In this document: piece by piece, positions 1 through 64,000 of the stretch
How positions within the stretch are numbered: the stretch's first letter is position 1
Layout: each line of letters opens with the position of its first letter
Program-made: the position numbers and the translations under genes
Assembly (NCBI GenBank): GCA_026770025.1
Contig: JAMXDE010000007.1
Location: 2,997,056 to 3,061,055, forward strand
Direction: 5' to 3'
DNA: 64,000 bases
From: Craspedostauros australis
Taxonomy: Eukaryota; Bacillariophyta; Bacillariophyceae; Mastogloiales; Achnanthaceae
Notes under the pieces: model-generated
Told to the model about the DNA's origin: nothing
The model's input: only the letters and a program-made list of their open reading frames with translations
The model's database searches: none

Positions 1-2
1 CG

Positions 3-2522
3 ACGCAGCTGGAGAACATCATTGGCACGAAGTCAAGGGAACCAGCATGTATACTGTTAAATGGAAAAATCCCGAAGTATGCAAATGACCTGCGTGTGTT
101 CGGTGAAATGGGGATGGTACACATCGGTGGACAGACTATCAAGGCCAAGCTAGACGACCGCTCCAAACCTGCCATGTTCGTGGGATACGGACAGTCGCAC
201 GCGAAAGGAGTGTATCGCATGATGAACCTTGCTACCTCGAGAATCCTGATGACTCGAGACGTAACATGGTTGAACAAGTCATATGGAGAGTTCAAGGGTA
301 TCAAGGATGCCAATATATCCAGAATGATGAACGCGGACGACGACTCGTCATCAAGAGACTCGTCTCCAGAGAGAGGAGTGACTTGGGTTCGTCAATCGGA
401 CAGTATGAGTAATATAGAGACCGATGACGATGAGCAACGCAGCAGAACCGGAGAACAAGGAGATTCAGAAGATGCTGCGCTAGAGCAGGACGACCTGCTA
501 CCCGTCCAGGAGGATCAGGAACCAGACGATGACGTCGGCGATGAATCCGGAAGGGACGAGGATGGAAGAAGTGAGGAAAGAACGGCAGAAAAAGAACCGC
601 CCTCGACTCCAGTCGCAACACCTGTTGCGTACGTACCGAGAATGGTCAGAGATCTCGCAGGGTATAACAACTCGCCCGTTCCTAAGGAGGACAGAGACTA
701 CGGATCCAGCGAGACATCGGAATCTAACGATGAGAAGCAAGAGACTGCCCAAGAGACAGAAGCCGAAACAGCGGCGACAAAGGGGCCAAGCTTCCATACA
801 GACGGGTCGATGTTCAACAGAGAGGTCGCAGGGATGATGATAGACACCACTCACGGAAAGATGAGATTGGATGACTTCATCGCTGCGAGCCAAGTAACGA
901 ATGATCGAATCAGACCCGAGCAAGCAAGCGTAGCTATGATGCTAGACCCTACCACCTTTGAAGAATGCTGGGACCATGCAGATCCCGAGAAGAGAAAGAA
1001 GTGGAGAGAGGCAATCAATAAGGAGTTCAACGATATGACCAGAAGAGGAGTATGGGAGAAGATCAAGAGGAACCGAATGCCGAGGGATTGGCGATGCGTG
1101 AAGACCAAGTGGGTGTTCAAGGAGAAGAGGAACGGAGTCTTCCGAGCCAGACTCGTCGCCTGCGGCTACTCACAGATTGCAGGAGTGGACTTCTCAGCAC
1201 ACCACGCACCAGTGATTCATGATGCAACCTACCGCATCATGCTCACTATGAAGATGCTACTGCACATGGATAGTATGATCATCGACTTCAAGACAGCATT
1301 CTTGCATGGAGAACTTGACGAAGAGATCTACATGCAATGCCCAAAGGGCATGAGGCATGAGGCCGACGAATGCTTGCTGCTCAAGAAGACCATCTATGGA
1401 TTAGTGCAGAGTGCCAGACAATGGAACAAAAAGCTGGTCGACATTCTACTCAACCTGGGATTTCGACAGAGCAAAGTGGATCCATGCCTTCTGATTTGGA
1501 ATCAGGAAGGGAAACTGCTGCTGATAGGCACCTACGTCGATGACTGTCTATGCATCAGAGAGAAGGAGGAATTGAAGCAACTGACGATCGACATCAAAGC
1601 TGAGCAATTCGGAATCAAGGTGGAGAACGACCTCGAAGACTACCTCAGCTGCAAGATCATCTTCAACAACGAACAGTCGAACTGCTGGGTGAACCAGCCA
1701 CACATCATCAAGAACATCATCGACACATTCAAGGATGACGTGCTGACTCTACAACGATACGGAACTCCAGGAACACCAGGACAAGGTATCCAGAGAAACA
1801 GCAACTTACCCAAAGTGGACAGTGACCGACACAGCAGATACCGAAGCGGAGTAGGTATGCTGCTATACTTGGTGAAGCACTCGCGACCAGACATTGCGAA
1901 TGCGGTGCGCGAACTTACCAAGGTACTGGACGGACCATCAGCTGCAGCATACAAGGAGATGCTGCGAGTTATGAAGTTCGTATCGGACACGAGGGACTAC
2001 GGACTACGAATGCAACCAACCCCGCTGGAGAACGACGCATGGAAGATCGAGATCTACGCAGACAGCGAGTTTGCGGGAGACAAGGATAACCGGATCAGTG
2101 TCGGGGGACATCTCGTCCTACTGCAAGGGGTGCCCATCGTATGGAGATCGAAAGCACAACAAAGCGTAACTCTCAGCTCAACAGAGGCGGAATACGTCGC
2201 CCTGTCAGAAGCAGGAAAGGAGATTCGCTTCCTCACGCAGCTAATGGAGGACATCGGCTTGACGATGACCAAACCAGTGGATGTGTATGTGGACAATGTG
2301 GGAGCTATCTTCATTGCCTCCAATCCATCGACATCAGCGCGGACGAGACACATCGATATACGACATCATTTCACTTGGGAGCTGATAGACAACGGAGAGG
2401 CACGAATTCAATTTGTGCGCTTAGAGGACAACATCGCAGACGGCTTCACCAAGAACACAAAGAAGGAGATCTACGACAGACACAAAGGGAGCATCATTCA
2501 ATTGAGATCGACCATGGATTAA
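3..2522 (+). CDS. Copia-type retrotransposon Pol, 3' part (integrase end, RT, RNase H), 5' cut by window
   Basis: The frame is open from base 3 to the TAA at 2520-2522, so the gene starts outside the window. The first ~80 codons align with the end of integrase in the family A elements (LRVFGEMGMV against LRTFGEVGVV). An acidic S/E/D-rich linker follows, then a Ty1/Copia RT with ARLVACGYSQIAGVDF, DFKTAFLHGELDEEIYM and the catalytic YVDD near base 1535. RNase H follows, with YADSEFAGD, STEAEYVAL and YVDNVGAIF. All expected RT and RNase H catalytic residues are visible. Pol copies element RNA into DNA inside virus-like particles. The protein is related to family A but clearly a different family. 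It appears undamaged within the visible part. Confidence 0.9.
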   Translation, partial: TQLENIIGTKSREPACILLNGKIPKYANDLRVFGEMGMVHIGGQTIKAKLDDRSKPAMFVGYGQSHAKGVYRMMNLATSRILMTRDVTWLNKSYGEFKGIKDANISRMMNADDDSSSRDSSPERGVTWVRQSDSMSNIETDDDEQRSRTGEQGDSEDAALEQDDLLPVQEDQEPDDDVGDESGRDEDGRSEERTAEKEPPSTPVATPVAYVPRMVRDLAGYNNSPVPKEDRDYGSSETSESNDEKQETAQETEAETAATKGPSFHTDGSMFNREVAGMMIDTTHGKMRLDDFIAASQVTNDRIRPEQASVAMMLDPTTFEECWDHADPEKRKKWREAINKEFNDMTRRGVWEKIKRNRMPRDWRCVKTKWVFKEKRNGVFRARLVACGYSQIAGVDFSAHHAPVIHDATYRIMLTMKMLLHMDSMIIDFKTAFLHGELDEEIYMQCPKGMRHEADECLLLKKTIYGLVQSARQWNKKLVDILLNLGFRQSKVDPCLLIWNQEGKLLLIGTYVDDCLCIREKEELKQLTIDIKAEQFGIKVENDLEDYLSCKIIFNNEQSNCWVNQPHIIKNIIDTFKDDVLTLQRYGTPGTPGQGIQRNSNLPKVDSDRHSRYRSGVGMLLYLVKHSRPDIANAVRELTKVLDGPSAAAYKEMLRVMKFVSDTRDYGLRMQPTPLENDAWKIEIYADSEFAGDKDNRISVGGHLVLLQGVPIVWRSKAQQSVTLSSTEAEYVALSEAGKEIRFLTQLMEDIGLTMTKPVDVYVDNVGAIFIASNPSTSARTRHIDIRHHFTWELIDNGEARIQFVRLEDNIADGFTKNTKKEIYDRHKGSIIQLRSTMD

Positions 2523-3390
2523 TGGAACAGAAGAGATGAGTGCAAGAGCGAGACAAGGGAGTGAGACGAGAGACGATTTGTGTGTGTGAGTGAGTATGGT
2601 GGTGCGACAATGGAAGGGTGTCAGGAATCGGGGGTACGACTTTGCAAAGATACCGTATTCTACCGCAGCTCCCATGAGGACTGACTGGAACCGGAATGGT
2701 ATTAAGTGCAAAGATACCCCACGATTGCCGCAACCCCCAATAGCATCTCCCAGACAAACCGCAACCTAGCAATCGACCAGTTGCACTCGGACAGCCCAAT
2801 GGCCTTACCTGTCTTATGCGACATCCAAGCACCCTCATCCAGTGGCCTACTCGGCCATGTCCCGATAACGGTCGGGAACGGAGAGATCTATGAGGATGGC
2901 AACACACCAGCCCTGAGTGAATCAAATGAGCGCGACAACCAATATATCTGAACAAGTCGACGCGTCCCTGAGAACCTAATGTGAGAAAGCGAAACAGAGG
3001 CGATCCCTACTCACCCAAGACCACGATCCAGATGACAATAAGTCCCAAGCATCCAAAGGCAACCATCGCGATGACCGGAGGGAGGAACTGAAATGAAGTG
3101 GGACCAGTGAGGTGACAGGAGACCGAAGGAGAGGTACCTGCAGGTCTACAAGTATGAACTTGACGAATGTAGGTGCTCTCCAATCCTCAGCCAAGCAAAC
3201 GATGAACCACGGTGAAAGCAAGATGAAGATGCAGACGAAAGGAGCCAAGCTAAAGGGTGTAACCTCGGGTGGCTACTGCGGATCATGCTTGTTGTGAATT
3301 GGAATTGAAAGGAGATGAGCATGTTGTACTCACAGTTCTAAAACGGTACAGACTGATAACAGATTAGTCTACTACTATAACCCCGGATTT
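2523..3390 (+). other. 3' flank of the first Copia element; probable 3' LTR, boundaries not resolved
   Basis: Purine-rich sequence follows the pol stop directly (about 2541-2570), as expected for a polypurine tract. The 3' LTR should follow. The 5' LTR lies outside the window, so the ends cannot be set by comparison. A possible LTR end is the CCAACA near 3386, which resembles the TTGCCAACA end of the family A LTRs. The short open frames here show no recognisable protein features. Confidence 0.35.
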
Positions 3391-4994
3391 CCAACAGATG
3401 TCGGCTTCGATATCATCGGCAGCAATGGCGGGGTTGATATTGGAGGGAGGTGATGGGGTACTCATGTTTGTTAACCAAAACACTTGGCGAAAATTCAGAG
3501 TCCTTTTTTCACACAAATTGTTTGTTGCTGTTGTTGGTCTCGATGGCAAATTATGAGACCAAGATTTGCATCTTGTCACACAATTTCCCGTCTCCATTTT
3601 GTATTCATACTTTACATTCTTTGTTCCACTTGTACAGTTCTCCTCACCTGGTGTGCGACTGGCGTGCTGCTTTTCTTCTTTGCGTGTGCCACTGACATGC
3701 TGCTGTTCTTCGCACAGTTTCATAGCAGAGACTTAGTTGAAGTTCATCTAAAGAACTGACTACTTTCCACTTAGTGCATCCCATGTCGCACCATGAAATT
3801 GTTTTTGGCGCGTCAATTTTGGAGCGAAACCTTCCGCCCACAAATACGGAAAACCCTATTCTCCCTCTTTCTCCCACTCTCACTCATGAATCACTGCTGA
3901 CTCAAGCTCACTTGAGTCATCGAGATCTATGCACTCCGGGAACTATATGCTCCTCTGAACTCACGTATTGCAGCTAGCCCTGATTCCATTGTCAGCCATG
4001 CCAGCTAACAACTCTACATGACAACAGCAAGGAGATCCTCCCTGCTTCAACATGAGCAGGGAATCCAACAAAAATTCCCATCGCCTGAAAACCTGTGTTC
4101 TCAACCATGACTTCAATCAAGATGTCAAGCCTTTGTACTCGAACATAGAACAACTACCACAGATAGTGGAGAAAGAGAGAGAAAGGAAGAGATCATCCGT
4201 CCTCAACACTGAACCTCTAACGGTCAGTGCAGAGCCGCACTATCCAACTGAATATCGTTTCTTCATCCTACACCTCAAACTGATCAACTCATAATCCAGA
4301 CTATTCAATATAACAAATAGCACAACTCAAGATCAGCACAACAACTCTAATCTACTCATTGTCAACTACTACAATCTTCCCAGACGGTCATCCTTCGCCA
4401 ACTGCAACCCCAGCCTCATTGAAACTGGCAGTCGGCGAGGCCTTCCCTTCCAGATCGTGTCACAACGTTACATGAAAATCCAACTAGACTATTAACTTTC
4501 ATCGAGGTCTCCTTTGCTTTGACACTCGTATGCGCTCTTCTTCGGAGAGACATGCGGATAACGATCCCGCGAGCGCGAATAGCGATCGGTTTCTGTGGCT
4601 AGCACCGACACTGAGAATAGGTAGAGTGCTCCACAAATACTTCCGTCGATTCCACTGTCGTCGTATTCCACGTGGAACTTTGTGAGACCAACGACTATGT
4701 TGTGACACTTGATCTCAATTTTTTCGTTTCGCGATATGCGACAAAACCCAGATGCGCCAACCAACAAGGAACAGCCACAAACACTGTTCATGTTCACGCT
4801 TGTGCATCGTCAGGATCACAGCTTCGGACAGGGAGGATCGCCATCACCATCATTGCCATTGTTGCCAACATCGCTACCGCCATCAATATTACCACAGCTA
4901 TCGTCAAGGCCGCCATCATCAACAACAGTGCCATGATGTCGCGGCACATCATCTTCATTGCTGCGTGCGTGTCAGTCGCGTTGCTCATCACAAG
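3391..4994. other. Intergenic stretch, nothing recognised
   Basis: About 1.6 kb with only short unconvincing open frames. The stretch near 4840-4960 is rich in CATCA/CCATC triplets, so it is open in several frames, but it encodes nothing recognisable. It ends at the 5' LTR of the next Copia element. Confidence 0.5.
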
Positions 4995-5788
4995 TGTCGA
5001 GATGTACATGTGAGTATATGTCGAGATGTACGTGTATATGTGCATCGTTCACCCGTTATTCTCTCATACGCACTTGGACGGTATAACTACATTCGTGTTG
5101 ATAGTATGCTGTGATTCGTCAGAATTACAGCAGAAATGGAACACACGAAAATGAGCAGAATTTCTGGAGGAAATTTGCAAATAATGATTTCTGAGAATTA
5201 GAAGATCGTCCGTCCATCCATCAATGGTACCAAGAGAATCTCGAGGTACTTCCCAACTAAACCTCAGATGACGATATCATCTGACAGACTACTGCATCAC
5301 CAATGGAACGTGACATCTGGAGAGCAGAAGGACGCCTACTGACGTTGACAGGATGTCATCATGTCACCACGTCGACATCTGTCTCCAAGTCAGAGCAGGA
5401 GGCGAAGATCCGAATGACCGAAGGACATCAGGATCATGGATACTGAAGGTGAACTTCAAATGGTAAGTACTCATGGAGTAGGAGCCAGTACTGAATGAAC
5501 GGAGTGTCAAATGCGGAGCACGCATTGAACACGGAGTATCATGTAGCACGAGCACGCGATGTTGAGAGAGAGAGAGAATACAGAGAGGAGCGAGAGATAG
5601 TCTCGCGTACCGACTCATAGTCGGAGACCAAATCTACAAAACAGATTGAAGCACTGAGAGCATTGTGCAAGAGAACGGGTGTACACCGAGAGGATCGGAG
5701 TAGCCAAGTAATGAAATAGCAAATGAACGACTATCAACCAATACCATCTTCCACGATCGTAGGCTTCCAATAATGGAACTTGCCAACA
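4995..5788 (+). repeat. 5' LTR, family A copy 1
   Basis: Begins TGTCGAGATG and ends TTGCCAACA. It matches the LTR at 12058-12852 and the LTRs of the copies at 21 kb and 45 kb. It contains a GA-rich microsatellite near 5560-5580 and a GGTAAGT site at 5462. Directly after it is the perfect palindrome CGTTTATAAACG (5789-5800), present in all three family A copies. The primer tRNA could not be identified from it. Confidence 0.9.
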
Positions 5789-5869
5789 CGTTTATAAACG
5801 ATAGATCAGGGCGAGCCCGCGGATCGGATCGTGCAAGGAAGACGAACATCATTCAAAGCAACAGGCTGA

Positions 5870-8800
5870 ATGAGCAAGGAAGAGGAATTGAAAGACATCC
5901 CTCTGTTCAATCTGGCTATCAAGCAAGAAGAAGGTGCGAGTGAGACTCGACCACGAAAAGAGAAGGAAGCAGCCGCGGCTACTGTCCTATCAGGCGCATA
6001 CGCAAGCGCAATCGACGAGACCAAAGAGGAACGGTCTGCAAGACTACACCGTGAGGAGGAGAGGATTCTCAAGGCGGTCAAGCAAGAGGAGACTGGTGTG
6101 ACAGAGAGCATTCGCACAGCCAAACAGGGTGAGAAAAGTGAGACACCACCAGGAGGAGAATTTGTGAGGAAATCAATCCTCGCGAAACAACAAGCGAAAA
6201 TCGAAGAATCGGCAACACAGAAACAGACGGAAACTAAGGGCGCGAGCGCACCAACAACGAAACAACGAACCAACATGGCGACATCAGCCAACATGAACAA
6301 GCGACGCATCAAGGCGCCGATGTTCAGCGGTGAACAGGAAGACTACAGCGCATGGGAGTCCCAAGCGAAGGCATACGCTCGTGCACAGAAGACGAGAGAC
6401 GTGATGTTGGGCAAGACTAAGGTGCCAACAGTGAGTGAGATCGCGGCAGCCACCGCTGAAGCCAAGGAAGCGATGGAAGAGATCTACGAGTTGGGATGCG
6501 ACTGCTTCAGCGATCTGATCCTCATGATGGATGCAGAGAAAGGAAAAGGTAAGCAGGCCATCCAGTACATCAACCAATGCATCTCCGACGACTACCCCGA
6601 AGGAGACGCACACGGAGCGTGGAACGTTCTCGCGGAGAAGTTCCGACCATCCGACGCGGTGACGAAGATCAAACTCAAGCGCCAATTCAACAACGAAAAG
6701 ATGAAGAGAGACACGGACCCCGACATCTACATCACGCAACTCGAGAGTCTACGATCGCGTCTCCACGATGTCAAGTACGAGATCTCGGACGAGGAAATGG
6801 TCATGCAAATCCTCAGCACGGTGAGCAACGAGTACAGAACTCACATCGTGAACTTCCAACACCAACTCACGTTCAATCCGGAACTGGTCACCATCAACTC
6901 GATCAGAGGAGTACTCCGTACTGCATACGCCACTCACAGAGGGGGCAAAGCATACGTCGACGACTTCCAAGACAGTAACACGAAGAGCAACGACACCGGC
7001 TTCACAAGCACCGGTAACTTCAAGGGTACTTGTCACAACTGTGGCGTGTATGGCCATAGATCCGCCGATTGCCCAGAACGCAAGAAACCGAACAACAAGA
7101 AAAACAACAACAACAACAACAAGATGAACGGAAAACGCAACAAGGGAACCGGCTTCAAGGGCAAGTGCAACTACTGCGGCATCTTCGGACATCGCGAGGC
7201 GGAGTGCCGAAAGAAGAAGTTCAACGAAAGCAAGAAGAACAACGAACAAGCCAACGCGGCTACGGAAGGACACGACAAGAGCGGGCACGAGATGGTACTC
7301 TCTGCGAAAGACATGCCGCTCTGCATGTTGGTGTCCAACGACTACATCGAAGACTCCTTCTTCGATAACTTCGAGTACGTCGGGAGTGACGACGAAGTAC
7401 AGGACGATGAGATCGTCCCGGAGTGGCTCAGTGAGGAGCCAATCATCCACGAGGTGGATCCAAGACGCGAAGTGAGCTACGAATGCTGCTTCAACGCGCA
7501 CGACCTGATCGGTTCATACGGCGACGAAGCTGAGATGGACGACGAGGCCAATGATAGCGACATCGAAGAGGCCATGAGCGATGACGACGACGACGACGAC
7601 GAGGATGGCGTAAATGAAGACGATGAGGCGGACCGCGGCGCGGCGCCTCCTCCTCCAGCGGCGGGGAACAACAGATCGGGCATTTTCGACGAGGATGACA
7701 GCGACGAATCCGAGGACGGCAATCATCCAGACGACAGCTTCAATCCAAACGAGCGTGTCGTTTACCCAGGGAACATCGACTTCCCACCTATTGAGGATCC
7801 CAACAGCGTCGATTACCTCCTCCGTCACAGCACCATCCCAAATGCAACAGCAACAGCATTGATAATCCAAAAGCAGCTCATCTTTGACGCCGTAATGGAA
7901 GCGGGGATGCGAATGTTCCCAGGAACAACACGAGGAGCACTCATGCCAATATGGGTGAACATGATGGGATCCATCCTATCCGAGCACTTCGAATCAATCG
8001 AAGAGATCCTCGCCAATGCGATCATCATCAACCGCATACTGGAAGCGAACAACTCGGAAACGATCCCAGAGACGGATCTGCATTACATCCTTGGAGGATG
8101 CATGCGTGTACTCTTGCAAGAGCGATCACGCGTCCACCCATACGATCCAGCCACAGGATCTCATCGGAACAGTACAATTCCATCGGACTACGCGCAACTA
8201 CCCAATGACATGGATGACAGAGATCATCATCCTCCATACAACGAAGATGGAGTTCACGAAGACGACGACGACGGCAGCTTCAACGACGAGATAGCTGCAG
8301 CAGCCGTGGAGCAGCTCCACGAGCTGAGCACCAAGTACAAGGACAAGGTCAACAAGGACACCTGGCTCGCCGACAGTGGAGCTTCGTGTCACATCGTCAA
8401 TTCAGACGCCGCTCTCTTCAACGTGCGGCACATCAAGTCCTTCGTCCAAGTGGGAGACAGCACGAAGCTGGACTCTCCCAAGATAGGATCCATTCGCTTG
8501 AAGGTCAAGCAGCGAGACAACACTGGCCACATCATCCGGCTCGATGATGTGAAGTACACACCCAAGATGGCGGTGAACCTTTTCTCCACGAACAAGGCTC
8601 TGTACAACGGTTACCAGCTTGGTAACAACGGCATTCTGATGGACATCATCAATGGATCCGGAACGAAGATCGTGTTCGATCGAGTCTTCCCCACATCCAA
8701 CGGATTCATCACGGGAGTGCAGATGCATCCCATCATGCCATCGAACGACGACAAGGCTTGCACAGCCATCGTCAAGAATCCATCCAAGGAGATCAGCGCG

Positions 8801-11800
8801 GTAAACCTGCATCGAATGCTCGGCCACGCACCACTCGAGACCATGAAGCGGACAGCCGCCCAATACGGATGGAAGATTATCGGCGAGATGCCGGTATGTC
8901 GCGACTGCGCGGTCGCGAACGCAAGAGTGAAGAACATTCCGAAGGCAACCATTCCCAGAGCAACTCGCCGTGGCGAACGGCTCTTCATTGACATTAGTTA
9001 CACTAAACACATAAGCTTCGGAGAGAAACGCTACTGGACTCTGATTGTGGACGACTGCATGGATCACTGCTGGAGTTTCTTTCTCAAGAACAAGAGTGAC
9101 CAACCAGGATACATCAAACGATTCGTCCAGACGATCAAATCACAGACTGGTGACCAACAGATCATCTTCCGAGGTGACAACAGCGGAGAGAACAAATCCA
9201 CGCAGGATATTCTCATCGATGCAGGACTCAACGTGAAATTCAAATTCATGGCATCGAACACGCCGCAACAGAACGGCAGAGTGGAACGCAAGTTCGCGTA
9301 TCTCTACACCAAGATCCGCTCCATGCTCAACGGAGCACAGCTCGATGAAGAGTATAGGCATGGCCTGTGGGCAGCAGCTGCTAGCACTGCCACCGCCATC
9401 GCCAACATCACCGTAGCGAAGAACCAGAAGGAGTCACCACATCAACAATTCTTCGGCAACGATCCACCATATGCGGATGCACTCCGCACATTTGGAGAGG
9501 TAGGTGTTGTGAAGACCACCTACGGCGGGATCACCACCAAACTCAAGAACAGAGGAGAAGAGATGGTGTTCATCGGATATGCACACCACCATGCATCAGG
9601 GGTCTACAACATGTACAGACCATCAACCAAATCACTGGTCTGCTCTCGTGACATCAAGTGGCTCAACCAATCATACAGACAGTTCTGTGGCTGGGCACCA
9701 GCACCGAACATATCCATCGAAGCAGGAACGACGGATGCAGACGGCTTCACAACCATTGGACGGAAGGGAGCAATGCCAAAGACGGCAACGCGTCAGGCAT
9801 CAGAAGCGAAGAGAGTATCTTTCGCTGACAGCAACAGCTATTACATCCTATCGGATAGCGACGATGAGGATGATGAGGACGATGGAGCAGTAACCCAACT
9901 AATCCATAACGACGAGGAAGATCGGAGCGAATCCAACCATAAGGATGACGAGATCACACCATCCGGCGACGAAGCCGACGATGATACAGGCGTCACTCCT
10001 CCGAACACACCAGCGAGGTCTACACATGACACACCATCCAGACCTCCACCAAGCAAACCAAGCAAGCGTGACATAGCTAGAAAGGAGAGGATCCGACGTC
10101 ACGAAGCACAAGGCAGGAAGGGAGAAGCTAATCCCAAGCCAACTGCAGGGAAGAATATTCCCAGAGTTCTGCGTGAGCTCGCAGACTTCAATGAACGAGG
10201 ACGAAAGGAAGAAGGCTATGAGAGTAAATCATCATCCAATGAGGCGAGTGACGAACTCAGCGACGAGATGATCGATGATTCCAACAACGAGACTACAGAT
10301 GATGAAGAAATCATGGATGAAGGAGAGATCGAAATCATCCATCATAGCACAACAGGACTATATGGGATGAACGCAATCATCACCAAGGCACCAGCGATTG
10401 ACATCGGACTGTCGATGCAGGACGAGAACAAGGAACCAGAGAAGCACATCGAACCAACAACATTCGATGGAGCCTTTAATCATCCAAATCCCATCCATCG
10501 AAAGGGATATCGAGCAGCCATCAAAAAGGAATTCAACTCCATGGATACACGCAAGGTGTACAACAAGATCAAACGAGACGCCATTCCACGCGGCCACAGA
10601 TGCTGCAAGTGCAAATGGGTCTTCAAGCTGAAACGCGACGGCACACATCGAGCGCGACTTGTTGCATGTGGCTACTCACAAATCGCAGGAGTAGACTTCC
10701 AAGAGCATTACTCACCCGTCATCCATGACGTGACCTATCGGGTCATGATGGTGATCATGCTAATCAAGAAGATGGACTGCGCACTCATCGATGTCGTAAC
10801 GGCATTCCTACATGGAGACCTCGACGAGGAGATCTACATGAACTGTCCCAACAGGATGGATCATCAACCAGACGAAGCCCTGACCCTACACAAGCCAATC
10901 TACGGACTTGTGCAGAGCGCCAGGCAATGGTTCAAGATGTTGGTATCGACCCTCAAGAATATCAACTTCGAACAGAGCGCAGCAGACCCGTGCCTGTTCT
11001 ACAGGAAGACGAACGAAGGAAGCATGATCGTGGCCATCTACGTGGACGGTTGCTTCTGTTGCGGAGACTCCAAGGCACTGGAGACATTCCTGAAGGACAT
11101 CCAAGGCAGCAAATTCAAGGTAACAATCGAGCGCGGACTCGGAGACTACCTCAGCTGCAACATTGAACTGAACCATGACAAGACTAGAGCGACATTGCGT
11201 CAACCACATCTCATCCGACACCTCATCGAAGAGTTCGGAACCAAGGTTGAGAAGATGCAACGCTACGGGACACTGGGAACCCTGGGTCAAATCATCGTAC
11301 GACCATCCGAAGATAACAGACTACAGAAGGTCGGACCGGAAGAACATGCCGAATACCGCCGAGGCGTCGGTATGCTACTCTTCCTCATCAAGCACTCGCG
11401 ACCAGATATCGCGAACCCTGTGAGGGAACTCTCCAAGGTATTGATCGGGCCCACCAAGGCCGCAATGAAGGAGATGTATCGGATCATCAAGCATGTGATC
11501 GATACAAAGAACTATGGATTGAAGATCCATCCAGCGCGTCCAGACGACGACGGCTGGGACATGGAGCTCTTCTGCGATAGCGAATATGCAGGAGACAAGA
11601 ACACGAGAATCAGCGTAGGGGGATTCATCCTATACCTGTGCAAGGTGCCAATCCTTTGGCGATCCAAGGCACAGAAGGCCGTCACACTCAGCTCATCCGA
11701 AGCAGAATACGTTGCCCTTTCCAAAGCGGCAAAGGAAATCTTCTTCGTTGTGCAGCTACTCGAAAGTGTGGGCATCCCAGTGAAGACACCGATCAAGGTC

Positions 11801-12037
11801 CGCGTGGACAACATCGGAGCGATCTTCATCGCCAAGAACCCATCAACATCCCAACGATCGCGGCACATCGACGTGCGCCATCACTACGTGAGGAACATGG
11901 TAATCAACAAAACCATCGAAATCATTTTCGTCAAATCCGAGCAGAACACAAGCGACGGATTCACCAAGAACATCAAGGCCGACTTGCAACGTGAACATGA
12001 GAAGTCGTACCTTGACACATCGAGAACATTCGAATGA
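5870..12037 (+). CDS. Copia Gag-Pol polyprotein, family A copy 1 (RT active site altered)
   Basis: This is one 2,055-codon polyprotein combining Gag and Pol. Two CCHC zinc knuckles (from C388 and C433) flank an Asn/Lys-rich linker in Gag. A long acidic segment follows, then protease with DSGAS (D835). Integrase has an HHCC finger (H981, H986, C1010, C1013) and a DD35E triad (D1041, D1103, E1139). RT and RNase H complete it (DSEYAGD, SSEAEYVAL, VDNIGAIF). The RT active-site box reads YVDG at residues 1724-1727, where the sister copy at 21 kb has YVDD. This loses a metal-binding Asp, so this copy is probably unable to reverse transcribe although its frame is intact. The ATG at 5870 matches the other two family A copies. 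Confidence 0.93.
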   Translation: MSKEEELKDIPLFNLAIKQEEGASETRPRKEKEAAAATVLSGAYASAIDETKEERSARLHREEERILKAVKQEETGVTESIRTAKQGEKSETPPGGEFVRKSILAKQQAKIEESATQKQTETKGASAPTTKQRTNMATSANMNKRRIKAPMFSGEQEDYSAWESQAKAYARAQKTRDVMLGKTKVPTVSEIAAATAEAKEAMEEIYELGCDCFSDLILMMDAEKGKGKQAIQYINQCISDDYPEGDAHGAWNVLAEKFRPSDAVTKIKLKRQFNNEKMKRDTDPDIYITQLESLRSRLHDVKYEISDEEMVMQILSTVSNEYRTHIVNFQHQLTFNPELVTINSIRGVLRTAYATHRGGKAYVDDFQDSNTKSNDTGFTSTGNFKGTCHNCGVYGHRSADCPERKKPNNKKNNNNNNKMNGKRNKGTGFKGKCNYCGIFGHREAECRKKKFNESKKNNEQANAATEGHDKSGHEMVLSAKDMPLCMLVSNDYIEDSFFDNFEYVGSDDEVQDDEIVPEWLSEEPIIHEVDPRREVSYECCFNAHDLIGSYGDEAEMDDEANDSDIEEAMSDDDDDDDEDGVNEDDEADRGAAPPPPAAGNNRSGIFDEDDSDESEDGNHPDDSFNPNERVVYPGNIDFPPIEDPNSVDYLLRHSTIPNATATALIIQKQLIFDAVMEAGMRMFPGTTRGALMPIWVNMMGSILSEHFESIEEILANAIIINRILEANNSETIPETDLHYILGGCMRVLLQERSRVHPYDPATGSHRNSTIPSDYAQLPNDMDDRDHHPPYNEDGVHEDDDDGSFNDEIAAAAVEQLHELSTKYKDKVNKDTWLADSGASCHIVNSDAALFNVRHIKSFVQVGDSTKLDSPKIGSIRLKVKQRDNTGHIIRLDDVKYTPKMAVNLFSTNKALYNGYQLGNNGILMDIINGSGTKIVFDRVFPTSNGFITGVQMHPIMPSNDDKACTAIVKNPSKEISAVNLHRMLGHAPLETMKRTAAQYGWKIIGEMPVCRDCAVANARVKNIPKATIPRATRRGERLFIDISYTKHISFGEKRYWTLIVDDCMDHCWSFFLKNKSDQPGYIKRFVQTIKSQTGDQQIIFRGDNSGENKSTQDILIDAGLNVKFKFMASNTPQQNGRVERKFAYLYTKIRSMLNGAQLDEEYRHGLWAAAASTATAIANITVAKNQKESPHQQFFGNDPPYADALRTFGEVGVVKTTYGGITTKLKNRGEEMVFIGYAHHHASGVYNMYRPSTKSLVCSRDIKWLNQSYRQFCGWAPAPNISIEAGTTDADGFTTIGRKGAMPKTATRQASEAKRVSFADSNSYYILSDSDDEDDEDDGAVTQLIHNDEEDRSESNHKDDEITPSGDEADDDTGVTPPNTPARSTHDTPSRPPPSKPSKRDIARKERIRRHEAQGRKGEANPKPTAGKNIPRVLRELADFNERGRKEEGYESKSSSNEASDELSDEMIDDSNNETTDDEEIMDEGEIEIIHHSTTGLYGMNAIITKAPAIDIGLSMQDENKEPEKHIEPTTFDGAFNHPNPIHRKGYRAAIKKEFNSMDTRKVYNKIKRDAIPRGHRCCKCKWVFKLKRDGTHRARLVACGYSQIAGVDFQEHYSPVIHDVTYRVMMVIMLIKKMDCALIDVVTAFLHGDLDEEIYMNCPNRMDHQPDEALTLHKPIYGLVQSARQWFKMLVSTLKNINFEQSAADPCLFYRKTNEGSMIVAIYVDGCFCCGDSKALETFLKDIQGSKFKVTIERGLGDYLSCNIELNHDKTRATLRQPHLIRHLIEEFGTKVEKMQRYGTLGTLGQIIVRPSEDNRLQKVGPEEHAEYRRGVGMLLFLIKHSRPDIANPVRELSKVLIGPTKAAMKEMYRIIKHVIDTKNYGLKIHPARPDDDGWDMELFCDSEYAGDKNTRISVGGFILYLCKVPILWRSKAQKAVTLSSSEAEYVALSKAAKEIFFVVQLLESVGIPVKTPIKVRVDNIGAIFIAKNPSTSQRSRHIDVRHHYVRNMVINKTIEIIFVKSEQNTSDGFTKNIKADLQREHEKSYLDTSRTFE

Positions 12038-12057
12038 CCGAATGCACACAGGAAGGG

Positions 12058-12852
12058 TATCGAGATGTACATGTGAGTATATGTCAAAATGTACGTGTAT
12101 ATGTGCATCGTTCACCCGTTATTCTCTCATACGCACTTGGACGGTATAACTACATTCGTGTCGATAGTATACTGTGATTCGTCAGAATTACAGCGGAAAT
12201 AGAACACACAAAAAGGGGCAAGATTTCTGGAGGAAATTTGCAAATAACGATTTCTGAGAATTAGAAGATCGTCCGTCCATCCATCAATGGTACCAAGAGA
12301 ATCTCAAGGTACTTCCCAACTAAACCTCAGATGACAATATCATCTGACAGACTACTGCATCACCAATGGAACGTGACATCTGGAGAGCAGAAGGACACCT
12401 ACTGACGTCGACAGGATGTCAACATGTCACCACGTCGACATCTGTCTCCAAGTCAGAGCAGGAGGCGAAGATCCGATGACCGAAGAGGATCAGCATCATG
12501 GATACAGGAGATGAACTTCAAATGACGAGTACTCATGGAGTAGGAGCCAGTACTGAATGAACGGACTGTCGAATGCGGAGTACGTATCGAACACGGAGCA
12601 TCGTGTGGCATGAGCACACGATGTTGAGAGAGAGAGAGAGAATACAGAGAGGAGCGAGAGAGCATCTCGCGTACCGACTCATAGTCGGAGACTGAATCTA
12701 CGAAACAGATCGAACCACCGAGAGCATTGGGCAAGAGAGCTGTTGTACACCGAGAGGATCGGAGTAGCCAACTAATGAAATAGCAAACGAACGACTATCA
12801 ACCAACACCATCTTCCACGATCGTAGGTTACCGTGAGCGGAACTTGCCAACA
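12058..12852 (+). repeat. 3' LTR, family A copy 1
   Basis: Starts TATCGAG (TGTCGAG in other copies) just after the purine-rich AGGAAGGG and ends TTGCCAACA. It is clearly diverged from the 5' LTR of the same element and closer to the 21-kb copy over its last ~80 bases. Confidence 0.9.
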
Positions 12853-13146
12853 GCCAACACCACTCTCCATCATCGCCGTGCTCTTTGAGTGGGGCATGGA
12901 CTGGGGCACCACTCGTGCATGAGCGGTTATTCCTCCCCCATACACTATATTGAGACAACCCAAACAAAGATGAGCGTTGGAAGAGCAGTTGAAGCACATG
13001 GAGCAGTTGTGCACGGTGGCTGCTTTGTTTCGCGACGTTGAGTGTGTCGCGAAATTGTGTCGTCTGCCCGTGAGTACGTTTCATTCACAAATGTTTGGCC
13101 CAAAATCAAGTTCGAGATGTGCAGGTTTTTCACGTGACCGGAGGTG

Positions 13147-13184
<38 letters not shown>

Positions 13185-13393
13185 GAAACCTGTCTGTTCT
13201 GAAAATTATGTCCGTGCAGGGCGGTCATTTGCTCACCGTGGATCCTACGCGTGGTTTGTGCGGTACCGTCTGTCCATCGACACTCATCGTTCGGATTCGG
13301 CCAGATTCGGGAATTGGCACTAAATCTGCACACGAGAGGGTCTCGGATCCGTGAACCAACCAGAAATGTACCGACTCAGTCTCATTGACAAAA
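12853..13393. other. Spacer between family A copy 1 and the TRIM
   Basis: No gene seen. It holds the 35-G homopolymer (listed separately) and ends with the CAAAA target duplication of the TRIM. Confidence 0.6.
13149..13183 (+). repeat. Poly-G homopolymer, 35 bases
   Basis: An uninterrupted run of 35 G follows ACCGGAGGTGTT. Such a tract can form G-quadruplexes, and its recorded length may be affected by sequencing. Confidence 0.9.
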
Positions 13394-13599
13394 TATCAGC
13401 ACAAAATCGAATAGTGCTAAGTACGTTACTCCCGTAGCCCCCATTATCTATAAATTTCACTTGTGTTCGGATCAGCAATCGCATCGCCTGTAGCTCAACG
13501 GTAGAGCACCAGTAATTCTCACTGAGGTTCCGGGTTCGAATCCCGGCATGGTACTTTGCTTTTGCTCTCCCCTCGTGATTTTTCGATAGTGCTCTAATA
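13394..13599 (+). repeat. TRIM 5' LTR (206 bp)
   Basis: Carries a TATAAATTT box (13449-13457), then a tRNA-like unit with intact A and B boxes and a TTTT run (13560-13563). It is identical by eye to the 3' copy. Confidence 0.9.
13484..13554 (+). tRNA. tRNA-like sequence with A and B boxes inside the TRIM 5' LTR (probably not a working tRNA)
   Basis: The A box TAGCTCAACGG (13491-13501) and B box GGTTCGAATCC (13533-13543) match the Pol III consensus. The D stem GCTC/GAGC and T stem CCGGG/CCCGG pair perfectly. The anticodon stem CAGT/ACTG pairs around a 7-base loop AATTCTC, whose central triplet would be UUC (Glu). The base before that triplet is A instead of the usual U, and only four of seven acceptor pairs form. 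This suggests a decayed tRNA kept as a promoter. TATAAATTT lies 35 bp upstream and TTTT 6 bp downstream. Confidence 0.5.
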
Positions 13600-13613
13600 G
13601 ATTAACAGTCGCA
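13600..13613 (+). other. Primer-binding site of the TRIM
   Basis: GATTAACAGTCGCA abuts the 5' LTR. Its complement, TGCGACTGTTAATC, has the form of nucleotides 27-40 of a tRNA-Asn(GUU): 5' anticodon stem, loop CTGTTAA and the first two bases of the 3' stem. This is the half-tRNA priming known for Drosophila copia. The same 14 bases occur at 35271-35284. Confidence 0.7.
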
Positions 13614-13849
13614 GCTAGTTCTACATCGCTGAGTTAGGACAACCTTGCACAACACGCCTTCGTGGGCGCGTTGCGATCACCGGATTTCGACCCAGTCTCA
13701 CACTTGTCTGCTACGGCAGCACTCCCACTTCGTCTGGCAGTATTAGCCACCCAGCAATGAGGGTGCCCCGAGATGGGGAGACGCGGGAGATGACAACTTT
13801 CCGTCATAGTGCTCTTGAGCAGGTGGTCCACGGTCGTAGCGTAGGGGAG

Positions 13850-14055
13850 TATCAGCACAAAATCGAATAGTGCTAAGTACGTTACTCCCGTAGCCCCCAT
13901 TATCTATAAATTTCACTTGTGTTCGGATCAGCAATCGCATCGCCTGTAGCTCAACGGTAGAGCACCAGTAATTCTCACTGAGGTTCCGGGTTCGAATCCC
14001 GGCATGGTACTTTGCTTTTGCTCTCCCCTCGTGATTTTTCGATAGTGCTCTAATA
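13850..14055 (+). repeat. TRIM 3' LTR (206 bp)
   Basis: Identical by eye to 13394-13599. It follows the polypurine tract GTAGGGGAG and is followed by the CAAAA duplication. Confidence 0.9.
13940..14010 (+). tRNA. tRNA-like sequence with A and B boxes inside the TRIM 3' LTR
   Basis: Second copy of the unit at 13484-13554, with the A box at 13947-13957 and the B box at 13989-13999. The same structural defects apply, namely a weak acceptor stem and no U before the putative anticodon. Confidence 0.5.
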
Positions 14056-14060
14056 CAAAA

Positions 14061-14770
14061 ACACACAAGAAGAAGAACAACGCAAAAAACGCACTCACAA
14101 AGGCCCTATTAGAGATAGCTTGGCCATTTTCATCACCTCATAACTTTATAACCAAAGGCTGGACTCACTGTTTAGCACCTGGTCCTTATTACCAATTTGT
14201 TAAAGTATATATGGTTAGATTTTAGTCTCCATAGGAGCCCACTTTTTCAGAATCCTGCCGTGGTCGTACGGTCATTGGCTAACGTGGGTCTTTTGGTAGT
14301 CCTCAAATTAAAAATCGGCACGAACGTACTACTACTGCGCTCAGCAATAATTTACAACACAGTAACGCTGTTTGTTGCCGAATGAGAGTTTTTTGTTGTC
14401 ACGACCAGTTCTTTTGGGTCTCCGGTAATTCAACTTTTTCATTAGTTTCGAGATTTGAACATCCCCGACTCAGCCATTGTCATGTCCACGCTCGCCCTCA
14501 CGAAACACAAGTCGGCTGCCATCATCACTTTGCCCAATACAATTGATTGACTCCTTGCCTTGACCAACCCTACTATTATGAAATTCATGCTTCTAAATTG
14601 TGTAGCTTCAGCTTCATAGTGCATCTGCCTTCGTTTTTGCAGATCTCAGGTACCTGCATTGGAGTGCGTCTGGATTCAGTTTCCTTCTTTGCTTGTTTGC
14701 GTTTGGGTTTCGAGTTCATCATTTCTCGTTTGGCTTTCTGCGTTGCTTCGTATCGGGTATCGTAGAGCTT
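14061..14770. other. Spacer, nothing recognised
   Basis: No supported gene. It contains short AC/AG-rich sequence next to the TRIM and then unstructured sequence up to the transposase relic. Confidence 0.5.
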
Positions 14771-14773
14771 GGC

Positions 14774-16020
14774 AAGTCATTTCTTCTTCTCTTGTTTGCC
14801 TTCAAGGTTGTCCACCAAGAATTTGAGTTCGGTTAGATCCATGGTTCCCACCACATCAGAGTGAAAGTGTTGCACATTCGGTTTTGGATATTTGAGCGAG
14901 CATTCAGTCTTTCCTTTTGGTGATGTCAATGCTGTTCCCGTCTCTTCTTCATCATCTTCGTTGAGGACCATGATGGCAGACACAACCTCTACCCCAATTG
15001 GCTTGCCCTGTTTGTTGGCTATTGGCATGCAACATTTCTGAACATTCATATCTTTGTCCCATGCCCATGAACAAATTGATCACCTCCCTTGTATTTCACA
15101 AGTGCGCAAGTCACTTGGGAATGGCGCACGTACGCCTGGGCAACTTTGGTGAGAGGGAATTGTTCCCAGCAGAGTAATGCTGCATCCCAGATCTCGTCTG
15201 GAGCCAGAACTTGACTCGCTTTCGATACATCTTGCTGATCCAAGAAGTGCCAAGACATGGCTGGAAAGACGCAGTCGTCCTTCACATTCGTGATGGGTGA
15301 GTTGGGTGGCTGTCTCCGAAAATTCCTCAGTGCCCAAATTCAGTTCCAAACAACTCTTGCAATTCTCCATCTTGATGTGGACCTGCTCCGTCCATTTGAT
15401 AGCGTACTACAACTTTTCTCGCGGTTGAGTCTGCGATTTGCAGAGCAATCCTATTCAATGACAGGATCTCCTTCTCCTCAAAGTACGTCTTCAGGCTGTA
15501 CTTTGCCTTTCCCCACCATCTCCTTGCTTCCAGCGATCTCAAGACTGTGGAAGTACATCTTGCCTTTCACACAGAGGATGTTCTCAGGGGTTGGTGGGTG
15601 GTGATATGTACCACCATATTGATAGACATGGCAGTAAGATCCCTTTTGCGCTGGCATGAAACAACCAACACGCTCAAAGCTGATCAGATATGCATCACCT
15701 CCTTCCACAATACAATTATTCTTGGGCACAAATGCTGTGGATGCAAACACCACCGGCTTGTCCAAGTGGCATTTGTGGTGCACCCCATGTTGCACAGGTT
15801 CAATGACCAAGGCAGGAATTAGTTTGAGGTTCTGCCAAACCATGATAGACCAAAACCACTTCTCGTCCATGTAGACCAGAACAACCTGGACCTTGTGGAA
15901 TTTCATTGCGGACTCCCAGAACACCCAGAGCTCTATGGCCCAGTTGTAGTTGGCTGTGGAGGAAATGATTGCCTGAACGACATGCAGATCCAAATGTGCA
16001 AGGCATCAGCGATGCGAAGA
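14774..16020 (-). pseudogene. Decayed mariner-like (Tc1/mariner) transposase
   Basis: On the minus strand, pieces in different frames appear in the order expected of a mariner-type DDE transposase. The frame at 15993-15478 has FHKVQVVLVYMDEKWFW, the family's first-Asp signature. Next comes VVRYQMDGAGPH near 15410-15380, the second-Asp region (usually QxDNA-PH). Then comes QPPNSPITNVKDDCVFPAM near 15315-15255, the third-Asp region. Frames at 15285-15046 and 15049-14777 supply a plausible C-terminus. Several frameshifts separate the pieces and no terminal inverted repeats were recognised, so this is a dead relic. Confidence 0.6.
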
Positions 16021-16279
16021 GCATGGTAATTTTGGAACTACCCACAACATGATCAATCATGGGACAAAAAAATAACTCAGTGATTACATTAGCAATGTGC
16101 CATAAGGCTTTACCCTCGCCGCCATAGGCCCCGTAGGACCATGCTTTGAGCGAGCTTTCATGTGTACCTTCTCAAGCTAATCCCAGCCACGACGCCATTG
16201 CCTGTCTCTCAGCGTGCATCGTCCGTGATCGTTGTCTCGCTCTAACCGCCGCATGAACGGCGACCATAGAATTCACCCA

Positions 16280-16711
16280 CTATTGCATTTGCCCCTTGGT
16301 TCCGTACTCGATACTACGGCCTTCCCGGAGCAAGCACAACTCCGATTCATTCATATCCTGACTCGCACCCTGTGTCAGTTGACGGACCTGTCTGAGCAAG
16401 TCCTGCACTGTGGGATGCCCTTCCTCATCATGAACTTTGGCATTGCTGGCCAGCCACGCCTCCCAGGGTATTTTCCAGATCCAACGCACTATCTCCCTAG
16501 CCCAAGCATTTGTGTTGGGGTATCGACACCCGTGCGTCACCATCCACTGAGCTTGCTGGTGGATCCAATCCTCATGAATAAATTCCAACAGGAGAGGGTA
16601 CCACCCAATGGCACTTTGCAAGTTGTTGGAACACACATTCCTCCTCCAACTCACCAATCCAACTCTCATGCCCTGCACCAGCTGTGGGGAGGTTCCAATC
16701 TGATCAATCAT
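16280..16711 (-). pseudogene. Fragment of a LINE-type ORF2 C-terminus
   Basis: A 143-codon open piece with Trp-rich helices: IGWYPLLLEFIHEDWIHQQ, then WAREIVRWIWKIPWEAWLASNAKVHDEEG. This resembles the segment after RNase H in LINE ORF2 proteins, where a W-x-x-RN-x-LH pattern is common. A related stretch, WEHWAARNEALFEN, occurs at the C-terminus of the LINE at 52-60 kb. No RT or endonuclease domain was recognised nearby, so it is an isolated relic. Recognition is by pattern only. Confidence 0.4.
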
Positions 16712-18394
16712 GGGATAGTCAATGACTTATTCAGAGAGAAACTTTGTACGTGAGCTTCAGGAGGACAGGGGACGAGCATAAGATACTTGTTGGGACCAAC
16801 ACTGGCCGGGATGCACACCAACATGAGGGACGAAACTGGTGCAGCAGGAAGGTAACTCAACAAGTGAATACATTTGGTAACAAATGGACTGATACACATG
16901 AAAGAAAGGGTTGTCCAAAATAGAATCTGAATAAAAGGTCAATATGAGCTGGAGTCTGTTTGTAGAGTGTGCTAATTAGTTGTTGAAATTGGAGACTTTT
17001 AGATGTAATATTACATGTAAAGGTGTTGATGGCTTTGTTTTGAAGTTCTGAGTGTTGGCAGGCCTCAGAATGTGGTGGACGCGCTCAAGAAGCGAGATTA
17101 ACTCATGGCACCGGCATCGGGTGTGGATGGACATCTGGTTTGTGGTGGAGGTTTGGAGGCATTCGTTGGAATTCTGTTGGAATCCCCCATACCCCAGCAG
17201 CAACAAAAGACCGTCACCAAGAAACCCCACACAACAACACGACAATGAGGAAACAAAACAAGACTCAGCAAGGACCCTCAAATGCCATGAACGGCATCGC
17301 AACAACCATCAACCCAATTCCAAACCCAAGCACATCGATGGAACCGCCATGGGAATATTGGTGGATGGACAAGAGGGCGCTGTCAGAGTGGTCCAATTGA
17401 GAGATCGATAGCGCAAAGAGCGAAAGGCGCAAAAAGGTGGCAAATTTGCACGTTGGGTACAGGTTGCGCGTGGACGATGCAAGCCATTCCGACAACCATG
17501 GCTGGCAAGACGCATCGAAAAGATCAAGATGAAGGTACCCACGAAGTTTGAGGCTCATGGATGGCCTGGAAGGTGTCGATGGAGGGGAACAAGTGGAGGG
17601 CAAGAGTTTTTTGGGGGGTGCTCATGCACCCATCGCGTGGCTTTGCTGGTGTGGTGGCGCATGTGAACATCCATCATATCGCCATCCCACCCATACAAGA
17701 TATCTTCATCATCAAGTCAGGAATGGGGTGGAGAAGTGTGTCTCAATCTGATTGAGTGGAAGAGGTTGAAATGAAGCAAATGTGGCAGTCGCATTTTTTC
17801 GACATGAAGAACAACTGGCTGTGGCGTCAGCATCAGGATGGATAAAAATGTGGAGATCCATCTTGAGGCAATTTGGGATGCATCAACGTGTCCCCAACGA
17901 ATCAGGGATCGAGGTGTGCTGCATGGGGGGAACAGAGATGGTTGTGAACAGGAGATATGATGGGACAAAGCGGCTGCTTCTGGACTGTTCTGCATTGTCA
18001 AAAATGTTGGTTTTCAGCAATGGGCCAAAAAGGTGCATTGAAGCGGCATCGATCTGAGCATTCTTGTCAGGGATGGATACATATGGAGTGTATGGAGACA
18101 ATGAGGTGTGCAGGCGGACGAAACGAGATGGTTATGGGCATCATCTTGGATGGCAAAGTGATGGCAGCATGGTGCCATCCAGAGTTTTGTGCCGCACACA
18201 ATCGCACGCGATCAACAAAAATGATGTTAAATTTAAAGTTAATTTAAATTTAAATTCAATATTCCTCTACTTGGCAAGTGAGTTGTTCACATGGTACACT
18301 TATTTTTAAATATAAATGATATGGTGTTGTGATATAGCATCATAAGCACTTTTTGCAATTTTGCTCTAGACTGGGCTACGAAATGTGACAATTT
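16712..18394. other. Stretch without a supported gene
   Basis: Short open frames on both strands show no recognisable domains. An A/T-rich patch lies at 18225-18260. It may be decayed transposon sequence. Confidence 0.4.
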
Positions 18395-18485
18395 CCGTGT
18401 TGGAGGGCAACAACCAGCGTTACTAGTGTCTCGTGGCTAATTTCCGGTTTTTTGGTAATTATTGGTAACCATTGGCATATCGCCG
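18395..18485 (+). repeat. Left arm of a dispersed inverted repeat (pairs with 20195-20290)
   Basis: CTAGTGTCTCGTGGCT (18423-18438) is the exact reverse complement of 20244-20259. Next to it on both arms is a T-run followed by GGTAA...ATTGGTAAC...ATTGG. A further GGTAACCATTGGTAACC copy is at 18690-18710. The arms could be ends of a ~1.8-kb non-autonomous DNA transposon. Confidence 0.45.
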
Positions 18486-20194
18486 ACGGCACAAGCAACC
18501 ATTCGATGAGTTGACGGCCGTTGACCGAAATCTTTGCATAATTAGAAAGAGGAGAGTGAGAGCTCTCTGTTGATGTGTTCATTGTAGGCAAACGGTCTCC
18601 GCTTCATGTTCATCTCGATGCCTCTTTTTACCCTTTATCGGCCTTTTTCACACGGACGACGTACGGACGTGATTTCGGAATTTTTTCGTTGGTAACCATT
18701 GGTAACCACGTAGAGTCTACGACGTTCTGGTACAATAATTTATTGCTTCTTGGTCCAATCTCGGCCGACGGCCTTCCAAAGACCCGCATCCAATTCTGTT
18801 TCGTCTATTGCTCAAGTGAATGGCATGGTTGTATTCGTCGCTTCATTCTGCTTCGGGTGGTGTGCTGGTCAGCGGTGCAGGATGCCTTTGTGTGTTGCTT
18901 TGGGTGTTTAAAGTTAGTCACTAATGCTCGTGACAGCCATGATCATCGATCCGTGAACGCACAAAAGTTGGCGCCAAAAATTATCGTGCGTTTTTACGTG
19001 TTGTTGAGTCGGACTGTGTTTCTCACCTGAGTCTCTCTACTTGATACAAGGTTGTGCATCGCCCTGACGTCGGATCATCGTGATTCTTCTTGCAATCGAC
19101 GCAATATCCTCTCTTGCACCTGACCGTGTAGTGTTAGCCTTCGAATCTCACTTCCTCCAAAGATATACCAACTGCAAGTTCATCTCGTCGCTGTATCGCG
19201 TGCTATCATTGCTGGGAAACATCGCTTTCTGATCACGCGCCACAACTGTTTTCGTTGGCGCCGATTGCTACACTCTCGCGAAGACTAGCCACCTATCCTG
19301 CGCTCATGCGATGGGTGGGGTCGTTGACGCAGTCGCTGTCCGTGCTCTATCAAACCGCGTTCGAACCGTTCTGTGCAGGTAGCCTAATGTTCTATACGAT
19401 CTCCAGCGCAACTATGGCCAATCGAACATTGGCCTCTACATTGCGCGCGTGGCACATGCTAAAATGCGCGCACATGGCGTGGACATTTTGCGCGGCGCAG
19501 TTGCAGATGCTCAGCGATGCGGAAGATCCAAAGAAGAGCGGTGAGACAATGGCGAGGTTGAACTCCTCAGTGTGAAACAGTCGACTCTGCTCTATTCTGG
19601 ACTGCTATTGTGTGCTGCTGCTAACCAAGGGATCATTGCTCTCCCAAACAGGAAGGGCGCAACGATACACATGCATCCAAGTTGTTGTTGCCAAGACGGT
19701 TCCTACGGTATTCCGAAGTAGAACTAAAACGCTATTGCAGAACTTATCAACCATAATCAACTACAACGCAATGCGATGAACGAAGTCGCAATGGATGATA
19801 TCAGGATATAAGGAACTGATCATAGCATGTGAAGAACACATCGGTTGGCACCACAATGTTTTGTGATCATTTCCACCGCGTGTTAACACGCGCTGGGGCA
19901 CACAGAAATTCGCCACGATACATCGCGGTGATTGGCATTCGTGAATGGGATCAACGAGTGCCTGCTCCAAAGAAACAAACAGATCTCAACCACTACCCAA
20001 CCAACCGCCATCAAAGTTGGAGAGGATGATTACAAGCCACACATGATAGTGCTCACCAAAGGAGAGCTCAAACAAACGGAGCGGCATGGACTTGCCGAGG
20101 AGGTTTGTGTCAAAAATGGTAGTTTTGGGGCCACTTCGTGTGGGACTGACGTACAAAATGTACCAGCGTCTACGGCGAAATTGACTCATACGAC
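18486..20194. other. Stretch between the inverted-repeat arms, no recognised gene
   Basis: Contains a 151-codon frame (18575-19030 +) and a 106-codon frame (19255-19575 +). Neither shows a recognisable motif or supporting context, and I do not call them as genes. Confidence 0.4.
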
Positions 20195-20290
20195 TAGTTC
20201 CCAATTGTTACCAATGGTTACCAAAAAAATTGGCCTCCACCCAAGCCACGAGACACTAGAGGGATATCGCATTTCACATTCATACCCCTC
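20195..20290 (-). repeat. Right arm of the dispersed inverted repeat
   Basis: The reverse complement of 20244-20259 matches 18423-18438 exactly. The adjacent TTACCAATGGTTACC motif mirrors the left arm. Confidence 0.45.
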
Positions 20291-21002
20291 CATTCATGTC
20301 ACATGTGGCACTCACGTTCGGATTTCACATTGGTACTCGTGACTCGTTCGTGACCTACACAGAAAGGCGACCAATATGACTGAATCGGCTTCTCTTCTGT
20401 AGAATATAGTTCGAGTTTAGACTGTTCTGATCTGAATGCTTCGTTGCAGGTTATCGCATCACTTGTTGAGACCAAAGGATGGTAGGATCGTTAATGGGTG
20501 TGCTCTGAGTTGTACGCAACACACATCCCTCTTTCTCCTCTTAGGAGTTTCGTGTTGTGAGAGGTTCGTTGCCATCTCTTCTGTCTCAACTTTGCCACCA
20601 ACAGAGGTCCGGCAACAGATGCGCAAGCACTTTGTCCCTGCTAATTCACGGCTTGTTCAAGGCTCTGTTGCCAATGTCGATGGCAGAGACCTCTTGATCA
20701 CTGTATTATGGAGATAGATCAGCAGTTTGTTGTCCAATAGAAGCTCTTCACGCAGTCTACACAGAACTATTGCGATTGCATGTTGGGGTGATTGGAGACC
20801 ACCAACGACTTCTGATATGGCATTCAGGATCTCCAAAGGATGCAAAATGTCCGTTGGTCGAAGTCCCTGGTCGTATCTGACTACACTAATCCTCAGAGCA
20901 TCAGGAACACGCCGCGGATGTTGCATCGGGTGAAATAGGATATGAGCAAAGATTCCTCAGCTGTATCATGAAGGGGGCCTTTGATACTTGCGCGCAGATA
21001 TC
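20291..21002. other. Spacer left of family A copy 2
   Basis: No supported gene. Its last five bases (ATATC) do not match the bases after the element's right end (TTGGG). Confidence 0.5.
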
Positions 21003-21795
21003 TGTCGAGATGTACATGTGAGTATATGTCAAAATGTACGTGTATATGTGCATCGTTCACCCGCTATTCTCTCATACGCACTTGGACGGTATAACTACAC
21101 TCGTGTCGATAGTATACTGTGATTCGTCAGAATTACAGGGGAAATGGAACACACGAAAAGGGGCAAGATTTCTGGAGGAAATTTGCAAATAACGATTTCT
21201 GGGAGAATCAGAAGATCGTCCGTCCATGCATCAATGGTACCAAGAGAATCTCGAGGTACTTCCCAACTAAACCTCAGATGACGATATCATCTGACAGGCT
21301 GCTGCATCACCAATGGAACGTGACATCTGGAGAGCAGAAGGACGCCTACTGACGTCGACAGGATGTCAACATGTCACCACGTCGACAGCTGTCTCCAAGT
21401 CAGAGCAGGAGACGAAGATACGATGACCCATGAAGATCATGGATACTGAAGGTGAACTTCAAATGGTAAGTACTCATGGAGTAGAAGTCAGTACTGAATG
21501 AACGGAATGTCGAATGCGGAGCACGCATCGAACACGGAGTATCGTGTAGCACGAGCACACGATAGTGAGAGAGAGAGAGAGAGAATACAGAGAGGAGCGA
21601 GAGAGGATCTCGCGTACCGACTCATAGTCGGAGACCGAATCTACGAAACAGATTGAAGCGCCGAGAGCATCGGGCAAGAGAACGAACGGACACCGAGAGT
21701 ATCGGAGTGCCAACGTAATGAAATAGCAAACAGACGACTATCAACCAACACCATCTTCCACGATCGTAGGTTACCGTGAGCGGAACTTGCCAACA
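21003..21795 (+). repeat. 5' LTR, family A copy 2
   Basis: TGTCGAG...TTGCCAACA, followed by CGTTTATAAACG as in the other family A copies. Confidence 0.92.
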
Positions 21796-21877
21796 CGTTT
21801 ATAAACGATAGATCAGGGCGAGCCCGCGAATCGTATCGTGCGAGGAAGACGAACATCATTCAAGAGCAGCAGGCTGA

Positions 21878-24800
21878 ATGAGCGAGGAAGAGGAATTGAA
21901 AGACATCCCTCTGTCCAATCCGACTATCAAGAGAGAAGAAGGTGCGAGTGAGACTCCATCACGACAAGAGAAGGAAGCAGCCGCGGCTACTGTCCTATCA
22001 GGCGCATACGCAAGCGCAATCGACGAGACCGAAGAAGAACGGTCTGCAAGACTACACCGCGAGGAGAAGAGCATTCTCAAGGCGATCAAGCAAGAGGAGA
22101 CTGGTGTGACGAAGAGCATTCGCACAGCCAAACAGGGTGAGAAAAGTGAGACACCACCAGGAGGAGAATTTGTGAGCAAATCAACCCTCGCGAAACAACA
22201 AGCGAAAATCGAAGAATCGACAACACAGAAACAGACGGAAATCAAGGGCGCGAGCGCACCAACAACGAAACAACGAACCAACATGGCGACATCAGCCAAC
22301 ATGAACAAGCGACGCATCAAGGCGCCGATGTTCAGCGGTGAACAGGAAGACTACAGCGCATGGGAGTCCCAAGCGAAGGCATACGCTCGTGCACAGAAGA
22401 CGAGAGACGTGATGTTAGGCAAGACCAAGGTGCCAACAGTGAGCGAGATCGCGGCAGCCGCCGATGAAGACAAGGAAGCGATGGAGGAGATCTACGAACT
22501 GGGATGTGACTGCTTCAGCGATCTGATCCTCATGATGGATGCAGAGAAAGGAAAAGGTAAGCAAGCCATCCAGTACATCAACCAATGCATCTCCGACGAC
22601 TACCCCGAAGGAGACGCACACGGAGCGTGGAACGTTCTCGCGGAGAAGTTCCGACCATCCGACGCAGTGACGAAGATCAAACTCAAGCGCCAATTCAACA
22701 ACGAAAAGATGAAGAGAGACACGGACCCCGACATCTACATCACGCAACTCGAGAGTCTACGATCGCGTCTCCACGATGTCAAGTACGAGATCTCGGACGA
22801 GGAAATGGTCATGCAAATCCTCAGCACGGTGAGCAACGAGTACAGAACTCACATCGTGAACTTCCAACACCAACTCACGTTCAATCCGGAACTGGTCACC
22901 ATCAACTCGATCAGAGGAGTACTCCGTACTGCATACGCCACTCACAGAGGGGGCAAAGCATACGTCGACGACTTCCAAGACAGTAACACGAAGAGCAACG
23001 ACACCGGCTTCACAAGCACCGGTAACTTCAAGGGTACTTGTCACAACTGTGGCGTGTATGGCCATAGATCCGCCGATTGCCCAGAACGCAAGAAACCGAA
23101 CAACAAGAAAAACAACAACAACAACAACAAGATGAACGGAAAACGCAACAAGGGAACCGGCTTCAAGGGCAAGTGCAACTACTGCGGCATCTTCGGACAC
23201 CGCGAGGCGGAGTGCCGAAAGAAGAAGTTCAACGAGAAGAAGAAGGCCGACGAACAGGCCAACACAGCAACGCAAGGACACGACAAGAGCGGGCACGAGA
23301 TGGTACTCTCTGCGAAGGACATGCCGCTCTGCATGTTGGTGTCCGACGACTACATCGAAGACTCCTTCTTCGATAACTTCGAATACGTCGGGAGTGACGA
23401 CGAAGTGCAGGATGATGAGATCATCCCGGAGTGGCTCAGCGAGGAGCCAATCATCCACGAGGTGGATCCAAGACGCGAAGTGAGCTACGAATGCTGCTTC
23501 AACGCGCACGACCTGATCGGTTCATACGGCGACGAAGCTGAGATGGACGAGGCCAACGATAGCGACATCGAAGAGGCCATGAGCGATGACGACGACGACG
23601 ACGCCGACGAGAACGGCGCAGATGAAGACGACGAGGCGAACCGCGCCGCGGCGCCTCCTCCTCCAGCAGCGGGGAACAACAGATCGGGCATCTTCGACGA
23701 GGATGACAGCGACGAATCCGAGAACGGCAATCATCCAGACGACAGCTTCAATCCAAACAAGCGTGTCGTCTACCCAGGGAATATCGACTTCCCACCAATC
23801 GATGATCCCAACAGGTCCAATTACCTCCATCGTCATGACACCGTCCCATATGCAACAGAAACAGCATTGGTGATCCAGAAGCAACTCATCTTCGATGCAG
23901 TGATGGAAGCAGGAGTGAGCCTGTTCCCAGGAGTCGCACAAGGAGTGCTGAGACCAATATGGGTGAACATGATGGGATCGATCCTATCCGAGAACTTCAG
24001 ATCGATCGAAGAGATTCTGACCAATTCGGTTGTGATCAATCGCATACTGGAAGGGAACGACTCGGAAACGATCCCAGAGACGGATCTACATTACATCCTT
24101 GGAGGATGTATGCGCGTACTCTTACGCGAACGACCACGCGTCCACCCATACGATCCAGCCACAGGATCACATCGAAACAGCACTATTCCATCGGACTACG
24201 CGCAACTACCCGACGACATGGATGACGGAGACCATCATCATCCATACAACGAAGATGGAGTCCACGAAGACGACGACGACGGCAGCTTCAACGACGAGAT
24301 AGCTGCGGCAGCCGTGGAGCAACTCCACGAGCTGAGCACCAAGTACAAGGACAAGGTCAACAAGGACACCTGGCTCGCCGACAGTGGAGCTTCGTGTCAC
24401 ATCGTCAACTCGGACGCCGCTCTCTTCAACGTGCGGCACATCAAGTCCTTCGTCCAAGTGGGAGACAGCACAAAGCTAGACTCTCCCAAGATGGGATCCA
24501 TTCGCTTGAAGGTCAAGCAACGAAACAACACTGGCCACGTCATCCGGCTCGATGATGTGAAGTACACACCCAAGATGGCGGTGAACCTTTTCTCCACGAA
24601 CAAGGCTCTGTACAACGGTTACCAGCTTGGTAACAACGGCATTCTGATGGACATCATCAACGGATCGGGAACGAAGATCGTGTTCGATCGAGTCTTCCCC
24701 ACATCCAACGGATTCATCACGGGAGTGCAGATGCATCCCATCATGCCAACAGACGACGACAAGGCTTCAACAGCCATCGTCAAGAATCCATCCAAGGAGA

Positions 24801-27800
24801 TCAGCGCGGTGAACCTGCACCGAATGCTCGGCCACGCGCCACTCGAGACCATGAAGCGAACGGCCGCTCAATATGGATGGAAGATTATCGGCGAGATGCC
24901 GGTATGTCGCGACTGCGCGGTCGCGAACGCAAGAGTGAAGAATATTCCGAAGGCAACCATTCCAAGAGCGACTCGCCGAGGCGAACGGCTCTTCATTGAC
25001 ATTAGTTACACTAAACACATAAGCTTCGGAGATAAACGCTACTGGACCCTGATCGTGGACGACTGCACGGATCACTGCTGGAGTTTCTTTCTCAAGAACA
25101 AAAGTGATCAACCAGGATACATCAAACAATTCGTCCAGACGATCAAGTCACAGACTGGTGACCAACAGATCATCTTCCGAGGTGACAACAGCGGAGAGAA
25201 CAAATCCACGGAGGATATTCTCATCGATGCAGGACTCAACGTGAAATTCAAATTCATGGCATCGAACACGCCGCAACAGAATGGCAGAGTAGAACGCAAG
25301 TTCGCGTACCTCTACACCAAAGTCCGCTCCATGCTCAACGGAGCACAGCTTGACGAAGAGTATAGGCATGGCCTGTGGGCAGCGGCTGCTAGCACTGCCA
25401 CCGCCATCGCCAACATCACCGTAGCGAAGAACCAGAAGGAATCACCACATCGACAATTCTTCAGCAACGATCCACCATATGCGGACGCGCTCCGCACGTT
25501 TGGAGAGGTAGGTGTTGTGAAGACCACCTACGGCGGAATCACCGCCAAACTCAAGAACAGAGGAGAAGAGATGGTGTTCATCGGATATGCACACCAACAC
25601 GCATCAGGAGTCTATAACATGTACAGACCATCGACAAAGTCACTCATCTGTTCACGTGACATCAAGTGGCTCAACCAATCATATGGACAGTTCCGTGGCT
25701 GGGCACCAGCACCGAACATATCCAATGAAACAGGAATAACGGACGCAGACGGCTTCACAACCATCGGACGGAAGGGAGCAACGCCAAGGACGGCAACGCG
25801 TCAAACACCGGAAGCGAAGAGAGTATCTTTCGCTGACAGCAACAGATACTACATCCTATCAGACAGCGATGATGAGGATAATGAGGACAACGGAGTAGTG
25901 ACTCAAGTAATCCGAAATAACGAGGAAGATCGGAGCGAATCCAATCATGAGGATGATGAGATCCTACCATCCGGCGACGAAGTCGATGATGAGACAGGTG
26001 TCACCCCTCCAAATACACCAGCGAGGTCTACACATGACACACCATCCAGATCTCCACCAAGCAAACCAAACAAGCGTGACATAGCTAGAAAGGAGAGAAT
26101 CCGACGTCACAAAGCACGAGGCAGGAAGGGAGAAGCTAATCCCAAGTCAACTGCAGGGAAGAGTATTCCCAGAGCTCTGCGCGAGCTCGCAGACTTCAAC
26201 GAACGAGGTCGAAAGGAAGAAGGCTATGAGAGCGATCCATCATCCAACGAGGTGAGTGACGAACTCAGCGACGAGATGATCGACGACTCCAACAACGAAA
26301 CTACAGATGATGAAGAAATTGAAGACGAAGATGAAGAGATCGAGATTATTCATCATAGCACAACAGGACTATACGGAATGAATGCAATCATTACCGAATC
26401 ACCAGCGATCGACATCGGACTGTCGATGCAGGACGAGAACAAGGAACCAGAGAAGCACATCGAACCCACAACGTTCGACGGAGCCTTCAATCACCCAGAT
26501 CCTATCCATCGAAAGGGATATCGAGCAGCCATCAAGAAGGAGTTCGACTCTATGGATACACGCAAGGTGTACAGCAAGATCAAACGAGACGCCATCCCAC
26601 GCGGCCGCAGATGCTGCAAGTGCAAATGGGTCTTCAAGCTGAAGCGTGACGGCACACATCGAGCGCGGCTCGTTGCATGTGGGTATTCACAAGTCGCAGG
26701 AGTAGACTTCCAAGAGCATTACTCACCCGTCATCCATGACGTGACCTATCGGGTCATGATGGTGATCATGCTAATCAAGAAGATGGACTGCGCACTCGTC
26801 GATGTCGTAACGGCATTCCTACATGGAGACCTCGACGAGGAGATCTATATGAACTGTCCCAACGGGATGGATCATCAAGCAGACGAAGCCCTGACCCTAC
26901 ACAAGCCAATCTACGGACTTGTGCAGAGCGCCAGGCAATGGTTCAAGATGTTGGTATCGACCCTCAAGAATATCAACTTCGAACAGAGCGCAGCAGACCT
27001 GTGCCTGTTCTACAGGAAGACGAACGAAGGAAGCATAATCGTGGCCATCTACGTGGACGATTGCTTCTGTTGCGGAGACTCCAAGGCACTGGAGACATTC
27101 CTGAAGGACATCCAAGGCAGCAAATTCAAGGTGACAATCGAGCGCGGACTCGGAGACTACCTCAGCTGCAACATCGAACTGAACCATGACAAGACTAGAG
27201 CGACATTGCGTCAACCACACCTCATCCGACATCTCATCAAAGATTTCGGAACCAAGGTTGAGAAGATGCAGCGCTATGTGACACCGGGAACCCCGGGTCA
27301 AATCATCGTACGACCATCCGAAGATAACGGACTGCAAAAGGTCGGACCAGAAGAACATGCCGAATATCGCCGAGGCGTCGGTATGCTACTCTTCCTCATC
27401 AAGCACTCGCGACCAGATATCGCGAACCCTGTGAGGGAACTCTCCAAGGTATTGATCGGGCCCACCAAGGCTGCAATGAAGGAGATGTATCGAATCATCA
27501 AGTATGTGATCGATACAAAGGACTATGGATTGAAGATCCATCCAGCGCGTCCAGACGACGACGGCTGGGACATGGAGCTCTTCTGCGATAGCGAATATGC
27601 AGGAGACAAGAACACGAGAATCAGCGTAGGAGGGTTCATCCTATACCTGTGCAAGGTACCAATCCTTTGGCGATCCAAGGCACAGAAGGCCGTCACACTC
27701 AGCTCATCCGAAGCAGCATACGTTGCCCTTTCCGAAGCGGCAAAGGAAATCTTCTTCGTCATGCAGCTACTCGAAAGTGTGGGCGTCCCAGTGAAGACAC

Positions 27801-28048
27801 CGATCAAGGTCCGAGTGGACAATATCGGAGCGATCTTCATCGCCAAGAACCCATCAACATCCCAACGATCGCGGCACATCGACGTGCGCCATCACTATGT
27901 GAGGAACATGGTAATCAACAAAACCATCGAAATCATTTTCGTCAAATCCGAGCAGAACACAAGCGACGGATTCACCAAGAACATCAAGGCCAACTTGCAA
28001 CGTGAACACGAGAAGTCGTACCTTGACACATCGAGAACATTCGAATGA
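21878..28048 (+). CDS. Copia Gag-Pol polyprotein, family A copy 2 (RNase H Glu altered)
   Basis: A 2,056-codon polyprotein collinear with copy 1: two CCHC knuckles, an acidic middle segment, protease DSGAS, integrase with HHCC and DD35E, RT with a normal YVDD (near 27050-27063), and RNase H. The RNase H glutamate box reads SSSEAAYVAL where the 5.9-kb copy has SSSEAEYVAL. Residue 1947 (27716-27718, GCA) is therefore Ala at the position of the catalytic Glu. The frame is open but RNase H is predicted inactive. Around 22.55-23.2 kb it is almost identical to copy 1 (three silent differences seen in ~650 bp), while 23.75-24.1 kb is much more diverged. Confidence 0.93.
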   Translation: MSEEEELKDIPLSNPTIKREEGASETPSRQEKEAAAATVLSGAYASAIDETEEERSARLHREEKSILKAIKQEETGVTKSIRTAKQGEKSETPPGGEFVSKSTLAKQQAKIEESTTQKQTEIKGASAPTTKQRTNMATSANMNKRRIKAPMFSGEQEDYSAWESQAKAYARAQKTRDVMLGKTKVPTVSEIAAAADEDKEAMEEIYELGCDCFSDLILMMDAEKGKGKQAIQYINQCISDDYPEGDAHGAWNVLAEKFRPSDAVTKIKLKRQFNNEKMKRDTDPDIYITQLESLRSRLHDVKYEISDEEMVMQILSTVSNEYRTHIVNFQHQLTFNPELVTINSIRGVLRTAYATHRGGKAYVDDFQDSNTKSNDTGFTSTGNFKGTCHNCGVYGHRSADCPERKKPNNKKNNNNNNKMNGKRNKGTGFKGKCNYCGIFGHREAECRKKKFNEKKKADEQANTATQGHDKSGHEMVLSAKDMPLCMLVSDDYIEDSFFDNFEYVGSDDEVQDDEIIPEWLSEEPIIHEVDPRREVSYECCFNAHDLIGSYGDEAEMDEANDSDIEEAMSDDDDDDADENGADEDDEANRAAAPPPPAAGNNRSGIFDEDDSDESENGNHPDDSFNPNKRVVYPGNIDFPPIDDPNRSNYLHRHDTVPYATETALVIQKQLIFDAVMEAGVSLFPGVAQGVLRPIWVNMMGSILSENFRSIEEILTNSVVINRILEGNDSETIPETDLHYILGGCMRVLLRERPRVHPYDPATGSHRNSTIPSDYAQLPDDMDDGDHHHPYNEDGVHEDDDDGSFNDEIAAAAVEQLHELSTKYKDKVNKDTWLADSGASCHIVNSDAALFNVRHIKSFVQVGDSTKLDSPKMGSIRLKVKQRNNTGHVIRLDDVKYTPKMAVNLFSTNKALYNGYQLGNNGILMDIINGSGTKIVFDRVFPTSNGFITGVQMHPIMPTDDDKASTAIVKNPSKEISAVNLHRMLGHAPLETMKRTAAQYGWKIIGEMPVCRDCAVANARVKNIPKATIPRATRRGERLFIDISYTKHISFGDKRYWTLIVDDCTDHCWSFFLKNKSDQPGYIKQFVQTIKSQTGDQQIIFRGDNSGENKSTEDILIDAGLNVKFKFMASNTPQQNGRVERKFAYLYTKVRSMLNGAQLDEEYRHGLWAAAASTATAIANITVAKNQKESPHRQFFSNDPPYADALRTFGEVGVVKTTYGGITAKLKNRGEEMVFIGYAHQHASGVYNMYRPSTKSLICSRDIKWLNQSYGQFRGWAPAPNISNETGITDADGFTTIGRKGATPRTATRQTPEAKRVSFADSNRYYILSDSDDEDNEDNGVVTQVIRNNEEDRSESNHEDDEILPSGDEVDDETGVTPPNTPARSTHDTPSRSPPSKPNKRDIARKERIRRHKARGRKGEANPKSTAGKSIPRALRELADFNERGRKEEGYESDPSSNEVSDELSDEMIDDSNNETTDDEEIEDEDEEIEIIHHSTTGLYGMNAIITESPAIDIGLSMQDENKEPEKHIEPTTFDGAFNHPDPIHRKGYRAAIKKEFDSMDTRKVYSKIKRDAIPRGRRCCKCKWVFKLKRDGTHRARLVACGYSQVAGVDFQEHYSPVIHDVTYRVMMVIMLIKKMDCALVDVVTAFLHGDLDEEIYMNCPNGMDHQADEALTLHKPIYGLVQSARQWFKMLVSTLKNINFEQSAADLCLFYRKTNEGSIIVAIYVDDCFCCGDSKALETFLKDIQGSKFKVTIERGLGDYLSCNIELNHDKTRATLRQPHLIRHLIKDFGTKVEKMQRYVTPGTPGQIIVRPSEDNGLQKVGPEEHAEYRRGVGMLLFLIKHSRPDIANPVRELSKVLIGPTKAAMKEMYRIIKYVIDTKDYGLKIHPARPDDDGWDMELFCDSEYAGDKNTRISVGGFILYLCKVPILWRSKAQKAVTLSSSEAAYVALSEAAKEIFFVMQLLESVGVPVKTPIKVRVDNIGAIFIAKNPSTSQRSRHIDVRHHYVRNMVINKTIEIIFVKSEQNTSDGFTKNIKANLQREHEKSYLDTSRTFE

Positions 28049-28068
28049 CCGAATGCACACAGGAAGGG

Positions 28069-28855
28069 TGTCGAGATGTACATGTGAGTATATGTCAAGA
28101 TGTACGTGTATATGTGCATCGTTCACCCGCTATTCTCTCATACGCACTTGGACGGTATAACTATACTCGTGTCGATAGTATACTGTGATTCGTCAGAATT
28201 ACAGGGGAAATGGAACACACGAAAAGGGGCAAGATTTCTGGAGGAAATTTGCAAATAACGATTTCTGAGAGAATCAGAAGATCGTCCGTCCATGCATCAA
28301 TGGTACCAAGAGAATCTCGAGGTACTTCCCAACTAAACCTCAGATGACGATATCATCTGACAGACTACTGCATCACCAATGGAACGTGACATCTGGAGAG
28401 CAGAAGGACGCCTACTGACGTCAACAGGATGTCAGCATGTCACCACGTTGACAGCTGTCTCCAAGTCAGAGCAGGAGGCGAAGATACGATGACCCATGAA
28501 GATCATGGGTACTGAAGGTGAACTTCAAATGGTAAGTACTCATGGAGTAGAAGCCAGTACTGAATGAACGGAGTGTCGAATGCGGAGCACGCATCGAACA
28601 CGGAGTATCGTGTAGCACGAACACACGATGTTGAGAGAGAGAAAATACAGAGAGGAGCGAGAGAGGATCTCGCGTACCGACTCATAGTTGGAGACCGAAT
28701 CTACGAAACAGATTGAAGCGCCGAGAGCATCGGGCAAGAGAACGAACGGACACCGAGAGTATCGGAGTGCCAATGTAATGAAATAGCAAACAGACGACTA
28801 TCAACCAACACCATCTTCCACGATCGTAGGTTACCGTGAGCGGAACTTGCCAACA
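28069..28855 (+). repeat. 3' LTR, family A copy 2
   Basis: Starts TGTCGAGATG after AGGAAGGG and ends TTGCCAACA. The next base belongs to the minus-strand element. The minus-strand frame reads ~57 codons into this LTR. Confidence 0.92.
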
Positions 28856-31800
28856 TTGGGTGGCTTGGTCCGATCTGGGATCAGTGCGGGGGACTGCTCT
28901 GATCTTGTTGGTAGGGTCAAGGATGGACAGATGGTTGGGCATGTAGTTCATGGCTGTCGTTCGTGCCCTTGGCATGACGTTGCAGGATTGGAGTCGCCTT
29001 GGGGATGGGGATGGCTCTGGCATGGGAAGGTCCATTCTGGTCCTCTTCCTTGGGTTGGTGGCCTCCTTGGCACCTGGTTCCGTCATGGAGAACGATCTTC
29101 CGGTCACCGACCCGTCTTGCGGGGTCAATGGCATTGGGTGCATATCCAAATGCTCCTCTCCCAGCCTTGGTCTGGTTGCTGGGCGTAGAGATGGGCTCGT
29201 CACGATCTTCCTGGGCTGATTGGGAGCATCGAAGATCCTCACCATGATCTCTGGGCTCCTGGGTGGTAATGGTGTTCCCACTGATTCATCAAGGGTCTCT
29301 CTTTCATCTGGGGAGTCGCCACAGTCGTCGATGTGGTTGCTGGCATGGGTGGTTTGGGTATGCGCCTGGTTTGGGTTGATCTTGTCTGGTCGGTAGATGG
29401 GTGTCGACTCCTCGATGCCCAGAGATTCTGACTCTGGCATGTCCTTCTTGTTGGAAGGATCTGGGGCCTTCTGGAGTGGTCTATACTTGTCAATGTAGAC
29501 TCCCCTATCATGAGTACCGGCCAAGATCTTGGGTGGTGGCGACGTGTGTTGGGAGCGTTGGACTGATGGCCTGGGGATGGGCAGTGAGCTGGTGACAATT
29601 CCTTGTGCAATTGCAGCTTCTGTGTCAGTGGTTTCCCTTGGCTTGGCTGCGCTGGTTGCTGCGGGTTCCTGATCGATGTACCCTTCTGGAACCTCTGATA
29701 GGAATTTCCCATTGACTGTCTCTCCTTCCTTGAGGCAGGGTTGTCGGTCATCGATTTCAGGGATGCCGTTGACTATCTCATCCTCGGTGATGGGTAGACT
29801 AGGATCCTGTTTGAGTGCTGCCTGTGTCCGTTCCAAGTTCACTGCGATGGGGTCGCTCTGGTTCTGGATACTTTGTGTCTGCTTCGCTCGTGCGAGGATG
29901 ACAGGAATGCAGTTCTTCCTCAAACTGAAGAAGTGGCAGGTCGATGATCTCAGATTCGTGGATCTGTCCATGCTGGGTTTCTCTGCCCATGCGCCATCGT
30001 CAGCTGGGTAGAAATACTGTCCATCAGCGATCGCGATGCTGGGGGCCTCGGTATCCTTGAGGTCTTCATCGAGATATTCATAGAGGGAAAGCGGAAATAC
30101 GGATTGGCTGTCTGCATAGGACATGGTGTCAGCATGGACCTTCCTGTTGCCCTTGGTACAGGTGATACAGGCCCTGTGACCACTGTAGCCTGTGACAATT
30201 CCACGGAAGGTTCCCTTCTTCCTTGTAGGGTACAGTACCTGAGAGCTGGCAACGTGTTCCGGCGTGATGAAAATCCGAGGCGTCAAACTTCCCGATGTCA
30301 ATGAATAATTGGTGTCTGGCAGTGGGCTGGATTCTGTTGCGGGATCCGTTGGTGATGCGTCGACGGGTTGGTGACGAAAATTGTCACGTGGTCCATTACT
30401 CGGCTCGTAATTGTTAGTCGTGGCAAGGATATCGGGCATGTCGCATGCGACAACAAAACTCGGTGGGGCCCGTCGGTTGGATTCGGCCAACGTGATTGCG
30501 ATCGGTGTGACAGGTCTGGGTGGCCTTCTCCGGGACCTCTCTAGAGGGGTCGGCTCCCGTCGAGTTCTCGCGAGCCAGAGGGTAGTTGACGATGTGCTGA
30601 TGTCCATGCGTGTTTGTTGGTACCGGATGACATTGATGTTTCTTGTATCGGTGCGTCTCTTGCTGTGGCATGATTGCTCCTCTGGTCGATCGGTTGGCAG
30701 GTCGGGGTCGTCTTCCGCTCTGGTGACCTTGGCGCGCGGTTTCGCGGGGGATACGATTTCATGGTAGGGCCCTGGTTCGTATATTAAGTTCCTGAGGACC
30801 GTCTTCGATGCGATGTGACGGAAGGGGGTTTTGGAGAGTGGTTTGGTGTGCATGTCAGCGGTGTTGTTGATTGAAGTAATGCACCAGAGTACGATGATAC
30901 CTGCGGCGATGCACTCTCGGACCTGGTGGAATGCCAAGGAGCAGTGTTTCTTCTTCAAGGGCAATGGAGGGGCCGTGGTGTTCAGTAACATTGCCTTGTT
31001 GTCTCTCATCATGATTGCTGGTCCATCAATGGGTAGTGCGAGGTCCATCAGTGTATGTCGTAGCCCGGTTTTTGACTTCGTGGCACTCCTAGCAGCGCCC
31101 AGGTTCGATCCATGCGTGGGGTTCTCCACAGCGTCCTGTCGTTTGCAGATGGTCTTGATTTTAGATTGGTTCGTCCTGTGGGAATTGATCCTCCAAGGGA
31201 TGTCCTTTCTGGCGTTGATGGTAAAGGGGGGTCGCTTCTCTTGCCTGTTCCTCCCATTCCCTCCCCTTTCTTCGGGGCCGTCATCCATTTGTTGGTAGGA
31301 TGGTGGTCCCGACGAACAAAGAAGGTGCGATGGCCCTGGATTGGAGTCGTCCTCCTCATGGGGCTTGTGTGCCATTGGTTCGATGGAGCCGGCTGTCATC
31401 ATGAGCTCCCCTGTCGCGGGAGGTTCCTCTTCGATGGTGGGTGCTGCATGCGGTGGGGTTCCGGCATCGTCATGCGTCGGGGCCAGACCATTCTCCTCTG
31501 GGGTTGCTGGCGAAAGGTCGTATTGGTCATCATGGAAACCACTCCAATCGAAGGTCTTGTTGCCTCCGTTCGGATTCTTGGTGAGATAGCAACTCATGGG
31601 GACGTTGCATTCAAGCCCACCCTGGTGGTCTGGTGGGTTCCATTCCTGTTTCGAGGTGATGTCATGCGGAGGGAGGTCCTCGTCATCTTTCATGATAGGA
31701 ATCACGTAGAATGTCATCAATGCATCCCTCATCTCCAGGTTGATGATCATGTTTTCATCAGGCATTCGATACTGTCTTCCTGTTCCTGATGTGGGGAATG

Positions 31801-34552
31801 ATGCCCAATGTTCCGTGGAGACCGTGTCGAGGACAGTTCCGCTTGTCCGGGTTTGGTGGTTCACCACTTGGAGGGAAACCGCATCGCCCGTGAACTTGAT
31901 GGAGTCCAGGGTGGGTCGCTGTTTCGCCAGCTTGGCTGACACAGACGGGGTTTCACCATGGTTGGCTTCCTGATGGCGAGAGTACCCAGGTACATGTTGC
32001 CCACAGCGAGTACTGGGTGCCTCAATGTGCGGTCCTGGCCCTGGCCCTCCATGGTGGGTTCCATGGTCGGTTGCCTGGTGTCCGTATCCAGTTAGTCTTG
32101 GAGGGTACCCTGATTGGAGGTTTCCAATAGGTGCGAAGGCACCTGGTGCTGTTTGGTTGTCTTCACTTCCATTTGGCACGTATCCCATGCGAACAGGGAC
32201 TCCAATAGGCGGGAATCCTTCTGGGTGGGGTTGCGCATACGCCGTATGTGGTTGGCCATATGCGTGAGGAGGCCCCATGTTAGGTGGGTATCCATGGCAC
32301 ACTGTGTTGTCATATCTGTAGATGCCATAGGGATTGAGAAAATGGCAGTGTATTTGTCCCGTTCCATGGTTCATGCCTGCGTTCGCAGTTGGGTTTTGGT
32401 TCGTCGGTTCGCGTCTGCCGTTGCCATGGTTACTGGCCATCCCATGGGGTGGCAGGTAGCCCATGGTACCATGATGGTTCCATGAGTTCCGGTTGTCCGC
32501 GGGGCGGTTCCCACTGCTCTCTGAGTGGGTCACTCGGGGTCCGGCAGGATCTCCTGGGTCCCTGGTGGTTGTCTTGGGGGTGAAGGTTGCCACCTTGGCG
32601 TCGGGTGGCCTGCGATCATGTCCGCCAATAGTAGCGGGGTTCACGTCGAGGAACAGTCCGCTCCTTTCGTCGGGTCCGCGCTCGTTGGTTGATCCAGTAG
32701 CTTTGCTGGTGATGCTGTGCAGGTTGTGGTCGTCATTGGGACTGGTGCTCGTGGCGTTCGGGTTGGGGCGCCGCTTCGTCAGCTTGGCGGGAGGAGTTGG
32801 GGTATCACCATGGGTGCCTCCCTGATGGGGTGCGTCCCCAAATGCGTGGTGCCCATGGTGGGTGTCAGGACCTAAGACGTGTGGGTCTGGTCCCATTCGG
32901 TTCGCGCCATGACCTGTCGCTTGGTTCCCGTGTCCTGGTGGTCTTGGGGGGTACCCAGGTTGGGGAATTCCAACAGGCATGAAAGCTCTCAGGGCAGTCG
33001 GGTAGCCTACATTTCCGTTTGGGGGGTATCCCATGTGGACAGGGATTCCGATGGATGGGAATCCTCCTGGATGTGGATGTGGGTATGCTGGGCGTGGGCT
33101 CCTATGTGCGTGGAAGGTATCCATGCGGGGTGGGTATCCATGGGGTCCGTCGTTGGTGTGACCATGGTTACCATTGGGTCCAGGGTCTTGGTGATGCAGA
33201 TGATCTGTTCCATGGTTCGCTCCTGTGTTGGCGGTTGGGTTTCGGATTGTTGGTTCGCGTCCGTCGTGGTTATGGTAGCTGGCCATACCGTGAGGTGGTG
33301 GGTTGCCCATGGTACCATGATGGTCCCATGAGCTTCGGTTGCTCGCTGGACGGTTCCCACCTTTCTCCTGGTGGGTCATCCGAGATGTGGCAGTGTCTCC
33401 TGGATCTCTGGTAGTCGTCCCATGGGCGAAGGTTACTGCCTTGGCTTCAGGTGGTCTGCGACCGTGACCGTCAATAGTCGTGGGGCAAACGTTGGGGGAC
33501 ATTCTGATCCTTCCATCGGGTCCACATTTGGTGGCTGGTCCGGTAGTTTCGTTGGTGTCCGGGTGCTGGTCGTTGTCGTTGCTGGGGCTGGTACCTGCAG
33601 CATTTGGGTTGTCGCTGTAGGCATCGGTTGCTGTTGGGGATGTCGTCATGGATCCACGCTCAGCAATACCAGAGAGTTGGGTTTCGTCAGGGAGGGTGCC
33701 CGAGGTGCACTCCGGGGCGGCTCCACCGGCTAGGGATGAGAACCCAAAGGGGGTACCTCCTGGGCGGCTGTCGCTGTCTCGTCCTGTCTTGAGGATTGAG
33801 GTTTCAGATCTGGTCGAGGTGCTGGTGGCATTGGGGTTAGAGAGAAATGTCTTGTACTCCACGACAGCAGTTAGCCACTCACCATTGTGCGTGCGCCTGC
33901 CGCGTCTTTCGAATCGGTCGAAGGCCATCATCGTTTTCTCGGTGCTTTCTGCGTCGATGAACATCCTATTGAGAGTTTGGTCGAGGGATGAGTCTCTGTT
34001 GACTTTGATAAATCCTACCCACTCGGCGATGTGGTAGACGAGGAGTCCTGTCTCGAAGTGTCTTGCGACGTCGTCCGGGTCCGTGAAGTTGATCATGATG
34101 GCTCCAGGGACCATGGTTGGGGTCCCTTCGTGGATGGTGGTCAGTAGTTCGGGGAGTGTCTTCTCGATCGCGAGTGCGCTGGTTTTAAAGAGGCCAAAAA
34201 CCGTGGCAGTCTCGATGCTAATCCCAAAGTACTGCTTGAGGTCGGTGAATGCGTCCCAGGTGGTCTTGTGGACATGGCACACCACTTCGTCGTCGTGGGT
34301 CTTCTCCTTTCGGTTCCACGCGTCGACGATGATGGGGTGTCCGAAGGTTGCTTCGATGAACTTCTTTCCCATCTCAGTGGGGAAGAGTGACGAAGGTCCA
34401 TCCATCAGGGCGCCTGCCGTGTCATTGAGGAGGACAGAGAGGCTGGGGTCCTTCGGGTCCTTGGGGTCGGTCTCGAAGGCATCGGTCAAATCACCTGGGC
34501 TCCTCTTGGAGGGTCCCCTGGTGGAGGGAACGATGCGGTTGGTACGAGTCAT
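28856..34552 (-). CDS. Chimeric Gag-like/Pol-remnant protein lacking protease, integrase and RT (3' truncated)
   Basis: About 1,899 codons are open from the ATG at 34552; the frame runs on ~57 codons into the neighbouring LTR. Residues 1-240 are a Gag-like region with no named domain. Residues ~315-596 and ~597-880 are a tandem duplication rich in His, Pro, Gly and Asn. Residues ~885-985 match the segment that follows protease in the 35.5-kb Copia (a PDENMIINLEMRDAL stretch, then EWNPPD against EWDPST). Residues ~1160-1245 match the end of Copia RNase H (RDNKAML, LAFHQVRECIAAGII, ADMHTKPLS). The protease core, all of integrase and all of RT are missing between them. The C-terminal ~650 residues are P/S/D-rich and unrecognised. 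A frame this long without stops argues against simple decay. Confidence 0.75.
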
Positions 34553-34583
34553 CTTGCAGAGGTCTAAGAGCTTGACAATCTTT

Positions 34584-34597
34584 TGCCACTGTTAATC
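34584..34597 (-). other. Primer-binding site of the minus-strand element
   Basis: Minus strand GATTAACAGTGGCA directly after the LTR, one mismatch from the TRIM and 35.2-kb Copia sites. It fits the same tRNA-Asn anticodon-arm primer. Confidence 0.65.
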
Positions 34598-35213
34598 TAA
34601 TAGAGCCCAAACGTAATGGCTGTTGTCTTGTTGGCTGTTCTTTAGCTGTAGGCAGAGGCTTGACTGGCAAGAGATCCGGACGAGAGTCTTCTGTTCCACA
34701 AGTAGTCAATTTAGAATACTGGTAGATGGTGAAGAAACGTGCGGATTATGAGATTAGTGCAATTATTCTTGTTCGTGTGACACCCTGTGTGGGTTGCCCT
34801 GGAAAAGGGTCGTAGGGTTTGCGTAGCCCAAGTACCACAGGAGGGGGCCCTTTTGTTGGGTTGCTGTCAGAAAAGGGGTGTAGGGTTTGCGTAGCTCCAG
34901 TACCAGGGGAAAGTTTCCCTCCATCAAGTTGGAAGCTGGGCGAAGGTCATCTTGCGTGTATTCCCACGTGGAACTGTACCGTGGATCCAGCAGTCTTGTA
35001 TTGGCATCAAGTTGTTGGTGGGGAGGGGTTCCGATGACCCAGTCATTGGGACCCTTTTTCCATGGGTCCTGGACTCCAAAGAGGTTCTTCGAAGACTTGT
35101 GCCTGCTCCAAACGTGGTTATGTCCAAAACGTGGTTCAGACCGATTCGTGGGAAAACGAGTCATGTGTTCCAGGAAATCCTTCCTTAGCCTAACTGCTAG
35201 TTTAGCTCTATTA
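34598..35213 (-). repeat. 5' LTR of the minus-strand element (616 bp)
   Basis: Its ends are a perfect 9-bp inverted repeat, TAATAGAGC ... GCTCTATTA. Internally it contains a ~66-bp tandem duplication (about 34790-34855 and 34856-34920, each with GTAGGGTTTGCGTAGC). The LTR call rests on the terminal inverted repeat, the adjacent primer site and the exact junction with another LTR, because the second LTR is missing. Confidence 0.7.
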
Positions 35214-35270
35214 ACTTGATCTCTCTTGAAGGAATCGTGTGATTTCGCTGTGTACGATAACGAGATAACA
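35214..35270 (+). repeat. Remnant of the 5' LTR (last 57 bp)
   Basis: ACTTGATCTC...GAGATAACA corresponds to 41447-41503 in the 3' LTR. Upstream it abuts the terminal GCTCTATTA of the minus-strand LTR. Confidence 0.85.
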
Positions 35271-35284
35271 GATTAACAGTCGCA
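35271..35284 (+). other. Primer-binding site of the second-lineage Copia
   Basis: GATTAACAGTCGCA, identical to the TRIM site and complementary to a tRNA-Asn(GUU)-like anticodon arm up to nucleotide 40. Confidence 0.7.
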
Positions 35285-35386
35285 AGCACTACGTCCTGAC
35301 CTGACTGAGTGAACCCCCCTCCAACCCACCGAGCTGATCCCATCAGCACCGAACCGATTGCATCACGTGACGACGTGAAGCAAGAA

Positions 35387-35548
35387 CCGAACAAGAACAA
35401 GAGCCTTCTAAGGCAGCGCACATGAACACACCGAGCACAGCGTATCCGCTTCTCCGTACCGAACCGAACAACAGCAAGAGCCACCAAAGGCATCGCAAAC
35501 GAACACACCGAGCACAGCGTATCCGCTTCTCCGTGACGAACCGAACCG
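35387..35548 (+). repeat. Tandem duplication in the Gag-Pol leader
   Basis: Two ~80-bp copies, each with CACACCGAGCACAGCGTATC followed by CGCTTCTCCGT and ACGAACCGAAC or a close variant, lie just before the ATG at 35555. They are spaced ~85 bp apart. Confidence 0.75.
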
Positions 35549-35554
35549 AACAAG

Positions 35555-38500
35555 ATGACAGAACCCACCGAACCCATCACCATCCTGAACCACGTCCTCA
35601 AGGCCGTGGGTATCTCCGACGACTCCGACCATCGCCGCGTTATCATCGACGCAGCGGTGGAGAATGTTGACGACCTCACCTTCCTCACCAAGGAAGACCT
35701 CGACGGTCTTCATCGCGACATCACTCCCACCTCGGGAGACCCATACTCATGTCGATTGACTGCGTTGCACATTCGCAAGATCCTCGCACTCCCAATGTGG
35801 TATGACGCGCAAGCTGACGACGACGACTCCGTCTGGCTTGACCTGAATGCTGCGAGGCTCCAGAGCTTCATGAGAGCTGAACTCAAGAAACGCGTGGAAG
35901 CCTCCACACCGACACCCGAACCCACCATGTCATCCATGGTGACACCACCACCACCTACTGAACCTGTCTCTGATGGAGCCGCTGCCTTCGACAAGGGCAT
36001 CAAGCGAAACCTCAGCGACTATCCGATCCTGAAGAGTGATGACCAGTTCATGGTCTTCGACCGACGTCTCCGAGCCACCGCTGCAGCGCACGGTGTGAAG
36101 AACGTCGTAGACCCCGAGTACCTCCCGACCCAAGACGAGGCTGAGCTGTTCGACAAACAGCGCACCTTCCTCTTCTACGTCTTGACCCACTGTCTCAGGA
36201 CCACGAAGAGCCGCAACTGTCTCCAGGCATACGCCGATGACGAGAACGGTCATGGGGTGTATACCATGCTCCGTGAAGAGTATGCAACCGGAGTAGCTGC
36301 AGCCAACAAGGCTCAGCTGATCCAAGAGGAGATCCGGAACCTCAAGATGAACCACTCGTGGAACAGCAGCCGCGAAGCCTTCGTGAACAGCTGGCTCAGC
36401 AAGATCAACGACCTCGAAGAGATCCAGGATGCACCTGTCTCTGAGGACTGGAAGCTTCAGTGGCTCAAGGAGGCCATCACCCCTGATGCTGACCTCTTCC
36501 GTTCCCTTGACGACGCCGATGCTCTCCAGAGCAACTTGGCGTTGGCGACAGGAAAGACCAACTTCAGGTTGGACTTCGATGCCTTCCTTGGTGTTGTGCG
36601 CAGATCCGCACAGCGCAATGACCTGCGCATCCCACGCAACAAGGCCAAGCGCAGAGTCAATAACACAAACAAGGAAGCAAGTAACAACGAGAACAAGACC
36701 AACCAATCCAAGAACAAGAACACGAACAAGCGAATCCCAGACAACGAATGGAAGCAAATGACCTGGGATCAGAAGAAGGCTCACATGCAGTCCAAGGGTA
36801 CTTGGGACCCCAAGTACACCAGGGATGCATCGAACAGACAGGCCAACAAGACATCCGCCACTGGCAATGGGGGTGGTGGGCAGACCAAGTCCACCTCAAC
36901 CTCAGGCAGCGCCGGTTCTGACGAACTCCCCGGCGATGCCATCAAGCGCATGTTGGCCAATGCCACGACCAACACCAACACTTCCGACGAAGTCGCCATC
37001 CAGGGCAAGATCTACCATGCTGTTCAGGCCATAGTCCTGCAATACAGCTTCAACAAGACCGATGTTGCGAAGGCCGGTTCCCTGATCGACAGCGGTGCGA
37101 ATGGAGGATTGGCAGGCGATGATGTGACTATCATCAGCCGTACCAACCATACCACCGACATCAGCGGAATTGGAGACACCGCAATCGTCAACCTGGACAT
37201 TGGAACGGTCGCTGGACTCGTCATGTCCACCGAGGGACCTATCATTGCGAAGTTTCACCAATACGCCCTCTATGGCAAGGGCAAGACGATTCACTCGACG
37301 AATCAGCTCGGTGCATTCGGTCTCGATGTCAACGAGCGTCCTCGCGAACTCCCTGGAGGGAGACAGACAATCATCGTGCCTGATGGGCATGTGATCCCTC
37401 TCTCCATCCGACAGGACCTGTCCTACATGGACATGAGACCTCTCACACGCAAGGAGATTGACACGTACCCTCACGTGGATTTCACTGCCGACGAAGAGTG
37501 GGACCCATCCACTCTCGACCACGAGTTCACTTTGCTGGACGAGACCTCCGATGGTGCCCCAGACGACGGCGTCCACTCACCGGACTCCATCGAAGTGTTC
37601 ACCAGTGAGACCGGTGCCTCACAGCAGGGCGCTATCACTCGCGTGAAGCCAAAGATCGACTATGAGGCCCTCCGTCCGTACTTTGGATGGATCTCGGCCA
37701 GAAGAGTCCAAGACACTCTCAAGTGCACATCCCAATGGTACCGCACCTCCGAGCGGTTCACCATGAGGAAGCACTTCAAGACCAGATTCCCTGCCGCGAA
37801 CGTGGACAGACTCCACAAGACTGTTGCCATGGACACGTTGTTCTCTGACACACCTGCACACGACGATGGTGTGCCAGGCCATGGTGGCAGCACGATGATG
37901 CAAGTATACGTGGCCGTGGATTCTCGCTTCACCGCAGGATTCCCCATGACATCGGAGAAGCAAGTCGCTTCCACTCTCCAAGACTTCATCCGGTGTCATG
38001 GAGCTCCTGACCTCCTGATGTCCGATAACGCGAAATCCGAGATCGGATTCAAGGTCCAAGACATCCTCCGACAGTACTCCATCGCTGATCATCAGAGCGA
38101 GCCGGAGCACCAGCACCAGAACGCCGCAGAGAGGCGTATCCAAGACATCAAGCGCATGACGAACGGCATCATGGATAGGACGGGCACACCTGCTCGCTTC
38201 TGGCTCATATGCACCATGTATGTCATTGTGCTCTTCAACCACTTGGCTCAACGCACAGCGGGTAACGTCACGCCGATGCAGGCAGCCTACGGACACCGTC
38301 CCGATGTGAGCAAGTTCCTTGCCTACCGATGGTGGCAGCCGGTGTACTACCGCGTGGAGAAACCTGGCTTTCCCAGCCAGTCCAAGGAGCGGAAGGGGAG
38401 ATGGGCCGGACCCTGTCTCCACAAGGGTGACGAACTCACCTTCTGGGTGTTGGACGATGACACCCAACAGCTCCTCCCTCGATCCTCGATCCGTGCAGCC

Positions 38501-40945
38501 GACGAGCACGGCTCCTGCAACCTGCGTGTCGACTTTCCCCTGGCCGACGTTGGGAAGGAGGACGGCTCGGACACGAACCCATCTGATGATGGGGAGCTTG
38601 AAGACGACGTCCCAGTGCCTGATGGAATGCAACCAGTTGTACATTCCCTAGGAGACGCCGTTCTTTTCGCTTCTGCGGAGTCCGATCCTGAAACGGCGGA
38701 CATGGCAAGAGTCTCCATCCCTCGATTCACACCAGAGGATCTCATCGGCAAGACCTTCCTATACGACCGTGACGGACAGAGAGTCAAGGCCGAAGTCATC
38801 CAACGCGTCAACGATGCAGATGCAGCGAACCACCAGCGAATCAAGATGTTGCTCGCCTTTGACGATGGAGCCACCAACGAACTCATCTCCTACGTCCAGC
38901 TGTCCGACATCATCGAACAGCAGCTCGAACGCAACGAAGACAACGAAGACGGAGTATGGGGATTCCAAGGCATCATCGGACACGAAGGACCTCTCGCTCC
39001 GAACGCCAAGACCTACAAGGGGTCCCGATACAATGTCATTGTACAATGGGATGACGGATCAACAACATCCGAACCACTCTCCACCATGTTGCAAGATGAT
39101 CCTGTATCATGTGCGGCATACGGCCGGAAGAACGGATTGCTCGATCAGCCTGGATGGAAACAGCTGAAGAAGCTCTCTGACCGACAGGCTCGAATGGAGC
39201 GCAAGACCTCCATCAACAAGGCCAAGAAGCACACCAACGCACCCATCTACCAGTTCGGTGTTCAGGTACCACGCAATCACCAAGAAGCCGTACGCCTCGA
39301 CAAACGCAACGGCAATACGCTCTGGGCAGATGCAGAACGTACCGAGATGGAACAGCTCTTCGGATATGAGACATTCCGATCGCTCGGCAAGACCAAGACC
39401 GTTCCAGACGGATACCAACAGATCCGGCTGCAATGGGTCTACGCGGTCAAGCACGACCTCCGACACCGAGCACGATGTGTGGCAGGTGGCCACCTGACGG
39501 ACCCATGCAAGGACTCCTCCTACGCCGGAGTTGTCAGTTTGCAGTCACTCAGAATCGCCCTACTCGCTGGCGAACTGAACGGACTCAAGACCATGGTCGG
39601 CGACATTGGAAACGCCTACCTGGAGGCATACACGAAGGAGAAGATTCGCTTCGTAGCCGGCGACGAGTTCGGGGAGCATGCAGGCCACATGCTCACGATT
39701 GTCAAGGCGCTCTACGGCCTCCCGACATCCGGAGCTCGCTTCCACGAAGCGCTGGCAGATACCCTTCGAGACATGGGCTTCCAGCAGTGCAGGTCTGACC
39801 CCGACGTATGGATGCGTGATGCAGGTCCGCACTGGGAATACGTATGTGTATACGTAGACGATCTCATGGCGGTCATGTCTGACCCACGTTCCTTCTTCGA
39901 CACTCTCACTTCGCAGTACGGCTACAAGCTCAAAGGTGTCGGTTCCATCTCCTACCATCTAGGAGCAGACTTCGGAAGAGACAGCGACGGCACAATGAAG
40001 ATCAGCGCGCGTTCCTACATCAAGCGCATGCTCACGAACTACGAACAGATGTTCGACGGACCACCCAACAAGACCAGCTGCCCCATGGACAAGGACGACA
40101 GTCCTGAGCTCGATACGACACCCGAGCTCGGGGAGATCGATCGAACCAAGTACATGTCGTTGATCGGAGCACTCCAATGGTGTGTGTCTCTGGGAAGGAT
40201 CGACATACATGTGGCGGTCATGACTCTTTCCCGTTTCCGTGCATCACCAAGAGCAGGACACATGGACAGAGTGAAACGCATCTACGGGTATCTTCGAAAA
40301 TACCCAGACGCTTCCATCCGCTTCCGAACCGGAATCCCCAACCATGAAGAACACTACGACATCCCACAGCACAAATGGATGTACTCTGTGTACGGACCCA
40401 ACCGAGAGGAGCTGCCGGCGGATGCACCGACAGCCAAAGGCAAACCAGTACGTACCACGACTTTCGTTGATGCGAATCTCATGCACTGCAAGGTGACTGG
40501 GAAATCAGCAACTGGTATCGTGCATCTCATCAACCAAACACCCATCGAATGGTTCTCGAAGCGACAGTCCACCGTGGAGACGGCCACCTACGGATCAGAA
40601 TTCGTGGCAGCACGGTTGGCAACCGAACAGATCATGTCCATCCGCTTGATGCTGTGCGAAATGGGAATACCAGTGGACGGACCAAGCTGGCTCTTTGGTG
40701 ACAACCAGAGCGTAGTCACATCCTCCACCATCCCAACCAGTGTACTATCCAAGAGACACAACGCACTGGCCTACCACCGAGTCCGATCGGCCATCGCCGC
40801 TGGGACAATGTACTTCATCAAGATCAAGGGAAACCAGAACATCGCCGACATCCTCACGAAATTCCTTCCACGATCGGTTTTCTGGGACCTCATCCAACCA
40901 CTGTTGTTCTGGAAGGGCAACACCGATCCCAACCACATCAAGTGA
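35555..40945 (+). CDS. Copia Gag-Pol polyprotein, second lineage, apparently intact
   Basis: A 1,796-codon single-frame polyprotein. The Gag region (~1-500) is helical and basic near 365-420, with no CCHC zinc knuckle. Protease has SLIDSGANGGLAGDD (D512). Integrase has the triad D760, D824 and E859, but a canonical HHCC finger is not evident before it. A hinge of ~400 residues precedes RT, which has VYVDDLMAV (D1435, D1436) and GNAYLEAYTKEK. RNase H has TFVDANL, TYGSEFVAARL, GDNQSV and HNALAYHRVRSAIAAG. Absence of the knuckle and the unusual protease box separate it from family A and resemble Copia lineages described from diatoms. All main catalytic residues are present. Confidence 0.92.
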   Translation: MTEPTEPITILNHVLKAVGISDDSDHRRVIIDAAVENVDDLTFLTKEDLDGLHRDITPTSGDPYSCRLTALHIRKILALPMWYDAQADDDDSVWLDLNAARLQSFMRAELKKRVEASTPTPEPTMSSMVTPPPPTEPVSDGAAAFDKGIKRNLSDYPILKSDDQFMVFDRRLRATAAAHGVKNVVDPEYLPTQDEAELFDKQRTFLFYVLTHCLRTTKSRNCLQAYADDENGHGVYTMLREEYATGVAAANKAQLIQEEIRNLKMNHSWNSSREAFVNSWLSKINDLEEIQDAPVSEDWKLQWLKEAITPDADLFRSLDDADALQSNLALATGKTNFRLDFDAFLGVVRRSAQRNDLRIPRNKAKRRVNNTNKEASNNENKTNQSKNKNTNKRIPDNEWKQMTWDQKKAHMQSKGTWDPKYTRDASNRQANKTSATGNGGGGQTKSTSTSGSAGSDELPGDAIKRMLANATTNTNTSDEVAIQGKIYHAVQAIVLQYSFNKTDVAKAGSLIDSGANGGLAGDDVTIISRTNHTTDISGIGDTAIVNLDIGTVAGLVMSTEGPIIAKFHQYALYGKGKTIHSTNQLGAFGLDVNERPRELPGGRQTIIVPDGHVIPLSIRQDLSYMDMRPLTRKEIDTYPHVDFTADEEWDPSTLDHEFTLLDETSDGAPDDGVHSPDSIEVFTSETGASQQGAITRVKPKIDYEALRPYFGWISARRVQDTLKCTSQWYRTSERFTMRKHFKTRFPAANVDRLHKTVAMDTLFSDTPAHDDGVPGHGGSTMMQVYVAVDSRFTAGFPMTSEKQVASTLQDFIRCHGAPDLLMSDNAKSEIGFKVQDILRQYSIADHQSEPEHQHQNAAERRIQDIKRMTNGIMDRTGTPARFWLICTMYVIVLFNHLAQRTAGNVTPMQAAYGHRPDVSKFLAYRWWQPVYYRVEKPGFPSQSKERKGRWAGPCLHKGDELTFWVLDDDTQQLLPRSSIRAADEHGSCNLRVDFPLADVGKEDGSDTNPSDDGELEDDVPVPDGMQPVVHSLGDAVLFASAESDPETADMARVSIPRFTPEDLIGKTFLYDRDGQRVKAEVIQRVNDADAANHQRIKMLLAFDDGATNELISYVQLSDIIEQQLERNEDNEDGVWGFQGIIGHEGPLAPNAKTYKGSRYNVIVQWDDGSTTSEPLSTMLQDDPVSCAAYGRKNGLLDQPGWKQLKKLSDRQARMERKTSINKAKKHTNAPIYQFGVQVPRNHQEAVRLDKRNGNTLWADAERTEMEQLFGYETFRSLGKTKTVPDGYQQIRLQWVYAVKHDLRHRARCVAGGHLTDPCKDSSYAGVVSLQSLRIALLAGELNGLKTMVGDIGNAYLEAYTKEKIRFVAGDEFGEHAGHMLTIVKALYGLPTSGARFHEALADTLRDMGFQQCRSDPDVWMRDAGPHWEYVCVYVDDLMAVMSDPRSFFDTLTSQYGYKLKGVGSISYHLGADFGRDSDGTMKISARSYIKRMLTNYEQMFDGPPNKTSCPMDKDDSPELDTTPELGEIDRTKYMSLIGALQWCVSLGRIDIHVAVMTLSRFRASPRAGHMDRVKRIYGYLRKYPDASIRFRTGIPNHEEHYDIPQHKWMYSVYGPNREELPADAPTAKGKPVRTTTFVDANLMHCKVTGKSATGIVHLINQTPIEWFSKRQSTVETATYGSEFVAARLATEQIMSIRLMLCEMGIPVDGPSWLFGDNQSVVTSSTIPTSVLSKRHNALAYHRVRSAIAAGTMYFIKIKGNQNIADILTKFLPRSVFWDLIQPLLFWKGNTDPNHIK

Positions 40946-40970
40946 CTACGAAAAGATACGTTTCGGGGAG

Positions 40971-41503
40971 TATTAGCACAACGCTTTATTCACCTGATTC
41001 GTTTTCTGATTAGTCTGTCCTGGTATGTGCTGAAACGATGCTTTACTCCGACACATGATTTTCGGCATAAGAGGGACACACTAGGGAGAACATCAGAGAT
41101 TCGGTCTGGCCATCGCCCGGAAAAAAGGTGATGCCCAATTTGACCTGATATACTTCCCAACTAAACCTGAAATGACAACACACCCGACGACCTCAAGCAT
41201 CATCAATGGAATGTGGAATCGACAGAGCCATGGAACGGTGATGAGTGACGTCGACACAGAAGACATCATCGCCACATCATGGGTCATCTCCACATCAGAA
41301 CAAGATCGGATTCGAGGTGCAATGACTGAGAGCTGACCTTGAAGACAGCAACATGAGATACAACTCAATGAAGATAACATAAGAGCAGAAGTCACTCAAC
41401 CCAAACAGTGTCTTCACTTACCAGCTTGTCACCCTCGTCCTGAAAGACTTGATCTCTCTTGAAGGACTCGTGTGATTTCGCTGTGTACGATAACGAGATA
41501 ACA
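40971..41503 (+). repeat. 3' LTR of the second-lineage Copia (533 bp)
   Basis: Begins TATTAGCAC after the polypurine GGGGAG and ends GAGATAACA. The start resembles the TRIM LTR (TATCAGCAC). At 41151-41168 it contains TACTTCCCAACTAAACCT, also found in every family A LTR. Confidence 0.85.
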
Positions 41504-41785
41504 GCAGTTGTGTCGCAACACCACATCAGCATGTGACGTCATTTCTCTGGGACACCCGGCAAGTGCATCAAATACATCAGTTTACGACTAGTACGACCCC
41601 AAAGTGCTTTTTGTCATTTTTTGTGTTTCTTCGTTGTTTGTGAGATGTTGACAAAGCAATGTCGCAGCGACGTCTTCGTTTGATTCATCGATATTACCAC
41701 TTTATCAATAGGTGTTACTCGGACAAATTTAGTCATTACTTCCGTTTGGTTGAAGTGTCATCGAGTCCCGTCGAACCTGCTTCCT

Positions 41786-41883
41786 TTTGCATTTAATGCA
41801 CTTGGAGTGCATTAAATGCATTTGGGGTTCAAAAAATGCACTTGAAGTGCATTAAATGCATTTGGAGTGCATTAAATGCACTT
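41786..41883 (+). repeat. Tandem repeat built on TGCATTAAATGCA, left block
   Basis: About five ~19-bp units of the form GTGCATTAAATGCATTTGG with variants such as TTCAAAAAATGCAC. Each contains the palindrome TGCATTTAATGCA or its equivalent. Confidence 0.8.
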
Positions 41884-42049
41884 CATCGGTTTTGCTGTCA
41901 ACAATTCGTGAATGGATCCTCCTGGCGTGAACTCGCCACATCCAACCGCTGGGCGCAAAACTGGTGGTTGCATGAGCCAGACGACTGTTTCACAAACGGA
42001 AGGTGGTCGTAGTGAGCAAGAACAATTCTCCTGCTGCCAATTCAGTGGT

Positions 42050-42118
42050 TCTTGTAAGCCCCATGCTGCGTACCATCGTGGTTTCTGTAAACCCCATGCT
42101 GGGTACCATCGTGTTTTC
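42050..42118 (+). repeat. Two-copy ~33-bp tandem duplication
   Basis: TTCTTGTAAGCCCCATGCTG then CGTACCATCGTGG is followed by a close copy, TTTCTGTAAACCCCATGCTG then GGTACCATCGTG. Confidence 0.7.
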
Positions 42119-43730
42119 CTGAAGATACATAATCGGACAACTCTACTTTCTTAGATAGCGATGTACCGTGTTGTCAACTAGGGTTAGACATATTTAGCTA
42201 TATGTCTACGACACCGATACTGGCTGGCTTGTCCTCAACGCGGACAAAAATCATGACGTCATTGACGGTCGATGACAGACCGAAATTGTATTCAATGGTG
42301 TGGATGGTGATGTTGTGACAGGTCTGGTGACAGGTCCGGTGTCACGCTGTTGGTGATTTGGCTCCTTTGGGTGTTTCCTCCTCCCGGTGTTGTGTCAAGC
42401 AGCAAAGCATTGGTGGTGTCATCCCTACATGTCGGCCACACCAGCCACACGTGTGAATGCTACACAACATAATATTATGTAATGTAATGGAGGGCAGTGA
42501 CTTATCCTTTGCTATGCACAACAAAATACAATACTAAATAATACTTGGCTAGTTTGTGAATGTTCTACAAAGTCCTGTGCAATCTGCTTTGTCCCCCTTG
42601 GACATGGGATGCCATGATCATCTGCTGAGCTGTTGACATGGTGCAGAAAAGGACTGGTGACAGTAGTGTTGTTATCCTTGTTGTTTCTTGCATCATGATT
42701 CAAGTGCTTGTGGATTCAATACCACTAAAACAAAAAGTATAGAGGGGGAGCAGATGAGCAACGGTTCGAAGCCAATGATGGCCATTGGCAACGACGAGCA
42801 GAGAGGAGGTCCAAACACACAGGCAGGGAATAGACCTGAAGCAAGGACAAGGCTGTACTATAGAGTAGGTATATGGAGGGAAGGCAGCATGTGCTGATTG
42901 AGATGTGGACAAAGCTGAACGTCCTGGACCATGAACAGCAGCAGACCAAGAACAAGGCATGATGCAGGTCAAGTTAAGGGTGAGGGCAAAGGTTGAATTG
43001 GGGTGTACCATCCTTGGGTAGCATGGAGCCTGCAACCCGCTCACCACCATATGTATTCTTCTCCACATGGATTCCATTGATCCAAAGCCCAGACAAAGCA
43101 GCAGCCTCGGCATGCCCACCGCCACCACGCAATCCTCAACATTTTGTTACAAGTAACCGCCTCACCCACGTGAAATGTGAGTGTGTCGATGATAGACACG
43201 ACTGGACAGCATGTCGAAACACGACTGACGATTCCGAACCTTATTTGCCCTCCACCGTCCGCACGCTTGACGGTTATAGGCAAAGGCTAATGCGAAATAT
43301 ATAACTTTGTAACTATAAGGCTGAGGAGTCTATAACTTCACGCACACCCAATAAAGCATAACAGGATGAATTCAGTGCTATAACATTGCATAATAACGAA
43401 GTTACAATCGTATCCTGAATGGGTCTTGTGCTCACGCTGGGTCCACACAGCAAACAACTCGAGTCTGTTGTCTATTTGGCGTTGGAGAATCACACACAGA
43501 GCCTCGAATGGGTGGGTGCACATGGCACTGGTGGCCATTACGAACAGTGTCGCTCGTGGTCTTCAAGTTCTTGATTCGGCAGTTCAAGCGCTCGTGTCGG
43601 CAACGAGCGCGGCTCTTGAACTTCGCACCATCTTTTCGCAAAAAAAAAATCCTGTTCTTGGGGCCTGCACACCAATCGCCAACCCACACACAAACAGCTC
43701 AAGCAAGTCCCGCGACCTGTGTGCTTCCAT

Positions 43731-43846
43731 CAAAAAATGCACTTGGAGTTCAAAAAATGCATTTGAAGTGCATTAAATGCATTTGAAGTGCATTAAATGC
43801 AATTGAAGTGCATTAAATGCATTTGGAGTGCATTAAATGCACTTTC
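43731..43846 (+). repeat. Tandem repeat built on TGCATTAAATGCA, right block
   Basis: About six ~19-bp units (GTGCATTAAATGCATTTGA and variants) of the same family as 41786-41883, in the same orientation. Confidence 0.8.
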
Positions 43847-44088
43847 AGTTGTGCATCAGATTGATTCGTGACTTAAACAACTACAGTTACAACGGCGGTC
43901 ATTGGACACCAGTAGACGATCTCGTTAAATATAATACTTAACGATACGACATCTACCGGTCATTTGAGCGAATGCAACGACACAGATTGTTGAGGCAAGA
44001 CTAATTCGATTAAACAGCCTCGATTAATCTCTGTGGTCAAATGAGTCAAACAACGCCCGTTTCAATGGACTTGCCGGGTGTCCCTGAG

Positions 44089-45134
44089 TTGCTCAATGAG
44101 ATACCTCCATCCCAGTATCAGATCTTCGTTCATTTTGTCTCCTTTCTGTTCGCAGCGATCATGTGAGCAAATACGAGCTTCGTGCGCATACTATAGGCTG
44201 GCTCGTCGCGTGCACGAGTCATCTTTTTTGGGAATGCCCTGCTGCGCATCATGATCGCAAACACAGCATTATTATCTGCACTGCATTAGAATACACGACT
44301 GCTTACCGCCACTATCAAGGTGCTCGATCTTACAGGGTTCGTCACATTCTAGTTGCGTTCACCCAACGCTCTTGTATGCATCAAAGTTGTGTATGCTGTG
44401 CGTTGCACACTGGAACTTGCTCGTTTCGTTCTGACTTGTTGTTGTCAACGTCTCCGTGATGCACCTTACCAATTCCTCAGTGTGTAGCTTTGAATGAGAG
44501 CCTTCTATGTACTTGTTTGTTGGGGTTTTGTGTGCATGTTTGTATGCATCACTTGTTAGAAACTCCGCGCACGGAGATGGACTGAAGTCTTGCTGTTCTG
44601 TTGTTTGTTAGTTGTTATTGGTTGTAGGACGACAGGTGTTATGAGACAAACAGATTAGCACCTCTTCTTTGCATTGTTGTCATCACGCCATATTGCGGAT
44701 GGCACACATCTTTCCTGCATTTGGTGCGGTTCACAACCATCTCGAATTGCTCTTTCACTCGACAATTCCTCCATGATGTTGCGTGTTGTTTCGGTCTGTT
44801 CATCGCACATTTCCGTGTTGTTTCTTCATTGATTTCTTCTGAGATTCGCATCAACATTAAAAGTTTCATTCTTTTGTAGACTTCAGTACTAAGTCATTGT
44901 TCTTCTCTTGACACGAAGATTCCACGTCAGGATCGGAATCTTCTTCATACCACGTCACATGGTCGTCTTGGTCACCTTTTGTTGTTTTCCTCCTTGAGTC
45001 ACGAGTTCCGAGTCACGAGTTCACAGTCTCACATTTTCTCGTTTGGTCGTCACCGACACACACATCAGTGTCACGGTGATTGGAGCGAAGCATTGAACAC
45101 ACACATTTCGACAATCACTCACTCTCTGTGCAAT
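44089..45134. other. Spacer, nothing recognised
   Basis: T-rich sequence with short open frames and no supported gene. It ends at the 5' LTR of family A copy 3. Confidence 0.5.
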
Positions 45135-45929
45135 TTTCGAGATGTACATGTGAGTATATGTCAAGATGTACGCGTATATGTGCATCGTTCACCCGCTATT
45201 CTCTCATACGCACTTGGACGGTATAACTATACTCGTGTCGATAGTATACTGTGATTCGTCAGAATTACAGGGGAAATGGAACACACAAAAAGGGGCAAGA
45301 TTTCTGGAGGAAATTTGCAAATAACGATTTCTGAGAGAATCAGAAGATCATCCGTCCATGCATCAATGGTACCAAGAGAATCTCGAGGTACTTCCCAACT
45401 AAACCTCAGATGACGATATCATCTGACAGACTACTGCATCACCAATGGAACGTGACATCTGGAGAGCAGAAGGACGCCTACTGACGTCGACAGGATGTCA
45501 ACATGTCACCACGTCGACAGCTGTCTCCAAGTCAGAGCAGGAGGCGAAGATACAATGACCTATGAAGATCATGGATACTGAAGGTGAACTTCAAATGGTA
45601 AGTACTCATGGAGTAGAAGCCAGTACTGAATGAACGGAGTGTCGAATGCGGAGCACGCATCGAACACGGAGTATCGTGTAGCACGAACACACGATGTTGA
45701 GAGAGAGAGAGAGAGAGAATACAGAGAGGAGCGAGAGAGGATCTCGCGTACCGACTCATAGTCGGAGACCGAATCTACGAAACAGATTGAAGCGCCAAGA
45801 GCATCGGGCAAGAGAACAAACGGACACCGAGAGTATCGGAGTGCCAACGTAATGAAATAGCAAACAGACGACTATCAACCAACACCATCTTCCACGATCG
45901 TAGGTTACCGTGAGCGGAACTTGCCAACA
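45135..45929 (+). repeat. 5' LTR, family A copy 3
   Basis: Closely matches the LTRs at 21003 and 28069. It ends TTGCCAACA and is followed by CGTTTATAAACG. Confidence 0.9.
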
Positions 45930-46011
45930 CGTTTATAAACGATAGATCAGGGCGAGCCCGCGAATCGTATCGTGCGAGGAAGACGAACATCATTCAAGAG
46001 CAGCAGGCTGA

Positions 46012-49000
46012 ATGAGCGAGGAAGAGGAATTGAAAGAGATCCCTCTGTCCAATCCGGCTATCAAGAGAGAAGAAGGTGCGAGTGAGACTCCACCACGAGA
46101 AGAGAAGGAAGCAGCCGCGGCTACTGTCCTATCAGGCACAGACGCAAGCGCGATCGACGAGACCGAAGAAGAACGGTCTGCAAGACTACACCGTAAGGAG
46201 AAGAGGATTCTCAAGGCGGTCAAGCAAGAGGAAACTGGTGTGACGGAGAGCATTCGCACAGCCAAACAGAGTGGTAAAAGTGAGACACCACCAGGAGGAG
46301 AATTTGTGACGAAAACAATCTCCACGCAACAACAGGCGAAATTCGAAAAAGTGACAACACAGAAACAGACGGAAATCAAGGGCGCGAGCGCACCAACAAC
46401 GAAGCAACGAATCAACATGGCGACATCAGCCAACATGAACAAGCAACGCATCAAGGCGCCGATGTTCAGCAGTGAACAGGAAGACTACAGTGCATGGGAG
46501 TCCCAAGCGAAGGCATACGCTCGTGCACAGAAGACGAGAGACATGATGTTGGGCAAGACCAAGGTCCCAACAGTGAGCAAGATCGCGGCAGCCACTGACG
46601 ATGCCAAGGAAGCGATGGAGGAAATCTACAAACTGGGATGCGACTGCTTCAGCGATCTGATCCTCATGATGGATGCAGAGAAAGGAAAGGGCAAGCAGGC
46701 CATCCAGTACATCAACCAATGCGTCTCCGACAACTACCCCGAAGGAGACGCACACGCAGCGTGGAACGTTCTCGCGGAGAAGTTCCGTCCATCCGACTCA
46801 GCGACGAAGATCAAACTCAAGCGTCAGTTCAACAACGAAAAGATGAAGAGAGACTCGGACCCCGACATCTACATCACACGACTGGAGGGTCTACAATCGC
46901 GTCTCCACGATGTCAAGTATGAGATCACGGACAAGGAAATGATCATGCAAATCCTCAGCACGGTGAGCAGCGAATACAAAACTCACATTGTGAACTTCCA
47001 ACATCAACTCACGTTCAATCCGGAACTGGTTACCATCAACGCGATCAGAGGAGTACTCCGCACTGCATACGCCACTCATCAAGGAGGCAAAGCATACGTC
47101 AACGACTTCCAAGACAGCAACACGAAGAGCAACGACACCGGCTTCACAAGCACCGGTAACTTCAAGGGTACTTGTCACAACTGTGGCGTGTATGGCCATA
47201 GATCCGCCGATTGCCCAGAACGCAAGAAGTCAAACAACAAGAAAAATAACAACAACAACAACAAAATGAACGGAAAGCGCAACAAGGGAAGCGGCTTCAA
47301 CGGTAAGTGCAACTACCGTGGCATCTTCGGACACCGCAAGGCGGAGTGCCAAAAGAAGAAGTTCAACGCGAAGAAGAAGGCCGACGAACAGGCCAACACA
47401 GCGAACCAAGGACACGACAAGAGCGGGCACGAGATGGTATTCTCGGCATAGGACATGCCGCTCTGCATGTTGGTGTCCGACGACTACATCGAAGACTCCT
47501 TCTTCGATAACTTCGAATGCATCAGGAGTGACAACGAAGTGCAGGGCGATGAGATTGTCCCAGAGTGGCTCGACGATGAGCCCATCATCCACGAGGTGGA
47601 TCCAAGACGCGAAGTGAGCTACGAATGCTGCTCCAACGCAAACGACCTGATCGGTCCACACGGCGACCGAGCCGAGATAGGCAACGAGGCCATCGATATC
47701 GACATCGACATCGACGAGGCCATGAGCGCAGAGGACGACGACGCCAACGAGGACAGCGCGGATCAAGACGACGACAACGTCTCCAGAGATGAGATGAATG
47801 GCGGCAAGGCGCTGCCCCCTCCAGTAGCGGGGAACAACAGATCGGGCATCTTCGACGAAGATGACAGCGACGAAGCTGAAGACCATCCGAGCGACACCTT
47901 CAATCCCAACGAACATGTCGTCCACCCAATCAGAATCCAATTCCCACCAGAACCAAACCCCGGAAGAGTCGACGACATCTACCGACACGGCACGTTCCCA
48001 AATCCAACAGCTACTGCAAAGAGAATGCAGAAGCAACTCATCTACGATGCAGTACTCACAGCTGCACTGCCAATGTTTCCAGGATTCGTGAATGAGCCAT
48101 TGCGATACATATGGGTGAACATGGTAAGCACCATCCTGTCCGAGACCTTCAAATCGATTGAAGAGATCCTCGCCAACACAGCAATCCTCAACCGACTATT
48201 GCAGGCAGCAGGAGAAGACTCAATCCCAGAACTGGACCTACATTACGTGCTCGGAGGATGCATGCAGGTGCTCCTGCGCGAGCGACCACGTGTCACACCA
48301 TACAACACAGTAACTGGAGTCCATCGAAACAGCACAGTCCCAGCAGACTTCGCAGAACTACCCAGCGATGACAACATGGACGAAGATCACAATCCATACA
48401 ATGAAGATGGAGTCCACGAAGACGAAGACGATGGAAGCTACGACGACGAAATAGCTGCAGCAGCCATGGAGCAGCTCCACGAATTGAGCACCAAGCACAA
48501 GGACAAGGTCAACAAGAACACCTGGCTTGCTGACAGCGGAGCTTCGTGTCACATCGTCAACTCGGACGCCGCTCTCTTCAACGTGCAGCACATCAAGTCC
48601 TTCGTCCAAGTGGGAGACAGCACGAAGCTGGATTCTCCCAAGATAGGATCCATTCGCTTGAAGATCAAGCAGCGAGACAACACTGGCCACATCATCCGAC
48701 TCGATGACGTGAAGTACACACCGAAAATGGCGGTGAACCTTTTCTCCACGAACAAGGCTCTGTACAATGGTTACCAGCTTGGTAACAACGGCATTCTAAT
48801 GGACATCATCAACGGATCCGGAACGAAGATCGTGTTCGATCGAGTCTTCCCTACATCCAACGGATTCGTCATGGGAGTGCAGATGCATCCCATCATGCCA
48901 GCAGATGACGACAAGGCTTTCACAGCCATAATCAAGAATCCATCCAGAGAGATCAGCGCGGTGAACCTGCACCGAATGCTCGGCCACGCGCCACTCGAGA

Positions 49001-49722
49001 CCATGAAGCGGACGGCCGCTCAGTATGGATGGAAGATCATCGGCGAGATGCCGGTATGTCGCGACTGCGCGGTCGCGAACGCAAGAGTGAAGAACATGTC
49101 GAAGACGACGATCCCAAGAGCAACTCGCCATGGCGAACGGCTCTTCATTGACATTAGTTACACTAAACACATAATCTTCGGAGATAACGCTATTGGACCC
49201 TGATCGTGGACGACTGCACGGATCACTGCTGGAGTTTCTTCTCAAGAACAAGAGTGACCAACCAGGATACATCAAACGATTCGTTCAAACGATCAAATCA
49301 CAGACTGGTGACCAACAGATCATCTTCCGAGGCGACAACAGCGGAGAGAACAAATCCACGCAGGATACTCTCATCGATGCAGGATTCAACGTGAAATTCG
49401 AATTCACAGCATCGAACACACCGCAACAGAACGGCAGAGTAGAACGCAAGTTCGCGTACCTCTACACCAAGATCCGTTGCATGCTCAACGGAGCACAACT
49501 CGACGAAGAGTAGAGGAATGGCCTGTGGGCAGCAGCTACTAGCACTGTCACCGCCATCGCCAACATCACTGTAGCGAAGAACCAGAAAGAGTCGCCACAT
49601 TGCCAATTCTTTGGCAATGATCCACCATATGCAGACGCACTCCGCACATTTGGAGAGGTGGGTGTTGTGAAGACTACCTACAGCGAGATCACCGCCAAAC
49701 TCAAGAATAGAGGAGAGGAGAG
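46012..49722 (+). pseudogene. Broken Gag-Pol of family A copy 3
   Basis: Starts at the same ATG as the other family A copies. Damage in order: the second zinc knuckle reads CNYRGIFGHRKAEC, with a Cys changed to Arg. An in-frame TAG lies at 47449-47451, where the other copies have Lys, and the frame continues from 47455. A 1-base deletion near 49185 (GATAACGC against GATAAACGC) shifts the frame inside integrase. A further small deletion lies near 49240, and a TAG at 49511-49513. Protease DSGAS and the HHCC finger remain readable. The coding sequence ends at the telomere-repeat junction. Confidence 0.9.
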
Positions 49723-49954
49723 GGTTAGGGTTTAACAAAACTGGAACTAGCCCCCTATAGTGGTATATCTAGATTCCATCACTGTAGACTGATCTGTGTG
49801 GAAACTGTGTTGAAGCATGATCATTGCACTCCTGTGCAACTCGTTTGGTGGGAGGTACGCTGTTTCGCGTGATATCGTTGGGTCATTGTGTGTTGACTGT
49901 TGCATCACGGTCTCATATGTTGCATCACGGTCTCATATGTTGTGGCTGGTTGTA

Positions 49955-49957
<3 letters not shown>

Positions 49958-50038
<81 letters not shown>
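49958..50038 (+). repeat. (GT)n microsatellite, ~40 units
   Basis: Uninterrupted GT dinucleotides between GTACC and GAGCACGTCG. Similar tracts are at 61312-61373 and 62394-62478. Confidence 0.95.
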
Positions 50039-50041
<3 letters not shown>

Positions 50042-50072
50042 CACGTCGATGTGTGAGTATCACAGTTGATGG

Positions 50073-50850
50073 TGTTGACTTCCCCCTCCTCCCCCACAAG
50101 TCAGCCATTTCATGGGACTTGTGCCATCCTCCAGTAGTTGGAATGGTGTTGACAGATAGTTCATTTGGTGTTGACTTCCCCCTCCTCCCCCACAAGTCAG
50201 CCATTTCATGGGACTTGTGCCATCCTCCAGTAGTTGGAATGGTGTTGACAGATAGTTCATTTGATGTTGACTGTTGCATCATGGTCTCACGTGTTGTTGT
50301 GTGTTGTGGCTGGTTGTACCGTGTGGCAGTGTGTGTGTGTGTGTGAGCACGTGGATGTGTGAGTATCACAGTTGATGGTGTTGACTTCCCCCTCCTCCCC
50401 CACAAGTCAGCCATTTCATGGGACTTGTGCCATCCTCCAGTAGTTGGAATGGTGTTGACTTCCCCCTCCTCCCCCACAAGTCAGCCATTTCATGGGACTT
50501 GTGCCATCCTCCTGTAGTTGGAATGATATTAACAATAGTTCATTTGATGTTGACCTGAAGTTCATTTGATGTTGACAGATAGTTCATTTGATGTTGACTG
50601 TTGCATCGTGGTCTCACGTGTTGTTGTGTGTTGTGGCTGGTTGTACGGTGTGGCAGTGTGTGTGTGTGTGAGCATGTGCATGTGTGAGTATCACAGTTGA
50701 TGGTGTTGACTTCCCCCTCCTCCCCCACAAGTCAGCCATTTCATGGGACTTGTGCCATCCTCCAGTAGTTGGAGTGGTGTTGACTTCCCCCTCCTCCCCC
50801 ACAAGTCAGCCATTTCATGGGACTTGTGCCATCCTCCTGTAGTTGGAATG
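50073..50850 (+). repeat. ~74-bp minisatellite, six copies in a higher-order repeat
   Basis: Copies of TGTTGACTTCCCCCTCCTCC ... CCAGTAGTTGGAATGG start at about 50073, 50169, 50379, 50453, 50704 and 50778. The segments near 50267-50525 and 50596-50850 repeat as larger blocks (GT tract plus two minisatellite copies). Confidence 0.9.
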
Positions 50851-51705
50851 ATATTAACAATAGTTCATTTGATGTTGACAGATAGTTCATTTGCCATTGA
50901 CAATGTTCATCTGCCATTGATGATGTTCATCTCACATTGACGATGTTCATCTGCCATTGACGATGTTCATCTCACATTAACGTGGTTGCACGTGTTATCA
51001 CATGGTGTGTGTGTTGTACTCATGCATCACTATCTCCATCACCAAGTTGATTCAGAGTGTGGCTCTTGTTGTCACACGTACGTATGGTGACGGTGAACAT
51101 GTGTGTGTACTTACATGTACATGACACTGTGTATTGCAAGTACTGGTTGATGTTGAGGACTTTGATCATCAATATCTCACGCTGTAGACGTCCGTTGAAG
51201 ATGGTACAAGTGTTGACATGTACGTGTGGCAACGCTGCGTGTGTCTGTACACATAGATGTACATGAACATGTGTTCATCATGGTGTAGAGTGGTGTACAT
51301 GTTTAACACGGTGTATCGCGTGGCTCGTAGTATCTCGTGTTGTTTGGGAGTTGCGGATGATGAACATTCGTCCGCACTTTCGGGGAGCTGCGGATCATCG
51401 ACATTTTCCATACATTTACGTCTGTACGTCGACCGTACGTGTATGTGTGCCCATACAAACGTCTGTACGTCGACCGTGAATCGAACCAAACATCGGTCTG
51501 ACCGTCGTACGTAGAGTTGCGGAACATAAACATTTTCCATACAAAAACGTCCGTCCTTCGACCGTGTGTATTGCGTGCCTATACAAACGTCCGTACATCA
51601 ACCGTCAATCGACCCGAATTTCGGTCTGGCCTTCGTACGTCACCGTGTTAAATCCTCGTACATTAGGGTTTGATTGATTGCACCTGCGGACCTTCAAACG
51701 CAAGT

Positions 51706-51720
51706 TAGGGTTAGGGTTTA
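51706..51720 (+). repeat. Interstitial telomeric repeat after unit A
   Basis: GTTAGGGTTAGGGTT, same orientation as the terminal array, at the junction between subtelomere blocks. Confidence 0.85.
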
Positions 51721-52098
51721 TAAAAGCCGGAACCTGTGAAAGTCAAAGGTGATATTTTTGGCATTTTTGGTTGTGGTGGTGTGGAGTGGGCTCTTGGGCA
51801 CGTTTATTGACGCTCGCTTTTGTCAACGGATGGATATTGAGCGAGCTGTGGGGTGTTGAAGTTTGTCATTATTTTGGGGGTTTTGTGGTATTTTGGGAGG
51901 TGGGGGACATGGACATTTGGTGGTACATTTGGGAGTTGCGGTAAATGGCGATATGGTGTCAATTAAGGTCTGTACGTCGTCCGTAGTGTATTAGATTGTG
52001 GATAATTGGTCTGTCATTCGTTGGATTGTGCGTTGTGTAGTGTGTGTACAGTCATTGGTCTGTACGTCGTTCGTTGTACGTCGTTCGTTGTGCATTGG
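51721..52098. other. Subtelomeric sequence, no gene
   Basis: G/T-rich sequence ending in short GTCTGTACGTCGT/CGTTCGTTGTACGTC repeats. It contains no supported coding sequence. Confidence 0.6.
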
Positions 52099-52300
52099 GT
52101 GTAGTGTGGTGTGGTGTGTGGTGTGTAGTGTGTAGTGTGGTGTGTAGTGTGGTGTGTAGTGTGGTGTGTAGTGTGTAGTGTGGTGTGTAGTGTGGTGTGT
52201 AGTGTGGTGTGTAGTGTGGTGTGTAGTGTGGTGTGTAGTGTGGTGTGTAGTGTGGTGTGTAGTGTGGTGTGTAGTGTGGTGTGTAGTGTGGTGTGTGTGT
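52099..52300 (+). repeat. 12-bp satellite, GTGTAGTGTGGT units
   Basis: A run of TGTGGTGTGTAG-type units, some shortened, over ~200 bp. Confidence 0.9.
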
Positions 52301-52335
52301 GCAAGTGTCTGAGATGGATATTGGACAGTGTTTTT

Positions 52336-52351
52336 TGTGTGGTGACTGATG
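52336..52351 (+). repeat. Target-site duplication, left copy (LINE)
   Basis: TGTGTGGTGACTGATG, identical to 60752-60767. Confidence 0.85.
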
Positions 52352-52484
52352 AATAAATAACTCAAGGATTAAACCCTCTTATGAGGCTGCGCCGTTGGTG
52401 CTTTTCTCCGCCTCTTTTAATCTTTGCGCATGGCGCGAAGGGAGCACGGAATCCATGTATCGTCTTATATGTATTGTGTAGGCC

Positions 52485-55400
52485 TTACTCGCCCGCTGCT
52501 GATTCGCCTGCTCTGTTGCCGGGGGCTGGGTGAACTTGCCGTCTGAACCGCAGCCACTTGAACAGGGCGTCAGTGGCGACCGGTTCATGTAGCTTTAGCG
52601 CAGCCTGTTCCACCCATACCGCGACTTGTGCCGCTGGCGTCCCTTCAGTGGGGGCGCTGAGAAGTATTCGCCGGTGATCCGCTTGATTCATCTCGAGGCG
52701 AAGCTGAAGTGAGTGTGCCCTGTCCCGCAGGGCTTGGACCATTTCAGCCTCGGCCGAGTCTTGATTCTCGAAAAGTGCTTCGTTTCTCGCCGCCCAATGC
52801 TCCCACGCTATCTGCGAGATGCGCTGTACTAGCTGCCGGGACCACTTCGCCGCGGACCTGCAGGAGTTCTGCTGTTCCAGGTACTCCTGCTGCATATGTT
52901 CCCAGTGCTAGACCAGCAGCCCTTTCCACAGAGCTTGGGGCCCCACGGCTTGCTGCTGTTGAACAGCCTCGTGGAGCTGGCCACCAGGGCTGGTGATCTG
53001 TAGGTACGCCAAGCCCTCAAGCTGACTCCGGAGAATGGTCATCATGCTGGCTATCATCGCTGGCCGCGTCGGGTACTTCTGCAGCCATCTTCGAATCTCC
53101 GCTAGATGCTTCTTTGAGATCCGCCGACGGTCATGTCCAGGACATTCCCAGAAGTGTTGGACATCCTCGCTCGTACTGCAGCTGGGGCATTTATCAGAGA
53201 TCCTCATCCCCCATTGTTTCATTCGTTTGCCAAATGGAGCTTCCCCTGAAACCAGTTTGATTGTCAACGTGCGCTTGGAAAGTTCGAGAACTGTGAGAGC
53301 GCTGCCGAAAGTATGCCAGGCGACCGGTTGGCTAAGGTGGAGCACCCTGCGCGAGATCAGGACGTCAATCGCTTCTCGGCTCGCTTGGGCATCCGCCACC
53401 GCAGAATAGACCACTTTCGTCAGCTTAGCCGATGCATTGAACGTCACTCTTTCGCCATGCACTTGCCCACTGTATGCCGCCGCCTCCTGCATGGAAACTC
53501 GTGTGGATCCTGCAATTTTGTCGGCAATCACATTCATTCGTGCCCATTTATCGAGCGAACCCCATCCCACCTGGTCATCCTGGTGGCCTTTGACGTGCTG
53601 CCCTTGAATTGTAACCGGTATATCCATGCTGAGGTTCCTGACTGCTCGTAACAGATCTGCGTCGGTGGACGAGGGAGACAGCCGCCACTCAGGGTCCAGC
53701 GCTTTGAGAGCTCCGACATTGTCGCACCCCATCTCCACGCTGCCGCTCTCGACTCCATACACCTCACAACTCACCGCGAGCATTGTTAGGACCCCGTAGA
53801 TCCCGGCGAGCTCCGCCCGATGCGATTGCATAGTGCCGTCGGTGGCTGGCGCGAGATTGGCGACCAACACCTGCGTGGTATCGCTGCCGTGGCTGGCGAG
53901 TATAACCGCTCCAGACGCTCCCACTCCTTGTGCAACCGACCCGTCACTGCAGGCCACCGCTGACCCCTGTTGCATAGACTGGGACGCTGTTTCCCAGGTT
54001 CCCGTTTTCTTGTACTGCCGCACTGCCCACGCCTTCGAGTGTGGCAAAGCTAGCATTGCTGCTTCCACTGTGCTGGCGCTTTCAGGCTATGCGATGCTGC
54101 CATCGCCCGTCCCTGTGACAACGATTCGGCCCCGTTCTCGGTACCCGTCCACGATTCCCAAAGGCCGACGCATATTTCCTTGGACCCGTTCGTATAGTTT
54201 TCGTCGTCCTCTTCGCGGCACTCTGATGTAGCCTTGACGTGGCTGCTGCAAGTCGTGAAGTCTGTCGCTGTCAGGATCCCAGAAGACGAGTGGCTGCTGC
54301 GACGTAAACCCCTTCCAACGCCCGAGAGGTTGCGCCAGACGCGCTGTACCTGTTCTTGTGGGTTGAAATATTCGTCGAATGGCTTGGCTCCACAGTCGCC
54401 AACTCGTCGGCCCAAGCTCACCAACTGGTGGCCAACGGAGGCATGTGGACCGCAAAGGAGTATCCCCTGGACTCAGCGCTGACGAGAGAAGTTGTGCCCC
54501 GTCGGCAGAGACGATATCCGATAGCCAGAGCACTTTCTTGGCTATTCTGCACAGGTTGATGACTCGCTGCTGCTGCGGATCGAATGCGAAGGCTTGGACG
54601 CGCTCCATGATTGGCGCGTCGTGTTGTCGAGGGGCGTGCAGTATCCCGTTCTCCCACCGCACTGTGATGCCCACCTCGCGCGTCTCTATCCACACCGACT
54701 TCATCCACGAATCTTCAGCCAGATAACTCCACTTCGCCGGGTCGCGGCAGAATACGTCTGGGACACCAACTTGCAGCGTCAGGAGTTCGACCTGCGTGCG
54801 CATCAATTTCCCTGTCAGGGTTGGCCGTTGCCAGTGACGTGCCAGCTGCTCGAGGTGCCTTGTGACTTGTACGTAGTAGAGATGGTGCACTCCAAGCCCC
54901 ATCCCTTCGTGCAGCCCGAACACCAACTTCCTGGATACGTTTCGCTGTATCCCAGCTGCTGGCAGTGCTGCCGCTAGGACGGGACGCATGATTCTCTTGG
55001 TCGCCGCCTTTGTGAATGTCGAGCTGGCCAACGGATATTCCAGAGTTTTCCATATTGTAGACTTCATCGCAATCCACGCGTGGGTCCTCAGCATTCGCCC
55101 TCTTCGCATTTTGGCTGCCCATTTCTCAGCTTTGTTCGTGTAGTACAACTCGTTGTCTTTCTGGTTTCCATCGTGGCGCACTATGACACCCAGGGCTTTC
55201 CTTGCTTGATCCACCCGAAGCCGGAGCAGCGTGGACCGTTCCTGGCTATCCGGTTGGCGGATGCTGATGTTCCCTGGCTGCTCCTCTATAGTCTTGTATC
55301 TCCACCGGGTACCTTCCCACTTGAACGACATCAAGTACCAGTAGCTTTTCCTTGGCTCCAGTGCTCCGCCCGTAGCTCGTAGCATGCCTTCCCACGCGTC

Positions 55401-58178
55401 GACCACTTGCTGGATTTCTTCAACACATCCTTCCTTGTCACTTGCATCCGTCCTGACGGAGTGGATAAGGTCCGTGTCGTCCACGAACGAGAAGCACACC
55501 AGCTTGGTTGTTACTTGCTTGGTTGGACTGATCGATGTGAACCCGTACCCTTTCTCAGACATTGCAGCCACAATTGGCGAGCTCATTGCAACCCATCCTG
55601 CAGGCGATATGCCAAGACCTTGGAGAAGACCCTGCAGCTTAGAGCCTCGATGGGGGTATGTGCGCGTAGATTTCCCGAAACCCGTCAGCACGTGGTGCTT
55701 CATCGCTTGGATAGCGGTCGTCACGCTTCTCCCCACCGTTTTGGGCACTCCGATTCGTTGCATACTGAGCTCCAGTGGGACGTGCGCCATCCGGTCGTAG
55801 CAGCTTTTTGCGTTGTTTGAGCATATGCAGCTGGTAGCCTCTGTGATTCTGATAACGTCGTCTGTCATTCTGTTGTTGAGGCTGACTTCTGCCGCACTGC
55901 GCTGTTTCCTGCTCCCGTATTGCTCGTCCGGCAGCATTCGATGATCCTCTGCGTGCTTCATCATGATTTTGCCAATCCACTTGAGGTTCGCGTTAAAGTC
56001 GCCTTCCACGAGGCTGATGGTGCGGAATCTGGAAACTCGGAAGTTTCCTGGCTCCTTTAGAAGCGTTACGTCAGTGCATACCAGCCATCTGGACAGGTTG
56101 TAACCCGTTCGAAGCGATATCTCTCTCATGGTCGCATCAACCTTGGCAAGGTCGTCGCATTTAGCATTCGCTTTCCAGAGACCGAAATGCAGCCCTGATG
56201 GCCCAGACGTAGTCTTTTCGCGTGCCTTGGACCACAGCTGTTGATGGCTGGCCGTGGTGATACGGAGATCCTCCTCTTTCCATGGTACGGCGTCCGTCTT
56301 GCCGAGCTCGTCGAGCAACTGGTGGTCGTAGCTGCCAAGTTTGCGTTCATGCCTTCGCCGGGTGGCTGACAGACTCATCCTTCGCACATCTCTCGCAAAA
56401 GCTGCGTGTTGCAGGGGGGTCACGTAGGCTTGTCTGTATTTGGCCTCGTTAGCTTTGATGCATTGAGTGATGACCGTCTGTTCTCTGTCATACACTTCTT
56501 CTTCCCCGTCCTCGTTGTTCGCAATGACCATTGTGACTTTGCTGTTCGCATCGTAGTCCCCGATTACTTGCCGGATAGCCTTGAACGTCTCCATCACTTC
56601 TTCTCGCTTTTGGATGGATGTGAGAGCTGCTTCTGCTTTGGCGGTGGTGTTGCCTGCTCTGGCCACTTCTTCTGCCCGAGACTGTAGGAATGTTGCACAG
56701 TGCTTCTGTGCATCTTTCTTGGCGAGCTTCCATTTCTTATGTGCTCTTCGCCGCTTCTCATCCAAGTCCTCCCTGCTGAGGGTGGCGGTGCGGGTCGTTA
56801 TTCCAGCTTGCTTCTTCGCTCGGTCATACCATCTGGAGCTCACCTTTTTACCTTCCCGACGTTTCCATGCCAGGTTCCAGAACTGTTTCTCCATGGCTTT
56901 CTGCTTTATCATTGGAGAGAATGGAACCTTGCCTGTGTATATTTTCCGGGCCCCTTTTTCCGCTGTCAGCATGATCCGTGCTCTGTCTGCGTCGATGGCT
57001 TCCATTGCCTCGATCTGGTCCTGCGTGAGTGTTTTTGACGTTCCCACCTCTGTTCGCAGCTGGCCTACCCTCTGAATCACGTTCTTGCGTTTGTATTGCT
57101 TCAGGACTTCAGCTTGGTATCGTCGAACTGTCACTGGTCGGTTGAGATGGACCTGTTGCCCTTCGAATTTTTGGGTGGGCTTGCTGACTGTTCCAAACAC
57201 TGACTCTTGCGTAATCTCAATCCATGCCGTCCGATGATCCCAAGGTCCGAATTGGCTGTATCCTGACCGCACCACTTGAAGCGACTCTGGAACCCACATG
57301 CCATCAATGACTCTATTCGAGTTGGCTCGTATATTGGTTGAGAGCCCTGGAGCTGCGGGGGTGGTGGCTGAGGATGGCTTCCTCCTTCATTCGCTGGCGA
57401 GCCATCATATCTGCCATTTGGGATCGCTCCACTGGCATGTTGATGTCACCTCCGACTATCACAGTCTCTCTGGCATCCCTCCACTGTTGCATGGACGCTT
57501 CCAAATCTTGAATCAACTGTGCAATGGGTGATGTGTTGTTGCCTTGTGACTCCAGCCATGATGCTTGTTGATTGTAGACTGTAGACTGTAGACTGTCCCG
57601 GCACTTTGACCTCCCTTGTTGGGAATGTAGATGCTGACGAACCGAATCGTTGTGTCTTGTCTTCCTCTCACCGCCATGCTTGCCCATCGTCCCATCTTCT
57701 CCGGGTCGTTGTCCCTACTTTTGTATCTGCCTGTGACATTCCCTGTCATCGTGCATGCGGTTCCTCCCCATTGTCTTGGTCCTCCCATCTTCTCTCTTTC
57801 ATTGTACGACAAGGAGTGTCGTTCCATGTGCACATGTTTCTTGGATCTCGTCTTCCATGAGTTCATGCGACCGATCTTCGACCAGTTGATGCCTATTTCT
57901 GATAGGAGTGCAATGTCGATTCGTAGTCGTTTGACCCATTGCCAGAGACCATCGTTCTTCCAGTGGTTCGAGCAGGTCTGTAGGCATCCCACGTTCAGGG
58001 CAGCGATGCGTAATAAAGTGCCGCCCTTGGTGCGCGTGGAATCCCCCCAGTGCCGGTCGAGGAGGTCTGGCCCTTCCTGGCGCCTTTCCTCCGGGGTTGC
58101 ATCCGTTAGGCTTGCGGGGGTGGTCGACAATGCTTCGCCTGCCCCCAGCCTTGCCTTATTCTTGGCCCTCGCTCCCAC
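52485..58178 (-). pseudogene. LINE ORF2: endonuclease, reverse transcriptase, RNase H (broken)
   Basis: Endonuclease pieces in order: LRIAALNVGCLQ, DIALLSEIGIN, SIYIPNKG, VIVGGDINMP, NRVIDGMWVPESL and FGPWDHRTAW. The frame slips at a GTAGACT triplet repeat (57574-57594) and returns to the first frame near a C-run at ~57355. RT lies in the 1,070-codon frame from 57299 to 54087 with FSFVDDTDL near 55487-55470. Motif A reads CSNNAKSCYDRM, so codon 55814-55812 is Asn where catalytic Asp is expected. An in-frame TAG at 54087-54089 precedes RNase H (SDGS, HRAEL, GCDNVGA, ADKIA) and a CPSC...HFWEC zinc motif. Another TAG at 52908-52910 precedes the tail WEHWAARNEALF. The start of ORF2 is uncertain (the open frame begins with GTG at 58178). 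Confidence 0.85.
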
Positions 58179-58260
58179 CCTTGCTTGAGGCAGGTAGCTG
58201 GGCGCGCAGTGCCGCGATGATTGTTTCCTGGCTAGCTATGGTGCTCTTTTGTTCTTGCAC

Positions 58261-60623
58261 TCAAACACGGCTGGCCTCCAGTTCTTGAGCTTCTCTCGCC
58301 ATTCGCATTGCTTCTTCAAGCTCTGCTTCGATCGCCTCTCTTTCGTCTACTGCTGTTTGTGACTCCGGGATTGTGTATCTGGACGATGCCGCAGATTTCC
58401 CGTACTCCGTTCCAAAGGTCTTGAAGCTTTCATCTTCCAGTCTTGCCTTCTTTCGTTTTGGCGCTTCATTGTCTCTTTCCATGATGTTGTTGATGCCTTC
58501 AATGACTACGTTTCCGAACCCTTCATCCAGGAGAAAGTCCATCTCCTCTTCTGTCTCGACGTCCACGTACTCTCCATTGGTAGCCTTGATCATGTTGCTG
58601 CTCATGGCGACGATGTCCTTGGAGAACCACTTGTTGGTGGACTCGTTGATCTCGGAGGAGCATCTGATCCCGATGGTGTGGATCAGGCTGACAGCCTGCG
58701 CGTGGCGCTCTTCGAAGGCGACTTTGTGAATTGCGTCTTCCTTGCCGTCTGCCGTCTGACATGTGTGTTGTGCTGACGTCATGAATCATCGGGCACCCGT
58801 CGATGGTTTGGTTGGCGAGAAACTCTCGAAGTGTGATGGTTTGGGTCTCCGGATCTTTGACATCCAGTGCGAAGTCGCCCTTGAGCTGCTCGTACTTGAG
58901 CCGGCGGACGTAGCTTTGGTGTTTCCTTGTCATTGCCTGCACCTTCGCGGCCGTCTTTGCCCCCATCACTGATGTTCCGGGTTTTGGAACGTACCGGTAA
59001 TTGAGTCCACCTCTGTCTCCGTCCTTGGTGTTGAAGATCTTGCCGAGCAATTTGGAGGCCCTGCGGGCGTCTTTGACGTCTGCATGAAGATGTAGGGCCA
59101 TCCACGGAGCGTTGTACCAGCTGCCTCCGAGCTGAAGATGCTGCTCCTTCACGTCCTCTGACACCTTGCCCATGTATTTCACTCGGCCACCGACTTTGAG
59201 TTTCGCTCTCTTGCCTTCCAACAGTTGGTTGGTTGGTTGGTTGGTTGGTTGGTTGATGATTGACAGGGTTTGCTTCGCCTTGGTGAAGTTTCCAGAGTAC
59301 GCCATGAATCCGATCTTGGTGGTGTGTTCTGCGTCTTTCAGATCTTGGATGTACATGTACGAGTATTCACCCTCGCCGTACGCTCCTTCGAGCTCTGTGT
59401 TCCAGCTGGTGAACATTTGCATGTCCATATTTGAGGACAGGAGCACTTGGAGGTACACGTCTTCGCTCTTGGATGTTGGGTTTGCTTTCCTGACGAAGTA
59501 TCGCAGATCCTTCCATGCTGCTGGTATGTCGTCTGCTGTGACGATGCAGCCTTTGGCCTTGTTCTTCTTGTACCAGGGGCTGATGATCAAGCTTTTGTCC
59601 ATGCTTAGAGCCTCTTCGTACCATAGCCGGAATCTTTCCTGGAAATCTCGGACTGGAGTTTTCGAGCCTTTCGGGATCTTCATTCTCATCTCGAAGCGCT
59701 CGTAATAGCGTCGCCTGGGAGCGGACATCTGCTGCTTGTCTTTCTTTTGTAGCAGTGTCCATCCTTTGCTGGCTGCGTCATTGTCATCTGCTTGTCTCTC
59801 TTTTTCCTTTGGAGCTCTTGCCGCTTTGAGTTTGCCAGCTGCATTGCGAGGATCTGGTGACATGATCTTCGTTGCTGTCGTGTACGCTGTCAGGTTGGCT
59901 TGTTTCAAGGGTTTCTTTCTTTGTCATGAGTGTCTCCAGATCGTAGCTTTCGTCGTCGCTGTCCACTTTCATCTTCTCGTTGTCGGAGTCAACTTCTGGT
60001 GGCGCATGCTCTTCCATGTATTCGCAGCCCATGTAGTTTGTTGCCGCTGCCCATAGTACAGTCATCTGATTAGCTGACATTGTCTTGTTATCAAACTTGA
60101 GAGCGTCTGCAAAGCATCGGCTGGGATTGGTGAGAGACAAGTCTGCCACGAGTTGTTTGATGGAGACTCGCGCAGGATCATCAGAATTCACTTTTGTTTT
60201 CCCCAGCTTGGTTGTGCGCCCATCCATCACCGTCTGGAAAAAGGCTGTCATCTCGCTGATTGTGGGCATGTACGCTGACACCATTGACGTGTCGCTTTTC
60301 TCCCACCTCGCTTTCATGATTAGAGTCTTCTTCGTCTGGTTGTGCAAGGCTCTGTCCTCTTCTCCGCACATCTCTTCTGGCTGGAAGGCTTTGGCTTGTT
60401 GGATGATTGTGTCATGAAGCTTCTTCCAGCGCGCGGTGTTCGGGTCTTTCCATGTTGTCGCTATTTCTCCCTGTTTCTCCATCGCCTCTTCTTCGATTGC
60501 TCTCAGATTTGGCTTGGGAGGCGGCTTTGGAGCTGCTGTCTGTACAGCTGGTCCTTGTTCATCCATCATTACAACGTCGTCGGCTTTGTCATCTGCGATT
60601 CGAACATGTTTGGTTGCCTTCAT
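58261..60623 (-). pseudogene. LINE ORF1 (broken by two frameshifts)
   Basis: Likely start is the ATG at 60623; an upstream in-frame ATG at 60785 lies outside the target duplication. Three overlapping open pieces in three frames (to ~59910, to ~58780, to the TGA at 58261) would form one ~790-residue protein. The first shift is near TTTCTTTCTTTG (59910-59925). The acidic N-terminal part has a Pro-rich stretch. The C-terminal part has a segment around FALDVKDPETQTITLREFL and a helical E/R-rich tail. An NQPTNQPTNQ run is encoded by a GGTT microsatellite at 59224-59254. No CCHC knuckle is visible, so nucleic-acid binding is only assumed from its position as ORF1. Confidence 0.7.
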
Positions 60624-60751
60624 GGTCAGGTTGGTATCTTTCGAGTTACGTAGAATTCGCTGTAGTTTGAGTACTGATCTTTGTTGATGTGCTTCTTTTT
60701 TGTGTTTTTCTAGTGTTATCGTGTGTTTCGTTTTTTCGGGTTCTGGTATTG

Positions 60752-60767
60752 TGTGTGGTGACTGATG
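60752..60767 (+). repeat. Target-site duplication, right copy (LINE)
   Basis: TGTGTGGTGACTGATG, identical to 52336-52351. Confidence 0.85.
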
Positions 60768-60786
60768 GTAATAGCTGTTCACCACA

Positions 60787-61072
60787 TGTTAGGGTGTTAG
60801 GGTGTGAGTTGTGGCAAGGGTTAGGGTGCTAGGGTGTTAATGGGTGATGAATTTGTATCAAAGGTTAGTTTGGGCAATACATGCCAAAGTTAGTTGGTTG
60901 GTTGGGGTTAGGGTATGGGGTTAGGGTATAGGAATAGAAATCAGCCAATGTGTGTTGTTTGGTGAGTGATGACAAGGGTCAGGGTGTTATGAACTTGTAT
61001 CAAGGGCTAGGGTGTTAGGGTGTTGCTGTGTGACGAATTTGTATCAAGGGCTAGGGTTAGGGGTTAGGGTTT
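60787..61072 (+). repeat. Degenerate interstitial telomeric sequence
   Basis: Scattered GTTAGGGTGTTAGGG, GGTTAGGGTATGGGGTTAGG and GGGTTAGGGGTTAGGGTTTA, interrupted by GATGAATTTGTATCAAGG repeats. Same orientation as the terminal telomere. Confidence 0.85.
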
Positions 61073-61309
61073 ACAGTAACCTGTAAGCTTAATTGCAACT
61101 CCGTGTTATTTCAGAAAGTAACATTTCAACGCAATCGAAGACTAGTGTTGACAGCAGCTCATCTGTATCCATGCACTGTCATGTCAACACTGTTGAGCAT
61201 GCTGTATCCCACATTATTGTGAGATACAATGTGTCATGGTGTGCAGTGTCATAGTCACATGTGGCATACTGTGTTATCGTGTGTGTTGTGGCTGGTTGTA
61301 CCATGTGGC

Positions 61310-61375
<66 letters not shown>

Positions 61376-62160
61376 CACGTGGATGTGTGAGTATCACAGT
61401 TGATGGTGTTGACTTCCCCCTCCTCCCCCACAAGTCAGCCATTTCATGGGACTTGTGCCATCCTCCAGTAGTTGGAATGTGTTAACAATAGTTCATTTGA
61501 TGTTGACAGATAGTTCATTTGCCATTGACAATGTTCATCCGCCATTGACGATGTTCATCTTACATTAACGTGGTTGCACGTGTTATCACATGTTGTTTGG
61601 GTGGTACTCATGCATCACTATCTCCATCACCAAGTTGATTCAGAGTGTGGTTCTTGTTGTCACATGTGCGTATGGTCATGGTGAACACGTGTGTGTGCTT
61701 GCATGTACATGACACTGTGCATTGCAAGTACTGGTTGATGTTGAGTACTTGGATCATCAATATCTCAGGTTGTCGAGGTCCGTTGACGATGGTAGAAGTA
61801 TTGATGTGTACATATGGACACGCTGCATGTCTGTGTACACATAGATGTACGTGAACATGTGTTCATCGTGGTGTAGCGTGCTGTACATGTTTAACACGGT
61901 GTATCGCGTAGCTCGTAGTATCTCGTGTTGTTTGGGAGTTGCGGATGATGAACATTCGTCCGCACTTTCGGGGAGTTGCGGATCATCGACATTTTCCATA
62001 CAAAAACGTCCGTCCTTCGACCGTGTGTATTGTGTGCCCATACAAACGTCTGTACGTCGTCCGTCAATCGACCCAAACTTCGGTCTGGCCGTCGTACGTC
62101 ACCGTGTTAAATCCTCGTACATTAGGGTTTGATTAGTCGCACCTGTGGACCCTCTAGCGA
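61073..62160 (+). repeat. Subtelomeric repeat unit B
   Basis: Has a (GT)n tract (61312-61373), one minisatellite copy (61408-61480) and the GTTCATTTGCCATTGA region. It ends with the conserved block CACCGTGTTAAATCCTCGTA then ATTAGGGTTTGATT, and next GGGTTAGGGTTTAAC. Its first ~240 bp differ from units A and C. Confidence 0.8.
61312..61373 (+). repeat. (GT)n microsatellite, unit B
   Basis: About 31 TG units before GAGCACGTGG. Confidence 0.95.
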
Positions 62161-62390
62161 GGGTTAGGGTTTAACAAAACTGGAAGTTTGTCATACTTTC
62201 AGTAAATCTAGATTCCACCGCCGTAGACTGATCTGTGTGGAAACCGTGTTGAAGCATGATTATTGCACTCCTGTGCAGATCGTTTGGTGGTGGGGACGCT
62301 GTTTCGTGTTATATCGTTGGTTCATGGTGTGTTGACTCTTGCATCACGGTCTCACGTGTTGTTGCGTGTTGTGGCTGGTTGTACCGTGTG

Positions 62391-62480
<90 letters not shown>

Positions 62481-63663
62481 CACGTGGATGTGTGAGTATC
62501 ACAGTTGATGGTGTTGACTTCCCCCTCCTCCCCACAAGTCCGCCATTTCATGGGACTTGTGCCATCCTCCAGTAGTTGGAATGGTGTTGACTTCCCCCTC
62601 CTCCCCCACAAGTCAGCCATTTCAAGGGACTTGTGCCATCCTCCTGTAGTTGGAATGTGTTAACAATAGTTCATTTGATGTTGACAGATAGTTCATTGTG
62701 TGTTGACTGTTGCATCACGGTGTCACGTGTTGTTGTGTGTTGTGGCTGGTTGTACCATGTGGCAGTGTGTGTGTGTGTGTGAGCACGTGGATGTGTGAGT
62801 ATCACAGTTGATGGTGTTGACTTCCCCCTCCTCCCCCACAAGTCAGCCATTTCATGGGACTTGTGCCATCCTCCAGTAGTTGGAATGGTGTTGACTTCCC
62901 CCTCCTCCCCCACAAGTCAGCCATTTCATGGGACTTGTGCCATCCTCCTGTAGTTGGAATGTGTTAACAATAGTTCATTTGATGTTGACAGATAGTTCAT
63001 TTGCCATTGACAATGTTCATCTGCCATTGACGATGTTCATCTGCCATTGACGATGTTCATCTCACTTTAACGTGGTTGCACGTGTTATCACATGGTGTTT
63101 GTGTTGTACTCATGCATCACTATCTCCATCACCAAGTCGATTCAGAGCGTGGTTCTTGTTGTCACATGTGCGTACGGGCATGGTGAACATGTGTGTATGC
63201 TTACATGTACATGACACTGTGTATTGCAAGTACTGGTCGATGTTGAGTACTTTGATCATCAATATCTCACGCTATAGAGGTCCGTTCGAGATGGTAGAGG
63301 TGTTGATGTGTAGGTGTGGACGTGGTGCGTGTGTGTGTACACACAGATGGCCGTGAACATGTGTACATCATAGTGTAGCGTGCTGTACATGTTCAACACG
63401 GTGTAGCGCGTGGCTCGTAGTATCTCGTGTTGTTTGGGAGTTGCTGATGATGAACATTCGTCCGCACTTTTGGGGAGTTGCGGAACATCGACATTTTCCA
63501 TACAAAAACGTCCGTACGTCGACCGTATGTATTACGTGCCCATACAAACGTCTGTACGTCGTCCGTCAATCGACCCAAACTTCGGTCTGGCCGTCGTACG
63601 TCACCGTGTTAAATCCTCGTATATTAGGGTTTGATTGGTTGCACCTGCGGACTCTCTAGCGAT
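62161..63663 (+). repeat. Subtelomeric repeat unit C, next to the telomere
   Basis: Begins GGGTTAGGGTTTAACAAAAC like unit A, holds (GT)n and four minisatellite copies (about 62512, 62585, 62814, 62888), and ends in the conserved ATTAGGGTTTGATTGG block followed by the terminal array. No gene. Confidence 0.85.
62394..62478 (+). repeat. (GT)n microsatellite, unit C
   Basis: About 42 GT units before GAGCACGTGG. Confidence 0.95.
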
Positions 63664-63689
63664 GGTTAGGGTTAGGGTTAGGGTTAGGG

Positions 63690-63730
<41 letters not shown>

Positions 63731-64000
63731 GGTTAGGGTTAGGGTTAGGGTTAGGGTTAGGGTTAGGGTTAGGGTTAGGGTTAGGGTTAGGGTTAGGGTT
63801 AGGGTTAGGGTTAGGGTTAGGGTTAGGGTTAGGGTTAGGGTTAGGGTTAGGGTTAGGGTTAGGGTTAGGGTTAGGGTTAGGGTTAGGGTTAGGGTTAGGG
63901 TTAGGGTTAGGGTTAGGGTTAGGGTTAGGGTTAGGGTTAGGGTTAGGGTTAGGGTTAGGGTTAGGGTTAGGGGGTTAGGGGTTAGGGTTAGGGTTTAGGG
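63664..64000 (+). repeat. Telomere, (TTAGGG)n
   Basis: About 56 nearly perfect TTAGGG repeats reach the window end, with a few TTTAGGG or GGGG variants (63704-63712 and 63970-64000). The G-rich strand runs 5'-3' toward the end, so this is the right-hand terminus of the chromosome. Confidence 0.98.

Follow-up and report, generated by a model that had tools for sequence, protein, structure and literature searches.

A small LTR retrotransposon of 662 bp was found at positions 13394–14055 of the window (the whole stretch of 64 kb that was analysed), and it is probably a young TRIM of the Helenus type (TRIMp3), that is, a non-coding element with tRNA-derived A and B boxes in its LTRs, which would be transcribed by Pol III, packaged by Copia proteins and primed by tRNA-Asn. 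It consists of two LTRs of 206 bp each, identical to each other, and an internal region of 250 bp (13600–13849) with the primer site at its start and GGGGAG at its end. The longest stop-free stretch in the six frames of the 662-nt element is 103 codons, and no gene is present. An earlier note on this DNA had claimed identical 206-bp LTRs, a CAAAA target duplication, a primer site, a polypurine tract and no coding sequence, all of which were found, and the A and B boxes, the TATA motif 35 bp upstream and the TTTT downstream of the tRNA-like part that it had placed in the LTR could each be located. Its identification as a TRIM stands, with a length below 1 kb, two LTRs without a gene, and both a primer site and a polypurine tract. 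The features are as follows, with the basis of each in brackets:

13389–13393, no strand: 5' target site duplication CAAAA (sequence)
13394–13599, forward strand: 5' LTR, 206 bp (LTR comparison)
13449–13457, forward strand: TATA motif TATAAATTT, starting 35 bp before the tRNA-like part begins (converted from LTR positions)
13484–13553, forward strand: tRNA-like segment of the 5' LTR, with most pairs formed in the D, anticodon and T arms but not in the acceptor stem (Rfam RF00005 at 13489–13548; pairing)
13491–13501, forward strand: A box TAGCTCAACGG (converted from LTR positions)
13533–13543, forward strand: B box GGTTCGAATCC (converted from LTR positions)
13560–13563, forward strand: TTTT followed by G, resembling host tRNA terminators (comparison with host tRNA genes)
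13579–13583, forward strand: second T run, TTTTT (sequence)
13600–13613, forward strand: primer-binding site GATTAACAGTCGCA, the complement of part of the tRNA-Asn(GUU) anticodon arm (pattern search, tRNA-Asn genes)
13600–13849, forward strand: non-coding internal region, 250 bp (sequence, frames)
13844–13849, forward strand: end of the polypurine tract, GGGGAG (sequence)
13850–14055, forward strand: 3' LTR, identical to the 5' LTR, with its tRNA-like segment at 13940–14009 (LTR comparison, Rfam)
14056–14060, no strand: 3' target site duplication CAAAA (sequence)

The end of the window is probably a chromosome end, since a GGTTAG array (63664–64000) closes it at the end of the contig (base 3061055), and the TRIM lies about 50 kb away from it. 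Two tandem arrays of 74-bp units, related to each other, are located near the contig end (50070–50893 and 62508–62965). A run of 35 G residues is present at 13149–13183, some 200 bp upstream of the TRIM.

The earlier note had staked its reading on the presence of other copies in the genome. A search of the 74.8-Mb genome revealed at least 21 copies of the internal region and about 120–127 LTRs. Eighteen of the 21 are complete elements with both LTRs, and all 18 are flanked by an exact 5-bp target duplication. The two LTRs are identical in 16 of these complete elements, the remaining two pairs differing at 8 and 6 positions. The three other internal copies are either partial (L032 and L044) or diverged, with one LTR recognised (L051). 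A 27-base core pattern was found at 127 places in the genome with up to three mismatches (none for the reversed pattern), and patterns of equal length from the U3 and the B-box region were found at 120 and 124 places (none for their controls), so that the family comprises roughly 120–130 LTRs and about 20 internal regions. Thirty LTR loci were obtained from 40 matches scored among 135 candidates. Ten complete elements account for 20 of them, and the other 10 are solo LTRs, all of which have exact duplications within these 30 best loci. Older solo LTRs, chosen later, showed an exact duplication in three of 12 cases, a set in which four represent one duplicated insertion and two are truncated. 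One solo LTR insertion (L122, L124, L125 and L126) has nearly the same flanks on four contigs and is thus a duplicated genomic segment.

The exact duplications at all complete elements, together with the predominance of identical LTR pairs, argue for recent movement, and the recent activity proposed for the window copy is borne out in the family. At LTR positions 203–206 two types of ends were observed: most of the diverged copies end in TTTCA, and most copies with a sequence close to that of the window one end in CTAATA. L048 and L049 end in TTTCA yet belong to elements with identical LTR pairs. As both types occur among such elements, two forms with different LTR termini appear to have moved recently. 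Targeting of tRNA genes was considered and dropped, since none were called by ARAGORN within 1.5 kb on each side of loci L001–L051, which overlap and represent 31 distinct insertions.

The Rfam tRNA model matched both LTRs (13489–13548 and 13945–14004) with 35 bits, above the gathering score of 29 (E 0.0013), and the match spans positions 6–65 of the 71 in the model, i.e. without the acceptor ends. This covariance-model check had been suggested beforehand for the LTR, and its outcome, together with the pairing in the D, anticodon and T arms, supports the claim of a tRNA-derived, partly foldable segment with A and B boxes in each LTR. ARAGORN called no tRNA in the 64-kb window. Pairing was compared in 32 distinct LTRs, for which identical LTRs were merged and the truncated L123 and L131 as well as L122, L125 and L126 (the same insertion as L124) were left out. 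The D- and T-arm pairs form in 30–32 of them. In the anticodon stem the first pair forms in none, the last in 28 and the other three in all 32, and among the seven pairs of the acceptor stem three form in none and a fourth in 24. By its sequence, the segment is promoter-like and not a working tRNA. For the donor tRNA, the best matches are Thr-AGT, Arg-TCT and organelle Arg-CCG with 52 identical positions, the others having 49–51 (63 of 1610 candidates scored, 46 loci used).

The number of parsimony changes per site in the 32 distinct LTRs, a sample biased by 12 old copies picked by core match, was only modestly lower in the tRNA-like region (0.59) than in U3 (0.95) and the whole LTR (about 0.77), with 0.73 for the A box (about average) and 0.64 for the B box. 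The 27-base pattern counts (120 for U3, 127 for the core and 124 for the B-box region) made no segment stand out. As neither measure singles out the boxes, their conservation was dropped as proof of function. Paired changes were observed in the T-arm stem, from CCGGG/CCCGG to CCAGG/CCTGG and others, which look compensatory. CpG makes up 24 of the 206 LTR positions. Compared with the window LTR, the C-to-T and G-to-A differences fell at CpG in 10 of 10 cases in L051, 8 of 8 in L127, 7 of 7 in L124, 6 of 7 in L121, 7 of 11 in L129 and 6 of 8 in L132. Since these changes in several old copies are mostly at CpG, such decay alone could yield the paired T-arm changes, and the latter were set aside. 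In L051, L127 and L124 the differences suggest methylation-linked decay, which is less marked in other old copies.

From the signals in the LTR we infer that the TRIM is transcribed by Pol III. A first T run of four to six residues is located within 40 nt in 32 of 35 presumed nuclear tRNA genes of the host, and in 28 of the 35 the T run is followed by G, as in the TTTTG of the LTR. TATAAAT, which the LTR has 35 bp upstream of its tRNA-like part, was found upstream of three of the 35 host tRNA genes, a number reached in none of 500 mononucleotide shuffles, and TATAAATT upstream of two (1 of 500 shuffles). Looser motifs gave three genes for TATAAA (25 of 500 shuffles) and four for TATAWA (23 of 500). 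The TATAAA sites of the three host genes are at −27, −43 and −43, and the LTR motif is at −35. The TATA motif and TTTTG are thus compatible with a Pol III unit but no proof of it, the same TATA being suited to Pol II too.

In the proposed mechanism, Pol III would start close to the beginning of the tRNA-like part of the 5' LTR, at about LTR position 88–91. Both TTTT and TTTTT also sit in the 5' LTR, which is a difficulty for this model: such runs apparently terminate the host tRNA genes, so most Pol III transcripts should end after about 80–100 nt. If the host Pol III stops at TTTT, a full RNA would need read-through of both 5' LTR runs. A fraction of the transcripts would read through them, and the T run in the 3' LTR would end transcription. 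The repeated R region would then be the tRNA-like unit and the full RNA would measure about 536 nt. The predicted RNAs are two abundant species, about 80 and 100 nt long, and a rarer one of about 536 nt.

It is unlikely, in our estimate, that the TRIM is instead transcribed by Pol II, with a start at about LTR position 86 driven by the TATA motif, and with the tRNA-like segment as a passenger, a source of short RNAs only or a site for TFIIIC binding. TATAAATTT does sit about 30 bp upstream of that proposed start, the T runs would be no obstacle to Pol II, and conservation of the A and B boxes does not clearly exceed that of the remaining LTR. TATA-like motifs, however, are also present upstream of some host tRNA genes, so the motif does not favour Pol II alone, and the TTTTG after the tRNA-like part matches the host tRNA genes. 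In the old copies L051, L121, L129 and L132 the TATA motif is altered, but one or two changes are present in the boxes too, and a comparison of TATA with the boxes therefore decides nothing. The nature of the element itself was also considered. A tRNA-derived SINE, duplicated in tandem by chance, would likewise be short and non-coding with a tRNA-like promoter core; exact 5-bp duplications in 18 of 18 cases, a primer site and a polypurine tract, identical LTR pairs in 16 of 18, target duplications at all 10 young solo LTRs and an element that ends directly at the target duplication make such an origin extremely improbable.

The primer site is 14 nt long and could pair throughout with the anticodon arm of tRNA-Asn(GUU), ending in the anticodon stem. 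A pattern made from its complement was found at 27 places in the genome: five tRNA-Asn(GTT) genes, all fetched and called by ARAGORN and selected by the primer-site pattern itself, and 22 copies of a Copia family. The 22 copies share the TRIM primer site, followed by CTCGCTC, and upstream of 21 of them lies an LTR of their own family, whose last 230 bp, the part compared, do not resemble the TRIM LTR. In the Copia element L120 the primer site is again the same, the LTRs are about 620 bp long and start with TATTAGC, GGGGAG precedes the 3' LTR, and the 5-bp duplication is GGTGA; one of its two long frames contains a Copia-type reverse transcriptase domain (RVT_2). In the window, Copia-type domains were found in five of the nine long frames scanned, and one element is of the likely helper clade:

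35214–41503, forward strand: Copia element, not part of the TRIM, with a remnant 5' LTR (35214–35270), primer site GATTAACAGTCGCA at 35271, ORF 35555–40945, GGGGAG at 40965–40970 and a 3' LTR from 40971 starting with TATTAGCAC (domain scan, sequence)

After GGGGAG this Copia reads TATTAGCAC, compared with TATCAGCAC in the TRIM. Its pol is 68.8% identical to that of L120 over 865 aa, and for the other window Copia (5870–12037) the pol identity is only 21.9% over 525 aa. The reverse strand at 28682–34597 contains a frame of 1956 aa with no Pfam match and, just upstream (34597–34582), the primer-site variant GATTAACAGTGGCAAA; it is probably another LTR element. The shared LTR start, primer site and polypurine tract, together with the hybrid described below, point to the Copia clade of L120 and of window 35214–41503, which is likely the helper of the TRIM. 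The proteins of this Copia family would package the TRIM RNA, reverse transcription would be primed by a 5' half of tRNA-Asn(GUU), and integration of the cDNA would create a 5-bp duplication. Copia elements are known to use half-tRNAs as primers (PMC10886601).

One of the 22 Copia copies, L099 (C14:1572067), has a TRIM LTR upstream, joined at the primer site, a count based on a primer-site list that is complete for the exact pattern only. The junction lies inside a 17-nt stretch common to Copia and to the TRIM copies ending in TTTCA. Over 220 bp, LTR and primer site of L099 share 94% identity with the window copy. Within the LTR, 13 of 206 positions are changed relative to the window LTR, and none of these lies in the region 93–194 with both boxes and both T runs. 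The L099 interior matches L082 at 94.9% identity (1539 bp) and the L120 element at 95.7% (3765 bp), and is then cut off. The 3' end was not found in the 17.5 kb read, and the one sequence recovered in a genome search for the 3' junction that it should have, on contig C29 with two mismatches, is not a junction. The hybrid points directly to the helper family.

A switch between templates packaged together could have joined the TRIM LTR to the Copia interior. We tentatively propose, as a possibility that falls well short of probable, that the Pol III transcript, with the tRNA-like unit as R, serves as template for the Copia reverse transcriptase and that, during co-packaging, the plus-strand strong-stop DNA of the TRIM moves to a Copia cDNA at the tRNA-Asn primer site that both elements have. 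The switch in L099 would then fall where this DNA is normally transferred. Template switching between LTR elements has been proposed for cereal elements, there between R regions (PMC1950507). Because the hybrid lacks a 3' end, DNA recombination between neighbouring repeats, rather than reverse transcription, has to be taken seriously as its source, with a chance not far below even, and L099 would then be no proof of shared particles. This single case among 22 copies sits in a nest of Copia fragments, and the shared 17-nt stretch could guide a DNA event. The junction, however, falls at the primer site, the point of plus-strand strong-stop DNA transfer, and the L099 LTR is full length with its 5' end intact. 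If the proposed template switch is true, a minute TRIM can pass its LTR and a Pol III promoter to an autonomous element.

Among the open-licence papers covered (including PMC12477816, PMC5963040 and PMC2806351), no report of a tRNA-promoter TRIM from a diatom or stramenopile was found, and the words 'diatom' and 'stramenopile' are absent from the main text of PMC10886601. Within that literature, the element appears to represent a known TRIM design in a new host group, probably the diatoms. A diatom host is suggested by a gene for cytochrome c-550 (psbV, a plastid gene) on contig C90, whose best solved relatives are the diatom photosystems 8iwh and 6jlu/6j3y, together with the Copia-type domains in the window. 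TRIMs with a tRNA promoter would now extend to what is probably a stramenopile alga, which favours a repeated origin of this design; several independent origins have been proposed for Helenus (PMC10886601). As a small, young and clearly delimited family, it is suited for testing Pol III origin and terminator read-through in TRIMp3.

The earlier note had compared the element to Cassandra, as an analogous capture outside plants. A tRNA segment is indeed present in a TRIM from a non-plant host, and the closest known elements are Helenus, not Cassandra (PMC10886601). Cassandra of plants also has the promoter of a Pol III gene inside its LTRs, but the sequence it carries is from 5S rRNA and its primer site is of the methionine type (PMC10853983), and its helper is given as unknown by Kojima (PMC10886601). 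No 5S rRNA was found in the LTR, the two Rfam matches in the window both being tRNA. Ajax of nemerteans is similar in its small-RNA promoter in the LTR and its 5-bp duplications, and differs in being 5S-derived and primed at the 3' end of tRNA-Leu (PMC10886601). The genome's Copia elements, which may be CoDi-like (CoDi being the name for diatom Copia, PMC2806351), share primer site, polypurine tract end and LTR start with the TRIM, whereas they are protein-coding and have an LTR of about 620 bp in L120. TRIMs with tRNA-like LTRs were named Helenus, and their Pol III class TRIMp3, by Kojima in 2024, from fungi, animals and Selaginella, their Pol III transcription likewise being a prediction (PMC10886601). 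As in the present TRIM, their LTRs contain tRNA-derived A and B boxes that are mostly not predicted to be a working tRNA (PMC10886601). Fungal Helenus elements have 5-bp duplications, anticodon-arm primer sites and Copia helpers, and tRNA-Asn-GTT was reported once as a fungal primer (PMC10886601). The TRIM described here resembles them in its 5-bp duplications and in an anticodon-arm primer site common to the local Copia, a likeness by architecture and description, and is set apart by its diatom-like host and by the presence of a TRIM-LTR/Copia hybrid.
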